The position numbers and the translations under genes were made by a program. Shown one piece after another: positions 1-64,000 of a DNA stretch of 64,000 nt (positions are counted from its first letter, which is position 1; each line of letters begins with the position of its first letter). The DNA comes from Gracilariopsis chorda (taxonomy: Eukaryota; Rhodophyta; Florideophyceae; Gracilariales; Gracilariaceae), in assembly GCA_003194525.1 (NCBI GenBank), contig NBIV01000096.1, positions 186,001 through 250,000 on the forward strand. Reading direction: 5' to 3'. The notes below the pieces were generated by a model. That model did not search any database. It worked only from the letters and a program-made list of their open reading frames with translations, and was not told the DNA's origin.

Positions 1-228
1 GGTTTCGGGAAGCATTGGAACGTGCGTCGAGGTGCGTGCGTGATAACGTCGCGCAACGCCGCGTGGGAGTCGACACTCAACGCACTGGAGCTCACATGGT
101 CCAAATGTGATGGTGCTACTACCCGAATAGCTGAGCAAGATGCCGAGGGCCGCAAGATTGTGCTGGCGACGCTGGAAGGAGAATTGACTCGCTTTGGCGA
201 TTGTTGGTGCCCCCTAGAGTCTATGTGA
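1..228 (+). CDS. C-terminal end of an NB-ARC/WD40 receptor paralogue (5' partial, transposon-interrupted)
   Basis: The frame is open from base 1 and encodes about 75 residues matching the C-terminus of the complete NB-ARC/WD40 protein at 56699-60535 (shared GACV, TSR-AAWESTL, DGATTRIAE, ATxEGE and FGDxW motifs). The WD40 domain and NB-ARC domain must lie left of the window. The frame now stops at 226-228, three codons into a DNA transposon that starts at 217. The original last 12 codons survive beyond the transposon at 3051-3088. Losing 12 of roughly 1280 residues might still leave a working protein. Identity to the paralogue is high, so the duplication is fairly recent. Cellular role is inferred from the paralogue: a STAND-type ATP-switch receptor. 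Confidence 0.8.
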   Translation, partial: GFGKHWNVRRGACVITSRNAAWESTLNALELTWSKCDGATTRIAEQDAEGRKIVLATLEGELTRFGDCWCPLESM

Positions 229-501
229 CCAGTGACCTCATATGAGGTCAATTTTAATTGCTCTAGAACTTTATCAAAACCTTAAAACTTTTCCAAAAAC
301 TTTTTCGCTTTCAAATTGTTATCATGTCCTTTACGCTGGCAGCACTGAACCATGTACATAACACATCACCAACAGTTGTAGCTGTCACATCAAGCATTAT
401 CGCCAATAACATTCGTACATAATGGCCCCGTCCACAGATCTTCGCAGAACTGTTGGAACAACTGTCAACAGGCATGCTCGTCTGGTTACAAATGACGCTG
501 A

Positions 502-2321
502 ATGCAACTTTACTATGGATCTTTATGGAAGTCAACAACGGTACAAGGTTCTGTCCTCAATGTTGACATTCGGAAGGTCAACAATCGAAATCTCACTTTT
601 CTGACTGAGACGTTTAGTCTACCGAACCAAGAAAGAGAAGGAACTCTCCCTCTATCTAGTGTAAAACTAGGCACTGGTGTTGAAGAAGCCGTGAATGCTG
701 CAGAAGAGCCTATTACTGAGATTGAACCCATTAATACGCAAAATATCGAGGAAGATGCTCTTGTGACACCATCTCAGATGCAAATTTGGCAGCCGCAAAC
801 AATTTTATTAAGCGAAAATGCACCTGTCCAATCAACTGTGATTCATGGTCATGTGTGGGAAACCTGTACGTCGTTGAGTCCTCTCCATGGTTGTATGCAA
901 ATGCATCAGTGGAAAGTGGTTGGCCCAGCCGGAGATTTTATCTCACGGCGTCACGTTCCTCCAAACATGAGTGCATTAGATTTCTTCTTTTGGATGTTCC
1001 CTATGCAACATTTGCAGTTCATATTGAACAGAACTAATGTTTGGTTAGAAAGCAAAGACGTTCGGAGGACTTCAGGGGGAGAATTGCTCAAATTCTTTGA
1101 AATTCCTACCCTCATGACTCGCATTTAGTTCTATTACAGACGGGATATTTGGAGCCTCCAAACTTTTTTTCTAAGTTTATTCCTCCGCCAAATATTGGTC
1201 TTGCGTTGTCACGAAACAGATTTCAAATGCTTAGCAACTCAATATGCTTCAGCGGAAATGGTGTGACTGAAGAGCAGGGAATCGCACGTTGGTCCTTCGC
1301 AGCAGATTTTGTGTAGGCAATCAATGACCATCGTCGGTCTTTTGTCACGCCATCACATGCCTTATGTGTTGATGAAGAAATGTCACGATGGAACGGATAA
1401 GGGGGTCATTGGATTGATGTCGAGCTTCCACACTATACGGCATTAGATAGAAAGCCGGAAAATGGTCTTGATATGAAGGCCGTATGTTGTGCACGAAGTG
1501 GCATAATGCTAAACATTGAGCTCAATATGGGTGCAAATATTCCGGAAAACGTTTTTGATTCTGATGAAGCCCATGGAACAGCAGCCTTACTTCGCTTAGT
1601 GCAACCATGGTTCGGATCAGAAAGGTTGGTATATGTGGATTCTTTTCTTGCGTCTGTCAGTACCGCGAAAGCATTACTGGAGAAAGTTTTACGGTTTACT
1701 GGAGTTGTCAAAAATTCTACTTGTGAATATCGTATGACACATCTCTCCGAAACGACTGTATCGGACAGGGGAGATTTTGTATCCATACTATCGAAAGGAA
1801 GCATTATCAATAATGATATAATGGCTATAATGTGGATGGACAGAGAAAGAAGGTATCTCGTATCAAGCTCTGGCACGGTTAATTTTGGTTCTCCTATTAT
1901 TCGAGAAAGGTGGAGACGGGAGGGAAATATTTCTAAGAAACTGGAATTGGAGGTCGCAATTCCCGAAGTGTGTGAAGAGTATTACAAAAACTGTTCAATG
2001 ATCGATCGCCATAACAGATGCAGACAAGATGATCTAAATCTGGAGAAGAAAATTGAAGCAAAAGAGTGCTCATTTCGAGTGAATTGCTCTCTTTTATCGA
2101 TTTGTATTGTGGACGCGTGGAAGTTGTACAAAGCCGCAAATAGAACCAGAAACGTGAAAAGTCAGCACCAATTCTCTTGCCAATTGGCTGATGAACTAAT
2201 TGAGAATACATGGGTTACCACAGGTCTAATGAGTAGGGATGAGCAAGAATGTGAAAATATTCATGAGAAGCCAATGTTTGGAGGCACTGGCTTGAATTTA
2301 ATGCAGACGAATAGAACGTAA
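502..2321 (+). pseudogene. piggyBac-like (DDE_Tnp_1_7) transposase, decayed
   Basis: The transposase would cut and paste the surrounding element. Two long open stretches, 502-1128 and 1473-2321, lie in different frames. The gap between them, read in the second frame, carries the family signature: SRNRFQML, then LCVDEEMSRWNG, a GGHW segment and LPHYTALDRKPE. The second stretch has LVYVDSFLASVSTAKALL, matching the second catalytic aspartate block, then NDIMAIMWMDRE and YYKNCSMIDRHNRCRQ, the oomycete/algal version of the piggyBac 'GVD..D' block. Damage seen: one frame change near 1110-1128, a TAG at about 1314 and a TAA at about 1398. The true N-terminus is not certain (the open stretch could begin near 422). 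It is not functional as it stands. Confidence 0.75.
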
Positions 2322-2804
2322 AAAAATAAGGATTGAAAGATTACAAAAGATTTATATCAAGGACGATGCAATTTCTGCAAAGGTAATACAAAGTCCAAGT
2401 TTTAATGTTCTAGGTCCTATACCAGAAAGGAAAACGAAGTGTTTTTATGTGACACAGGTACTAATAGAGATCGTTTTATGAAACAAATTGAAAAGGGTCA
2501 TGGTATAATGAAGTTCAAAAGCTGATAAAGATGTCTACAACCTTGTCAACATTCGTTTTTTAAATAAAAAATCTATTTTTGAACGCAAAAGTTTACAATA
2601 AGTTCATTTTACCTTTACACCCTTACTCATTCAATCCCCGTTATTTAGACTTGCTAGATTATTTAAACTCTATGACAAAACTACCCCTTCAATAGACAGA
2701 TGTCACTGTTATCTTTCTGTTGTTCAAGTGGGTGTTATACACATTCTGAGAGTTTAAATATATTCGGAATCAGTGGAGCTCCCAGAGGTGTTTTGGAGTT
2801 AAAG

Positions 2805-2880
2805 TAAACTTAACGAGGTTCGAACTCATATGTTGTTGCTCGCATGTGACCTTACGACCACTGAGCTGCTGTTATGGCAC
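2805..2880 (-). other. tRNA-like segment (pol III A- and B-box), likely SINE head or tRNA pseudogene
   Basis: On the minus strand a B-box-like GAGTTCGAACC sits in a T arm with a 5-bp stem and 7-nt TTCGAAC loop. An A-box-like AGCTCAGTGGTCG lies about 37 bp upstream. The acceptor ends do not pair well, and the D arm is long, so this is not a functional tRNA. The 5' side also forms an inverted repeat (CGACCACTG with CAGTGGTCG, 2855-2890). It lies in the non-coding tail of the 217-3048 transposon. Confidence 0.35.
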
Positions 2881-3050
2881 AGTGGTCGTCTTCTACAAGT
2901 AATTATAGTTCAAAGACAACCCTGTTGGCCATGTTTCAAGTTCGAAATTTATAATGTGGGGCCATGCGTATCAGATTTCATTTTTTTTTAATTTTGCGTG
3001 CGGATGCGCTGATCTCATATAATGTCAGCGCACCGGTCCGATAGACACTA

Positions 3051-3090
3051 AAGAGTGGCTTTTCTGAGTTCTTTGAAGTAAAAGAATAAA
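3051..3090 (+). pseudogene. Displaced last codons of the left-edge NB-ARC/WD40 paralogue
   Basis: The stretch AAGAGTGGCTTTTCTGAG onward encodes SGFSEFFEVKE followed by TAA, against SGFSEFCEVKH-stop in the intact gene. Similarity to the paralogue's 3' flank runs on for about 20 bp and then stops. This is the old 3' end of the receptor gene, now separated from its body by the transposon at 217-3048. Confidence 0.85.
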
Positions 3091-3099
3091 TGTAATTTT

Positions 3100-5681
3100 C
3101 CTTTGTACATCTCCGTTATTCTTTAGGCGGTACTCGTCCAAAGTAAAATTTTGCTTTTTTAACTGTTTTTACAACATTCTTGCAAATTCAGTATAACATT
3201 AAAAGTGCGCTGTTTTGTGGCCCACAGCATAAGCGTGATTACCTGCAACCTGCGGTTGAGCTGGTTATCAGCTTCTCTGTCAATCCTTGTACCAAGACAA
3301 TGCCCATGTACAAGCACAATAAGCTTCTATGCCCACTTGTAACACGATTAGTACGAATCATGAAAACTTTGCTCGTTTCAGTCTGGCCTTGTTCCCAAGA
3401 GGAGGCCGACAAATCTCTGAGCTTTATAGTGTACGAGAATCTAGCAACCTAGTGCTCAAAAGAGCTTGTACTAATTACTACGGACGTAACGTCGACCAAC
3501 GAGTCTCTATTTACGGTTGTAGCCGTATCATGGCCAATTGGACTTTGTTCTTTTGTTTGTATTCCGCAAGTTGGTTTGAGGAACAAAGCATCAAGAGATC
3601 ACCACATTCCCACTCAGGTCGTCTTTTTGATAATTTGATAAAATGCAGTCCGCCATATCCAAGTCAGAAAGAAGATCGCTCTGTGAAACATCATGGCACT
3701 TGGAACAACATGGTACCAAAGTGAATACAGTCTGAGAGCTGGCGAGCTCCTCAGTCCGGTCGCCACTGTCAGTTGAGGTATACTAATTGTTCCAGTCGTC
3801 ACGATGAACAGCGTCACAATGAGATACACCTCCGTTACAACCATTCGTAAAAAGACTGTGCAACTGCGTCGGAGACCTGTTGTTTTGGTTTTATTCATCC
3901 GGTGTGTGTTCCACATCCTTGTACATTTTGTATCGAAGGTCCCGATTAGGATTTACTTATCTTCAGGATGTGTCGCGGATCACTACTGTAGGGCGTCTGT
4001 TAGTTCAAGATCGAAGCAAGCAGATCCGGAGTACTCAGCAACAATAAAGTTCTTATTACGTGTGTTTTCAAAGTCGAAGGCCCCGGAGTAACCAGTCGCA
4101 GAATCGATACTTTTCCTCGCTATTTCAGAGGGGAAATCCTCGAAGTAATCCCCAGTAAAGCCAAATGGTATTCAATGACAGTTTGTTTATGTTGAGCCAA
4201 CTCTTCTTCCTATCCATTCTTGAATAGCCACTACACTCAAGGCCAGCCCACTGCGATGTACCTAGTCTCCAGCACTAGCATAGAGTACTCATATTCTTGG
4301 CGCAGGCTCTATTTTTGAGGAACAAGATGAGCTCTCGATTCTCATGTATTTTCGCGCTCTGTTTTCTCCGAGTATCTCGCATTTGCGTATCTTTTCGCAC
4401 ATGATTCCACGAGTTCTGCGACAAGCCTCTTATGATGGAGGAAATTTGTACCATGGCTTGGCGCGACGTAGTACTAAAGGTCCTCTTTTAATAGTCATTC
4501 AAAAGACAAAGGCGGTCCAAGTAAAGCCCCGAGACCCGTTCTGTCCGCGCAATACATTGTTAATAATGTTTTTAACACTGATCCAGCCCCACCTCCGCCA
4601 GACAGTACCTGACAGTTCTTACAACAGCTCTACACCAACCATGTCCATCATCACTAACACGAGCATTACAACAGAAGAATCAATGTTTGGTACCCAACCG
4701 TCTCTCGAATTAGAAACTACCAAATACTGCTTCAATTCTATGAGATTCTATCGAACTCTTGGCCACACTGTTTGGGAACAGTGCGTAATATCATTAACCA
4801 TGAGAAATTCAAATATACTTCCAAAAGACAATGGTTGAATTCATTTGGGCATTGGCGCTTCGAGGATTTCTTGGAGACAGCGATACATAGTCTATTGCAC
4901 TGAATATATCCGCTTTTTTTTCAATTCCAATCGATAGAACGACCATTAAAATCTCATTTTTTCAGGCTAAAGGTCAGGAAGTGCATAACGCACCCATAAA
5001 TCGGCCAGCTCATCTGTTGCTCTACTGGCGATTTGATGGCAAAGCTAAACGCAATGGTCTACACTAGTCTCTAGCGACTCTGCAAAGTGGTGGCACGATC
5101 GCACTACGCTCCTGTTATATGTGTGCCCAGTGATAATCGTTTACTGCATACCGCATTGCTTATTACGCCCAATCATATGATAAATACAGTTTCACTAATT
5201 GGTATGGTTTACGCAGCCCTCTGATGCATTGCGTGGATTTTGCGTTAACTTACCTTGGACATAAATTACGAGCCGCACTTGAAAGTTTCCCGGGTGCATA
5301 TGGCAATTATACTACGCGGTAACACACTCCATTCTGACTTAAGCCGTGGACATTGGCATTAAAGCACCCCAGGCATAAATCCACTGGCAAATGTGAGCAC
5401 AGCGAGAGTGGATATAGCACTAACAACCATCCAGGGATATGCAGAATTCCGCTTCGAGACACTCGAGAAATATTCTGATCTATCAAAACACGCTGTTCAG
5501 TCCTGGTATATCCCTCTATTAGAACCAAGTTTGTGTGCACACACTGTTCATATTAGTTGGAGACAACCTGAAATCAGCTTTATCAATATACAAGAGAACT
5601 ACGGGCCTTCGGCAAGATCACTCTTACTTGCAGTAAGACAGTTGGTAGTAGTGACTACCCTTCGTAATTGCGTGCTTGCTA
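3100..5681. other. Gene-poor stretch
   Basis: No gene is recognised. Short open frames occur, the longest being 4344-4838 on the plus strand (164 codons) with no familiar motif, low-complexity composition and no supporting context. Treat it as a chance ORF unless transcripts say otherwise. Confidence 0.4.
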
Positions 5682-6422
5682 GTATCTATTTGCCCGGATG
5701 TAATGTTGCAAAATGAATATTTTTTGAAGGTTTTGAACTTTTGATACACGCGTCAGAAACGGTGTTTTTAAATGAAAACTACGTTTTTGATATCAAAAAA
5801 GGCTGTTTTCTGAAGCTCTGTAGTAAATGCGACATAGTTTTCAAGCACATCTCTATAAAAACATCTGGTTGTCTTACGTTTTTGCTTCTCACCGAGCATA
5901 AACAAAAAGGGCTTAGAATTTTTGCTATACAAAAACAAGTTGCATAACTTCTACGGACTAGTGTCCATCGGACCGCTGACCTCATATGAGGTCAAAACAA
6001 TCAACTTTACATTTAATTTTAGTTATTTTGATCTGATTTTTTTGCCTTTTGTAGTCTGTATAAGTTATGCAACATGTTTTTGTATAGCAAAAATTTTAAG
6101 CTTCTGTTGTTTATGCTATGTGAGAAGCAGAAATATAACACAACCAGATGGTTTGATAGAGATGTGCTTGTAAAATATGACTAATTTACTACAGAGCTTC
6201 AGAAAACCGGCTTTTTTGATATCAAACACGTACTTTTGATTCAAAAACACCGTTCCTGACGCGTGTATAAAAGGTTCAAAACCTTCAAAAAATAATCATT
6301 TGGCTACATTACATTCAGGCGGATAGACACTAGGAAAGGCGAAAAAATCCTATCAAAATAACTAAAATAAAGGTTAAGTTGATTGTTTTGACCTCATATG
6401 AGGTCAACGGTCCGATAGACAG
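5682..6422. repeat. Two palindromic MITEs (A and B) with interleaved halves
   Basis: Four blocks are seen: A (5682-5958), B (5961-6048), A' (6051-6330) and B' (6333-6422). A' is the inverted copy of A and B' the inverted copy of B. Each block is bounded by TA (5680-81, 5959-60, 6049-50, 6331-32, 6423-24). A begins GTATCTATTTGCC and A' ends GGCGGATAGACAC. B begins GTGTCCATCGGACCG plus the TGACCTCATATGAGGTCA palindrome, and B' ends CGGTCCGATAGACAG. B has the same terminal sequence and subterminal palindrome as the 2.83 kb transposon at 217-3048, so B is probably a non-autonomous derivative of that family. A is a relative with different subterminal sequence. No coding potential. Confidence 0.8.
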
Positions 6423-8187
6423 TAGTGAGAGTGGCCTGGAGGTCTTATAGCAGGCCCTGTTTGGTTGGCACTAATGCTGCTGCTGCTCAAAAAATAAAGC
6501 AAAATAGGTCAATGATTGCACTGCAACGGTATCCGTGCTTTGGTTGCATGTGCAGGCGGCGACGGTCTGCGCCCGTGCCCCCGCCCCAGGGATAATATTC
6601 GTCATTTTTAGTTTGAAGCATGCGTAGTGTTCAGTAACAGTCACGTACAACGCATATGCGCCGCGCATTTGGATATTCATGGCAGCTCATCACGTTTCCG
6701 TGTTCAAAATTGCGCCACGAATGTTGTCTATCCCTCTTTTTCACCGAGATTGTAACGTTCATAGCGCAGTTGCCTAGCGCTATCACCAGTCTTATTACAA
6801 TGCTCAGTATTTTAAGATTGGAAGGAAAAACAGCGTTAAGTTATTACACTGATATCCATAGTGATTGCGCTCATCAGCAATTTCAAAGCCTGTTCCTGAA
6901 GCACTTTATCACGCGCTGTTCAAATACAAATTACAGCTGGACGAGTGTACTGGTAGAAGCTATACGGTCGGTTGCTATCATTCTAACAGATCCATTGCAG
7001 GTATACTTCCTAAACGCTTGCGAAAGGACGACAGCAGACAGGTTCTCTCGTCAGAACAAGTGAAACCTACGCGACTCCGCTTGCTACCCATTCGTGTAGG
7101 TAGCACCCCTATAACAGCGGAAAGTGCAAGCTACAGAAATGCAAAACACCACATGTACCGATTCAAATTCTCCAAAAATGTTACTCGTAAACATATGCTT
7201 AGACACCACAATTTGCTACCATAACCGTTCAAACGCAAATTGCCGTGGGTAGGCGTATGACTATAAAATTATTCAAACCTTCTCGAGACTTTTGGGAACT
7301 GTTTTGTTGGTGCTTAGCACGGGTTACGTAGGTGCGACGTTTAAGTACAATACACAGAACGTAATATAAAGATGAGTACTATCACTGAGCAGCAGCTCAT
7401 AGCAACATAGACAATAATAATCAATCAGAACAGGTCAGCAGAATAGAGAGAGCAACTTCTGAGTGCCGCAGTGTCAGGATGGGTTAGTAAAGTTGGGGTT
7501 CTACTGGCGTTCAGTGAAGCACCTAAGTTCGGTTAGCTGTACTTGTTTATTGATCGGACAAGTAGGGCGGTGCTTGCCTCTGGTTCTCACTACGGTAGTC
7601 CGCGAGCTCGGGGCTTAAGTACTCCTGTTGCGTACTACGTTGCACGTTTGCGCCTCTCGCCACGTACTAACTTAATGCAACCACCGTGTTGTCAGTCTAA
7701 TTATCATTGCACGGCGCTCTAAGTGCAGTGGTTCATGAGCGAGCTAACGCGTGTCAACATGACAAGTGTTCATGGCGCATCCATTACCTGCCGAGTGAAC
7801 CATCGAAAACTGCAAATCACTCTACTTAGTTCAGAAGTGTAGACAGCAAAGCCGTGCAGTGGTGATGTCATGTCTATTGTGAACCGTGTCACGGTGGGTG
7901 TCACGAATCCAAAAAGTCAGAAACGTAAGACGTCAGTCTCCTCATTAGCCTTAGAAACTATAATCCAGTATTCTCCACAGATTGACAAGTAGCCGGTATT
8001 CTGGTTTGCATTACGAAACATCGTCAAGCGTATGACTACCCACACACTCTTCAGCAACCTGCGTTTGTAATACAACCTTTGTGATACTCTGCAACGTTCT
8101 CCTCTCCTTTCTTGGCGAGTTACCCTTTCTCCATATTTCACTGGCCGCTCATCACTCTTTCTTTTCTGTAATCTTGTTACTGATAAT
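6423..8187. other. Gene-poor stretch upstream of the RING gene
   Basis: Two overlapping plus-strand frames (6656-7063 and 6865-7224) and several shorter ones are present, none with a recognisable motif. The last 40 bp before the RING start codon are pyrimidine-rich, as is common near algal transcription starts. No RNA gene recognised. Confidence 0.35.
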
Positions 8188-8592
8188 ATGCCTTTTCAAC
8201 CTCTGCGAATCACCCACCCAAAAGACTGTATGATATGTCTTGAGAAGCTGGAAGAAGAAGTAACTGAGCTGCATTGCAAACATGTGTATCACACTAAATG
8301 CCTTCAGCCAGTTTACAACCCACCACCTGTTCTTCCTACTACGAGAGATCGCAATGGTGATCCGGTGGAAGTTTATGAGATTCCGCCGCCGGGAACATGT
8401 CCTTGCTGCAGAGAACCGATTGATGAAACAAAGTGGAGAACGTGGTCTTCATATTCGAACACAAAAGCGGAAATCAATCTAGAATTGTTATCAGAGAAGG
8501 AACGAAAACTTGTGCTGAAGCGTCGCAAAAAAAATGCGAAGCGCAGAGAGCGACGTATGCGGAAGATTGGTGTTCGGGAGATGGAGCATTGA
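8188..8592 (+). CDS. RING-H2 finger protein, probable E3 ubiquitin ligase
   Basis: An intact 134-residue single-exon gene. Zinc ligands are visible as C14, C17, C30, H32, H35, C38, C71 and C74, the C3-H2-C3 order of RING-H2 fingers, which recruit E2 ubiquitin-conjugating enzymes. The spacer between the sixth and seventh ligands is 32 residues, against roughly 10 in common RING-H2 domains, and is Pro-rich. The last 35 residues are strongly basic (KRRKKNAKRRERRMRK), suggesting a nuclear or nucleolar signal. ATG at 8188 has A at -3 and precedes the finger by only 13 residues, so no longer N-terminus is implied. No transmembrane segment. Neighbours are relics and transposons, so context gives no target. 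Ubiquitin ligase activity is inferred from the finger alone. Confidence 0.8.
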   Translation: MPFQPLRITHPKDCMICLEKLEEEVTELHCKHVYHTKCLQPVYNPPPVLPTTRDRNGDPVEVYEIPPPGTCPCCREPIDETKWRTWSSYSNTKAEINLELLSEKERKLVLKRRKKNAKRRERRMRKIGVREMEH

Positions 8593-8815
8593 GGAGAATG
8601 AGAAGTGTATTCGTTTCAACTAAAATGAAATTTGTGAAGTCTCAGCAGGTCCCTGCAACAACTGGGATATACCTTTACAAGGACTGTCCTTCTGTACGGT
8701 CGATAATCTCCCCTCCTTCTGCAGCTAACGCGTCACACTTGTTGATAAAGCAAAGAAATGGTCGCAAATCTGGTTCAGTCCCGGAGCTGGAGCTTTGTTC
8801 ACATATTAGATAGAT

Positions 8816-9378
8816 CATAGTGATCTGACACGAAGATCTTCGCTAACGTTGAGCGAGTCCACGCCATTCGACGCGCGGTTCGCGCCGCCGCCGCCGATGT
8901 CCACCACATGGTCGCACTGCCACCTCACCAGCGTTCGCAGCCCGCGCCCTTCGCTGCCCACCACAACAGCCGTGCGTTGCCGTCACGAAAGCCGCGTCAG
9001 GGCCTCGCCGCCGTCACCGGCAAGTGCCACCACTCGCCACCCGTCCGTTCTCAACCGGGCCAGCGTCCTCGATAGACTGCTCGTGGCAAACGTCTCAACC
9101 ATGTCCGCCACCCCGGCAGACGTCTTGCACACCGTCGCGTTAAGCAGTGCGCAGTTTTTTTCCGACAACACCACTGCATCAGCGCCTAGAAACAGCGCAG
9201 ACCAAAGTGCAGCACCCACGTTATGCAGATCACTCACTTCATCCAGCACCAAGATCACTCCTTCAAATCCAGCCTGTAGACGTTCCACCTCCGTTCCATA
9301 CTTGAGCGCAATCGTTTGAACAACAACTCTTTGGTGTTTTTGATGACCAAACAATTCATTTAACAGCCCTTTATCCAT
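8816..9378 (-). pseudogene. MRM1-like mitochondrial rRNA 2'-O-methyltransferase, truncated
   Basis: This is a SpoU/TrmH-fold (SPOUT) methyltransferase of the RlmB/MRM1 group, which methylates a guanosine in large-subunit rRNA of the organelle. The visible part starts at MDKGLLNELFGHQKHQRVV, the linker before the SPOUT domain, then VILVLDEVSDLHNVGAALWS, GADAVVLSEKN and, after an in-frame TGA at about 8983, VVVGSEGRGLRTLV and GVDSLNVS, the SAM-binding knot motifs. The N-terminal substrate domain is missing because a LINE fragment abuts at about 9378, and the last helix after SLNVS is missing. Three lesions make it a relic. An intact copy presumably exists elsewhere. Confidence 0.8.
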
Positions 9379-10140
9379 GCTCGGGGTGGGTACCACGTGT
9401 GGAGCAGAGGCAATTCCGCACATTCTCAGAGCAGTCACAGACAAGCTGCGTCGAGAAGACTTGGTGCTGCTTACCATTGACGCCAAGAATGTATTCAATT
9501 CAATAGAACGCGGAAAGCTCCTACAGGCCGCAACAACCCATTGTCCCGGAATTTCTCGGTTCGTCCACTTCTGTTACCAGCACCCCATCCCACTGCACTT
9601 TGGAGACTTTGCGATTTACAGCAAGCAGGGAACACAACAGGGAGACCCGCTAAGCCCTCTCTTATTTGTACTCACACTTCACCCACTGGTTCTGCTTTTT
9701 TAGGAGCGTTTCAAACCAATACTCAACCTTTTCTACGCAGATGACGGCAACGTTCTTATCAACCGGGATGATGCAGCTCCATTCCTGACAGCTCTGTTAC
9801 AGGAGGGGATAAAGATCGGTTTCGTCCCAAACATGAAGAAAAACAAAGCCTGGTGGTGGCGAGTGCCACAAATCTCCGGCTTCCCTGCTCAAATCACTAA
9901 TGAGCACGCCATTTCAATACTTGGGACAGCAATCGGCCACGGCAATGCGGTCCGCGACATCTTAGCGTCTAAAAGACAAAATCAGACAAAACTGTTGGAG
10001 TCGCTTGCTAGCCTCAATGATACCAACATGGCCCTTACTCTTCTCCGCTTTTGTGCAAGCGCATGAAAAGTTATATACACTCTTCGAACCACTCCGCCGC
10101 ATATTACCATATGTCCAACGTTGCTGCGATCTCGTCGAAA
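9377..10140 (+). mobile_element. LINE-type (non-LTR) reverse transcriptase fragment
   Basis: The reading frame encodes LGVGTTCGAEAIPHI, LLTIDAKNVFNSIERGKLL (motif A region), KQGTQQGDPLSPLLF (motif B) and, after one in-frame TAG at about 9701, FYADDGNVLI (motif C with catalytic DD) and a GFVPNMKKNK motif. A further piece in another frame reads LRTTPPHI, typical of these elements. It is truncated at both ends: no endonuclease or tail is seen. Its 5' edge lies exactly at the point where the MRM1 relic stops, on the opposite strand. Confidence 0.8.
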
Positions 10141-10433
10141 AGAGCGCCGTTCCTCCTCGCGAAATGACCACGACGCACACCTCACATACCGCACCCCGCT
10201 TCTGCAACTGTGCGCTAATGCGCTGCGCTACGTACGTAACACTGCAGCTCCGACGCTCACAAATGCCGCCTGCATCTCGTCCACTGCCCCTGCTTGGAGT
10301 GCACACCGCGACAGCTCGCTCTCGTCTGGCGTCGTGCCCACCGTTCGCTTCTCATCTCCCTTCATCTCGCCGTCGTCCCGCGCATGTTAGCAAACAACGT
10401 GAGTGGGCAGACATGCATTGAGCTTGTTTAGCT
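10141..10433. other. Intergenic, nothing recognised
   Basis: GC-rich stretch open in several frames without a recognisable product. It may be the degraded tail of the LINE fragment. Confidence 0.3.
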
Positions 10434-11440
10434 TCATAGTCTGTTTTGGATTAGGGGTTTTGAGACAACCAGCAGAGAAATGTCAATCATGTTCTGTAGC
10501 TGATCAGATATGGTTTGCTTAACTGTATCGATGGCGTTTTGCAGATCTTGTTTCGACAGAAGTCCTAGAGACGTCGAAATGACGTTGGCAACGAGCCGAC
10601 AATTGTCTCGACCGACCAATTCAACTCTTTTGCAATCCATTTTGTCAAAGTTCTTTGCACCAGCTTCTCCCATGTTTCTCTGAAGGTCTGGTACAAGAAG
10701 GTCTACTTTATGACTCTTGCGGTGTAGCAAGCTTACTACTTTGATCATATGGCCACGTGAAACAAGCCATCCAAGAGGAATTCCAGTTACGCGAGACATT
10801 TCCATGTAGTTCGTCAACGCCAACAATTTATCCATGAGAGTGACAGGCAGTAGGGCATCTTTCAAACAATATACCGCCAACCTCCGGCGCGTCTGCTCAT
10901 CACCATTCTGTAGAGCTGAAATGATGCTGTAATGGACATGTTCTTTCTGCTGGCCAAGAAACTCTGCTGAAACCGAGTTCAGTGAGTACGACCGCAGCTT
11001 ATACTCCCTAGTAATCAACTGCAACATATCAAATACTGTTCGTCCATGCAACGAAAACGACCGTGACTCAAGTGTCCCGAATGCCGAAGAACTCATCCGA
11101 ATCTTTCTCATTGCCGTTTTTGCCCTTCACAATCGCCCTAGGAAAGGAAAATCGTTGGGCACTAACTCTTTCGCGCGGTCCAGTAGATAAAGAAGGTCGA
11201 AATTCACGATGTTGTATCCAGTAAGAATATATGGGTCTGTAACTCGTACAAACTCTCTCCAAGCGGAGGGCATCGAGCTTTCATCTTCAAACGAAAGCAC
11301 ATCAGCCCCTACAATACAAGCGCAGCTTTTGAGCGTGAACACGACTTATGCGACAGGTTTCGGTTGCCCATAGTCCCACACATAGTTGGCAATGTGGATG
11401 ACCCCTATCGTGTTGCGGTTCTCTGAAAATTCCTCTCCGG
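10434..11440 (-). pseudogene. DNA polymerase delta catalytic subunit relic with palm domain deleted
   Basis: The order on the minus strand follows POLD1: VIHIANYVWDYGQPKP, VFTLKSCACIVGADVLSF, DPYILTGYNIVNFDLLYLL (exonuclease motif with N-x-D), [52 protein letters not shown] (Exo III) and [14 protein letters not shown]. It then jumps from LLVPD in the exonuclease/palm linker straight to [14 protein letters not shown] and [10 protein letters not shown], which belong to the thumb. The whole palm/fingers region (SLYPSI and YGDTDS blocks, over 300 residues) is absent, yet the frame is kept. In-frame TAA (about 11347) and TGA (about 11127) and a frame change near 11400 also occur. The gene normally copies the lagging strand with proofreading; this copy cannot. 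Confidence 0.85.
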
Positions 11441-11469
11441 CCATCGGAGTCAACAGTTTCTTCCATCAG

Positions 11470-11829
11470 TCACAACATGAACTGAACAGCGTCCAGGCTT
11501 TTGGAAAGCCCCGGGGGATAGGATGTATCATTGCTTTTATCTTCAGTAATCCACTGCTGCCACTGATCATCTTCGATATCGTAGGATAAGGCGTCAAACA
11601 CTTTTCCAGATATAATCTGATCTTCATAGCTCATATGCATGGAATCTAGAGCCTTCTTATGGTGATGACACAGAGCTCTGCTATACAGAAAAACGCTGAA
11701 GTGCTCAAATTGTTCACAGCCTGGGATAGTCGCAAGGCGTTTCCTGCGTTTCAATATACCAGCCTCATCCAGACCATCAGTAGACGACAAAGACATGGAC
11801 TTGTGCGCAAAGGAAAGCAGGGATTGCAA
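11470..11829 (-). CDS. Hypothetical ORF beside the polymerase delta relic
   Basis: A 119-codon frame, open upstream to a stop near 11963, has no recognised domain. It includes a basic ILKRRKRL stretch and an acidic YDIEDDQWQQWITEDKS stretch. It lies directly upstream of, and on the same strand as, the polymerase delta relic, so it may be a diverged or foreign N-terminal part of that relic. It does not match known POLD1 N-termini that I can recall. Low confidence that it is a gene. Confidence 0.25.
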   Translation of the reverse strand: MQSLLSFAHKSMSLSSTDGLDEAGILKRRKRLATIPGCEQFEHFSVFLYSRALCHHHKKALDSMHMSYEDQIISGKVFDALSYDIEDDQWQQWITEDKSNDTSYPPGLSKSLDAVQFML

Positions 11830-11973
11830 AGGTGTAGGAGGTGGTTGTGCGGGTGACTCCTGCGGCGACTTGGTGTGCGTTGGAGGTTTCTCGGGGTCGC
11901 TGTGTCCACCGCTCCCGGGTTTACGTGAGTATTCGCGAGGGGATCGCGGTCTTGGTCAGGAATTGTCGGATTC

Positions 11974-12585
11974 GTGACCTTCGTCGTCGGAATCTGTGGT
12001 AATGATGTGGGCTTTCCGCCGTCTTCGCGCAGAGGATCTCGGCAAGATGACAATGCCACAGCACAGACGGCCGGCCAGACTACTAGTCCCGTGCCGTCCA
12101 TAGGATTAACACCCCTCTTCACACCAAAACAGTTCAGTGTTTCCAAGCGCAGACCGCTGCGTTATTCGGAAGGTGCAACACCAGTTCGGTCTGCGTCAAA
12201 AATGCTGCCTGTGCCGAGGATCACCAGACAAGGCGAAATAAACCCAGATAGTGAAGATTTGAATGCTGGACAAGAACACCACATAATATCATGAAGAAAG
12301 CCAAGAAACTCGCTGACTCCTCGGAACGCTAAGCGAATCACTGTCGGTTATATGGCTGATGCCGACGACACCCCAGAAGGAAGTGCTCCAAAGACCAAGG
12401 AATCTGATTCCTCTGTTAAACTCACGAGTATACTCCGGACGCCCAAACGAAATAGCCTCTCCAACTCAGACAGTAGCCCGATGAATGATGGGAAGAAATA
12501 CATTGGGCGAATATCAGGTAGTGAAGAGTTTAGGTGGGCTCATCCACGCCCATCAAACTGGAGCAAGAAGCAAGGTCTTGATTAA
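11974..12585 (+). pseudogene. Ser/Thr-Pro-rich protein relic, function unknown
   Basis: One frame runs 11974-12585, broken only by a TGA at about 12292. It encodes a low-complexity, probably disordered protein with repeated TP and SP sites: GLTPLFTPKQF, RNSLTPRNAKR and LTSILRTPKRNSL, the kind of sites used by proline-directed kinases. A possible frame change lies near 11970, where an acidic ELSDS stretch in another frame adjoins. No catalytic domain is seen. I do not recognise the gene. Confidence 0.4.
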
Positions 12586-13128
12586 TCTGTGACCACGCAA
12601 GAGAACACTATTTCCTTGTTCAGTGACTCCAAACAACCGAAGAATTGCTGAACCATTCCGTTCTGTGGCTTAATCGTCGGACACGTCAACTTGCATGACT
12701 ACCAAGGGGTCTGCTTGAGGATTGAGATTCTGCAGCGGTGGACGTCTTCATACATCCCGAACCTTAACAGTTTGAAGGTCGGAAGCTCCCATCTCTCCCC
12801 AGTTACACTTGGTACACAAAGAATCACCCCCACAGGAATTGCTAGGCCGAGAAACACAATCCCGAGTTCTAGCAGCTCTTTGCCAAGAAGGCCTTTGTTA
12901 AGGGCGATTTTCGCGCGAAACCGGTGCATCCAAAAACATGTGGTGCCATAGTCATCGATAAACTCGAATCAGATACAAACGTACTGTACCTTCGTGAAAA
13001 CAGTTAAAAATCATTCGAAAGCCACTAAGACCATCTCCAGCAGTGAAATAAACGTCAGACCACACACACACGCAACAGAAGTACGTCGCAAACTGAGATA
13101 TAGTGCTAGCCATCGTCATCCCCAAAGC
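12586..13128. other. Intergenic before the recombinase
   Basis: A 76-codon minus-strand frame (12699-12929) has one hydrophobic stretch (LELGIVFLGLAIPVGVILC) that could span a membrane, but nothing else supports it. The recombinase frame is open back to 12994 without an ATG. Confidence 0.3.
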
Positions 13129-14388
13129 ATGTCCGTTCCCAGCAGCGTTTCAAGACGCGTTCGAAAAGGGAGAGGTTCAAAGAGGCCAAACCTTAGTCTC
13201 AGCGGCGATGAAAGACTCCGTGCTCCATACGAACTTGTGCCTTCTGCTTGCAGTGCTTCTACTAAGTCCAACATAAAGCTCGCTTTGAAAGTAATTACAG
13301 ATTACGCAAAGATCAAACAAGCTCCTGATCCTATTAGAGTAACGCCGTCCAGTTCAACCTTTGTTTTGAATCTATTAGCGGACTACTGCCAATTTGGGAA
13401 GCCAAACAGCCTGAAGAACGATGAAATGAATGCGTTAATACAAAACTTGAGACACGTTTACTCTCAAAATGGTCACAGCAGTACATGGTTTGTTGATGAA
13501 GCAAATTCGAAAGCTCATGGAAACCCTTTAATAGGCAATCCCGAGCTCGATGCGTTACGAAGATCACACAGAGTGCATCTTGCGCATTATGGTGTTGTAA
13601 CATTGCGCTCACAGCCTATAACGGTTGAGCAGGTTTGTGATCACGCCGAGAAGTACTGGTATAGTGGTCATCAGCGATCTGTCAACATAATGGATGTTCT
13701 TCTTCATTCTATTATAGTCATTGGTTTAAACTTGGGACTGCGTTATGATGAAGTTTCTAAGCTTAAAGTTGAAAATGTGTCTGTGGGATCCGGTGGATGC
13801 ACTCTTATTATAAATGAGTCTGTAAAGAATTCTACCAAGCAGAGGATTTACAAACTTAGAGACTGGGCAGGGAACACGGCTTTACGATTTTCATTGCTCA
13901 TGGATCCTTTTGTTGCAATTTACTCCTGGTTGATGTTGCGTGGGAGCTCACGAGGACCTTTGTTTTGCTATGTACGAACTTCAGCAGGTGGAAATGTTCT
14001 TGACCATTCTCGGCACTGGAGCGCAAAAAAGTTCACGGAGTTCCTTCAACGGCGATTACTCTCAATAGGCGTTAGCGAAGGTGAGGTTAAAATGTACTCT
14101 GGACATTCCATCAAAAGGGGAGCAGTTCAGCTGTATCGATCGCTAGGTCTCAGAGATGAAGCGATCATGGAGATAATTCAGATGACTGGTCATCATGCAT
14201 ACGCAAACTATTGTGCGGCATATAACGACTGTGCCCCTCAATCTCTTCCTCGCTTTACATCTGTATCAGAGTACATCAAGCACGCCGAGAAGATATCCAT
14301 AGAGTCAGATATTATTCACGATAGTGTGGCTTTTCAAGCGTTCATGACAGACGTTTATGAACAGCAAACTGACGCACAGCATCATTAA
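13129..14388 (+). CDS. Crypton-like tyrosine recombinase
   Basis: A tyrosine recombinase that would join DNA through a 3'-phosphotyrosine. The frame is open from 12994 (no ATG there); the first ATG is at 13129, giving 419 residues. Numbering from 12994, the box A arginine is R250 in LNLGLRYDEVSKL, the box B segment is SGHSIKRGAVQLYR (H371, R375), and the C-terminal motif is MTGHHAYANYCAAYND with H400/H401 and candidate nucleophile Y410. In box B the position three after His is Lys rather than Arg, with Arg next; related algal and oomycete proteins show similar spacing. The N-terminal 80 residues are basic. It ends 1.1 kb before a convergent GCR1_C-like ORF, with a hairpin repeat array in between. 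Full length, with no stops or frame changes seen. Confidence 0.75.
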   Translation: MSVPSSVSRRVRKGRGSKRPNLSLSGDERLRAPYELVPSACSASTKSNIKLALKVITDYAKIKQAPDPIRVTPSSSTFVLNLLADYCQFGKPNSLKNDEMNALIQNLRHVYSQNGHSSTWFVDEANSKAHGNPLIGNPELDALRRSHRVHLAHYGVVTLRSQPITVEQVCDHAEKYWYSGHQRSVNIMDVLLHSIIVIGLNLGLRYDEVSKLKVENVSVGSGGCTLIINESVKNSTKQRIYKLRDWAGNTALRFSLLMDPFVAIYSWLMLRGSSRGPLFCYVRTSAGGNVLDHSRHWSAKKFTEFLQRRLLSIGVSEGEVKMYSGHSIKRGAVQLYRSLGLRDEAIMEIIQMTGHHAYANYCAAYNDCAPQSLPRFTSVSEYIKHAEKISIESDIIHDSVAFQAFMTDVYEQQTDAQHH

Positions 14389-14722
14389 ACACGTTTTCTA
14401 ATACAAACAACTTCTTTAGGTCCTGTCAGGTGGAGTAGTCTACCACACCTCTATCTAACCAAGATAATAATACGTATATCTACGCCACATAATCAGTACT
14501 AACAATCGAACAGCTACTTACTTAGACGTAAACAAAAGCGGTAAGATTTAAACGATGTGGCGTATATTTCCAAAGTTAGGGATAAGAAAGCACTAGAGAG
14601 GCCACACGAATCATGTAGAATACATAAAAGAGCCTCCGAAAAACAGAGGAGGTACGCAACGTAAAACAAACCACTTCAATACAAGATTTGCCACATATAT
14701 CATTCTCCTGAAAAGCAATGGA
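14389..14722. other. 3' flank of the recombinase
   Basis: AT-rich, no gene recognised. It leads into the tandem hairpin array that starts at about 14723. Confidence 0.4.
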
Positions 14723-15398
14723 AGTGGCGTAACCGCCCTCTTCATGGCGTCCAGCGGGCATAACCCACTGGACGCCATGTATCGTAGGAGGAGGTGGCAT
14801 AACCAGCCCTCCTCGTGGCACCGAGTGGGCGTAGCCCACTCGGTGCCACACCAACAGACCCGAGGTGGCGTAACCGCCCTCTACATGGCGTCCAGCGGGC
14901 ATAACCCACTAGACGCCATGTATCGTAGAAGGAGGTGGCATAACCAGCCCTCCTCGTGGCACCGAGTGGGCGTAGCCCACTCGGTGCCACACCAACAGAC
15001 CCGAGGTGGCGTAACCGCCCTCTTCATGGCGTCCAGCGGGCATAACCCACTGGAAGCCATGTATCGTAGGAGGAGGTGGCATAACCAGCCCTCCTCATGG
15101 CACCGAGTGGGCGTAGCCCACTCAGTGCCACACCAACAGACCCGAGGTGGCGTAACCGCCCTCTTCATGGCGTCCAGCGGGCATAACCCACTGGACGCCA
15201 TGTATCGTAGGAGGAGGTGGCATAACCAGCCCTCCTCGTGGCACCGAGTGGGCGTAGCCCACTCGTTGCCACACCAACAGACCCAAGGTGGCGTAACCGC
15301 CCTCTTCATGGCGTCCAGCGGGCATAACTCACTGGACGCCATGTATCGTAGGAGGAGGTGGCATAACCAGCCCTCCTCGTGGTACGAAGTGGGCATAG
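14723..15398. repeat. Tandem array of ~4.8 units of 141 bp, each with four hairpins
   Basis: The phrase GGCGTCCAGCGGG recurs at 14746, 14887, 15028, 15169 and 15310, an exact 141-bp period. Each unit carries four inverted repeats whose centres are all GG-CRTAR-CC: one in GGCGTCCAG...CTGGACGCC, one in GAGGAGG...CCTCCTC, one with a 15-bp perfect stem (GTGGCACCGAGTGGG and its complement) and a weaker one in GAGGTGGCGTAACCGCCCTC. That makes about 19 copies of the core. Because 141 is a multiple of three and stop-free, long frames run through on both strands (14744-15481 plus, 14881-15441 minus). These are by-products of the repeat, not convincing genes. The array is much more GC-rich than its flanks. 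Confidence 0.9.
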
Positions 15399-15536
15399 TC
15401 GTCTTGGTGAGCTTTTTATATCTCATTCTATCTAGGTACAATAGTATAAGTTTTACATGTGAACTGATTACCGAAAGATAATGAGATTGTCTTTGTTGTG
15501 TTTAAACTATTTTATACTTCGCACAAAACGTAAACG

Positions 15537-16424
15537 CTATTTACTTTTCAGTACAGCAGATATGCATTGAGGTCTTTCTTGCAGCCTAAAGTGCTGATTG
15601 AATCCGTCAATAGCTGCTTTCCATTTTTCAGTAGTTTCTTCTTCGTTGATTCGTAAGCTAACTGGACCAAACTCGGATATTAGTTCAATAAGAGCCCTAT
15701 AGCGTAGAAATAGGTTCTTTTGACCCGTTTTGGACCACATCCAGTCTTCATAGCCAACAATATACTTTCTGCGATTTGCCGCATTCCCAAAAAGTCTGAC
15801 TGCTTTATACCCTCTGTCACTAGACCCTTTACGCCAAATTTCTATGGCTTCTTCGGCTGTTTTAGGCATCCATGGTATGAATCGAACAAATGCGTTGAGC
15901 TTCTGATCTGCCTTTAGTTCTCCAGAAGATGAAATAGAGGAAGTTCGAAACTGAAACTCATTTTCGGTGCTGGATCTGTTAGTACAAGCTAATGCATTCT
16001 GTTGAATCTTCGAAAGTGATGACATATCGTTTGTCACTTGGTTATCAGCGACCGTAAAACCCTCTTCGGATTGCCGTTTTTGCTGCAAATTGCTACAATC
16101 TGTACGATTGTTTTCAAACCTTCGTTGATGTATCAAGAACAGTCGATGTTCTAGTTCTTTCTTCCATACTTCCATTCTTTCGTCATTTTTATTTGACGAA
16201 GCACAAGATTGATTGAGAATCTTACGACTTATTTCAATGCCTTTCGTGGATTCAAGCTCTATTACTTGTCTTGGTGTTTGAAACCCAATTCCATCCCCAC
16301 CTCCCTGTATAGGCTTAATGTACCCATAGCGTTGCATGGTTTGAAGATATTCGTTGATAAAGGAAGTGTCTATGTCTGGTAAATGTTGGAGATTTAGACG
16401 AGTAGAAGTACTATACCTATGCAA
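15537..16424 (-). CDS. GCR1_C-like DNA-binding protein, possible Crypton partner
   Basis: A 295-codon frame. The C-terminal third reads PKTAEEAIEIWRKGSSDRG, then RRKYIVGYEDWMW and FLRYRALIELISEF. This resembles the GCR1_C DNA-binding domain (W-x-x-G, then W/R, then R-Y-x-x-L-I-x-x-I), which many Cryptons carry fused to their recombinase. The middle is Ser/Gln-rich and probably disordered. The first in-frame ATG is about 30 codons in (MQRYGY); the frame is open upstream to a TAA near 16500 without an ATG, so an upstream exon or a later start is possible. It converges on the recombinase gene across the hairpin array. A 53-bp hairpin lies at its 5' edge. Domain call is by pattern only. Confidence 0.45.
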   Translation of the reverse strand: MHRYSTSTRLNLQHLPDIDTSFINEYLQTMQRYGYIKPIQGGGDGIGFQTPRQVIELESTKGIEISRKILNQSCASSNKNDERMEVWKKELEHRLFLIHQRRFENNRTDCSNLQQKRQSEEGFTVADNQVTNDMSSLSKIQQNALACTNRSSTENEFQFRTSSISSSGELKADQKLNAFVRFIPWMPKTAEEAIEIWRKGSSDRGYKAVRLFGNAANRRKYIVGYEDWMWSKTGQKNLFLRYRALIELISEFGPVSLRINEEETTEKWKAAIDGFNQHFRLQERPQCISAVLKSK

Positions 16425-16434
16425 TACATTGTAC

Positions 16435-16487
16435 GGTTCAAACTGGCAAAATAACGATTCTGAGCCATTATTTTGACAGTTTGAACC
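16435..16487. repeat. Inverted repeat at the 5' edge of the GCR1_C-like ORF
   Basis: GGTTCAAACTG at 16435-16445 is matched by CAGTTTGAACC at 16477-16487, and the arms extend inward through GCAAAATAA / TTATTTTG, leaving a short loop. Position suggests an operator, promoter hairpin or element end. Confidence 0.75.
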
Positions 16488-16886
16488 TTTTGCGAACCAT
16501 TAGTGAACCATTCAGTGTTTTGCGATTAATTTATCTACATGATTCTCACTGAACGGATAGATTGCCTACTAGGGGTAAATCATAGTCAACGTAGTTCTTA
16601 TTGAAGGTTTGCAAAGCATCTCTACGCAATGTTGTCCTGGCTGGTTGGCAGAGTATAATCTATTCTTAAAATTTGCTTTGGAAGGCAGTAGTTATTTGTT
16701 AAGTAACTTTTGGGCACTTTATGGGGTAACCTAAGGCGACAGTGGTGTTTACAATGTGTCACGGGGTTTCGGACCCACTTACAATGTGACGTAAGGGTGA
16801 CTTACACTTGCGAACCTAGGGAGGGGGTTCAATTTGGCTCGTAATCCATCATTACTGACAGTCTTCTTGTAAGTCTGCACTAACCA

Positions 16887-16922
16887 ACTGACAGAACAGG
16901 CTGTACAGCCTGTTCTGTCAGT
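16887..16922. repeat. Perfect 36-bp palindrome
   Basis: ACTGACAGAACAGGCTGT is followed directly by its exact reverse complement, with no spacer and no mismatch. Function unknown. It could be a factor-binding site, a miniature palindromic insertion or a transposon end. Confidence 0.9.
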
Positions 16923-19900
16923 CTCCACGCGCTAGTCTTGCGCATTATCAGCCTGCGTGCGTACTCTCAAGCCAATTGCATTCCATAATGGGGACCCCTT
17001 TCGATGGTTCTCACAGCGCACTCAAAATTCCTACATCGGATATCGTTGCTTTTTATCACTCATCAATTGCTGATTTAAAAATATGGATAGGCCTGAGCAT
17101 AACTCATGTTGTATCCATCGTGCGACTTGAACGAATCGAATCAGCTCTATTGTCACAGGTCTTTGTAGGTCTTCTGAGTTCTGATGAGCACATAAAGATC
17201 GAGGCATACTGTTGTACTTGTGTATTCCAACAGAAGCATTTCTTTCTCTTCCAATCACCGGTACAATACTGCTATCCACTTTATCAGTATTGAAAATCTT
17301 TGCGAAATTAGGAGAATATGCAAAACAAGGGGGTCTCGTAGAACTGTCAAACAAAAGAGAACTGAAGACTCTTTGCCATCTGTGTGTCATCTGCATTTCC
17401 AAGGAAAACAAAAACTAGAGAAAGTTCGAAGAAAGCTAGACGAAAAGCAAGCGTCTTCACAACGATGCTGTAGAATGTGTATGACAAAAGCAAATTTAGC
17501 GCGTGTATCTCACATGTCGAAAGGACGTTTGCCGAATTCTTAAATAGGTTGGGAGGGCTTATAGAAGTTCATGCGTCTGAGTTTTGTGATTTTAAGCGCA
17601 CCAACTTTCATGACAACAACCACATTCGGAGCCAAGTATGATCCGGAGCCATACCCGTGGCTCGATGCAATGATATAATGGAAATAAAGAAGTCATGAGA
17701 GCTTTACGAGCGCTCTACGCAGCTGTCCTGGGTGGAAGAGGATCAGTAATCAATGCTTCCGGGGTATAATCTAACGTTCTTCGGACAAAGAGAAAGATGC
17801 TGAAGAAGTCTTCATACTTCTCCAAAATGCAGAGAGAAAAGGCAGTATTGTGTTTCTGAACTATGAGCTTGAAAGAATTCTGAGACATTGGCACGTATAA
17901 GCTGGACAGTTACTGGATCGCTCGAGGTGATGCTAAGACGTAGTTTAAAAGTATACCACATATAATACTAAAAATATGAGTACATGCTTGTAACTCTGCA
18001 ATATTCTACTCAAAATGCGTGCTCTTTTCTGTTCTAATCAGAGTAACGCTTCATTAACATGCCACATCTGCAAATCGTTATTTGCGTTGTGGAACAAGGA
18101 ATCTGCTACAACACTTGAGGCGGACCTTGCTGCAGTATGGGAAAAGCTGTTAGCCAAGCGGTTTCGTGCAGAGTGAAGATACGAGAAAACAAGGAGTTGT
18201 CTTCAGCGTCACATTTGGAGTTGGCGCAGTTTAAGGGCATGTGCTTATTCCAAGGATAACCTCACGCCAGCGGCATCAATCCCGCAAAGGGCGCAAAGTT
18301 GCAATATACTTTTTTTGCCAATAATACAAGTCTTGCGCAGTACGTTTGTTCTGTAATCAGTATGGTACTAAGACGATCAAGATATGAGGCAGAAGCTGTG
18401 ACTCTAGAATACAGTTTTTTGGATGAAAGGGACACTCAAGATAGGCCAGTACATAAATTGCTAGGGGGCAGAGCGCGGCTGAAAAGCTGTCACTTGACGT
18501 ACATACTGAACAGGACTCTTTGTTTTGTCAAGATCACCACGATTTTTTGGGTGTCTGTGTGTGCTAAAACATCAAGAACCTATGAAGAAAACATTTCAGA
18601 ATCGTCTTAGTGTTTTTCTTCATGAATTGAGGTACAAATTACCGTATGAACAGCTGTGATGGGGCTGAGACCCTAAGTGTATCTGTGGCATGTGAATGTT
18701 TATATCTTACGCGAGTGGGATTTCCTTCACGTAATTTGTTTGCAGTTTGTTTTCATATTGACAGAAGCAACAGTATCACCACGCACCTGAAAACCCTCGG
18801 GTACGGATTTCTTATAACCCTCCCATGTCAAGCAGTAATATTACCTCGACAGACATCGCTCAATTTACTGAACTGTTGTAAGACGTGGTGGAGACTTAAG
18901 CTATGTCTTCACTACTGAGATTAATGCATAGAGCCAAGTCACACTTTGTCAGCAACACCGTGAATGCAAAAGGTTACGAAAGAGCAATTAAGTGTAATAT
19001 ACAGAGACGCAAGCATGCGAACGGGCTTGAGCCAGAAGGATAAGAAGCGGGCGGGCAACAGGCCCCAGAGTAAAGCCATCGCAGAGGAGCAAGAGGAGAG
19101 CCCCAAAGCGGAAGACGTTTGTCCTGACTCATCATTATCTATACAGTCGCTTGCCTACATACTCGCCCCTAGTAACCATGAGTGCCAGTTTCGGATATCA
19201 CACAACAGTACAGACACAAGTGGAGTGCTCGAGAAAAGATTTGGTTAACCGGATGCCATTTTAAAACCCCAAGAAGAAGATGTCATCTCTTTGATTATGG
19301 AATGCAGAATTGAGAAAGAATGCTTTGGGAGTGATTGATCTTCTACTATGCTTAAGTTAGGCTGAGCGCCAGTGACTTTCGATAGAATTACGGACTACTG
19401 TCTTTAAAGGTGCACAGATTTTGTGGTTTATTTGAATGCTACAATTGTGTTAGTTGAATATGATTCTTATCGAGTGTCTTTAGTTTCGACAATGGGCATA
19501 CATCCGGTGGCCCATTTTACCGCTACCTGGATGAATGTAGCACTTCAAACTATGTAGTCAAATTTTTGATTTATGAGAGCTACCGGAAGCTCTCACAATG
19601 GTGATCGACACGCGATTGCAACAATGGTTGCATTACCTATAGTGACTGCGATGCCACTACCTGTGTCTTATGTTCTGCACCATTGACTGCTTTAAACTTA
19701 TAGATTAATGTTTGTACTCCATGCACTCCTCATTCGCATTTTTGTGTCGTATAGCACCGAAATGCTCTAAATACGACGTAGATTACGCAGCAGTTAGACT
19801 AATCGCAATATCGACCGTTTTGGATCGTTACGACGCTTGTGCTTTGCTCATAGCTACTAGCCGTGTGAAATGCACAGAATACATGCCTGCTTGTGGTTTG

Positions 19901-21059
19901 CTTGTTGTTAGAAACTTTTTCACTTAGCAGCGGTGGCCACGGCGAAAGACGCACAGTTTTCGTAGTGATTGCAGCGTCGAAATTGATTGCACAGCCATCA
20001 TGCGTGCTAAGCTCAGCGCCAATGGCTGTTTTTATTTACGAACCTTACACTGTTTCGAGACCGACAGATTTGGCGCAATCTGTGAATGATAGAATGTTGT
20101 GCGTTGATTTGGTTTCTAGTTGCGTGTTTGTAACGTCGATAACGGTGATTATTGCGAAGGGCTTCATTTACTTGCAAACCGATTCTGCTATGGCAAAAGT
20201 ATCGTGAATTTTCAGAAAGACCAGGGCGTTTTCCCGGCGTTCAGAGTAGGTTAGGGTAGGTTACTGGTACTTGCTAATATTGTTATGTGACAGTGGCCAG
20301 GATCTTTTGCAGTTACAATCTGACTGGACATTGAGTGCATGCAGAATTACCAGATGACAAGCTGGTCAAATTTGCGCCAATAAAAGAAAGCCAAGTCGTT
20401 ACAAATTTGGCTGCCGCCATACCAGATTTGGTGAAGAGAACGGACCCTCAGAGGGTCCATCCAACCCACCAGACGCATGTCAAAACCTTGCCTCGAGACT
20501 CTGTGTCCGTAGATGCATGAACCCTGAGCTCAGAAAAGCGGATGTCACCGCGTGTGTTGCCTCGTATACCGTGACTATGAGTCTCACAATCATAATCAAA
20601 AAAAGGCCACATCGCAGACTTTATCGTCGAACTCACACAGCAGCCCAGCACACCCGCAAAGGTTTGCTGCATCCAAGAAGATCTACAGAGCACACATGTC
20701 TGCGGCAATCTCTGGTGTTGAGGATGTAGAGGCCTTTTTGATTCAAAGAGAAGGAGGAAAGTCGGTGTGAGCTATTTCTGTGCGCTTAAAGTGGTTGTGG
20801 CTCAATTGCAAGCGGTACTGCACTTAAACCTGACGATGTTTCGGTTCATCGCTTGGCGCCAATGTTTGGCGCATTGAATGGCACTGGAATTTCTAAAGTG
20901 CACTTGAATTAGCTCCAATTATTTGGCCGGCTGGCATTCTGTTATTTTTCTGCATGCACTCTTAGTCTGCAAACGTACATAAAGAGCTCTAACAAAATAC
21001 GCCTATAAGTGATAAGGCTACCGGTTGTCGTTTAGCACAAATTATACCCGGGTGGAGTA
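16923..21059. other. Gene-poor stretch with only short unrecognised frames
   Basis: Frames of 60-130 codons occur on both strands, e.g. 16976-17293 (+), 17031-17411 (-), 18299-18610 (+), 18964-19248 (+, hydrophilic and charged), 19893-20207 (+) and 20335-20520 (+). None shows a recognised motif or conserved context. Some may be remnants of decayed genes. I see no RNA gene. Confidence 0.35.
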
Positions 21060-21825
21060 ACTGTTAAACGCGCCCGGCGATCGTGTCTGTACCCAGAGAT
21101 GGAGTATCCATATCGTTGGAACCACTCTCACGCTCACAAATCTTATCCAGACCGATCTTTTCCCCACTCTCCGTGTTTTATTCGCAGCTTCCCTCATTCT
21201 CGCATAGACTATCTCCCAGAAAACGAAATAGTGATCCAGTGTAGCGCTCAATGAATTGCACTGCAACAAAAACAATCACGGACGCTGCAAATAAAGTGAG
21301 CGAATAAACTCCCGAGTAGTCGCGAAACGGTTCTTAAGCACAACTTTCCTGCGTCTGATCCCACATTCTATCAGCCGCGTTCTCAACGAACAAAGGCTCT
21401 TTCAGACTGGCAGCCATCCCATAATTCGAAAACTCTTTTGCAGAGTAGGGCAAAAGAAATGATCCATCCCTATGAAGCACAAATTGCAACACAATGCGTA
21501 CCATTGCACCCGTTCCGAACGAGAGCAAGACAGCCCTCGCACTAGGCTTATGCACATAAAAGCATCCAAACATCGGTGCAATTACCGTAGCAAGCACGAC
21601 ATCAACGCCACAATTAGAAGTGTACCAGTGATACTTGCCGAAAAGGAAGCAGTACCACCTGCACCAACAGCGAGCAGTAATGTGGACAGTCGAGCCATTA
21701 GCAACAGGCGTTCCCGACGCAACGCGTGTGGGAAGAGAGGTGACAACTGCCGGAAGATATTTCGAGAAAAAACGGTGCCTTTGCGTACTGGCGGGTTGCA
21801 GGCCAGCGCCTATCGCTTCCAACAA
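21060..21825 (-). pseudogene. Sodium:solute symporter (SSS family) C-terminal relic
   Basis: A multi-pass transporter that would move a small solute with sodium or protons. Visible helices: RLLLMARLSTLLLAVGAGG and ITGTLLIVA (one frame, about 21620-21720), then VDVVLATVIAPMFGCFY, ARAVLLSFGTGAMVRIVLQF, a hydrophilic loop with GSFLLPYSAKEFSNYG, and after an in-frame TAA at about 21334, FRDYSGVYSLTLFAASVIVF and VAVQFIERY. The order and the loop fit algal solute symporters of the SSS/SLC5 family, possibly the DUR3 urea-transporter branch (weak memory). One frame change near 21620 and one stop are seen. The N-terminal two-thirds is missing. Confidence 0.55.
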
Positions 21826-22318
21826 GTTTTCTTGCCGTCAAGCAGCTCGAGACCGAAAGATTCGCATCTCATGCCTTGTCCTCGCGCGAGGTTGTTGTAT
21901 GTGCATGGCGGCGCGAAGTTGTGTGTGTTAAGAAAAGCTGGATGCCTCCACTGTTCGCTGGGAGATTGGTGAGCAACTCAAAAGTTCAGCACAAGACCAC
22001 ACAACCCACAGATTTCCAAGCTCAACTGTATCGATAACTGTCCAACGCACAGCCATTGCAACAAAGCTGGCATGGTGGGTGCTCGCGAGAGCCACCTCAC
22101 AGAAAGCAACATAGTAGCTAGTTATCGTGATTGTGCGGCGCTACTTCACATCTGTTTCCGATCTTGCGCGGCTGCATTACCGCTGCCCGTCTCATAAGCA
22201 CTTGCATTTAGGCACTTTGCTTTCCAAATCAAGCAAATTTCCTTCTAGTACACCCTCTTGTCGTGTTCCACAGCCTGCCGTTGCTGTATTTCTGTTGTTT
22301 CCTGGCTGCGACATCGTC

Positions 22319-22843
22319 ATGTCTACCTGCGTGCGTTCTGTGTATGTGAGTTTTTTGCTCATCGTCCTGACTTTCTGCCCAGCAGGAAGCACGTGCTTGG
22401 TGCGGTCCGTTTGGTATCAGCAATGGCTAGAATGTGAGAAACAGTCATCCTTGCTCGGGCTTTCGCCGGCTGCTCGTGAATGTCTGCATGATCAAGCGAT
22501 GAAGTTTATTCCCGATGTTCGACTCGTAGATGGAAAGCATATAGAATGCTATGATCGTCAGCGTTTTGCCAGCTACATGGTTACTCCGCTAATCAACTGC
22601 ACGCGTTCATCAGACAAGGAGCTGTCGAACTCACTTCGTTCGTACAACAACCCCAAACCTATCAAAGACCAAGAGTTTCAGGTTTCAGTATCGCCGGAGC
22701 CTGAAGAAGATGTTCGTTTCGGTAAACAACGGAGATGTGGCTGTAGAAGTGGCTGTCACCTTTGCTGTGTGTTAATGAGGGGTTTTGGACGCGGTCGATG
22801 CTTTTCGATCGTTTGCCGCGGCAAACAAGCTTTCTGTGTCTAA
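22319..22843 (+). CDS. Small secreted protein, 174 residues
   Basis: The ATG at 22319 is chosen over the upstream start at 22127 because it opens directly on a signal peptide: a short basic n-region, the hydrophobic core VYVSFLLIVLTFC and a likely cleavage site around AGSTC. The mature part has a moderately acidic middle (EPEEDVRFG) and a Cys-rich basic tail (CGCRSGCHLCC). No catalytic motif recognised, and no membrane anchor after the signal. It could be a cell-wall or defence peptide precursor; that is speculation. No neighbouring gene helps. Confidence 0.5.
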   Translation: MSTCVRSVYVSFLLIVLTFCPAGSTCLVRSVWYQQWLECEKQSSLLGLSPAARECLHDQAMKFIPDVRLVDGKHIECYDRQRFASYMVTPLINCTRSSDKELSNSLRSYNNPKPIKDQEFQVSVSPEPEEDVRFGKQRRCGCRSGCHLCCVLMRGFGRGRCFSIVCRGKQAFCV

Positions 22844-25164
22844 AAGGCGGTGTCAGTCGAACCTCAGTCTCCTTCCATCACTGCCATGAACAAACCAGTC
22901 GCCTGAGATCCATGCCCAATAGTTTTCAGATACGAAAATCGGTTTCAAGGCAGAGATGGATGTCCCCCCTTTTTCGCCTTTATTTCCTGCCACCCTTATG
23001 CTGGTACCACATCTGTTACGTTTGCCGAAGCTTATTCGGACAGTCGGAACTAAATTCAGCTAGCTACGAACATGCAATACATTGCGTTTTGCAACAATGG
23101 CAGTTTGTTCGTAACACGATTCGCATTCGTACCCACAGTTCTCGAGATTTCGCAAATATTGGTATCTTTTCGACATCCGCCACATATGTGGGGGTTGCTT
23201 CCCCAAATTCTTCACAGCTGTGAAGGAGAAGCGTCGTCTCAAACATCTATGCATTTAGTCTGTAATATAGCTGAGCACCTGAGGTTAAAGTCACAGAATT
23301 TTTCTATACATGCCATGAGCCTATAACACAGCTGCACCTGTCGATTTATTTGTACCAATGTTGACTCTGAGTACCGGTTGTATCGAGGCAGAAAATGACG
23401 GTGTGACTCCGGTCCACGCTGAGACTGAGCTTAAGTATACACGCCAGCCCCTTGAGAGCTGGGCATTCGGTAGTGAAGAAAGTGCGTGAGCGGCTCTCAA
23501 GGGAGCTGTTAACGCGGCAGATAGGAAAGAGTCGTTGATAGACAAAATTTGAGGGTGATATTGATAGTGGTTGGTTGGTTGTTGGTGTTTCTACTGCTGG
23601 TAAAGAGAGCGTCTGGTCCTCAAACACCTATCTAGAGACTACTCTATCCTATTCTCTGATAATAATGGCGCTGCCGAGTAATTGTGGCAAGCAGTACGCT
23701 ATATTTTCTTATGCTGACATAGTTTGCCAGGAAATCTATAGTTGTCCTTGCGCACTAGCACTATCCTTTCAGATAATTGAGATTATCAACTGGATGAGGC
23801 GCTTGCCCCTAAAGGTGGACGGGTGGGGCACTTCGTTTGGTTACAGCTCTGTCAATAAACATCTACTTCGCTGCATTATGTGCAGTAACCCAAGTACTTT
23901 GGAATATGCAGCTTTTGCACTAGTACTGCTAATAGCAGAACATATGATAGAGTAGATTGCGCGCTTGCCGCAGAAAAGAGAGAAGAGAGATTAACGAGGA
24001 CAGAGACTAAACTACGACTGCTACTGCAATGCACCTTCTGCTTTTGCGACTACCCCTGGATCTGCGGCTCTCAATTAACGCAATGCGGCTTAAAGCCAAC
24101 CTGAAGAATAATTCAAACCCTAGGTTCTGAATTAAGAAAGAAAGGTAGCGGCGACACTACTGACTATTCCGGGCCATGCAATAGGCGTCTTCTAATAAGG
24201 ATTTGTAGGAACAGCTCTGTAGCGAGCTCTGCGCCGAGTTCCCAGGGTCTACATCTACATATCCTGAAATACTGCACGTAGCGTATCGAACAGCAATTTG
24301 GATTAGAGCTTCTCGAAAAGTACACGGCACACTCCGTGCAGGTAAGCCGTTCAGTTTCATCAAGCATTTTACATGTCGTTACACGAGATTGGCACAGAGC
24401 ATTCTAGAACTATTTGTATGGCATGCAGCTACATGTCGGAAATCGATACCTGTTCTCATGGTAATTTCGCGGGAATATCAGATATCACTTGGTACACAAC
24501 CACAGTCGACCAGGGAATCGCAAATCAGAGCAGTATTTTCCGTACTTTTCAAGGCCATTTCAAGGATTTTCAACATAAAGCTGATAAACGACAGGTCCTT
24601 TATCCCCTGTCTTCATGGTGTTTCACTGCTTTGGTAAGCTCTTATTCGTCTGCTCCAGTCAACGCTGTGGGGCTGTCGACTGTTTGAGAAGTGTTCAATG
24701 GTTGCCTATGAGGATGTGATCGTCACTAAACTTTGTATAACTTTCGTGTGCCGTGTTTCGGAATTTTGTAGAGGGCCTCGAGTTCCACAAGACTGTTTAG
24801 TTGAATTGCATTTTAGAAAAAGGTTTAAGAGAAATGTCCCAGCAATGTTGATCAACCATGGGTTATGTCAGACTATATTCAAGCGTCTCCTTTATCCTAA
24901 GACATTAGAGAACGAGCCATCTCCTCCTCACTAAGAGTCGTTTGTTGCTTATTTCTCGTTCGCTTAGCTGATATGATGCCAGAAGTGTCTGTGAAGAACG
25001 CTACAAACGTATGTTAATTGCATGATTTGGGTGATCAGTGCTTCCTCAGGCATCATCCTGCTAAAGTAGATGGAGTATGAGAGAGAAGGCAGCTAAATGG
25101 ACAAGAACCTCAGCTGGTCGGGTGTTCGATAGTGCAGACCCTATTAGCTACCAGCAACCCCTAG
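22844..25164. other. Gene-poor stretch
   Basis: Only short frames (for example 23575-23955 and 24373-24687, both plus) with no recognised motif. No RNA gene or clear repeat. Confidence 0.35.
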
Positions 25165-25926
25165 GTGAACAAGGATGGGAAAAGAAAGGTTCAAAGTTCG
25201 GAGAACGACGCTTGTGCGAAGTTGAGGAGTTATCCCATAAGCCCTTTCTACACTAGGACGTTTCACGTCGCATGCCGTCCTAAAACCCCAGATTTACGGG
25301 GGTTCTCCATTTTCCAGACCATTTCGATACTTGTCCACATTGCCCGATATTCTGGGGTCCCTTTCTCAGCGACCCCACATTTGGACCCACACCAGACACT
25401 CAACAGCTCCCTGTTCTCATCTTCTAAAAATATGTACTCTGAGCAACATCGCTGCGTCGCTCTTCCTCTTGCTACTCTCTTGTCCTCGGATGATGGCGAC
25501 TACGACGGTATTGTGCACCATGCAGTTGTTTCCAATCAAACTAACGCTGTTACAGTCATTACTGACGGCGAACACCGCGGTAGTTTACCCGACAGATGCT
25601 GGCGACAAGAGCGCAACTCTCCCACGTGGTTATTTGATTTTGCGACAGCAAAGACTTTATTGCATCTCAGTCCTGGCGCAGTATGTTTCGAATCTCTTAT
25701 CACTAGTTTGTGTTCATCACGATTGAGCTTCGACCACATATTCAAAGGAACAGCACTAAGTTCTGTAACGCACTTCCCGCAGAAGCTAGACTCGCTGGTT
25801 TCTTGTTATACGCTGGCGGATCTCCATGCGAAAAACCGCATCGCAGATGGGCGTAGCACCGTACAGTGTCTTAGTATGTCTCTGAGATATAAAAAGGAAT
25901 ATGTTCTACTTACAAAGACCAGGTAG
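25165..25926 (+). CDS. Hypothetical protein, 253 codons
   Basis: The longest clean frame for several kilobases around. No domain recognised. The region after residue 90 (MYSEQHRCVALPLATLLSS) looks more protein-like, with an acidic DDGDYDG patch, so a start there (about 25432) is possible. No signal peptide, membrane segment or known fold. It may be a chance ORF. Confidence 0.3.
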   Translation: MNKDGKRKVQSSENDACAKLRSYPISPFYTRTFHVACRPKTPDLRGFSIFQTISILVHIARYSGVPFSATPHLDPHQTLNSSLFSSSKNMYSEQHRCVALPLATLLSSDDGDYDGIVHHAVVSNQTNAVTVITDGEHRGSLPDRCWRQERNSPTWLFDFATAKTLLHLSPGAVCFESLITSLCSSRLSFDHIFKGTALSSVTHFPQKLDSLVSCYTLADLHAKNRIADGRSTVQCLSMSLRYKKEYVLLTKTR

Positions 25927-27377
25927 AATTTCTCACTACAGAAGAAGATATGGTAACCACCATGAAAGGATTTCAGAATATTGCAGGACGAGGCTGTCGA
26001 TGGCATTCACATAAAATGACCTGCGTGTCCTAACGAACAATAATACGAGTATCGGTGTTACAAAGGGTATCCCAGCATCGTAGTTTTTAGGGTAGTGACA
26101 TCGAACAGAAAGTCTATCTACTTGGCTATCGGAAGCCCTGGCTTTCTTGGGGACTCAACAATTTACGATCGGTCAACATTAAAAGCCAACACTGACAGCT
26201 TATTTTAGCTAGAAAATAGCATTACGGATATGCTTATCGCTGACGTTCCAATCCGACATAGCTTCTTAAGAATTGTGCTTTTCTCTTACGTCTAATATGA
26301 TGAGATCGTGCACCGTCCGAGAGCAAAATGCGAATCCAATATCTATCACATGAGACACGATAGCAAGTATCACGCGTACGCCGGTCGAAGACGCATTCAG
26401 AATGTTAAAATATCGATTCACGGCGCTTCAAGATGGCGTTCGATTATAACATGAAAACAATGTGGTTTCTTTTATACTGGCCTGTGCAATAATACATAAT
26501 ATGAGAATTGAAAATTGAAATTACGAGGATCTTTGCTACCGGCTGACAAAATATGGATTGCAGAAATTTTAACCGCATAACACAACGCAGGCAAGAAACA
26601 GAGGAGTTTTCTTCCTTTTTTTTTGTCATGAACTTGATCAAATCTGAAACGTAGCTATATCATCAACATTTGTCCATGAAACACTCCAAAGTATTCCTAT
26701 TTTTCTCTTTTTCTGCGTTACTTCGCCACAGTTATGGAATTAAATTTGTGTTACTGGATTCTTGTTTTTTATTACTTCTTCAAGAATTGAATCCAGAGAG
26801 AGTTTGATACGTTTTGGAGAGCTCATTACAAATAAATCTGTTACGGCTTTTCCCTCATCTGCCGAATATTGTGCTGGCCGATTGTAGTGCGCCTTTTCAC
26901 GATTTACTTAGAGCCATTCTATGACTATTTCCGCGGAAACAGTGGGCGCAAATTTTGACTACGTCTCGTAAAAGGCAAGCACGTCGCAAAAACATGCTTG
27001 CCAAATTTCGTTTCCGTCTGCAGCTCACAAGTTTCTGCAGTCATGTGAACAACACCTAAACTCATCTTCATACCCTTGCTTGTTGAGTGATCTCCTGCCA
27101 ATCAATTTTTTACAAGAAGATAGGCACAAGCGCAGTTTATGTAGGAAGCTCAAACACGTCATAAAACCACGAGCAGCATAAATCATCTTCCTACTTTAAG
27201 ACATTGTCGACTATCCAACATGATGAAACATCAGACAAAATTTAAGCGCCCAAGACAGTCAAGGAAGCTAAATATTTAATCAAATCCGCTTCCCTCCAGA
27301 ATCAGAAATGCAAGGAAATCATCAAAGAGTTAAAGATAATAGGCGGACAGAACGCTCTTCTATCAACCAAAAATCTT
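25927..27377. other. AT-rich, no gene recognised
   Basis: Short frames only. Composition is AT-rich with many stops in all frames. Confidence 0.4.
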
Positions 27378-27772
27378 TTGCTAACACATGAGACGGTGCA
27401 AAGATCAATTATTATGCAGAAAAGTAGAACATTGAGCACTGATCAGCTAAATTCTAACCACAACAAGACTTGGACGCAGGAACTTGCATCAAATACGGTG
27501 AGAATCGTACACATAGAAACTGGCGATGAAGAAATTCAATATTTCAAAGGAAACGTACCAGTTATTACGAATGAAGCTAAAGCTGTACATCCCTCAACTA
27601 ACATTTGCCAAGAACAAAGCTTAACTCAGAGTGGTGACAGAAGATTTGCCTTAGAAGCAGTAGAGTATTGCCCTTTACATCGTGTACTGAGAGATGTTTG
27701 AATGACAGCTACAAGACAGAGATTGATGTAATGCATGTCTCGGGAGCAACTGGATCGGAAACGTGATGACCA

Positions 27773-28477
27773 ATGGCCTGTTGTAATTGCCTGCTGTTAA
27801 ATAATGAAAAGTTTAAACCAAAAGAAAACACCGTTCTCTTGGGAAGCGTTACGCTGGATGATATCATCGCGATTGACCCAGCAAAACCTCCACATAGTCG
27901 GGAGGGTGTGGTATTGAAGTGGAAGTTTGGGGAGTTCAAAATTGTTTACAGAACATGTGTTTCTCGTTTTGAAGCATCAGGGCAAAGAGATCCTGATGTA
28001 CTTATGAACTTTTCTGACCGGAAATCATATATTATGTACGCATACTGTTATTTACAGCTGAATCATATTCTGCAAACATTGGCTACTCGTTTGCTGAGCG
28101 GAAATGTGGAAAGGGAAGACGTCCTTGGGGAAGGTGTGTCACCGTATGGGTAAGGTGGGCGTCCGGTTTTGCATCATTCTCAAAAACGACGTAAGGCAGA
28201 TTTTCGGGAGGTTAATGTCGTTGGAGTGTAAAGTCTTGTATCCGCTCTGCGTTCTAACGAGGAAAACGTAGACGAAGATTGTAAGCGGTCCGAAAAGAGG
28301 AAACGCTCGTTTGACGAAATGGATGTGGCATCACAGGCTACTTAATCAATTCTGCAGGCGTTGAGGGAAGCGATGCAAATGCATGCAAAATTAAATACGG
28401 AAGAAGAAAGGAATCTTCTGCAGGGAGTCATAGACAAAACTCTTATTCATCTTGCACAGGCAGAAGCTGCCTTGTGA
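27773..28477 (+). pseudogene. Transposon accessory (DNA-binding type) ORF, decayed
   Basis: A single frame runs 27773-28477 with three in-frame TAA codons (about 28151, 28226 and 28343) and no frame change. It encodes VVLKWKFGEFKIVYRTCV, then EASGQRDPDVLMNFSDRKSY, a helical pattern seen in accessory proteins beside algal and oomycete DNA transposases. A basic KRSEKRKRSF segment and a C-terminal helix (ALREAMQMHAKLNTEEERNL) follow. A separate frame just upstream (27378-27701) may be part of the same gene. No transposase is adjacent, so the parent element is unknown. Family assignment is tentative. Confidence 0.35.
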
Positions 28478-28558
28478 AATTTACCTTGAGCAGCGTTGCG
28501 GTTTATGTGCAAAGCCTGAGATGATTGCAATGTAGCAATAAGTATTCACTCTGCAAGT

Positions 28559-30298
28559 TTATTCGTCTTCAATATCATTGCAATTCACAGCCCCACTTAC
28601 AGGCAAGTAAGACTTCTGTGCCCTGGTCAGTATCTCCGAGTTTTCTCGTTTCGTCTTTTCCTTTGTCTCCGCGATGCGCTCCTTCAGTTCCCTAGCAAAG
28701 TTGGAAAAACTAGATTCGATGAATTCAATAGTCACTTGCACCAATTCTTTTAGACCATCGTCATGCAGGTATTTCAGAATTTGTACTACAGCTTTCGTAG
28801 CGGTATTTTTGATGAGCACAAAAAGACCTTTGGCCGTCGACAAACACAGGAACTGGGATTTGAAAAGCACTGCCTCTTGGAACGGGCGTTTGGGGTTGAA
28901 GGAAATCTTGTACTGGACAAATGCCTTAGCAGATATGATTTGTTTCGCATTCAACTTACGGAGGAATGCGACTCTGGCTGTGCGAGATGGGTCTTCAGAC
29001 GCTTTGTGATATGTAAATCGGGCAGAATGGCGGTTTGTACAGCGAGCTCCTGCGGTGATCACACGTGAACCTCCCAGGGCTGCTCCTTCTATCAGAAGGG
29101 CCTCAAGTAGCTGGGATGATCGAGTTCTTGATATAGTCTTCATAGGTAGGATTCGACAAGCTTCCGAGTGCTCACCGCTTGCAGGGGCGTTCGCACTGGA
29201 ATGGGATTGATTTAAGTACGGATAACTGGGAAAGGTATGAAACATGATTTTCGCTGTGGAATGGCGATATTTGTATGCAAATATGTCGGCGGTAAGGAGA
29301 ACCGTAGTAATGGTATGAGTGGTTATATCTTGGGCACTGTCGAACAGAATGAAAAGCGTGTCGTAAACATCAGACCTGTGAAGAGTGGCAACAAGTCCAA
29401 AGTGTATACCAGCGTCGTTGAGCATTATTAGGTCACCGGGTTTTATTCGCAGTGGCGCAAGGATGTTTTGAAATAAAGTGAGAATGTAATCAATTCTTGT
29501 GTCTTCTAGCTTGCATGCTTCTGCGGATGAGAGAGCCTCAAGCTTTTCAGCTTTCTTTTCCAGGTGTTACTGCAATAGCGATACCAAAGCGTCCAATGTA
29601 CCCAGATTCTGAACTAGAAGAGCTCACAGTTTGCTATGATATTAATCTAGGACGCATCGTCTTGGAAGAAGTTGGTTGGCATCCAGAATGGGGGAGGTTA
29701 GCACGCAGAGAATTTGTAAGGCCTGGTAGGTAGGAACGCTCCATTGTTGCTGATTCTGCTGGGCGGTGGGGTGGGAATTCAAGGCGATGATGATGAGATG
29801 CAAGAGCTTTTGAACTGTTTTGGATGCATAAACATGTTCACGGGCTGGAAGGGCGTCCAACTGATCGTCAAAATTGAGCATGTAGTAGAGGTCTTTTAGG
29901 GCATCTATGGCAGTGGCATCTGTAGTGGAAAGACGATTGACCTTAGGAAGAGCGAGATGCTGCACGGTTATACGAATATATTGCACGATTTGGGAGAGTA
30001 GATCGCGTTGACGGTCTGAGAGGGCGACGACATCTGAGATACCCTTTCCGTCGTCTTTGATGAGAGCATCCATGGCGGATTGGCGGTGTCGTATAGACGA
30101 ATCATTCAGCGATGCCTAGCCGTCTTCGCTGAGGAACGACACTGCCCGGAGCTTATGCCTCCTTTGCGCCCTTTGGATGCAAGCAATAACGCAGGCGTTT
30201 CCGTTCGTTTTGGCGCCAACCCCTAGTTCCAGACACGTGGTACACATTTCGTACTTGAGTTCCTTCCGTTTTGGTTGAGTAGAGCCTGCTTTGCACAC
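28559..30298 (-). pseudogene. Unassigned ~580-codon host gene, interrupted in frame
   Basis: Three open stretches (30116-30298, 29642-30073, 28559-29425) lie in one frame, so they are one gene. The protein starts with a CxxC-containing segment (MCTTCLELG), continues as a mostly helical region (LLSQIVQYIRITVQHLALP, LLHLIIIALNSHP) and ends in charged helices (RELKERIAETKEKTKREN). A TAG at about 30116 and a cluster of TAA, TGA and TAA inside 29570-29645 break it. The cluster could instead mark a short intron: a GTGAGC and a TTGCAG lie there, but no splice pair restores the frame cleanly. I do not recognise the family. Confidence 0.45.
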
Positions 30299-30559
30299 TT
30301 CTTTTGCGGAATGGTAGCTTTAGCTCCTTTCACAGCCTATTCGCTACGGCCGCATGCCCTTCATGTCTGCATCGTCTCCATCAACGACGGTTCATCTGGA
30401 CCCTGTCTCTCACAAAAGGAAGCCACAAAGCTACATGCTTCCCATAGAGCTCTAGCACAATGAATGCTTCATCTTCTCAACCAGCGTTTACCATATCCCC
30501 CCTTCTTTCTCATGCCCTTCTGCCACCGTACGAAACAGCATCCGGTACTGTCGGTAGTA

Positions 30560-31255
30560 TTATGCGAATTGAATAACGCATATTTATGGTTCAAATGGTT
30601 CTGATCACGCATGTCGCGCATCTCAGAGGCTCCAAGTCGCCATCCAGACGTCATATTTATGTCAAAATTTCGAGAGAGCAATATTCCTTCTCTGTCCGTG
30701 AGCATAACCTGCCCTACCCTGGGATCGTCTCCGACAAGCTGAGCACATTGATGTAAACTATCTCGACGCTCGTCCCTCCCGTCGTAGAGAAGGCAGCACA
30801 GGCCATTTTCCGCCATAATAAATCTTCTTTCTTTCAACATTGTAAGTCCTGCCTCGTAGTATTGTGGATAGGTTACTTGTCGGCATCAAGAAGAGCAATG
30901 GAAAGCACTCTTCACGTTTTACCATTCTCTTCACTTCGACTCTGGCATCACAAACTACCAGTGTCACACGATTTCCGACAGCAGCCTTTTGAAAACCTTT
31001 CGCGCCACTGTTGCTGCCCTCTGTTCAGCTTCAAGGGTGATAAATTGACCCCATTCTCCCACGCCCTCTGCAAACGAGTACGCTGCATAGCCGGTGGATA
31101 CGCCGATGTCAAGCACTCTCTTTCCGCCAATCAATGAGTGAGCATCTTTAGAAACTGACCTTCAATGCTACCAAGCATACAGGGAGCGAAAAGGCTTTCA
31201 CCGTCGTTCTCTTCCGCTATAAACCTGAAATCCTCTGCTGGGGCACTGTTCATAT
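30560..31255 (-). pseudogene. SAM-dependent O-methyltransferase (Methyltransf_3 / CCoAOMT type) relic
   Basis: Such enzymes methylate catechol-like hydroxyl groups with SAM and a divalent metal. In order on the minus strand: GSIEGQFLKMLTHLIGG, KRVLDIGVSTGYAAYSFAEG (SAM-binding motif I), GQFITLEAE, then in other frames RVTLVVCDARVEVKRM, PQYYEAGLTML and GLCCLLYDGR, with VMLTDREGILLSR near the end. At least two frame changes separate these pieces, so the copy is dead. No intact copy is in the window. Confidence 0.65.
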
Positions 31256-31716
31256 AAAGGCGTATTCTTCAGCACCTGGGTAAAACAGAGTTAAATATGG
31301 AAATGGTGGGGGCGTCGGCATATCTTTTGGACTTTCTAGGATCATGTCAGCAGCTGAGATAAGGATGATCCACGCTCAGTTCGGCTCCTCTGTCGATCAA
31401 GCCATTGGTTACACACTTAGATATCGGACGATTCAGGCGATAACGTGCTTGCCATTGGCCTGATTCGAAGTTTTGTAACTGTTCTCCGGCTTGCCAGTGA
31501 AATTATCCAGCTGTGGAACACGGTTGCCAGTCTTCCTGAGGAATTAAGGCGAAGGTTTGACTGAAAAGCTGGGACGTACATCTTCACAGAGAACACTCTC
31601 TGTGTCCTCATCTGCGTCCCCAACCACGCTCTGCCAAAATGTTCTTCTCATGTCATCCTTCTCTGCAAGAGAAGCTCATTGTTACTTCACCTCCTCATTG
31701 CCTTCCTTTCTTGGCT

Positions 31717-32208
31717 TCAGTGTGGCGCACACAACAAAACGCCTCGCATGCAAGCACAGTTCGTCTTTGCAATTGCTTCGCGTGCAGCCTCAAGTGCCAG
31801 CTCGCATCCGATTCCACGTTCATAGAGCGCTTGTATGAAACTCACCACAGCTTCGTTTCTGTCGGCTAGTTTCATCTGCAACAGTTCAAATTGCATTTCT
31901 TCTTCCCCTCGTTCCTCACGAGCTCTCGTAAGCGTGAGCACTACCAACCTATGATTCCCTGCCGAGTTGCTGCGCACATTCCGGGTAATATACGATTCAG
32001 TTGCTTCAAGATCAGCTTTTCTAAGGCCGTTTCTCACCAGACAGGCGCGATGTGCCCAAGCGTGATATTTTTTCTCGTCCTCCGCAAGAACAATATCCGC
32101 AAAATCTCGTTGATGTTGATATCCGAACTTGCTCACGCAGAAGCGTCGATACTCGCAAGGGTGGTAGTTCTTCGCTGAGTTGGTGATAATAGACGCCCAA
32201 TACGGCAT
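31717..32208 (-). pseudogene. Protein farnesyl/geranylgeranyltransferase alpha subunit relic
   Basis: PPTA-type helical repeats are recognisable: NSAKNYHPCEYRRFCV, DIVLAEDEKKYHAWAHRACL, VRNSN-type segment VRSNSAGNHRLVVL, and LADRNEAVVSFIQALYERG. The alpha subunit supports the catalytic beta subunit in prenylating CaaX proteins. Repeat tryptophans are replaced (HRAC for HR-x-W, NSAGNHR for NSAWNHR), which suggests loss of constraint. The N- and C-terminal repeats are missing or out of frame. It lies upstream of the O-methyltransferase relic on the same strand. Confidence 0.65.
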
Positions 32209-32416
32209 TTTCTTTTCTCAGATCTTCTTGTCATCCTTCCCAAGCGTCTCTGCTGATTCACGGCGAAGTTCTCATATTACTTTTCATCATCAGCTCCCCA
32301 CATAACACTGCTAAACTTGTGCCCTTTTTACACAATGCTCTGATCATGTCCCTCACAATTCAGCATGCTATTTGTTTAATAAATTCCATTGTCTGCAGAT
32401 TGTCTACGAGTTCATC

Positions 32417-33220
32417 TTACAGCAAAGAGCTCTCTCTCGCAAGGTTTCTCGCGCGCATAATATCTCTCTCGGTATTTAGTCTGTTTTGGAAGTGAACTAC
32501 AGCTTTTCTGGGTACATGGTTGTCCTCATGATGAGGAACATATTCATACGAACTGTAGTTAGAATAGTCAATCAGCAAGTTGTGGATCTTACAAGCACCT
32601 ATAGTTATAAGAGTAGTTTGATGCAAAGGAAATCTTATTGCAGACCAGAAGATACCAAAACCACATATCAGCATTCGAAATTCCTGTTCAAAGAATGCTC
32701 GCGTTAGAGAATAATATGAATTATATGCATCTTGTCTTGGTGTGAGGTTTCGACCACAGTAAGGCGCCAAAACTCTATACTTGTTTAAGCAGGCATCTTC
32801 TGCCACGACAGCGACCCACGCTGGCAGTTCATCACCATGGAGTAGATTTAATAGTTTTGCGTTAATGAAAGCAGTGGAATCATGCGTGCCAACAGAATGA
32901 ATGGCTGAGAAAAACGAGAATTTGTAGTTTTCCTGTATCGTTGCTTGGAAACAAGGAGTAAAACACTTTTTGCGGTTGTAATACTTCATTAGTTCCGTTT
33001 TGTCTTTCAAAGTAGGGCAGCGAATACTAATTGCAATTCCGTCCAACGCAGCGATGATACCATGGAAAGGACTGTTTCTCAAGCACTGACAAAGTTCTGT
33101 CGTTTTGAACACTCTTGTTCTTTGACTGGAAATTGTATTTGAGGCAAAACACAATCCAATGATAGTATTGTCTTCAAGAAAATATGGTACACCGCTGAAT
33201 TCCAAATACCATATGGCCAC
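32417..33220 (-). CDS. PIF/Harbinger transposase (DDE_Tnp_4), C-terminal two-thirds
   Basis: The catalytic core is visible: GIIAALDGIAISI (first Asp), YYNRKKCFTPCFQATI, HSVGTHDSTAF, WVAVVAEDACLNKYRVLAPY (second Asp), AYNSYYSLTRAFFEQEFRML (Glu) and IGACKIHNLLID. This matches the HARBI1/PIF order, in which the nuclease cuts at TIRs. The N-terminal part appears in another frame at 33308-33535 (FRYVLPQRSIDAKAHIESIS), so the gene has one frame break near 33220-33310. A Myb-like ORF lies directly upstream on the same strand. TIRs were not located. Confidence 0.75.
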   Translation of the reverse strand: MAIWYLEFSGVPYFLEDNTIIGLCFASNTISSQRTRVFKTTELCQCLRNSPFHGIIAALDGIAISIRCPTLKDKTELMKYYNRKKCFTPCFQATIQENYKFSFFSAIHSVGTHDSTAFINAKLLNLLHGDELPAWVAVVAEDACLNKYRVLAPYCGRNLTPRQDAYNSYYSLTRAFFEQEFRMLICGFGIFWSAIRFPLHQTTLITIGACKIHNLLIDYSNYSSYEYVPHHEDNHVPRKAVVHFQNRLNTERDIMRARNLARESSLL

Positions 33221-33634
33221 AGAATTTCAATAGAACTTGCTCTTGCTACCGTTTGTTAAACAACAAACATCATAACCGAAGGTTTTACAGAACGTGAAAT
33301 GTTATAATCATTTTCCTGTAGTCGTTTTTTTTCTGGTTTGTACTTTGGATAGCAGAAACAATTGAGGTTTGGAAAGACGGTAAATCTTTTTGAGCATAAT
33401 GTCTGAAATACTTTCAATGTGTGCCTTTGCGTCAATCGATCGTTGAGGTAGGACGTATCGGAATGCTCGATTGTCGGTTTCTGTCAGTTGCACGTAAATT
33501 TCCGGGCACAAAATGTGCAAGATACACAACATCATAGTTCGTCTTCGTTTCTTTTTCTTTTGTAGGCTTTAGAAATGCTTGATTTTGAAGGAGGTTGAGG
33601 AAATCGGTAGCACTGGAGGAAAGAGTGAGTCGAG

Positions 33635-34290
33635 TCACGATATGGAATTGAAGGGATGAATACTCTTCGGTTCATAATGGAAATGTCCTTCCAGCTTTGT
33701 ACTATTGTTATATAGAGACAACAAAAATGAACAGGTATCGAAAATTTTCCAGTTCCGAGCTAGCCGTTCACAGAATAAGAAAGCCATAGAACCGCCCTTG
33801 GTGCATTTTTTCGAAAATTTCTGGCGTGTTAAACAAGTCATCATCCTCTGTATCCTTTCCCAAATGCTGCAGCTTAGAATCAAACCAAGCGTACTTTTGT
33901 ATGATTCGTGTAAGCTTTTATGGCCATCGGTTGGCAGTTCGTTTGAATCTATGTTTGCTCTCCGCAAGGTTTACTGCTTCTTTGAAGACATAATCAAGCC
34001 TTTTGTTTTGTGCCTCGCGGTTGCATTATCCCGCAGGGGTCATCTTTCTGAAAAGTGTAAGAACTGTGTCATTTTCATAGTACCAAGACTCATTCGTTTG
34101 ACATGATGATGCAGAAGAAGCCGGAACTGTAAACCCTATCAGCAAAGCAGCTGTTTCAGAGACAGCTGTGGCTGGCGCTCTTGTAGCGATAGTATCTACG
34201 CTGCGAGTTGCTATGGGGGTATTACGTATGGCGGGAGCAGCTGTTTTAGGCGCAGTTGAGGCGAAAAGAGCTCGTGTATTTGGTATATGA
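33635..34290 (-). pseudogene. Myb/SANT-like partner ORF of the Harbinger element
   Basis: A frame reads ESWYYENDTVLTLF, then LDYVFKEAVNLAESKHRFKR, WP and KLTRIIQKYAWFDSKLQHLG. This is the W-x...F-x-x-T-x...K-x-x-x-L-x-x-x-Y-x-x-F-x-x-L layout of Myb/SANT-like domains that Harbinger elements need to bind their ends. It is preceded by an Ala/Thr-rich leader. At least two in-frame stops (after TPAG and after NRWP) show decay. Position upstream of the transposase supports the pairing. Confidence 0.5.
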
Positions 34291-34528
34291 GTTGCAGAGG
34301 GGTTTTGAGTGTAGGAAAACGAACATTGAGAATGTGTAATGGTGAGCAGGCTATGTGGTTGAGCTGGAAAAGGACAGAGCGTTGCTGGTCGAAATATTTA
34401 AGGTCGCCAAGCAGAATACCAACGCAGTACCTAGCAAAGGATAGTGCAAATTTAAAGTCACTGTGGCCATAGATTCTATTACGTATTTAATTTTATTTAG
34501 TTTATACAAGATAGTTTCCCGAGGTCCG

Positions 34529-34810
34529 TGATAAGCTTGTGTGGGTAACATATCGGGCACCCACGCAGCTTGGTGTCACCTACGCAAACTATCTAGTATT
34601 GCGTAGGTGCCAGTTACGGCAGGAGATTAGGTTCACAGGTAAATAGCCTCTTTGAATATTTATTAGTCTAGTTTAGTATAAAAGGCAAAACTAGATGGCT
34701 TCACCCATCTAGCCTGAAACGATCTTCACTATTTTTTCTGTTCAAATTGACTCTCATCAACATCATCATCATTGTTTGTACAAATTGTCTTTAATCATTG
34801 TAGTACAACA
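34529..34810 (+). repeat. Left LTR of the plus-strand copia element
   Basis: About 282 bp aligning to 40706-40994. It includes a TATAAAAGG-like promoter stretch near 34676 and a short stem formed by ACTAGATG and CATCTAG. Confidence 0.8.
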
Positions 34811-35339
34811 TTTGCAACTAAAGTACTTGAAGATTGAAATATCAACATTTAATATTGGTAGAAAACCTATTTTATTGTCGTCCATTACACTCTTCAATAC
34901 TGCGCTTGTGGTCGCTTATTCAAGAGTGCAAAACAAAAAATGGTGCCTTGTTCTTACTAAAAAGCATAAGTTTAAAAGTAAGTATTCTTTACTTCTTTCA
35001 CGACACTAGGCATAATATCTAACCTAGCTTTATTCTGCCCAGTGCCACGAAGCGAAAGTTCCTCGAAATTTTCGTCAGTTCGGTCGGACCATTCAACGCC
35101 TTTGATGGTGGCGGCGGCTATCGTGAACTTCGAGGCAGGAGTTACGAGAGAAGAATTGTCTTCGGAAAATTCAACATCTTGCCAGCAAGTTACCAGGAAT
35201 CTAACTGTTATACATCGTGAAACCGCTGCTGTCAACCAAACAACTGACCATACACGTGGCAGTGAGCCCGATTAAGACCCTCTACCAAAGCGACGTGCCA
35301 TACACATCACACGACTGGCACACCAATTCGAAAGGCGAC

Positions 35340-35580
35340 GCCAAAAATGAAACTAAAAAGCAGCATTTCATAAACTGCAAAATATGTGATATTCCGTTGG
35401 TCAGCCAATCCCAATTCAAAGTAAATCTATGAGGAATCAGGCAGAAAAGAAACGAACGCCGTGCCAACTACACTGACAATAACATAACGTGTCGCTTTTG
35501 TGACATTAGGTTCACAGAAGCGCACGACCTGCAAGTACATTACACAAGCCGCCGTCATAGAGCCCAGAAGAACTGTCTTA
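35340..35580 (+). pseudogene. Degenerate pair of C2H2 (U1/matrin-type) zinc fingers
   Basis: CKICDIPLVSQSQF and CRFCDIRFTEAHDLQVHYTS followed by RRH show the C-x2-C-x12-H-x5-H spacing of RNA-binding fingers. They are tandem in one frame. The position between LTR and gag is unusual for copia elements. Confidence 0.45.
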
Positions 35581-35629
35581 GCAGTGAAATAGTTGTATTA
35601 ATAGTAAATCTCATTTTTAAACTAAGAAG

Positions 35630-35790
35630 CACGCATAAAACAAAAACTAATAAAAAACCAAAGCAAGAACACAAATATAAGCTGAACTAAAACGAAAAAA
35701 GCAAAGAAAAACAATGAAAAGAAAAGGAAAGAAAAGAAATTAAACGAAGAAAAAGAAAAAAGGAAGAGAAGAACAAATAAACAAAAAGTG
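35630..35790 (+). other. Purine-rich (A-rich) tract
   Basis: About 160 bp almost entirely A and G on the plus strand (runs such as AAAGAAAAAC and GAAGAAAAAG), non-coding, inside the old copia element. Confidence 0.7.
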
Positions 35791-37134
35791 CATTTAGAGT
35801 GTACTTGATTAGATTACAATTGAAAGTTATGACACCTTTACTTTCAGTGCTCAAAGTAACTCTAAAGATATAACCAGGCCCACTCCGTTCCCGGCCACTG
35901 AATACTCTTTTACCGTTTCCACTACAAGGCACAAATATGAATATGCTCCCAATCCATCCATCTCCTCCACCTCTCTCCCAGAATACAAGAAGACCATTCG
36001 ACCAAGCCCTGTGAATTTTGAATACCATCCAACATTCAATGCTACACACTATCCTTTCTTACCAAAACGATGTTGTGGATCCTACCCGTGATCAACTCAT
36101 CGAATATACTTCTGGATAGTATCCTCCAGATGTATTTCCTAATACACAATTGGCATCAAATGTCGCATTATTTTGTTCTCTTGCACGAATAATTGTTCGC
36201 TTTGGTGGCAATTTATCTGTGCATACTTCGCAAAGTACATTGCTAAAACTTGCAAACACCATTTACTCTACCCCCGAGGGAAGGGAAATAGTGGAAAGGT
36301 GTATCGATAATGTTCAATGATCTTCCACTTCAATGGCTTCGGCTATCCCAGTCACGAATTGAATCAGGGGGATCACATGAACACTCCCATCCCTTACAAG
36401 CTTGAAGATCCAACTGTGCATCAGATAACTGTTGATCCTACAAGGCCTCCGACATTAATCGCTATCCCAAAAGGTGCCCATAACATTTCAATGAGGTTAA
36501 AGAATAAAGAGGCGAACTTCTCAGGAGCGTCAGGGACGACTATTTCATCAAGTGCAAGAGAGCTTCAGAAGACTATCTGGTACTGGAGCAAAAGCACCTT
36601 CTTTTTCTCCACTACATCCTCTGGGATACTGCAAAGCTCTATCTTACAAGTAATGGCATTACGACAGCAAGCTCAGTACAATCTCCAAACGACATAATGG
36701 AGAACAAGTTCAACTCCTTCGCAAAACAGAAGGAAATTGAAAATCTTCTCTCTAATCTTGGTTTTGAATCATTCGGTCCTGACTCTACGTCCGAAACTCC
36801 TACTCTGGTGAAAGTAGAAACAAAAATATCCAGACTTGCACCGCAAGATCCATCTCACTGGGTCTCGAAAGCAAACAAAATAACGTATCTTTGAAAAGCA
36901 GTAATAGAAAATTCATTGGCCAGTAACCAAATAATTTGACTCGATACCGAGCATTTCTCCAATGAAGAGTTTTATACGCCGCTTGAAAGCTTGATCCTGC
37001 GAGAGAAAGAAGAATCCAACGCTCATCAGACGACAAGCATATACAGATTGTCCCATGAGTCAAACAAACCAGAGTTACTGCGCCAAACGAAGAAATAGTT
37101 TCGGCCAGCAGGCTACGGTAAACACAAGAACAAT

Positions 37135-37491
37135 GTGAATCCACATCTCAGTACGCGCATTTGTTTCAATTGTAGTGAAAAAGGACATATCCTCAGCCAC
37201 TGTTGTCATCCCAAAGATGTTAGCGCTATCGCAGCTTTCAAAGTCCAGATATACCAGAATTCTAAGTACTCGAATCAGAATCATACCCTGAAACAGATCT
37301 TGTTCAAAATCTGTGATCAAGTAGATACATCCGGTATGCAAGACACTGAGACTTTCTTCAACTTATCTTGCAAGGAGACGGGCACAATCAATGCAGATGT
37401 CGAAGAGAAGAACTTCGGAGCAAACGACGAAGCAGAAACAGTTTTCAATGAACTAGACGCTGCCTCATTCTCATTTAGACTGGAGTTTTAG
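37135..37491 (+). pseudogene. copia gag zinc-knuckle region
   Basis: ICFNCSEKGHILSHC fits the C-x2-C-x4-H-x4-C nucleocapsid knuckle. It belongs to the gag part of the 34529-40994 fossil; gag-like sequence starts near 36317. Confidence 0.7.
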
Positions 37492-38329
37492 AGCGGAACT
37501 CTCACAAACGTGGGTATTTTAATAAAATGAGATATGTTCCAAACGACTCAGTGCATAAAGTCCAGAAACAGTTCAGACGACGCTTGAAGTCTTCTCTAGT
37601 ATCCAAAAATAAAATCAACGCTGACACTTCTAGTACTCTTAATGGTGGATGTCTTGACTTCGGAGCTGAAAGATCTGTTATTGATAAAGCTAAAGCGAAA
37701 TAGTACTGCGTATAATACGAAATGAAACCACAGAAAACCATGTATCGCATTCGCTACGGACTAGGAAGCTCCAATTTTCAAAGCACCGCTCAGCTCCCAG
37801 TAACATTTCTGACCCAGACGGACGATTGCTCGACCTATACGTCGACATCATAGACTGCGATATGCACCTTCTGCTTAGCATGGATTTAATGGATCGTGAA
37901 CATCTCTACATAGACGAAACTGAAAATAATTTGGTATAAAAGAACAGCTGGAGCAGGCCAGTAACTCGCAAACTCGTTCATCTTAATGTTGAGTGGACTT
38001 ATTATACCAATTACTTCACGAAGTCAGAACTGCGTAAAAAGCACCTCCATTTCTACCAACCAACTGTAGACTAACTGTTCAACTTATTCAAGCGTGCAAA
38101 ACCTGGTGATGCAAACAAGGAAACAAGAGATATACTACGGGACATAACAAAGGCGTTTCAGAGGTGTCAACGATTTACGCCAAAGCCCCACCGATGTTGA
38201 GTTTCTTTCCCACAAGGAGTCGTTTTCAATCAGAATCCTGCCATTGATCTGTTTTTCATTAACGAGAAACCAGTTTTACATGATTTTCAAACACATTTCA
38301 GCGCCACTAGATTTCTAAAAGGCCAATAG

Positions 38330-38866
38330 TTGGGTGCAGTTTGGAGCACATTTGTAGAGCGCTGGGCTGCGGTCTACACAGGCTCTCCAGAATCAATTCT
38401 TTGTGACCAAGGTTCACTACTCATTTCTTCGAATTGGGAAGATGTAATGACTGAATTTGGAATTGATTTCTATCCCTCTGGAGTAGAAATTCAGAACTCT
38501 ATTGGAGCAGGAGAGCGATATCACGACCCTCATCGTCACATCTTTCATAAAATTCAGTTTGACGCCAACATTAAGCACGATGATATGATACTTGCTACAG
38601 CAGTGAAAACCACGAACCACACTATGACTTCAGAAGGCCTTGTTACCTTTCTTCTCGTCTTTAGAGAACTGCCCAGATTTCCTGGAACACATAAGATGCT
38701 TCCGGATCAAGAAGGTCGCATGCAAGCTCTTTTGACAGCGCGGTCTGAAATGCAAATCATTGACAATGAAATTCGACTGAAGCGAGCCTTAGAGTCACGG
38801 CTAACAGATCCAGTTTGCTGCAAATTTACCCTCGGACAGCAAGTCTTGATCTATCGAGAGAAATAA
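38330..38866 (+). pseudogene. copia integrase region
   Basis: Retroviral-type integrase core traces (ESILCDQGSLLISSNW, then GAGERYHDPH) in the expected place before the reverse transcriptase of the 34529-40994 fossil. Confidence 0.6.
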
Positions 38867-39223
38867 CAGCCCCAATGGACTGGTCTCTTTACGGTCACCA
38901 AGATATCAGGCAAACATATGAAGGAGTGCAAAGTGCCACACAGCGTTTCTCAAGCAAAACCATTTACTTCTGATCAGCAAAGTGATCCCCCAAATCCTGA
39001 AAAACGCAACTTCCCTAATAAATTTGAGCACTTGGTCAACTACAGGCTTCCCAATTTGAAAGAAAATCAGCTCAGCTCAGAAAACGTCGAAGTTCATGAC
39101 GTTAGCCTGTATTTTGTAGAAGTATCTAGCCACCTATTCAAAACCGAAGTATTGGACCCCAAATAACCTCCAAGACACTCCGAGAAGTTTTCAGATGCCA
39201 AGAAGAAGGGGATAGAAGGACTT

Positions 39224-40633
39224 ATGAAGAAAAGAACGTGGAAAGTAGTTTCGAAAGCCAATCTTCCCGAAGAAGCAAATATCATAGCATCTCGTTTCGT
39301 TCTTGCAATAAAAAACCCAGGAACCACAGAGGAACTTTACAAAGCAAGATTAGTAGCTCAAGGTTTTTCTGACAAAGACCAGAACTATTTAATCCACATT
39401 GCGACTACTGTGAGGTATGGTATGACCAGGCTCGTTATGTAAACTGTAGCAATTCATATGTGTGCCATATGGAGCCATGATGTATCCCAAGCGTACATAA
39501 CATGTAACCAGAATCTTGCAGGTACCATTTACACCAAACTGCCACCGGATATGAACCTTTCAAGTGATTACGTGCTTCTTCTGATAAAACTGCTTTACGG
39601 ACTAAATGATGCTAGCGAATATTGGAACATAAAGATCATGTCCCACGTCAAGAACGATTTGAAGATGGGCCCCCTCAAAGCAGATATTTCAGCTTTCTTC
39701 AAAATATGTGAGCGGAGATTCACCAAACATCTTGGGTCGTACGTCGATGACTCGACTATTACAGGAACGAAAGATTTCATGACATTGACCAACGAGACCC
39801 TGGAAAGATTTGAATCTCGGAATAGAATTCATGATAAATTCCAATTTGCAGGCATGCAAATAGTATCAGAAACAGGAAAGTATGAGATATATCAGGAAGA
39901 TTATTTGCAGAAGATTGACCTTATGAATAAACAAGATTCATTTCAGGAATTTCGTTCGAAGCGCGCCCAACTGGCTTGGATCGTTTACTCTTATCCAAAC
40001 ATTTCATACTTCGTTAACAAAACGGCACAAATCAGGAAGGAAAATTTCAATTCTAAGATCATCAACTGGAGGAATAAGGTCATTAAGCAGCTGAAATCAG
40101 AAAACTCAAGAGTCCGTTACAGTCAATTAGAGAAAACATCCATTCATCTACGGGTTTACTGAAACGCTTCTTTCTCTATCAACGACGATATGAATTTTCA
40201 GCTGCGATATCTAGTGCTACTTGCAGACATGTATAACAAGTGCAACGTTATTCATTATCGGAGTTACAAGAGTCGTCGAGTTATGAGATCAGTACTAGGA
40301 GCAGAATTTCATGCGTTTGCTGACGCATTTGACTACTCCTTTACATTGAAACACGATCTGGAACATACACTGGAGCAGTCCATCCCGTTAAGAATGTTTA
40401 CCGATTCCAAATGTCTCTTTGATGTGATAACTAAACCTTCTGTGACTGCCGAGAAAATAGTGTTAATAGATATCAAGTCCGTTCATGAGGCATACAATTC
40501 CCAAGAAATATCAGATGACGGTCTTGTTATATCTGAAAACAATCCGGCTAATATTATTAAGAAGAACATTTCTAACGAAGTGTACACCTCAGTTGCATCC
40601 AAGAATAAGGAATACCACAAAACTAAGCGATGA
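39224..40633 (+). pseudogene. copia reverse transcriptase and RNase H region
   Basis: Copia motifs: KARLVAQGFSDKDQNY, SHDVSQAYITC, LLYGLNDASEYWN, GSYVDDSTITGT, then the RNase H part SRRVMRSVLGAEFHAFAD. Part of the 34529-40994 fossil. Confidence 0.8.
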
Positions 40634-40705
40634 ATACTTCCAGACTGGAACAAGACGTAATACAGTCTACCAATAGAGATAACTTGATTAAAGAAGAAAA
40701 GCGAG

Positions 40706-40994
40706 TCATAAGCTTGCGTTGGTAACACACTGGGCATCGACGCAACTTTCAGACACAAACGCAAACTATGTAGTATTGCGCAGGTGCCGATTACGGCAAA
40801 GAGTCCGTCTTGGGTTCACAGAGGAATAGCCTCTGTAAATATTTTATAGTCGAGTCTATTATAAGAGGCAAAGACTAGATGGCTTCAGTCATCTAGTCTG
40901 GTACCATCGTCACTATCATCTTTGTTCAGCTTTACTCTCATCAACATCATCATCATGACTACGAAAACTCTTCTGTACTCATTGTATTACAACA
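40706..40994 (+). repeat. Right LTR of the plus-strand copia element
   Basis: Pairs with 34529-34810. A purine-rich tract (AAGAAGAAAAGCGAG) lies just before it. It holds a clean stem, GACTAGATG with CATCTAGTC. Its end abuts the dispersed repeat at 40995. Confidence 0.8.
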
Positions 40995-41281
40995 CGTATC
41001 GGGTTTACCCTTGTATGCAGCAACTGAAATAAATGTGATTGGCCGCGACGCCCGATCAATGGTATGTTGTTTGGAGTTCCATAAGCGGTGAAGGGAGGCC
41101 CTGGTCTGGGGTTGCGGGTTTAAGATATTTTTAGGGGGTATAGATTCTTAACAATGATTGGAGCCTTGGTCTCGGGCTTTATTGTTGGCGTGTCAAATGT
41201 GAGCAACAGCTGAAACAAGAGAATGGTAAGCAATTCTACCCCGTTGTCAACACATGGCGATTAGGGTGGGAATCACGTATC
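40995..41281. repeat. Dispersed repeat R, copy 1
   Basis: About 287 bp, roughly 90% identical by eye to 56058-56345 upstream of the NB-ARC gene. Both copies begin CACGTAT-x-GGGTTTACCC (the CA of copy 1 overlaps the LTR end) and end GAATCACGTAT. Non-coding. Copy 1 is followed by the GTATC target site of the minus-strand copia. Confidence 0.85.
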
Positions 41282-41283
41282 CC

Positions 41284-41622
41284 TGAGGATCTCTTCAATT
41301 GCGGGCTCCTTTGCGTTGGCACGGCGATAAGCGCAATCCGTAATCGGTAGTTTCCAAGCAGTAGTAGGATACTAGAACGTTGTAGGATATAATAGACTTA
41401 GAAGACCAGAGCTGACAACAGCCTCTGTACGCAGCCGACACGGACAAACTTGTTTCCCTCTACTGCTAATCTTCTACTTCGTCTATCTTGTTTGTGCGAA
41501 GTAGTTTCCGATACGGTTCAGTAGCTAGTCTAAATAAAATTATTCTAACTACCAAAACGGTCTAGAAGCTCCTGTCCGAACGGAAGATTCGACGCAACTA
41601 CGGCTTACAGCAACACATTCAC
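41284..41622 (-). repeat. 3' LTR of the minus-strand copia
   Basis: Direct repeat of 52967-53306; GTATC precedes it. Confidence 0.8.
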
Positions 41623-42033
41623 ATTCCCTCCACTTGCCAAGAAGCTCCAATTCGATAGAACATCTTCAGCAAGAAGATCAGGCAGAAAAATAGGCCGTAT
41701 GGTAGCGTCACATGCGTACCAAAGTGGTTAAACCAAGACTCGAACCCAAGGCCTCCGCTTTGGTACCTGCCACGTGGCATTTGTCATATAAATACCAGGC
41801 AGTTTGCTCGGAGCTGCCAGTGAGAACTGATATTCGTCAATAAACGTGGGGGGGCGGATGGGCTTAGCTGTGGCCCCACCATGGGTACCGCAGAATTGAG
41901 GGGTCCGCCTAAGGTGGATAAGAGGGGCTCTCTGGATTCCATGCCGTACGCTTCCGTTCTTGCTTTTGTCCGAACGGGTATCCATGAGCACAGAACAAAA
42001 GTGGAGAACCTTTTTGAACTTAAGCAAAGAGCC

Positions 42034-43482
42034 TCACCAAAGCGCATACATGATCGTGCGGTTATTACTGCACATCGTGCAAACCAAAGCGGCGATGCAA
42101 GTTACCATTCCTATACGGGCATTCAATAGTGCACGACAGAAGTTCAGTGAATGGATTAAATTTGCGAATAGAACCCGTGCGGTCAATCCAAAACCAGACC
42201 AAAGTGGTATAACCACAAGAGTAGCCCGAAATCGATTATGCCAAAAGGCAATTATCCGAGCGGATAATGTATTGCCCAGGGTTGGCATGCCACTATGCGG
42301 TAGCAAGAGCATTCCGAATCGGTGTAGGGTCAGTCATCTTGGTCAAATGATCAGCTACGTTCTGACCACTCCTGATAAAACCGATGTCAGAAATCTGTTT
42401 CGAGCGGTATCCCTCGCGAGCAATCGCAATATCAATCATCAAACTTTTCTCCGAAGTCCCTGATCCTTTATGGATAGTGTCAAACAGAGACTTCGAATCC
42501 GTAAGTAGACAAACCGGTTATGGGTTTCGGTTGACCAAAAGTCCGATTTCTGCCGAAAGCGTGTATGCGACATCGAACATGTCAGCGAATGCAATTAGCT
42601 CAGCTGCTAGGATCGAACGGGTGACGCGACGAGCCTTATAAGACTTGAAGATCAGAAAGATTAATTTTCGAAAACGGTCAGAGAGTAGCACAATGTATCC
42701 CAGTTGAGAAGTTAAGTCCGAATTGTTGGCAAAAGAAGCGTCGGAAACACCAAGGATACGGATGGATTCGATACTCAAAGACCCGAACGGGATGGAAACG
42801 TCATAAGCCTTGACGTATTCAATCGTTTTGTTGATTTGATTCAATATCCGAATGCAGTCTTCCTCAAAGCCTTCTCTTGTCACCTGAGTGAATTGAGATA
42901 ACTGATAAAGGATATCAATCCTCGAGTGAGCGAGCCATGCGAGCTTCATCCGAACGGACGTAAAGCTTGCATACATACCGTCAGCTGGAATAGGTAGGGT
43001 CTTTGCGACATATTGTCGCTGAGTGATCTGCATATTTCCCGAGCGGTCACGCTCAATTCCAAAACCAGTGAAGGTGCGAGGTAAGTCCGAGTCGGGTTTA
43101 GTATCGAACTGTTCTTGGGATCGGCGGCAGAGTTCACGAAACTCGTTCGTTCCCGTGCGGAATAGGTCATCAACATAAGAACCAGACAGTCCTTCAAGGG
43201 TACCATCGCGGATTAGGTAGTAGAGCGCTGGGTCGCAGCGCAATGCTTTCATTCCTAAATCTGAACGGTGATGCTTATCCATGGTAGCGAACCAGAGGTC
43301 TCCTGATTTACAAAGTCCGTACTGTGGAGCAATGGAACCGATAGTACCGGTGGCGAAGACATTCATATAGAATTTTTTACCTCGTAAGATGACGTGTCTA
43401 TGGTTATGAAGTACCCCCTGTTTTGGGTTGATTTGGAACAGTCGATAATGGGTACCTTCACCGGTGAATCGGGCATTGGACC
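42034..43482 (-). pseudogene. copia reverse transcriptase and RNase H (minus strand)
   Basis: LFQINPKQGVLHNHRHVIL, the catalytic block GSYVDDLFRTGTNEF, GYIVLLSDRF and KARRVTRSILAAELIAFADM mark a copia polymerase. The upstream edge is set by the start of the gypsy LTR at 43483. Confidence 0.85.
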
Positions 43483-44443
43483 TGTGTACAGGTGGTATAC
43501 TGTACTGTGTGGACACCTGGCAGGTGGATGTTGGTGGCACAGTCGTGCGGGGCACCCTGACAGTGGGTTGACCACGTGTATGGACCTCGTAAGGTGTGCA
43601 CCATTTTACTTAATTGTTTTAGTTTATTTCAGTAGAACTTACTTAGGTGAGGCTGGCCTCAACCGACCTCCCCTACAGTAAAAGGCGACTGAGTCGCGTC
43701 TTCCTCCCGAAGGATGAGCTATAGTCGTATCCACCTACGTAGGTTCACTACTTTTCGCGGAGGGTAACTACGGCTGGTTTTGGTGCGTCTACTCCTCAGG
43801 GTCATGTAGGAAGCTCCATCTATTGGTTCTACTTATCATCCGGAAGTACGGATTGTCCTGAGACTGTGATCGGTTTCCGCCCCTGTAGAAGGCATTATTT
43901 CGTTGTTCCTTATCGTTGTCGCTCCGCATACGGACCTGTCACCGCTTGTCGCACGGTCCGCGGCTCTGCTCTGGGTTGTGCTTTCCCACGAGCGTTCACG
44001 GTCCTACGGTATCCCTTTTCCCTATCTCTTTTCCCCCTCTTTTCCGGGTTTTCCCGAATTCCCTGTTGGTCTTACTACCCCTTGGTCCCTCACCTCTGCA
44101 GGTATATCCAGTAACCGTCTCCGGTCTTACACCCGGCGTGCACTGCACTGAGTACGGGCAGAGGGCTCTTCCGCTATGTTCACCTCCATAGAGGGCGGAC
44201 CCCGGACATCTGGTAAGCGAACTCTCTTCAGAGGGTTTTGCTCTACATTTTGGTCTCCCGACCTAGAAAGGGATTAAAATCAATTGTTCCTCGTTTGAGG
44301 TTGGAAGTAGAGTTACCCCTTTTTCCCCTTTTGAGGGTCGTTCCTGTTGTTCAACCAGTCATTGGGTTGATCGAAGGCGATTCTCCTCGTTTCTCCGCAA
44401 TTCGGAAGTTTGGTGAAGTTGTTTTGACTTTCCCGAGTTTCGA

Positions 44444-46295
44444 GTGGCTAGCTGCAGTATTCCTCCCCCACCTCAGTCTTCGAGGGCTCGCTCCGCGAAT
44501 TTGGAAGGTCCCCGATCATTGGCGCCCTCCCGTTCCCGCTCCTCCGCCCAGGATATGAATGCCACTTCAACCAATCTAGATAGCCGGAATACCCGCTCTG
44601 TTGAGCCTGGAACTCAAGAGGTTGCTGTTCCGACGGCCCCACAACCGATAGTGGAGACCCTTCCAGCAGCCCCTCTGGAGAAAATGGTCTCTGCAGAGTT
44701 TACTGTTCTGGACGCAGGCATGAACGTTGCTAACGTTGCTCACGTGGAACTCCTACAACAGGTTACCGAACTTCAGCGTAAGGTGGATGACGCCCATGTT
44801 AGGGATGTCTCGGGAGATATTCGACTCCTGAGACAGGAAATGAACTCTTTTTTAGAGAGCTTTGGTGCCTCAAGGGCTTTCGTTGACAGTTACCAGCGTG
44901 TGGTGGAAGATTTTCGAGTCGTTACGGATAGAATCCACGCTCGCGTCGACACCCTGGAAGCCACCAGTCGTATGGATGCAGAGGCAGAAGCCGCTGAGCG
45001 GAACAACTCCGCTTCGGAGGGCTCTGATCATCGTTCCAAAAAACGGCGCGGTCGCAAGTCTACAAAGGAGTTCCACAATTATTCGGATTCATCCGGTTCG
45101 GATTCTGACAGTAGTCGGGCCAGCTCGTCGTCCTCTTCATCCGCTTCATCGGAGGGTGAAGGTGGTCGACGTCGCTCCCGTTCTACTCGGTCCAAGGCAA
45201 CCCATTCCTCTTACGGTGCTGTTCAAACCCGTAAGAAGTGTAAGAATTATTCTTGACTGAAGGAGTTAGAGCCGACGAAACCGTTATATCGGAAGTTGTT
45301 ATCGTACCGCTATTATCGGTTAAAGAAGTCTTCCGGGGAGCGCACCTCCAGAAGTACTGGGAAGGTCAGGGACTACGTCCGAAGACTCGGAATCACCATG
45401 GGTAAACGCGAGTTTAATCTTGGTGCTTGACTTCCTTGCTAGGTTCGTTCACGAAGCCGAATTGCTCGGTATGAATGAGGGACAGGCCTATTTGGCTCTC
45501 CTGTATTTCCTCAAGCGTATGGCTGAAGATCAGTACAACACCGTCCGCGGATCCTCGCAAGCCTTGAAAGGCGGTGTAACCAGATGGCCAGAAGCGGTTC
45601 AATACCTCCTAAGGTCGTACGCGACTGGAAATGCAATCCAGCAGGCGACCCCAGCCCTGAGAGATACAAAACAACGACTCGATGAAACCGAGACGGCTTA
45701 TTCAACGCGCTTGAATAAGGCGTTTCACCAATGCGGTAATGTTCTTCCTTCACAGGAGAGATGTTCCATGTTGGTTGATGGACTGGACCCCGCCATTCGA
45801 GCACTGATAGCCCGTCATCGGGAGGAACACAGGAGGATAACCTACTTAAAGCTGGTGCAATACGCTCAAGCAAAAGGTGATACACTGCGAGTGAGACAGA
45901 AGCCGAAAAGTCGGAAAGTGCTCTTTGTAGAAGGATCTAACTCCACACACTCCCATTCGTACGGTCGCCGTTTCGATCCCAATCAGGACAACTTCCATCT
46001 CGTTGGTAGTAACCCCGAGTCGTTCGGTACTTCAGACCAACCGTCAACTTCGATTCCATCTTCGGGGAGTGACGCGGCATTGTACGCTAACGGAAGCCGG
46101 ATTACGGCGGCTGCTATCCCATACGTGGACCGAACAACAAGTTTCAGACGTCCTGGATGGAAGGAGAACACACCAACTACTCGAGTGGACTCGCGTTTGC
46201 GAGGCATCCCGAACTCGGTGATTTGCTATGAGTGCTATGCCCGGGGCACGCCTCAACTCAATGCACGCTCCCTACAAGGGAAAGGTCAACAATAG
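44444..46295 (+). pseudogene. gypsy gag region
   Basis: A first part with a coiled-coil-like stretch (ELLQQVTELQRKVDDAHVRD) and a Ser/Arg-rich tail, then a capsid-like part (FLARFVHEAELLGMNEGQAY, ATPALRDTKQRLDETETAY). Part of the 43483-51284 fossil. Confidence 0.7.
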
Positions 46296-46632
46296 TCGCT
46301 CAGTTCGAAGCTCTACCTCCGGATATTCAAGCTCGGATCCGTAGAACCTCTTATCAGGGAGCCAAATGGATGCTGAACCAGCCTCGTGGTGAAGATCGTT
46401 ACGCCGCAGCGACGGGCCCTGCACCCAACGGAACCTCGAAGGAGAGCAACGTATCCGCGAACGGGGATCAACCGGATTCCCGGGCCAGAACCCTTCATTA
46501 ACCGGAGGCCTCGGTCCCAAAAAACTAAACTCGAGAGCCTCCCCTGTAGGAGGGGCGTCTTCTGAGCTGAAGCTGAAGACGCCCGAGGCCCCGACGCTTC
46601 GCTCCCCGGCTGTTAGAATCCCTACTAGGAAG

Positions 46633-47034
46633 ATGGCTGCCACAGACGTGGATTTGGAACACCTTGGTGTTTTACGTCGCCTCTGGATACGGTCCCGCAA
46701 CCTCCGTATCCCAGATAGAATCCTGGTCATGTACAAGAGGAATTATAAGGTTTACGCCGACCTCGGCCTATCCAACCAGTTCATGGTGCGTCAGTTATCT
46801 GTCCTTGAAACAGGAGCTGCCCCCAACTTGATACACAGGAAGATGGTACCACCCGCCCTTCGAGAGAACGTCCGTTTTGGTCCAAGGTTGGATATCAGCG
46901 ATGCAAACGGAAACCTGATACGTACTGCTGGGTATATCTCTCTCCTTCTGAGGCTTGGAACTTGTTTGGTACAGCTGGATTTCATCGTCTGCGACTCGCT
47001 CTCAGCACCGGTTATATTCGGTTGTGACTTTTGA
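46633..47034 (+). pseudogene. gypsy protease region
   Basis: Retropepsin-like stretch around TGAAPNLIHRKMVPP, with LDFIVCDSLSAPVIFGCDF at the end, the usual closing strand. Between gag and polymerase. Confidence 0.65.
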
Positions 47035-47859
47035 GACCGTTTCTTTGAGGCCATTCGCCCCCGTAAGAGGACGGTGGAAATGGAAGATGGTTCCCTTATT
47101 ACGATTGTCCGGAAGCCGATAAGAACCGCCACGCGGAAGCATGTACCGTTACCGGTTGCGCAGAAAGCACCGGAACACAACCAGGTTTCTACGAAGTTGC
47201 ACGTTGCGAAGTCTGTGCAAATTCCACCGGAAGCCCAAGGGTGGGTCGAAGTCACCACCAAACAATTTGGTCTCCACGTCGTTCAACCGATGCTCGGTTT
47301 ATACGAACACCGTCAGCTTTCACTCGCTAACGGAGTTGTTCTCATTGAGCCCGACACACCTTTCAAGTTCTTAGTTGCCAACTTTGGAAAATCTACCCAG
47401 TACCTGGTCAAGAAGCAAGTAATTGGTTCTGTCTTGCCTCACCCGTCAGCGGTAGTTGCAACGAAGATTCAGTTTTAAAAGTTTCTCGGAGTATCTGACC
47501 CTAAGGAGGGGGCGGTAGCCGCTGATTCGCACGACACAGTTGCGTCGGATAACACCCAAACGATTCTGGGTTCAGAACTCTCGGAACCTTTGAAGGTCAA
47601 ACCTGTATCACCTGGCAGTGAACAGACGGATCCTGTTAAGGAGTTAATGAATCTCAATTTGGGGCATGTACCGGAGTCCCATCGGGAGAGGTTACGCGAC
47701 ATGTTAGGCGAATTTACTCCCATGTGGGATGGCACTCTAGGAACAATTGGAGTTACAGAGCACTGCACTGATCTACTTCCCAACACTCGGCCCATTGCTC
47801 AACACCGTTATAGAGCTGGACCAAAAGCTCGGGAGGAAGAGAAGTCTCAATTCTAGAGG

Positions 47860-49536
47860 ATGCTACGCGCTGGCGTGATCGAGCCCGCCCAATCAGCATG
47901 GGCGTCGCCAGTCGTGTTAGTTCCGAAGCCGGATGGTTCTTGGCGGTTCTGCATTGACTACCGACGACTGAACGCAGTCACGGTGAAAGATGTATTTCCG
48001 ATACCCCGGATGGACGAGTATATCGACTCCCTTGGGAGTGCAAATGTGCTTACCACCCTGGACGCTAATTGGGGCTATTTGCAAGTCCCAATCAGGGAGG
48101 AAGACCGAAACAAGACGGCGTTTGTGTGTCATCAAGGCTTATACCATTTTTGGCGTATGCCCCTTGGGCTAACCGACGCGCCCGCAACGTTCCAGCGAGC
48201 GGTTGATATCCTCTTTGCTAAGTTCAAGCGGACCACTTGTCTGGTTTATCTGGACGACATCGTCGTGTTCTCCAACAATCTGGACGGGCATCTCTCCCAT
48301 TTCCGGTACGTTATGAGAGTACTGCGTGACGCAGAAATTACATTGAGGCTCAAGAAGTGTGAGTTTTTCACCGAATCGGTTAAGTACCTGGGGCATATCG
48401 TTCGCCCAGGGAAGCTTACAATCGACGAGGTTCGGGTGAAATCCTTAAAGGAGGCTAAAAATCCAACCACCCAGACGGAGCTCCGATCCTTCCTAGGACT
48501 GTGTAATGTGTACCGACGTTTCGTTCCAAACTTGGCGGATATCGCGGCTCCACTGAACAAACTCCTTACGAAAGGACAGCCAGTCAAACGGGACCCCTTT
48601 GGCGATGCTGAGGCATCCGCCTTTACGGCTTTGGTGAACGCCGTAACGTCTCCGCCAATTTTGGCTCTCCCCAAACCTGGGTTACCTTATGAGTTCGATA
48701 CTAACGCTAGTGCGAACCAGGTTGGCTGTGCGCTGTTTCAAAGCGACGAGACCAGTGAACGACGCCCCATTGGGTACTGGTCGCGATCACTGAACGTGCA
48801 CGAACGGAATTGCTCAGTCTCGGAGAAGGAATGCCTTGCCGTGATCTGGGCGCTTCCAACACTCAGGCCCTACTTGATGGGAACTCACTTCCGAGTACAG
48901 ACGGATCACTCCTGTCTCAGGTGGTTAATGGAAATCACTGAGGCTTCGGGTCGCTTGATGCGTTGGCGTCTCCGACTTTCGGAAGTCGACTTCGAAGTGA
49001 TGTACAAGAAGGGAAGCCTTAACTTGCAGGCAGACGCTTTCTCCCCTCTGGGAATTTCCGCTGAAGCAGAACCCAGTGAGGATGCTGAAATACCATGCTT
49101 CATGGTTGGTGACCTCGAGGGAGACGCTGAAATCCTTTTGGATGACGTGTGTGACGAAATTCTCGCCACACAGACCACAGAACCGGTTGCCGGTTCATTT
49201 ATACCCATTAACCCTGAAGAGATGATTAGGGAACAGCAAACCGACTCCTTTTGCACACAGGTTCGCGCCCCTCTTAGGGGTGGATACAACCTACCTTTCG
49301 GGACCAACAACCAGGGCTACTTAGTCCGAATGGTGGAAGCTAACCCCCAAATTGTGGTGCCTCACTGTTTGCAGAGTCGTGTCTTTCACTTGTCACACTA
49401 CGTGAAGCTTGGAGCCCACCCGGGAGGAAGGAAGTTATATCTCACCCTACGAAGGGACTTTTATTGGCCTGCGATGGCTTTCGACTGTTACGCGGCTCGT
49501 CGCTTCTGTTTGGAGTGCGCGAAGAATAATATCTGA
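47860..49536 (+). pseudogene. gypsy reverse transcriptase, RNase H and integrase zinc domain
   Basis: A long open stretch with GVIEPAQSAWASPVVLVPK, RFCIDYRRLNAVTV, the catalytic CLVYLDDIVVFS, FLGLCNVYRRFVPN, RNase H (PYEFDTNASANQVGCALF, CSVSEKECLAVIWAL) and at its end the HHCC-type integrase zinc region (HPGGRKLYLTLRRDFYWP). Part of the 43483-51284 fossil. Confidence 0.9.
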
Positions 49537-49593
49537 CTTCGGAAGCATTCGAAACCGCTAACGTTATTCCCTGCAAGAGCACCGCTCGAATTC

Positions 49594-50673
49594 GTGGCCA
49601 TGGACATCTTAGGAGAACTCATAAAAACCTCGAGAGGCAACCAATACCTACTGGTCATAACTGACAGGTTCTCGAAGCTCGTGAGAACTGTGCCCCTCAA
49701 GAGGATCACTGCTGCCACTGTTGCTCAAGCATTCGTCACCCATTGGGTTTTCGTTTACGGCCCGCCAGTACAGCTACTCTCCGACAACGGATTGCAGTTC
49801 ACATCAAAGTTCTTTCAAGATGTTTGCACAATCTTGGAAATTAGGAATGTGTTTACTACAACTTATCATCCCCAGACAAATGGGCAGGTAGAAAGGTTCA
49901 ACCGAACGCTACTCGGTTCTTCAAGAGCATACGTTGCGGAACACCCCAAATCTTGGGACCTTTACACTGACGCAATTACTTACGCGTACAACACTCAAGT
50001 TCATCGGGTAACTTCGTTATCACCATTCGAATTGAATCTGTCAAGAACGCGGCTTCCTCTGGCAATCGAAGCTCAACCAACTTTGGATAGTTACCCCTCC
50101 CCGGGTTCGTACCGTGAAACCTGGAAGAAATGGCTCACCAAGATGGTTCCTGTCGCTCGCGCCTCAATGGAGAAGGCTCAGGCCGCATACAAGTGGAATT
50201 TTGACGATCGTATTCGTAAACCGCTGCCCGAGCCACGGGCCGGTGATTATGTGTTCCTTCGTAAAGAGTACTACAATCCTGAGAAGAAACGTCGTCACAA
50301 ATTATCGCCCATTACGAGTGGACCCTATCAGGTGATTTCAGTTGAACAGGACACCGTAGTGCTGGATATCGATAACCAACACGAACTGGTATCACGCAAT
50401 CGCGTCTGCCGCGCGCCAACTCCTTCACAGAAAGCTTCTTCGCCGCGTTCGGACGGTAATCAGGAAGCCGCAACATCGGATAATACCGCAGGACCGGTTA
50501 GTACGCTATCGCGACCCTCGGTACTTCCGCACCTGCGTTGCGGTTTGGCCGAACTAACTGAATTATGGGAACCACCCAAGGGTAACCTCGTACTCTCTCG
50601 GGTTACCCCTACACACGCTACGAGTCAACCCCCCGAATACGGTGATAAACGCAGATGCCGTTTCACCGCGTAA
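49594..50673 (+). pseudogene. gypsy integrase core
   Basis: Catalytic core: MDILGELIKTSRGNQYLLV, QLLSDNGLQFTSKFF and TTYHPQTNGQVERFNRTLL, with a C-terminal SH3-like part (GPYQVISVEQDTVVLDI). Follows the polymerase. Confidence 0.9.
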
Positions 50674-51284
50674 GGAGGGGGAGAACGCTGGAAATTCAAC
50701 TTCGGTTGCTCCGGCATCAGCTGGACCTAAGAAAAGTGACGCGCCTGCATGCGAGACAGAAACCCAAACGGGAAGTGTTAATGCACGCGCTCATTCGCGT
50801 AGTGTAACCGCACAACCGGTGGAAAACGAAGTCAGTAATGAAGAACTTACCCCTGTTAGGGAGACCCCTACGAAAAGTCGTAGTGCGCCCGCTGGGACTC
50901 AACCCAAGTCATTGGAGTTATCTACTTGCCGCCCTCGCTCGTCGAGTAGCGCCAGTAGACCCGAAAAGTCGGTTTCAGCCGACCCGTACACGGGAAAAGA
51001 CGATGAGGACTCAGAAGGGAGCTCCGTACCACAGGGCTAGAACAGAAGATTTCTGTAGAAATACTTGGAAAATCCTGGTTGAGAACCTGGTACAACCACG
51101 TTGAGACCCCGTGAGGGTGGGCGCAATCGGCAGTACACGAGTCAGTGTTGAACTCCGCCACAGCGGATGCGCTCACGCTAATGGTTTCATTGCGAAGCAC
51201 GTCGCGGGAGACCGTTTCACAGTGCACTAGTACAGCAATTGGCTGCCCCCACAGTGTGTGGTGTGCAGGTACCCTGCCCTGACC

Positions 51285-51830
51285 CTAAAGGGTGGCTGAC
51301 AACGCGCAGTGGTCCGCGCAATCCGCCGCCCTGCACAGGGAGTGTACTGGTTGTCCCAAACTCTCCAATACGGAGTTGACGTCAGACCGTAAAATACGGA
51401 GTTCCTCGGCAACCTCCTTTACGGGGGTTGCCAACACCACCTCTTGGAGGGATTTTAGTTCCCGTACAAGGGTGTCATGGGCGGTCCACAGAGCGCGGAC
51501 CTGGGATTCCAGGGAAGTCCCCTGGGGGGTGTTATCGCCCGTTCTACGGGGGCTTGAAGCCGCGACAGCGGGAGCAAGCCGGGGTGTCTGGGGCACTGCG
51601 GCAACAGCCGGAATCGATGCTGCATTCCCCTGCGGGGGTGATAACGAGGGCAAAAGGAGGTTCCGGGGTTCCCGGTCGGGGGTATCACTCCGCAATGAAG
51701 CGGCGCCAGCACGACTGGAACTTGTCCGTATAAGGATACGGGGTACGAACCGAACTTCGGAAGGGTCCATGTTGTCGCGGGAGCGACTACGCGTCACCAC
51801 TGGCTCCGCATCGGAGGGATTTTTCGACAT
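51285..51830 (-). pseudogene. gag N-terminal fragment of a second gypsy element (minus strand)
   Basis: Resembles the start of the plus-strand gag: EELRILRSDVNSVLESLG against DIRLLRQEMNSFLESFG, preceded by a Ser/Pro/Ala-rich leader. It lies just inside the LTR at 51936-52657 in the expected orientation. The rest of the element is missing. Confidence 0.65.
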
Positions 51831-51935
51831 GAGAAAATACCGTTACGACGGGAAACGATCACAGAACTTCTGGTGAATGAAAACAAACCTCGTAAGAGGG
51901 AAAACAAAAACCGATTCTAGGTCCGGAGACCACTT

Positions 51936-52657
51936 TGTGGTGCAATGTCCCGAAGGAAAAAAACACCGAAAGACGTCCGGGATCTTCCTTTCACGAGGTG
52001 AACCCAGTTGGGTAGAGTCCTCCCGGAGGTGTCACGGCGAAGCCGGTTTGTAAGAACAGGGACACCTGTCGCGACTTGCGCAGGGAGGTGAAGGCGAAGA
52101 ATTGGTATCCGCGTGAGCGGAATGTGATCCTCAGTAGAGGTATGTTTCCACGTAAGTGGGGGTGTGTGGACGGATGTGCACACGAGGGCCGCAGATAGCG
52201 GGAGGTGCTACTCTAAAAAGGGGAAAAAGGAAGGGCGGAGAGGAGGAAGAGAGGGCGAAGTGAGTCGCGAGAGCGACGGGGGCGAACGGCGATGCCGGTA
52301 ACAATATCCCTATACAGGGCGAAACACTAATGCAATTGGAATGATATGACTCCCAGTGAGGGGTCCCTTTAGATGTGCAAGGGGGTTAGATGTCCCGTGG
52401 TTCACGGCGTTTCCCTTCAAGGAGGAGTAGAGCACGCGCGCAAGCGGTAACAACTAGAGCCAATTCCCCAGGTTGGGGTCCCTTGTTGGGGAAGGTTTAT
52501 TGGTGCGACAGCAGGGCGCCGTCGCACTAAGTACTAGCTTCCCAGAAATGGGTGTGAAAATAATAAATAAAATTAACTAAAATACTCCACATTTCGTGGC
52601 AACATCCACTACTGTGGCCAACCGCCAATTGACCCAAAACCGTGTCCCACGTGTCCA
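51936..52657 (-). repeat. gypsy LTR (minus orientation)
   Basis: About 722 bp, strongly similar to 63292-63995. On the minus strand it begins TGGACACGTGGGACACGG and ends CATTGCACCACA. Followed on the minus strand by a gag fragment, so it is a 5' LTR. Confidence 0.8.
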
Positions 52658-52966
52658 TATCCACTATTGTGGGGCGTAGTTCATATACACACTACACAAC
52701 CGATAATATCGGGAAAGCATTCAAGTACCAAAAATCCCTCCCTGAGGGCGTTGCACTTCATCGGATTCAACAGTCTGCAAGTCGTGCGAGCCATCCGCGG
52801 AGAAGACGATCAAAAAGTATTTCGCAAGGTCCGAAACAGCGTACGAAATATAGTCTCGAGCGTTGAAGTTATCTTGGCGCTTAAGTAGAGCATCCCGGTG
52901 CGCGCCATGCGCGTTTGTAGAACTGCTCGCTATGTTGGTAGGACTACAAAGAAATCAAATCCGTAT

Positions 52967-53306
52967 TGACGACGTCTTCAATGAAAGGCTTCTTTGCATT
53001 GCCTCGGTGGTAAGCGCAATCCGTAATCGGTCGTTTCCACGCAGTAGTAGGATACTAGAACGTTAGAGGATAGAATAGACTTAGAAGACCAGAGCTGACA
53101 ACAGCCTCTGTACGCAGCCGACACGGACAACCTTGTTTCCCTCTACTGCTAATCTTCTACTTCGTCTAGCTTGTTTGTGAGAAGTAGATTCCGATACGGT
53201 TCAGTAGCTAGTCTAAATAAAATTATTCTAACTACCAAAACGGTATAGAAGCCTCCGCCCTAACGGGAGATTCGACGCAAGTACGGCTTACAGCCACTCA
53301 TTCACA
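52967..53306 (-). repeat. 5' LTR of the minus-strand copia
   Basis: Pairs with 41284-41622; GTATC follows at 53307-53311. The 310 bp to its left (52658-52966) hold no recognised domain. Confidence 0.8.
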
Positions 53307-54097
53307 GTATCACCGCCGCATGAAACTGCGCGTCCAACCACGACGGCCTCGCCAGCCCATACGCATGCCACTGCGCACGCTCCGCCCTGCGCAACGAGCT
53401 CTCCGCCCTGCGGTGGACCGCCCCCCATGCCTCATTCCAAACCTCGCACCGGCCGTGTATACATCTCCAACACATTCTCCCCGCCGCGTCCCGCGCCGCG
53501 CTACAAGTGCACCCCAATCGCGCTCCAGTCACCCACCACGCACCCGAACGCTGGCCCGTGCGCGCGCCGAATCTGAAGGTGAAGTTCCGCGAAATCAAGT
53601 GCGTCCTTCGCGCTCAGGTTGGAGCGGAAGATGACACGGATGGCATCTGTGTTCGTTAGCGGCGTGTATGGCTTATCGTTGTGCATGTGCACCGTGATGG
53701 CGCAGCCGCTGCCCATGGTATCGCCCGCGATGTACGAGACGGGCATCGCTCCGTGGCACATTTGACGTGCATATTGCTGCGCGCAAACGTAGTTGCCGTC
53801 ATGGTAGCGAGCGATGAACATGCTTAGGTCGGCTGTACGCACCACGCCGGCCGTCTTGTTGAGCTTGGTCACCCACCACGCGTCCTCCCAGAAGCAGTAC
53901 TTCTTCGCTAAGGAAGACGCATCCACGCGTTCCACAGCGCGTCGAAACAGCTCGGAGGAGCTCTTCAACGGCTCCGAATTGAGCCCTAGCGCGAGCAATT
54001 CTGGCTGGCTGATGTTCAACACCACCTTTCTCGCCGTCTGCATTGTTCGAATCCAGGCCGCTATTCTATCACATTTTGAATTGAATAAAGCAGACAT
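53307..54097 (-). pseudogene. FAD-dependent amine oxidase-like C-terminal relic
   Basis: A flavoenzyme of the amine/L-amino-acid oxidase type is suggested by KYCFWEDAWWVTKLNKTAGV, MFIARYHDGNYVC, CHGAMPVSYIAGDTMGSG, HMHNDKPYTPLTN and, in another frame beyond about 53500, CEVWNEAWGAVHRRAESSLR and GLARPSWLDAQFHAAV. The N-terminal dinucleotide-binding part is missing. A frame break lies near 53500. The last codons run into the minus-strand copia. Joined across its target site, the frame would end a few codons into repeat R (40995-41281), so the copia inserted near this gene's 3' end. Confidence 0.5.
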
Positions 54098-54474
54098 TAA
54101 AGAAGCCTCAGAATACTCTTGGTATCTAGGACGACGCAGTACCTTGACGTTAAATACAAGACCTAGCCATTTTGTACGTCATAAGAGCTGCAAAGCAAAG
54201 CAACTCTACCTATAAGACAGCAGAGCATTGCGCGGAAATAAAATCGGCTTTTGGTGGCATTGATGAAGCAAGCGTCTCAGCAAACGGCCGCGACGTTGGT
54301 ACGATGAGCACCATTTGTGATCCACGTTGGTACCTGCCGGAGTGTGGCGCTTAGCTCTCTTCTCGTGCTCATTGCAAATGGATTATGGTCGCGAGAGCAG
54401 AAGGCAACGATTTTTTTGGATGCGGTTGTACGTGATGTCTCCTCAACTCCGAGTTGGCGCCGTCGAAATGAGAC
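54098..54474. other. Intergenic, nothing recognised
   Basis: Short frames only, between the oxidase relic and the nested inverted-repeat elements. Confidence 0.35.
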
Positions 54475-54647
54475 TACACTCACCGAAATTCAAATAAATC
54501 CACCAAACCGCCTGCCTTGCTCGTGAAGAGCAAGGCCGGTGGAGGAGGAATAAGTGCGGTAACATATAGCGACTGGTGTAGTTTGCTTAACAGAACATCT
54601 AAAGCATGCACCTTAAACTATACAACACACTTGTACACACTTTTGTA

Positions 54648-55880
54648 TGTGAAATATAAAATAAATCCACGAAATTCAATAAATCCAAAAAGTTCTTTAA
54701 TGTGTTTTGGCGCCTTCTGTTGTCGTATCTGAAAAAAACGACTACCACAACAAAAAACGCCATGCTAAATAGTTCTTGAACAAGAACTTTTAAAACAGCG
54801 TTACAAATAATGCCTCGCGGTAAAGCGCTAACTGACAGAGAAAAAGGCATCATTCTAGCCTTACGACATGGACAACTCAGCGAACGAGAAATTGCTAATG
54901 CTGTCGGTCGATCCAGGGGAGCTGTTCAAAACGTTCTGAAAAACTTCGACAAATCCAAACGCAAATATCCAAGAGCTAACAACCGTAAGCTTACCAATAA
55001 CACAGAGCATCGAATCATTCGAAAGGCCCTGACTGGTGAGTTTAGTGCCAATCACATACGTCGGGACATGCAACTACCCGTCACAACCCGTCGTGTTCAG
55101 CAAATACTTCACAATTTCCCCCACCTAAAGTACAAGAAAATGATGAAGGGTCCATATATGAAGGCTTGAAACAAAATTCGAAGAATATAATTTGCCAGGA
55201 AGTACCTTCAATCAGAAGCTATTGACTGGAAGAATGTTATTTTCACGGATGAAGAAAAGTTTAATTAAGATGGACCCGAAGGCAATTGCATGTACTGGCA
55301 TGTTTTACGAACCGAAAAAAGGTAGTTTTCTAAACGCAACATGGGAGGAGGAGCTGTAATGGTTTGGGGAGCCATTTATTATTACGGTGCTTTGCAGGTA
55401 GTGGAAATAAGCGGTAATCAGAATTCTAATGACTAAGTGAAGCTACTTGACGAGAACCTTTTACCGTTTGCTGCGGAAACCCTGGAAGAAAATTGGACTT
55501 TGGTTCATGATGGGGCTTCTATTCATCGTTCTAAGGTCACCAAAGAGTGGATAGCACGCAAGAAGGTGGATGTTCTACAGTGGTCTGCTCATAGTCTGGA
55601 CCTTAAGTTAATCGAAAATGTCTGGGGTGCTATGGTTCGAGATGTCTACCACGGTTTCAAGCAGGTTAAAACTGTAGAAGAACTTGGTGCAAAGATTGAA
55701 TCAGTTTGGAATAATATGGAAGAAACTTTTATAAGGAATTTTAACCGTTCTATCAATAACCGTCTATTGTGTATGCTGGACGCAAATGGTGGGCCATCAG
55801 GCTACTGAATGTGTTGTTTTGGCTAAGAAGTCCTTTTTTTTGGACTTATTGAATTTCGTGGATTTATGGTAAATTTCACA
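54648..55880 (+). mobile_element. Tc1/mariner transposon
   Basis: Inverted ends of about 48 bp (TGTGAAATATAAAATAAATC... and its complement ending ATTTCACA) with TA on each side (54646-47 and 55881-82), the target duplication of this superfamily. Length 1233 bp. It contains the transposase relic 54810-55808. Nested in the inverted-repeat element 54477-56051. Confidence 0.85.
54810..55808 (+). pseudogene. Tc1/mariner transposase, decayed
   Basis: N-terminal paired helix-turn-helix: LTDREKGIILALRHGQLSER, EIANAVGRSRGAVQNVLKNF. The catalytic part has VIFTDEEKFN (first Asp), GGGAVMVWGA, LVHDGASIHRS (second Asp) and LIENVWGAMV (third acidic residue, Glu). The open stretches 54810-55169 and 55437-55808 are separated by about 270 bp with several stops and frame changes. 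Confidence 0.85.
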
Positions 55881-56057
55881 TACTAAATCCTAAAGCTGTT
55901 GTTGTTTGAGTTTTGCTTTGTTATTTCGGTACTATCACTTTGAATGCTACTCTACTCCACTGTCTATGAGCTACTTCTTCGACTTTGACCTGCCTTGCTC
56001 TTCGCGAGCTAGGCCGGCGGTCTACTGGACTTATTTGAATTTCGCGGAGTGTATACG

Positions 56058-56345
56058 GCACGTATTGGGTTTACCCTTGTACACAGCAACTGAAATAAAT
56101 GTGATTGGCCGCGACGCCTGATCAATGGTATGTTGTTTGGCGTTCCGTAAGTGGTGTAGGGAGACCCTGGTCTGGGGTTGCGGTTTTAAGATATTTTTAG
56201 GGGGTATAGATTCTGAACAATGATTGGAGCCTCGGTCTCGGGCTTTATTGTTGGCGTGCCAACTGTGAGCAGAAGATGAAACAAGATAAGGGTAAGCAAT
56301 TCTACCCCGTTGTCAACACATGGCGATTAGGGTGCGAATCACGTA
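56058..56345. repeat. Dispersed repeat R, copy 2, upstream of the NB-ARC gene
   Basis: Same sequence as 40995-41281. Its right edge (GAATCACGTAT) is 354 bp before the receptor start codon, so it may supply promoter or leader sequence. Confidence 0.85.
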
Positions 56346-56698
56346 TGCCATCTCAAGTTGTCCCCGTTGCCGTCATGCAATTCGTGCCCGTCGGCAAGTT
56401 CACGCACAGCTGGCTGCTTTCACATATCTTCGGACTGGCTCCCCCTCTTTCTGGCGTTGCTGTTTGTGTCAAGAGAGCCTGCGCAGCGTGAATTTCTACT
56501 GTGCGGCCCACCTGCTCACCTTTCTAACCAACCTCGCCGTTCTCGGTAGCGCTCCTTTGGCACGCTGTCCTTTGTATCACACACCGCTACGCCCTTCATC
56601 TTTACTGGAGGCACACCACTCGGCCTGTCCACCTTCGCCCTTCAAACTTTGAAGTCCTTTCTCATTTCCGCGCAGGTGAGCTCCTCAGCACTACGATA

Positions 56699-59600
56699 AT
56701 GGATGTTGCCACGGGTATAGCAGCTGCTGCAAGCGTGGTGAAAGTGCTAAGTGAGCTCGACAAATTAGTTGGAAGACTCGTTGTGCGTAGTAATGTCGCG
56801 CAGGATAATGCTGAAACTCTACATCGATTGGATCAGTTGTACAAAGACGCGGCTAATGTACTACAGGCACCTGAGCACATTCCGAGCACCAACTTTATCA
56901 TAACCGATAGACTTGGCCATTTTGAGACACTTTTGCAACAAAACGCCGAGAAGCTCGAAGAATGGCGTACGAGTGTAGAAACAGGCACTTTCATGAATAG
57001 AGTTCAACGAATGAAACAAATCCTTGACAAGTGCGAAAAGGATGCCACGGAATTCTACCAGTTTTTGATGGAACATGTATCTCCAGCTATTAACGAAGAG
57101 GACAATGCACAACCTGGAATATACGCACGAGACAACAACGTTCCACGAAACCCACCCCGATTGACGCAAGATTATGACAATCCCAATACTTGCGAAGGAC
57201 GGCTCAGAGCATCCATTCTGGACCCAAGTAGCAGACAAGTAATCGCTGTTGTGGCCTCAGGGAAGGGAGGGGTTGGCAAGACGTGCGCCATGCGCGGACT
57301 AGCTTGGGAACCCCGCATTCGCGAACGATTTTCTGGTGGTACGCTGTACATACAGCTTGGAAATGATTCAGATATATCCACTGTAATCAAAGGGATCGCA
57401 CGAGTCGTGGATCGCACGGGGAACGCGAGTTTGGCAAAAACGATTGCAAGAATCAGACTTCTTCAAGACGCAGCCGACAAAGCATCAATCTGGTTCCGGC
57501 CACATACGTGTCTCCTGCTAATAGATGACATTTGGTGGGAAAACGGAATTGACATCGAAGTTCTCAGAGTTCTTTGCCAAATGCTGAACGAAGAAAGCCG
57601 CATAGTATTTACCTCGAGAGACAGACGGTTTTTGGAGGGTGCCGATTCAGAGATAGAATTTAAGGAGACAGAAGCACGAAGCGTCCTAGCACGGAGGATG
57701 CTAATGACGCACGCAGGCTTTGAGGGCGGGACTGAGCTTGGAGAGAAAAATGAGGCAGCCGTTGGAGCTATTCTTGACATGTGCCAAGGGCTTCCTCTTG
57801 CGCTTGGTATTGCAGGCGCTTCTGTTCGAAGCATCCTGGGCACGAAGCGTGCAGATCAGGGACAAGACGCGTGGTCTGATTTCCATGAAGATTTGTTGTC
57901 GAAGCGGAAGAATTTGCTTAATACCTCGCACGAGAAGAACAAGCTGCCGAATATTGTGGATATTTCTCTTGAAGTGTTGGAGAAGAGCAGTGACGGTAGA
58001 AGCTACCAGCAGCTTTTCAAGGCTTTGTGTGTTATTCAAAAACAACAGACGGTGCCGATTCGTATGCTTCAGAAGTTGTGGGATTTGAATCAGATTGACG
58101 AAGCCAAAGAAGTTGTGCAAAAGTTTTGTACGGTGTCGATTGTGCAAAAATGTACGGATGGCAGCACTTGCATACAGCTGCATGACTTGATACTGGATAT
58201 TGCCGTTGACAGAGCATCCGAACAGTTCGAGACTCAAAAGTACTTCCGAACCCTGGTCTGCAACTACATCCCAAGTGAAGAGAGAATGAATGCGCCATCG
58301 AATGATCCGGAGACTACAGAAGAGCAGGATACTGGAGTTTGTGTTGGTAAGATATCTAAGCGAATGATTCTGCAACTATTCTGTTGCATGCCAGGCCCAG
58401 GCAGTGATACTGAGCCGGTTGATTCCACGCGAGTAGACACGCATCCCGTCAGCGTGTTCCAAAAGTGGTGGGACACTGCAGATGATGCATACTTGCACGA
58501 CAACCTCTGCCGAGTACTTAGGGAAGCAGGATACGCTAACGAACTGATTTGGTTACTATCGAAACCGCAATGGATTGTGATGCGGCTGTTGCACGGCGGA
58601 ATCTACGCTGTCGAACAAGATCTAGAGCACGGCAAAGCTATTGCGCGATACAAGGCACCCAAGGAGGAGAAGATGCTAAAGTTTCTGGAAGCGGTGGGCA
58701 AAGCAGCGCGCATGAGCTGTACATTTGTGGAGGACAACCCTTATGAAGTATGGTTCCAGATGTACGGGCGTCTGGTGTGGTACGCGAAGGGATGCAACAG
58801 AACGCAAACATTTATCGACGAATTAGAACAGTGCGCGCGGAAACCATGGGCCAAACCCTCTGAACGCTTTCTTCAACCCGCTGGAGGGCCGGGCATGGGT
58901 TTGGTGAGCTGCCCTGGTACGGTACTTTGTGCATCTGAACACGATGATCGTTTGGTTTTCTTGTGGTACACAGACTCTGAAAACGTCTGTGTGACGCGGT
59001 ACAACCCGAAAACTGGGGTCCGTTCTACGCACAAGCTCCGATCCGAAGAAGGGACGGCACGCTTTTCAGGCTATACACAATCCGCCGCGTTTTCGTCGGA
59101 CAGGAAAAAGGTATCCACCGGTCATGAAACTGGAAAAACTGTGATTTGGGACCTGCAAACAGGATTCATGGAACGAGTTCTCGACGGCCACACGGGCGCG
59201 GTGTGGTGTGTGGCGTTCAGCGCGGATAGCACTCGGGTGGTGTCCGGGTCACAGGACCGCACTGTGCGACTATGGGACGCGCGCAGCGGAGAGGCGGTGG
59301 CGCAGGCTCTCGTCGGTCACACGGGTGCGGTGTGGTGTGTGGCGTTCAGTGCGGATGGCACTCGGGTGGTGTCCGGGTCAGACGACCGCACTGTCCGACT
59401 GTGGGACGCGCGCAGCGGAGAGGCGGTGGCGCAGGCTCTCGTCGGTCACACGGGTGCGGTGTGGTGTGTGGCGTTCAGCGCGGATGGCACTCGGGTGGTG
59501 TCCGGGTCATACGACGGCACTGTGCGACTGTGGGACGTGCGCAGCGGAGAGGCGGTGGCGCAGGCTCTCGTCGGTCACACGGACGCGGTGATGTGTGTGG

Positions 59601-60535
59601 CGTTCAGCGCGGATGGCACTCGAGTGGTGTCCGGGTCATACGACCGCACTGTCCGACTGTGGGACGCGCGCAGCGGAGAGGCGGTGGCGCAGGCTCTCGT
59701 CGGTCACACGGGTGCGGTGTGGTGTGTGGCGTTCAGCGCGGATGGCACTCGGGTGGTGTCCGGGTCATACGACGGCACTGTGCGACTGTGGGACGCGCGC
59801 AGCGGAGAGGCGGTGGCGCAGGCTCTCGTCGGTCACACGTCGGCGGTGTGGTGTGTGGCGTTCAGCGCGGATGGCACTCGAATGGTGTCCGGGTCACAGG
59901 ACCGCACTGTGCGACTGTGGGACGTGCGCAGCGGAGAGGCGCAGGCTCTCGTCGGTCACACGGGCGCGGTGTGGTGTGTGGCGTTCAGCGCGGATGGCAC
60001 TCGGGTAGTGTCCGGGTCGCTCGACTGCACTGTGCGACTGTGGGACGCGCGCAGCGGAGAGGCGGTGGCGCAGGCTCTCGTCGGTCACACCGGCGTGGTG
60101 GTGTGTGTGGCGTTCAGCGCGGATGGCACTCGAGCGGTGTCCGGGTCACTCGACGGCACTGTGCGACTGTGGGACGCGCGCAGCGGAGAGGCGGTAAGCG
60201 CCGCGCTGCCGCACGGCCAACGTATCACACGTGTTGCAGTGGATGCGCATGGGCTGTGCGTGGTGTCCTTCGCTTTCGGTGGTGTCGGGAAGCTGTGGGA
60301 CGTGCCTCGGGGGGCATGCGTGATGACGTCGCGCGACGCCGCGTGGGAGTCGACGCTCGACGCGCTGGTGCTCAAATGGTCCACACATGATGGTGCTACT
60401 ACCCGAATAGCTGAGCGAGATGCAGAGGGCTGCGATATTGTGCTGGCAACGCCGGAAGGAGAAGTGACTCACTTTGGCGATCGTTGGTGCTCCCTACAGA
60501 GTGGCTTTTCTGAGTTCTGTGAAGTAAAACACTAA
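56699..60535 (+). CDS. NB-ARC / WD40-repeat STAND receptor (NLR-like), 1278 residues
   Basis: An ATP-switch protein expected to sit inactive and oligomerise on sensing a ligand. N-terminus 1-150: helical bundle of unknown type. NB-ARC: P-loop GKGGVGKT 188-195, Walker B LLLIDDIWW 273-280, RNBS-B-like RIVFTSRDRR, GLPLAL 364-369, and LHD at 494-496 in place of MHD. A helical linker (about 500-800) is followed by WD40 repeats from about residue 830 to 1165: eight almost identical 43-residue units (GHTGAVWCVAFSADGTRVVS type), one 2 residues shorter, plus degenerate blades on each side. Differences fall at a few positions: after GHT, the W of AVWC, and the two residues around SGS-x-D-x. ATG at 56699 has A at -3 and G at +4. 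Single exon, no lesions. Repeat R lies upstream. A paralogue's tail is at 1-228. Immune or self-recognition role is inferred from the architecture. Confidence 0.9.
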   Translation: MDVATGIAAAASVVKVLSELDKLVGRLVVRSNVAQDNAETLHRLDQLYKDAANVLQAPEHIPSTNFIITDRLGHFETLLQQNAEKLEEWRTSVETGTFMNRVQRMKQILDKCEKDATEFYQFLMEHVSPAINEEDNAQPGIYARDNNVPRNPPRLTQDYDNPNTCEGRLRASILDPSSRQVIAVVASGKGGVGKTCAMRGLAWEPRIRERFSGGTLYIQLGNDSDISTVIKGIARVVDRTGNASLAKTIARIRLLQDAADKASIWFRPHTCLLLIDDIWWENGIDIEVLRVLCQMLNEESRIVFTSRDRRFLEGADSEIEFKETEARSVLARRMLMTHAGFEGGTELGEKNEAAVGAILDMCQGLPLALGIAGASVRSILGTKRADQGQDAWSDFHEDLLSKRKNLLNTSHEKNKLPNIVDISLEVLEKSSDGRSYQQLFKALCVIQKQQTVPIRMLQKLWDLNQIDEAKEVVQKFCTVSIVQKCTDGSTCIQLHDLILDIAVDRASEQFETQKYFRTLVCNYIPSEERMNAPSNDPETTEEQDTGVCVGKISKRMILQLFCCMPGPGSDTEPVDSTRVDTHPVSVFQKWWDTADDAYLHDNLCRVLREAGYANELIWLLSKPQWIVMRLLHGGIYAVEQDLEHGKAIARYKAPKEEKMLKFLEAVGKAARMSCTFVEDNPYEVWFQMYGRLVWYAKGCNRTQTFIDELEQCARKPWAKPSERFLQPAGGPGMGLVSCPGTVLCASEHDDRLVFLWYTDSENVCVTRYNPKTGVRSTHKLRSEEGTARFSGYTQSAAFSSDRKKVSTGHETGKTVIWDLQTGFMERVLDGHTGAVWCVAFSADSTRVVSGSQDRTVRLWDARSGEAVAQALVGHTGAVWCVAFSADGTRVVSGSDDRTVRLWDARSGEAVAQALVGHTGAVWCVAFSADGTRVVSGSYDGTVRLWDVRSGEAVAQALVGHTDAVMCVAFSADGTRVVSGSYDRTVRLWDARSGEAVAQALVGHTGAVWCVAFSADGTRVVSGSYDGTVRLWDARSGEAVAQALVGHTSAVWCVAFSADGTRMVSGSQDRTVRLWDVRSGEAQALVGHTGAVWCVAFSADGTRVVSGSLDCTVRLWDARSGEAVAQALVGHTGVVVCVAFSADGTRAVSGSLDGTVRLWDARSGEAVSAALPHGQRITRVAVDAHGLCVVSFAFGGVGKLWDVPRGACVMTSRDAAWESTLDALVLKWSTHDGATTRIAERDAEGCDIVLATPEGEVTHFGDRWCSLQSGFSEFCEVKH
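59186..60200 (+). repeat. Tandem 129-bp WD40-coding repeats
   Basis: Eight units of 129 bp (one of 123 bp, at about 59846-59968), almost identical at the DNA level, including silent positions. This points to unequal crossing-over or gene conversion within the gene. Confidence 0.9.
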
Positions 60536-61098
60536 ATGTAGTTTTAACTCTCGATTCGCGACTCAAGGGCACCTTCTGCCGAGGAACTTCAGAAAGCCCA
60601 AAAATCAAGATCCTTTCGGAGCTCCACCATTTTTACACCGTTGCAACCGTCTCGGCCAGTAGAATGCGCCTACAGAGCCGCAGACCAATCGGAAGTAAGT
60701 GTGCTGAGATATTGGCGCTTGACCCGCACCGCTTCAAGCCAAATGTGTTCATGATTTGGCGCTGTGATCACCGTAAAAAACAATCATAAAATTAGTATTT
60801 TCCATCTTGCGCAGCACATATTTACCAACAGAGCTGGACCTCACCACCCTTTCCCATACCCCATGATCAGCAAACCGCGCTCGTACAGGCAATACCAACA
60901 TACTCCTACCCAGACTCTGAACCCCGTCCTCCTGTATCGCTGCCCTGCCCATCGAACGATATTAGCCCATACCCCTTCAGTTCAACACCCACCCTTCCCC
61001 GCCCGCTCCACTTTGGCACTAGCAGTTTGCCCGCTCCCCTTTATGCACAATCTCTTTTGCTCTCAGAGCAAGATCTCGTTCGCACCAAGGAAGGCTAA
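60536..61098. other. Intergenic between receptor and transposase-like gene
   Basis: No gene recognised. The 3' flank of the receptor matches the left-edge paralogue for about 20 bp only. Confidence 0.4.
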
Positions 61099-63291
61099 AT
61101 GCCTTGCAGCTGTAAGAAAAAGCTTTGCTCGACCTGCCGAGCATGCAGTGCTTGCACATGCACATGCATTGCGGTTTCGGCTCAACCGCGCGGTCCCCCT
61201 CGAACTCTGGGGAAACGAAAGCGAACCATTATGTCTTATGCTGATCATGAAACGGACCTGGCGGAACTAGTGCATAACAAAAGAATTAATCGCTCTGTAT
61301 CCATCCGTGAAGGGGGCGCCTTGTCATCAGTTCAGGAAAACGAAAAGCTTAACCAACTTCTACATGTACTAAACTTATCCAGAATACTGCACAATCTGCC
61401 CAAAACACGCAAGACCATTGTTGTTGACAACGCCAAGGCAGGCGATTTGAACCGTTGCGATTACGCCTTCACTCAGATAATGACTGCTGTATCTGAACTA
61501 ATCTACCCAGGCGACAGTGCGGCGTTCCTCAAAAGGCAACAGTTCAAGCTAGCAACTGGTGCTGACGCCGAATGCGTCTATTCTGTGATAACGGCCGTTA
61601 GGGCGTCAAAAAGGGGCTCTATAGAACGGCGTGTCTTGCGGGGCTTCTTGTGTGCCCATATCCCGCGCACTAAGTTGAATGAGCTTTTTCAGAAGCATAC
61701 AGTCTATGGTGAAGAAAACGACCAAAGTCTGGAAGGACCTTCAAGTAATCATGATGCCGTCAATGCAGGGGACATCGTAGAGAATGCGTCCCAGTCTGTC
61801 CGGGATACTATGAGCGCGAGTGCCAGTCATGAGGAAGACAGTAATTTTCCTGGTATAGCTAAACGAACATATACAGCTTCAAGGCTAGATTGGGACCGCC
61901 TTATTGTGCGTGGAAGCTTGAAGCAGGAAAAAAGGCAGCTCACCAGAGGCACGGACGCAGAGGCCGGCCGCCTTGTCAGATTTCTGTTTTCCAGGCGCAA
62001 CGCTCAGTTACTGTCTTGGGGTACAAAGACTATCAACATGGGAGCTGAGAAAGTTGTGCTCCCAGCTGTGACACGTAAGCTCAAAAGGGCACTGATGTTC
62101 CGAGATTATGTGCAAGCATGCAAAGCGGAGGGTGAAAGCAGTGTTGGTCGAACCACTTTTTTCAGGTGGCAAATACTTTGATGACGCGAGAGTCAAAACG
62201 AAAAAGTGCTGTGGACTACGTGGTCGGCGCCTTAGTGAACGACAGCGTCCTGATTCTGAATCGTATTGTTCGGGCTTTCAGTACTGGGCAGACACAAAAA
62301 AAATGTTAGAGAACATAGAAAGAGTGCAGCACTTTCTAAAAGGGGTCTTCGTTGAGACGCACATTGGCAAGGACAATGACGGGTACCACGACAGCAGCCA
62401 TGCCCTGTCTGATGGCTTTGGGCCTACTGGCGCTCAGCTAATCCAAACAGTCCCTGTCACATTCAGAGGCTGTCTAAAGCCATTTGCATTACTGAATCAA
62501 ATACAAGCCATCGTTCCTACTGAAAGAAAGGATGCCTCAAATGCTGTAGATCGCTGCAGCCGTTGCTTTCAGGAATACTTTGCTCATCTTCATAGAGTGA
62601 AAATGCAGCAACGGGCATTCGAAAAGATAACTACGGACATCGTAGAGCACAAACTCCACAACCGGGCAGTATTGTTGGCTGATTACAAGATGAAGTTTGA
62701 GCCCATCCGGTTTCGCGAGAAGACTGTGGAGTTCTTCGGCAAGCGTGGTATTTCGTGGCACGGATTAGTGGTGTTCTATCTAGAAAAGCAATATGATTCA
62801 AATGGGGAATACAATGGTCCGGGGCATCTGTCTATGCTTTTCTACGACCATATTGTACATGGAGACTCAAGACAAGATGTCGTTGCCGTGGCATCTATAC
62901 TAGAAGCTGGGTGCATGCGGATAAGAAAAGACTTGCCCGTCGTTAATGAAGTAGTTCTTGTGAGCGACAATGCAGGCTGCTATCAGAACTCATTGCTCCC
63001 TATTATTGCCCTATTCGTTGCAAAACAGAACGGGCTCTCTATGGTACAGTTCATCCACTCTGAAACTCAAGATGGGAAATCATTGGTTGACGCTCACTTT
63101 GCTATTGCTATGAAGCATGTGAGTGACTATGTTGCAGAGGGTCACGACGTTACTACTCCGTCAGGTCTTGTCACAGCGCTAAGAGCGAACGGTGGTCTGT
63201 CGAACTCTAGTGCAGAATTAGTGCGCATATATAGAGCTCATCCAAACCTGGCAGGTTGGGAGGCACTACATGCATCCGACAACAATGGCTT
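61099..63291 (+). pseudogene. DDE transposase-like gene with N-terminal Cys cluster, 3' cut by an LTR
   Basis: Two overlapping frames, 61099-62181 and 62108-63290, fit together at a T6 run near 62158, where a +1 shift carries FRDYVQACKAEGESS into KYFDDARVKTKKC. The N-terminus PCSCKKKLCSTCRACSACTC is a dense cysteine cluster, perhaps zinc-binding. The core has VLLADYKMKFEPIRF, REKTVEFFGKRGISWHGL, EVVLVSDNAGCYQN and SETQDGKSLVDAHFA, a likely RNase H-fold with three Asp-containing blocks. Similar proteins are common in aquatic animals and algae; the superfamily name is uncertain (KDZ-like Cys clusters are a comparison only). Coding sequence stops at 63291, where a gypsy LTR begins. Confidence 0.6.
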
Positions 63292-63995
63292 TGTGGTGCA
63301 ATGCCCCAAAGGGGAAAAACACCGAAAGACGTCCGGGATCTTCCTCTCACGAGGTGAAACCAGTTGGGTAGAGCCCTCCCAGAGGTGTCACGGCGAAGCC
63401 GGTTTGTAAGACCAGGGACACCTGTCGCGACTCGCGCAGGGAGGTGAAGGCGAAGAATCGGTATCCGCGTGAGCGGGGTGTGGTCCTCAGTAGAGGTATG
63501 TTTCCACGTAAGTGGGGGTGTGTGAGCGGATGCGCACACGAGGGCCGCGGATAGCGGGAGGTGCTACCCTAAAAAGGGGAAAGAGGAAGGACGAGTGGGT
63601 CGCGAGAGCGACGAGTAGATACGGCGATGCCGGTGGACAGGACTCCCTATACAGGGCGAAACACCAATATGATTGGAACAATTAGTACTCCCAATGATGG
63701 GTCTCCTTTAGATGTGCAAGGGGGGTGAACTTCCGTACACTACGGTGCTTCCCTCCAAGGAGGAGTTGAGAACACGCGGAGGCGGTAAAGCTCAGAGCCA
63801 ATTCCCCAGGTTGGGGTCCCTTGTTGGGGAAGGTTTACTGGTGCGACGGCAGTGCGCCGTCGCACTAAGTACTAGCTTCCCAGAAATGGGTGTGAAAATA
63901 ATAAATAAAATTAACTAAAGTACTCCACATTCCGTGGCAACATCCACTACTGTGGCCAACCGCCAATTGACCCAAAACCGTGTCCCACGTGTCCA
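63292..63995 (-). repeat. gypsy LTR (minus orientation) at the window edge
   Basis: Strongly similar to 51936-52657. The flank on its left is the transposase-like gene, so it is either a solo LTR or the 3' LTR of an element that continues beyond base 64000. Confidence 0.8.
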
Positions 63996-64000
63996 TACCC

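Follow-up and report, generated by a model that had tools for sequence, protein, structure and literature searches.

A gene in a 64,000-nucleotide stretch of the red alga Gracilariopsis chorda (contig NBIV01000096.1; the window) joins an NB-ARC to a series of WD40 repeats that are almost the same, and raises the question of whether a red alga diversifies an intracellular receptor in the manner of the fungal HNWD proteins. The answer reached here is a probable yes: the gene probably encodes a receptor of the STAND/NLR type, built on an Apaf-1-type NB-ARC, with a WD40 sensor diversifying along HNWD lines.

Architecture of the predicted protein

The gene is an intact open frame, and its NB-ARC and WD40 array occur in one protein, as an earlier note made from the sequence had stated (Table 1). 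A motif scan for NB-ARC and MHD-type motifs placed a P-loop (GKGGVGKT) at aa 188, a Walker B (LLLIDD) at 272, TSR at 305, and GLPL at 364, while LHD at aa 494 occupies the MHD place in the winged helix. Both winged-helix families pass their cut-offs of 27 bits (PF22164, 29.7 bits; PF21296, 27.3 bits). The APAF1_C match is weak (20.2 bits, below the 22.8 cut-off) and lies where expected, between winged helix and WD40 repeats. With intact nucleotide-binding motifs and a C-terminal WD40 repeat array as putative sensor, the product appears to be a STAND/NLR protein of the NB-ARC type. The closest solved relative of the part preceding the WD40 repeats was Apaf-1 (E 2e-10), compared with 0.14 for an RPW8-domain protein.

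Table 1 Features of the window, with positions counted from its first nucleotide
Feature	Position	Strand	Details
Tail of second family member	1..219	+	86% DNA identity to gene codons 1195-1267; body lies off the window
Insert within second copy	220..3047		Carries transposase PF13843 at 1401-2321
Remaining 3' end of second copy	3048..3099	+	90% identity; follows the insert
Coding sequence, intact	56699..60535	+	1278 aa + stop; open frame, intron not required
N-terminal region, aa 1-176	56699..57226	+	No family above cut-off
NB-ARC, aa 177-425	57227..57973	+	Pfam PF00931, E 9.2e-16
Winged helix, Apaf-1/Dark type, aa 436-500	58004..58198	+	PF22164, E 8.8e-7; PF21296, E 4.3e-6
APAF1_C-like helical domain, aa 593-665	58475..58693	+	PF17908, E 6e-4
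Two degenerate WD40-like blades ahead of array, aa 745-829	58931..59185	+	Model strands; first blade of low confidence
Eight near-identical tandem WD40 units	59186..60211	+	Starts 59186, 59315, 59444, 59573, 59702, 59831, 59954, 60083
Degenerate C-terminal blade(s), aa 1172-1278	60212..60532	+	Model; final stretch of low confidence

The N-terminal region is presumed to be the signalling or effector part. Pfam returned no family above cut-off for aa 1-155, a match to UCH (E 0.0016) being under the cut-off and taken as chance, and comparison of aa 1-170 with solved structures gave no credible relative. A vague resemblance of this region to helical bundles in NLRs from fungi and plants is not put forward as a relationship. 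Across the whole protein, NACHT was not among the eight families that Pfam listed at E up to 10, neither a CARD nor a TIR match was found by Pfam, and nothing in NCBIfam matched the first 790 aa. The single PADLOC match, a HEAT/ARM model over aa 920-1037 of the WD40 part, was taken as one repeat matching another, and a 386-aa frame at 59230-60390 was dismissed as a by-product of the stop-free 129-bp period.

A single-sequence model of aa 700-1278 was useless (mean pLDDT 39.7). A second model (alignment A1, 11 bacterial rows) reached a pLDDT of 70.9 and a pTM of 0.67; blades and strand positions are visible in it, the fold could form one or two propellers, and its long Foldseek matches had high rmsd.

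Near-identical blades and the positions at which they vary

The array consists of eight tandem units starting at aa 830, 873, 916, 959, 1002, 1045, 1086, and 1129, and TRF detects it independently (59179-60195, period 129, 7.9 copies, 92% matches, score 1705). The earlier note had given all eight units 43 residues; this applies to seven of them, whereas the sixth, with two codons fewer after SGEA and the frame kept, has 41. Any two of units 1-7 are 91-99% identical in DNA; unit 8 shares 81-84% with the rest, a drop mainly owed to its final six codons, every one of which differs. Four gametes occur at 16 of the 36 informative site pairs, which suggests concerted evolution of the array, as had been proposed, although repeated mutation at fast sites could explain part of this signal.

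Amino acids vary at eight of unit positions 1-37 (4, 5, 7, 15, 18, 23, 25, and 32), with positions 39, 40, and 43 varying through unit 8 only. The few codons at which changes had first been noticed are correct, but that list omits positions 5, 15, 18, and 32. In HNWD genes, codons reported to be under selection are 7, 9, 25, and 27 in one account (PMC1805685) and 10, 11, 12, 14, 30, 32, and 39 in another (PMC12222747); in the alignment made here these correspond to unit positions 5, 7, 23, and 25 (the four-codon set) and 3, 4, 5, 7, 23, 25, and 32 (the seven-codon set), respectively. The likeness to the variability of HNWD and HET-E proteins was borne out, since six of the seven HNWD positions vary (P 8e-5 for codons 1-37 and 5e-4 for all 43, both without correction for register choice). 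Units 1-7 alone vary at five of the seven (P 4e-4, likewise uncorrected). As a control for register, the true register gave 11 extra residue states, compared with 0-5 in 16 other registers, some of them wrapped, and again 0-5 in the seven that need no wrapping. Among distinct nucleotide changes in codons 1-37, 17 of 27 fall in the seven HNWD codons, a clustering that is not due to chance because none of 20000 random throws equalled it. The match is imperfect, as positions 15 and 18 vary although absent from the HNWD list, and position 32 is on that list but on the opposite side of the propeller. The combination of residues at the seven positions is unique in each of the eight units.

Arrays of this kind invite the suspicion that their repeat number, order or homogeneity was produced by collapsed short reads, and near-identical WD40 arrays are indeed reported not to be recovered in Illumina assemblies (PMC12222747). 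Here each unit can be told apart and keeps the reading frame, even with the two-codon difference in unit 6, and an artefact would not put replacement changes at HNWD positions; we therefore regard this explanation as hardly credible.

Possible diversifying selection at the putative ligand face

Variable sites are neither evenly spread nor mostly synonymous, as aligning the repeats made clear: within codons 1-37, replacement and synonymous changes number 15:3 inside the seven codons and 3:7 outside (Fisher P 0.008), and with all 43 codons included the latter ratio becomes 10:12 (Fisher P 0.015). Mean dN in units 1-7 is 0.334 at the seven codons and 0.008 elsewhere, with an array dS of 0.096, and the unit outside the seven codons is constrained. 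Relative to the synonymous rate of codons 1-37, the replacement rate is 2.8 times as high at the seven HNWD codons (P 0.007) and 3.3 times as high at the four-codon set (P 0.009). These rates are in line with the diversifying choice at the ligand face that had been claimed, whereas two narrower measures are less decisive: dN/dS within the seven codons alone is 1.7, from just about three synonymous changes, and their first and second positions compared with fourfold sites gave no significant difference (P 0.065). With eight repeats, the data suggest, and do not prove, diversifying selection at these codons.

The chief competing explanation is a young, minisatellite-like expansion of blades in which residues vary where the WD40 fold tolerates it, with neither diversifying selection nor a role in recognition. 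The strong constraint outside the seven codons fits it, as do the tail of a second family member, where change looks neutral (dN/dS 1.02), and the reported abundance, among bacteria and fungi, of highly repetitive WD40 proteins with variable hotspot sites (PMC5587647). We nevertheless consider it unlikely, given a replacement rate at the seven codons above the synonymous rate of the array and codons that differ by several steps at position 23 (CAG, GAC, TAC, and CTC) and also at position 4.

Separately, constraint by the WD40 fold alone would drive changes to the surface, yet would not lift dN above dS.

If the gene is a receptor diversifying at its ligand face, it could work as a switch ordered as N-terminal signalling part, NB-ARC, winged helix, APAF1_C, and WD40, with the C-terminal propeller as the sensor. 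Blades would be copied and homogenised in the DNA by unequal exchange or gene conversion, which would preserve the fold while leaving the array able to gain, lose, and reorder units, and replacement changes would persist mainly at the ligand-face codons (unit positions 4, 5, 7, 23, and 25). Ligand binding may then free the NB-ARC for nucleotide exchange and oligomerisation, gathering the N-terminal parts and so producing a signal.

Relatives, rivals, and a second family member

Red algal NB-WD40 genes as such are already published. They make up 58 of the 61 NB genes reported for Chondrus crispus, where they are multigene and 23 of the 58 carry a TIR (PMC7145615), which has no match in the gene described here. 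Red algal proteins with the order of NB-ARC, winged helix, APAF1_C, and WD40 that this gene appears to follow are known (PMC8891106), and three NB-ARC and WD40 genes of Pyropia are up-regulated during oomycete infection (PMC6928737). The available portions of these three accounts do not mention near-identical blades or hypervariable positions.

The Podospora HNWD proteins HET-E, HET-D, and HET-R are likewise described as NLRs with a WD40 array of near-identical units, the variable codons of which occupy the same places in the unit, and they form a multigene family; the tail of a second family member also lies in our window. They have a NACHT and allorecognition demonstrated by genetics, whereas the algal gene has an NB-ARC and a recognition role that is putative. 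Judged by its domains, it is not an HNWD family member, because its NOD is an Apaf-1-like NB-ARC and NACHT was not found; the likeness appears to be in the way of diversifying. Apaf-1 and Dark share its order of NB-ARC, winged helix, helical domain, and WD40, but have the CARD that was not found here, and Apaf-1 is not known to have near-identical blades. The brown algal LRR-ROCO genes (PMC11378527) are reported as another algal candidate receptor with shuffling repeats and four positively selected codons on a probable ligand face, though with LRR exons and a ROC-COR GTPase in place of WD40 and NB-ARC.

The Apaf-1 architecture could also indicate a scaffold or homeostatic adaptor, for instance in cell death control or in the nucleic acid sensing reported for animal Apaf-1, with blades kept alike for stability or symmetric binding and not for a changing ligand; DNA sensing is reported for Apaf-1-like proteins (PMC11747288), and greater stability is attributed to highly repetitive WD40 proteins (PMC5587647). 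Eight blades that all differ at the HNWD positions are not what a symmetric ligand would favour, however, and the second copy together with the large Chondrus set (PMC7145615) suggests a receptor family, so that an adaptor seems quite improbable.

Among bacteria, four arrays passed our array filter, in 3 of 39 loci, one locus having the NB-ARC/APAF1_C/WD40 order that the algal gene appears to have, and HNWD codons outpace silent sites in all four, in one only slightly. This set is biased, since 28 of the 39 loci were picked by APAF1_C or likeness to aa 440-1171; the other 11 (L001-L011), found through WD40 similarity alone, contained no array passing the filter. A plasmid protein of Acaryochloris sp. 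'Moss Beach' (WP_235112855.1, locus L027) has an NB-ARC, an APAF1_C (E 3.6e-13), and 13 near-identical WD40 units, with codons 4, 5, 23, 25, and 7 all within its seven most variable. It shares variable codons and, if the weak APAF1_C match holds, domain order with the algal gene, and differs in being bacterial and plasmid-borne, in adjoining CHAT and TIR genes, in lacking the long N-terminal region, and in a winged-helix match under the cut-off. A Streptomyces array (L031), which failed the filter and was extracted with its own pattern, gave borderline values (Fisher P 0.057 for seven codons, 0.049 for four), which counts towards variation by tolerance. In further searches, the WD40 part matched 31 stretches of genome contigs, with WD40 proteins encoded at 11 loci. 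Viral contigs yielded nothing for the pre-WD40 part and, for the WD40 part, one stretch that fitted a pattern but did not encode a relative. No match was found in plasmids for the N-terminal 790 aa at 1e-3 or in phages for aa 440-790 at 1e-2.

Alongside the preferred reading of the gene as a diversifying receptor, these comparisons suggest that propeller diversification of the HNWD kind arose, or was retained, in fungi, bacteria, and algae. Neither Porphyra umbilicalis nor Pyropia yezoensis reportedly yielded NBS-LRR fusions (PMC6928737), and the gene offers a concrete candidate for intracellular non-self recognition in red algae. More tentatively, and somewhat short of likely, the alga may hold an expandable non-self repertoire of multigene Apaf-1-type NB-ARC receptors, with blades shuffled and homogenised both inside a gene and across family members and ligand-face codons diversifying under pressure from non-self or pathogen ligands; such a repertoire would parallel, in red algae, the HNWD incompatibility receptors of fungi and those bacterial STAND proteins whose WD40 units are nearly identical.

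About 54 kb separate the gene from the tail of the second copy, which is upstream on the same strand. The transposase in the insert that splits this tail is of the piggyBac type.

Architecture of the putative receptor gene

The putative receptor is encoded by a single open frame of 1278 aa, in which Pfam recognises an NB-ARC domain (aa 177-425, E 9.2e-16), followed at aa 436-500 by matches to the Dark and APAF-1 winged-helix models, both above cut-off, and at aa 593-665 by an APAF1_C match slightly below cut-off (E 6e-4). The WD40 repeats lie C-terminal to this APAF1_C-like part. Among solved proteins, Apaf-1 was nearest to the pre-WD40 part (E 2e-10), with an RPW8-domain protein at E 0.14, while no family scored above its own cut-off in the N-terminal ~170 aa. 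The nucleotide-binding motifs appear intact in a motif scan.

The array comprises eight tandem WD40 units, of 43 aa in seven and 41 aa in the sixth (TRF: 7.9 copies, 129 bp, 92%). DNA identity is 91-99% among units 1-7 and 81-84% between unit 8 and units 1-7, the lower value arising largely because the final six codons of unit 8 differ. The earlier note, made from the sequence alone, was correct in placing an NB-ARC and a WD40 array here and in counting eight units near-identical in DNA, but a uniform length of 43 residues does not extend to the sixth unit, nor the closest identity to unit 8. We rejected a 386-aa second frame across the array, which arises incidentally because the 129-bp period is free of stops.

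Variable positions of the WD40 units

In the Podospora HNWD genes, codons 7, 9, 25, and 27, which pair around conserved codons 8 and 26, are described as being under strong positive selection (PMC1805685), and repeat typing uses positions 10, 11, 12, 14, 30, 32, and 39 (PMC12222747). We set the register by matching both HNWD pairs to the flanks of the invariant V6 and D24, a mapping of our own, so that an offset of 2 yields unit positions 5, 7, 23, and 25 (four codons) and an offset of 7 yields 3, 4, 5, 7, 23, 25, and 32 (seven codons). Six of the eight variable residues in codons 1-37 fall within the seven HNWD positions (P 8e-5), as do 6 of 11 across all 43 codons (P 5e-4) and 5 of 7 in units 1-7 only (P 4e-4), these P values being uncorrected for register choice. 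When the set was slid from -8 to +8, with registers overrunning codons 1-37 wrapped, the true register held 11 extra residue states, against 0 to 5 in each of the 16 others and likewise in the 7 alternative registers that need no wrapping. The combination at HNWD positions is unique to each unit (8/8). The proposal that changes gather at a few codons in an HNWD-like manner is therefore upheld.

Replacement changes, counted as a per-codon minimum, are concentrated at the same codons. Within codons 1-37, the seven HNWD codons carry ~15 replacement and 3 synonymous changes vs. 3 and 7 in the other 30 codons (Fisher P 0.008); with all 43 codons included, those outside the set carry 10 and 12 (P 0.015). 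Divided by the rate of synonymous change in codons 1-37, the replacement rate gave ratios of 2.8 at seven codons (P 0.007) and 3.3 at four (P 0.009); the synonymous rate of all 43 codons gave 2.2 (P 0.018) and 2.6 (P 0.022), and units 1-7 gave 3.1 (P 0.005) and 3.4 (P 0.015). Replacements were fewer than expected outside the HNWD codons (P 0.005). In pairwise comparison of units 1-7, dN averaged 0.334 over the seven codons and 0.008 over the remainder, and dS for the array was 0.096. Weighed against this excess, dN/dS inside the seven codons is 1.7, resting on ~3 synonymous changes only, and a site-class comparison against fourfold positions gave P 0.065. The diversifying choice put forward earlier is therefore likely from these sequence comparisons, short of proof. 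Concerted evolution, also put forward, is suggested: four gametes at 16 of 36 informative-site pairs fit shuffling or conversion between units, but most of these pairs include fast sites, and repeated mutation may therefore account for part.

Propeller modeling, a check suggested earlier, points to a ligand-face location for five of the variable positions. In model m57cf94802c22, built on alignment A1 (the window sequence and 11 bacterial rows) with a mean pLDDT of 70.9, unit 1 begins at model residue 131, with strands A, B, C, and D at unit positions 6-11, 17-22, 26-31, and 37-43. Variable positions 4 and 5 are predicted to fall in the loop joining strands D and A, position 7 where strand A begins, and positions 23 and 25 in the turn between strands B and C, all on what we take from general WD40 knowledge to be the top, ligand side, whereas 15 (A-B loop) and 32 (C-D loop) are predicted on the opposite side and 18 within strand B. 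Two degenerate blades before the array and one or two after it, part at low confidence, bring the predicted blade total to 11-12, which would form either one ring or two. In a mechanism derived from knowledge of Apaf-1 and NLRs, the top face of the propeller would bind a ligand, and binding would free the NB-ARC switch, which would oligomerise and draw the N-termini together. The array may alter specificity via blade exchange and point changes at few codons, as described for HNWD genes (PMC2873952).

Known systems and bacterial relatives

The varying unit positions largely coincide with published HNWD codons, but HNWD proteins carry a NACHT domain and the receptor an NB-ARC. We place the receptor outside HNWD on its predicted domains, because its NOD is an NB-ARC and NACHT is absent from the Pfam matches listed for it. 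The gene probably belongs to the already known NB-ARC/APAF1_C/WD40 proteins, and its diversification pattern is known from fungi and bacteria. NB-WD40 genes are reported as 58 of the 61 NB genes of Chondrus crispus (PMC7145615), NB-ARC/WH/APAF1_C proteins are described in Rhodophyta (PMC8891106), and NB-ARC+WD40 transcripts are reported from Pyropia, three of which rise in oomycete infection (PMC6928737). Near-identical WD40 repeats are described generally in fungal NLRs (PMC4986451) and, with variable hotspots, in bacteria and fungi, where none of 305 proteins is given as animal or plant, the class of the red algae aside (PMC5587647). No red algal report joining an NB-WD40 gene to near-identical, hotspot-variable repeats was found in the available text of the open-licence literature.

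Among plasmid records, 364 match receptor aa 440-1171, and 13 were examined among the 20 matches listed. Acaryochloris WP_235112855.1 combines an NB-ARC (E 5e-27) and APAF1_C (E 3.6e-13) with an array of 13 near-identical WD40 units, in which 22 replacement and 0 synonymous changes fall at the seven HNWD codons. The same test gave borderline values for a Streptomyces array (L031; P 0.057 and 0.049). We further scanned plus-strand frames of 39 bacterial loci for arrays of at least 5 units, each within 83% of the array consensus, using the first 33 codons per unit. Four arrays in 3 of the 39 loci passed: one in L017, which has an APAF1_C match and whose frame looks STAND-like by eye, the Acaryochloris array (L027), and two in Haliscomenobacter (L033). 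Since the loci were chosen mostly by APAF1_C or likeness to the receptor protein, these counts are no census. Each of the four arrays has a replacement rate at HNWD positions above its own synonymous rate, only slightly so in the first L033 array (1.36 at four codons and 1.09 at seven vs. 0.98), and HNWD codons make up 5 or 6 of the seven most changed.

On its plasmid, the Acaryochloris NB-ARC/APAF1_C/13x WD40 gene (L027 1493-6601) lies between CHAT and TIR genes. The Haliscomenobacter plasmid locus (L033 180-7157) reads SIR2, nSTAND1, WD40, WD40, both WD40 proteins having a near-identical array varying at ligand-face codons, and resembles a STAND defence receptor in split form.

Second copy, transposons, and other features

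A tblastn/blastn search of the window located the tail of a second copy, 86% identical to receptor codons 1195-1267, which is interrupted near its 3' end by an insert and ends ~54 kb ahead of the receptor gene start. Its frame enters the insert by a few codons, then stops. Any WD40 array of this copy would fall beyond the window. Because dN/dS of the tail vs. the receptor is 1.02 (73 codons), the second copy may be decaying. The insert's transposase is of piggyBac type. The insert junctions carry CTAGAG and CTAAAG, a possible target duplication.

Features of the window
Feature	Positions	Description
Second copy, tail	1-219	
Insert	220-3047	2828 bp, carries PF13843 transposase
Second copy, beyond insert	3048-3099	
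Tandem array	14724-15398	141 bp x 4.8 copies, 96% matches
Transposon piece	32417-33226	DDE_Tnp_4 match
Transposon piece	39443-40162	Copia-like frame, by eye only
Transposon piece	42518-43609	RVT_2 match below threshold, Copia-like
Gypsy-type LTR element	44417-50673	RT, RNase H, integrase zinc-binding matches at 47857-49536
Transposon piece	55437-55808	DDE_3 match, mariner-like
Receptor gene	56699-60535	
WD40 array	59186-60211	
Second frame across array	59230-60390	
Two overlapping frames	61099-63409	360 + 437 aa, shortly after receptor gene

Gag-like and integrase frames around the Gypsy matches were judged by eye. The two frames following the receptor gene had no Pfam match at E 0.01 and, by eye, read like a single gene split by a frame change. 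One long open frame per strand spans the 141-bp tandem array.
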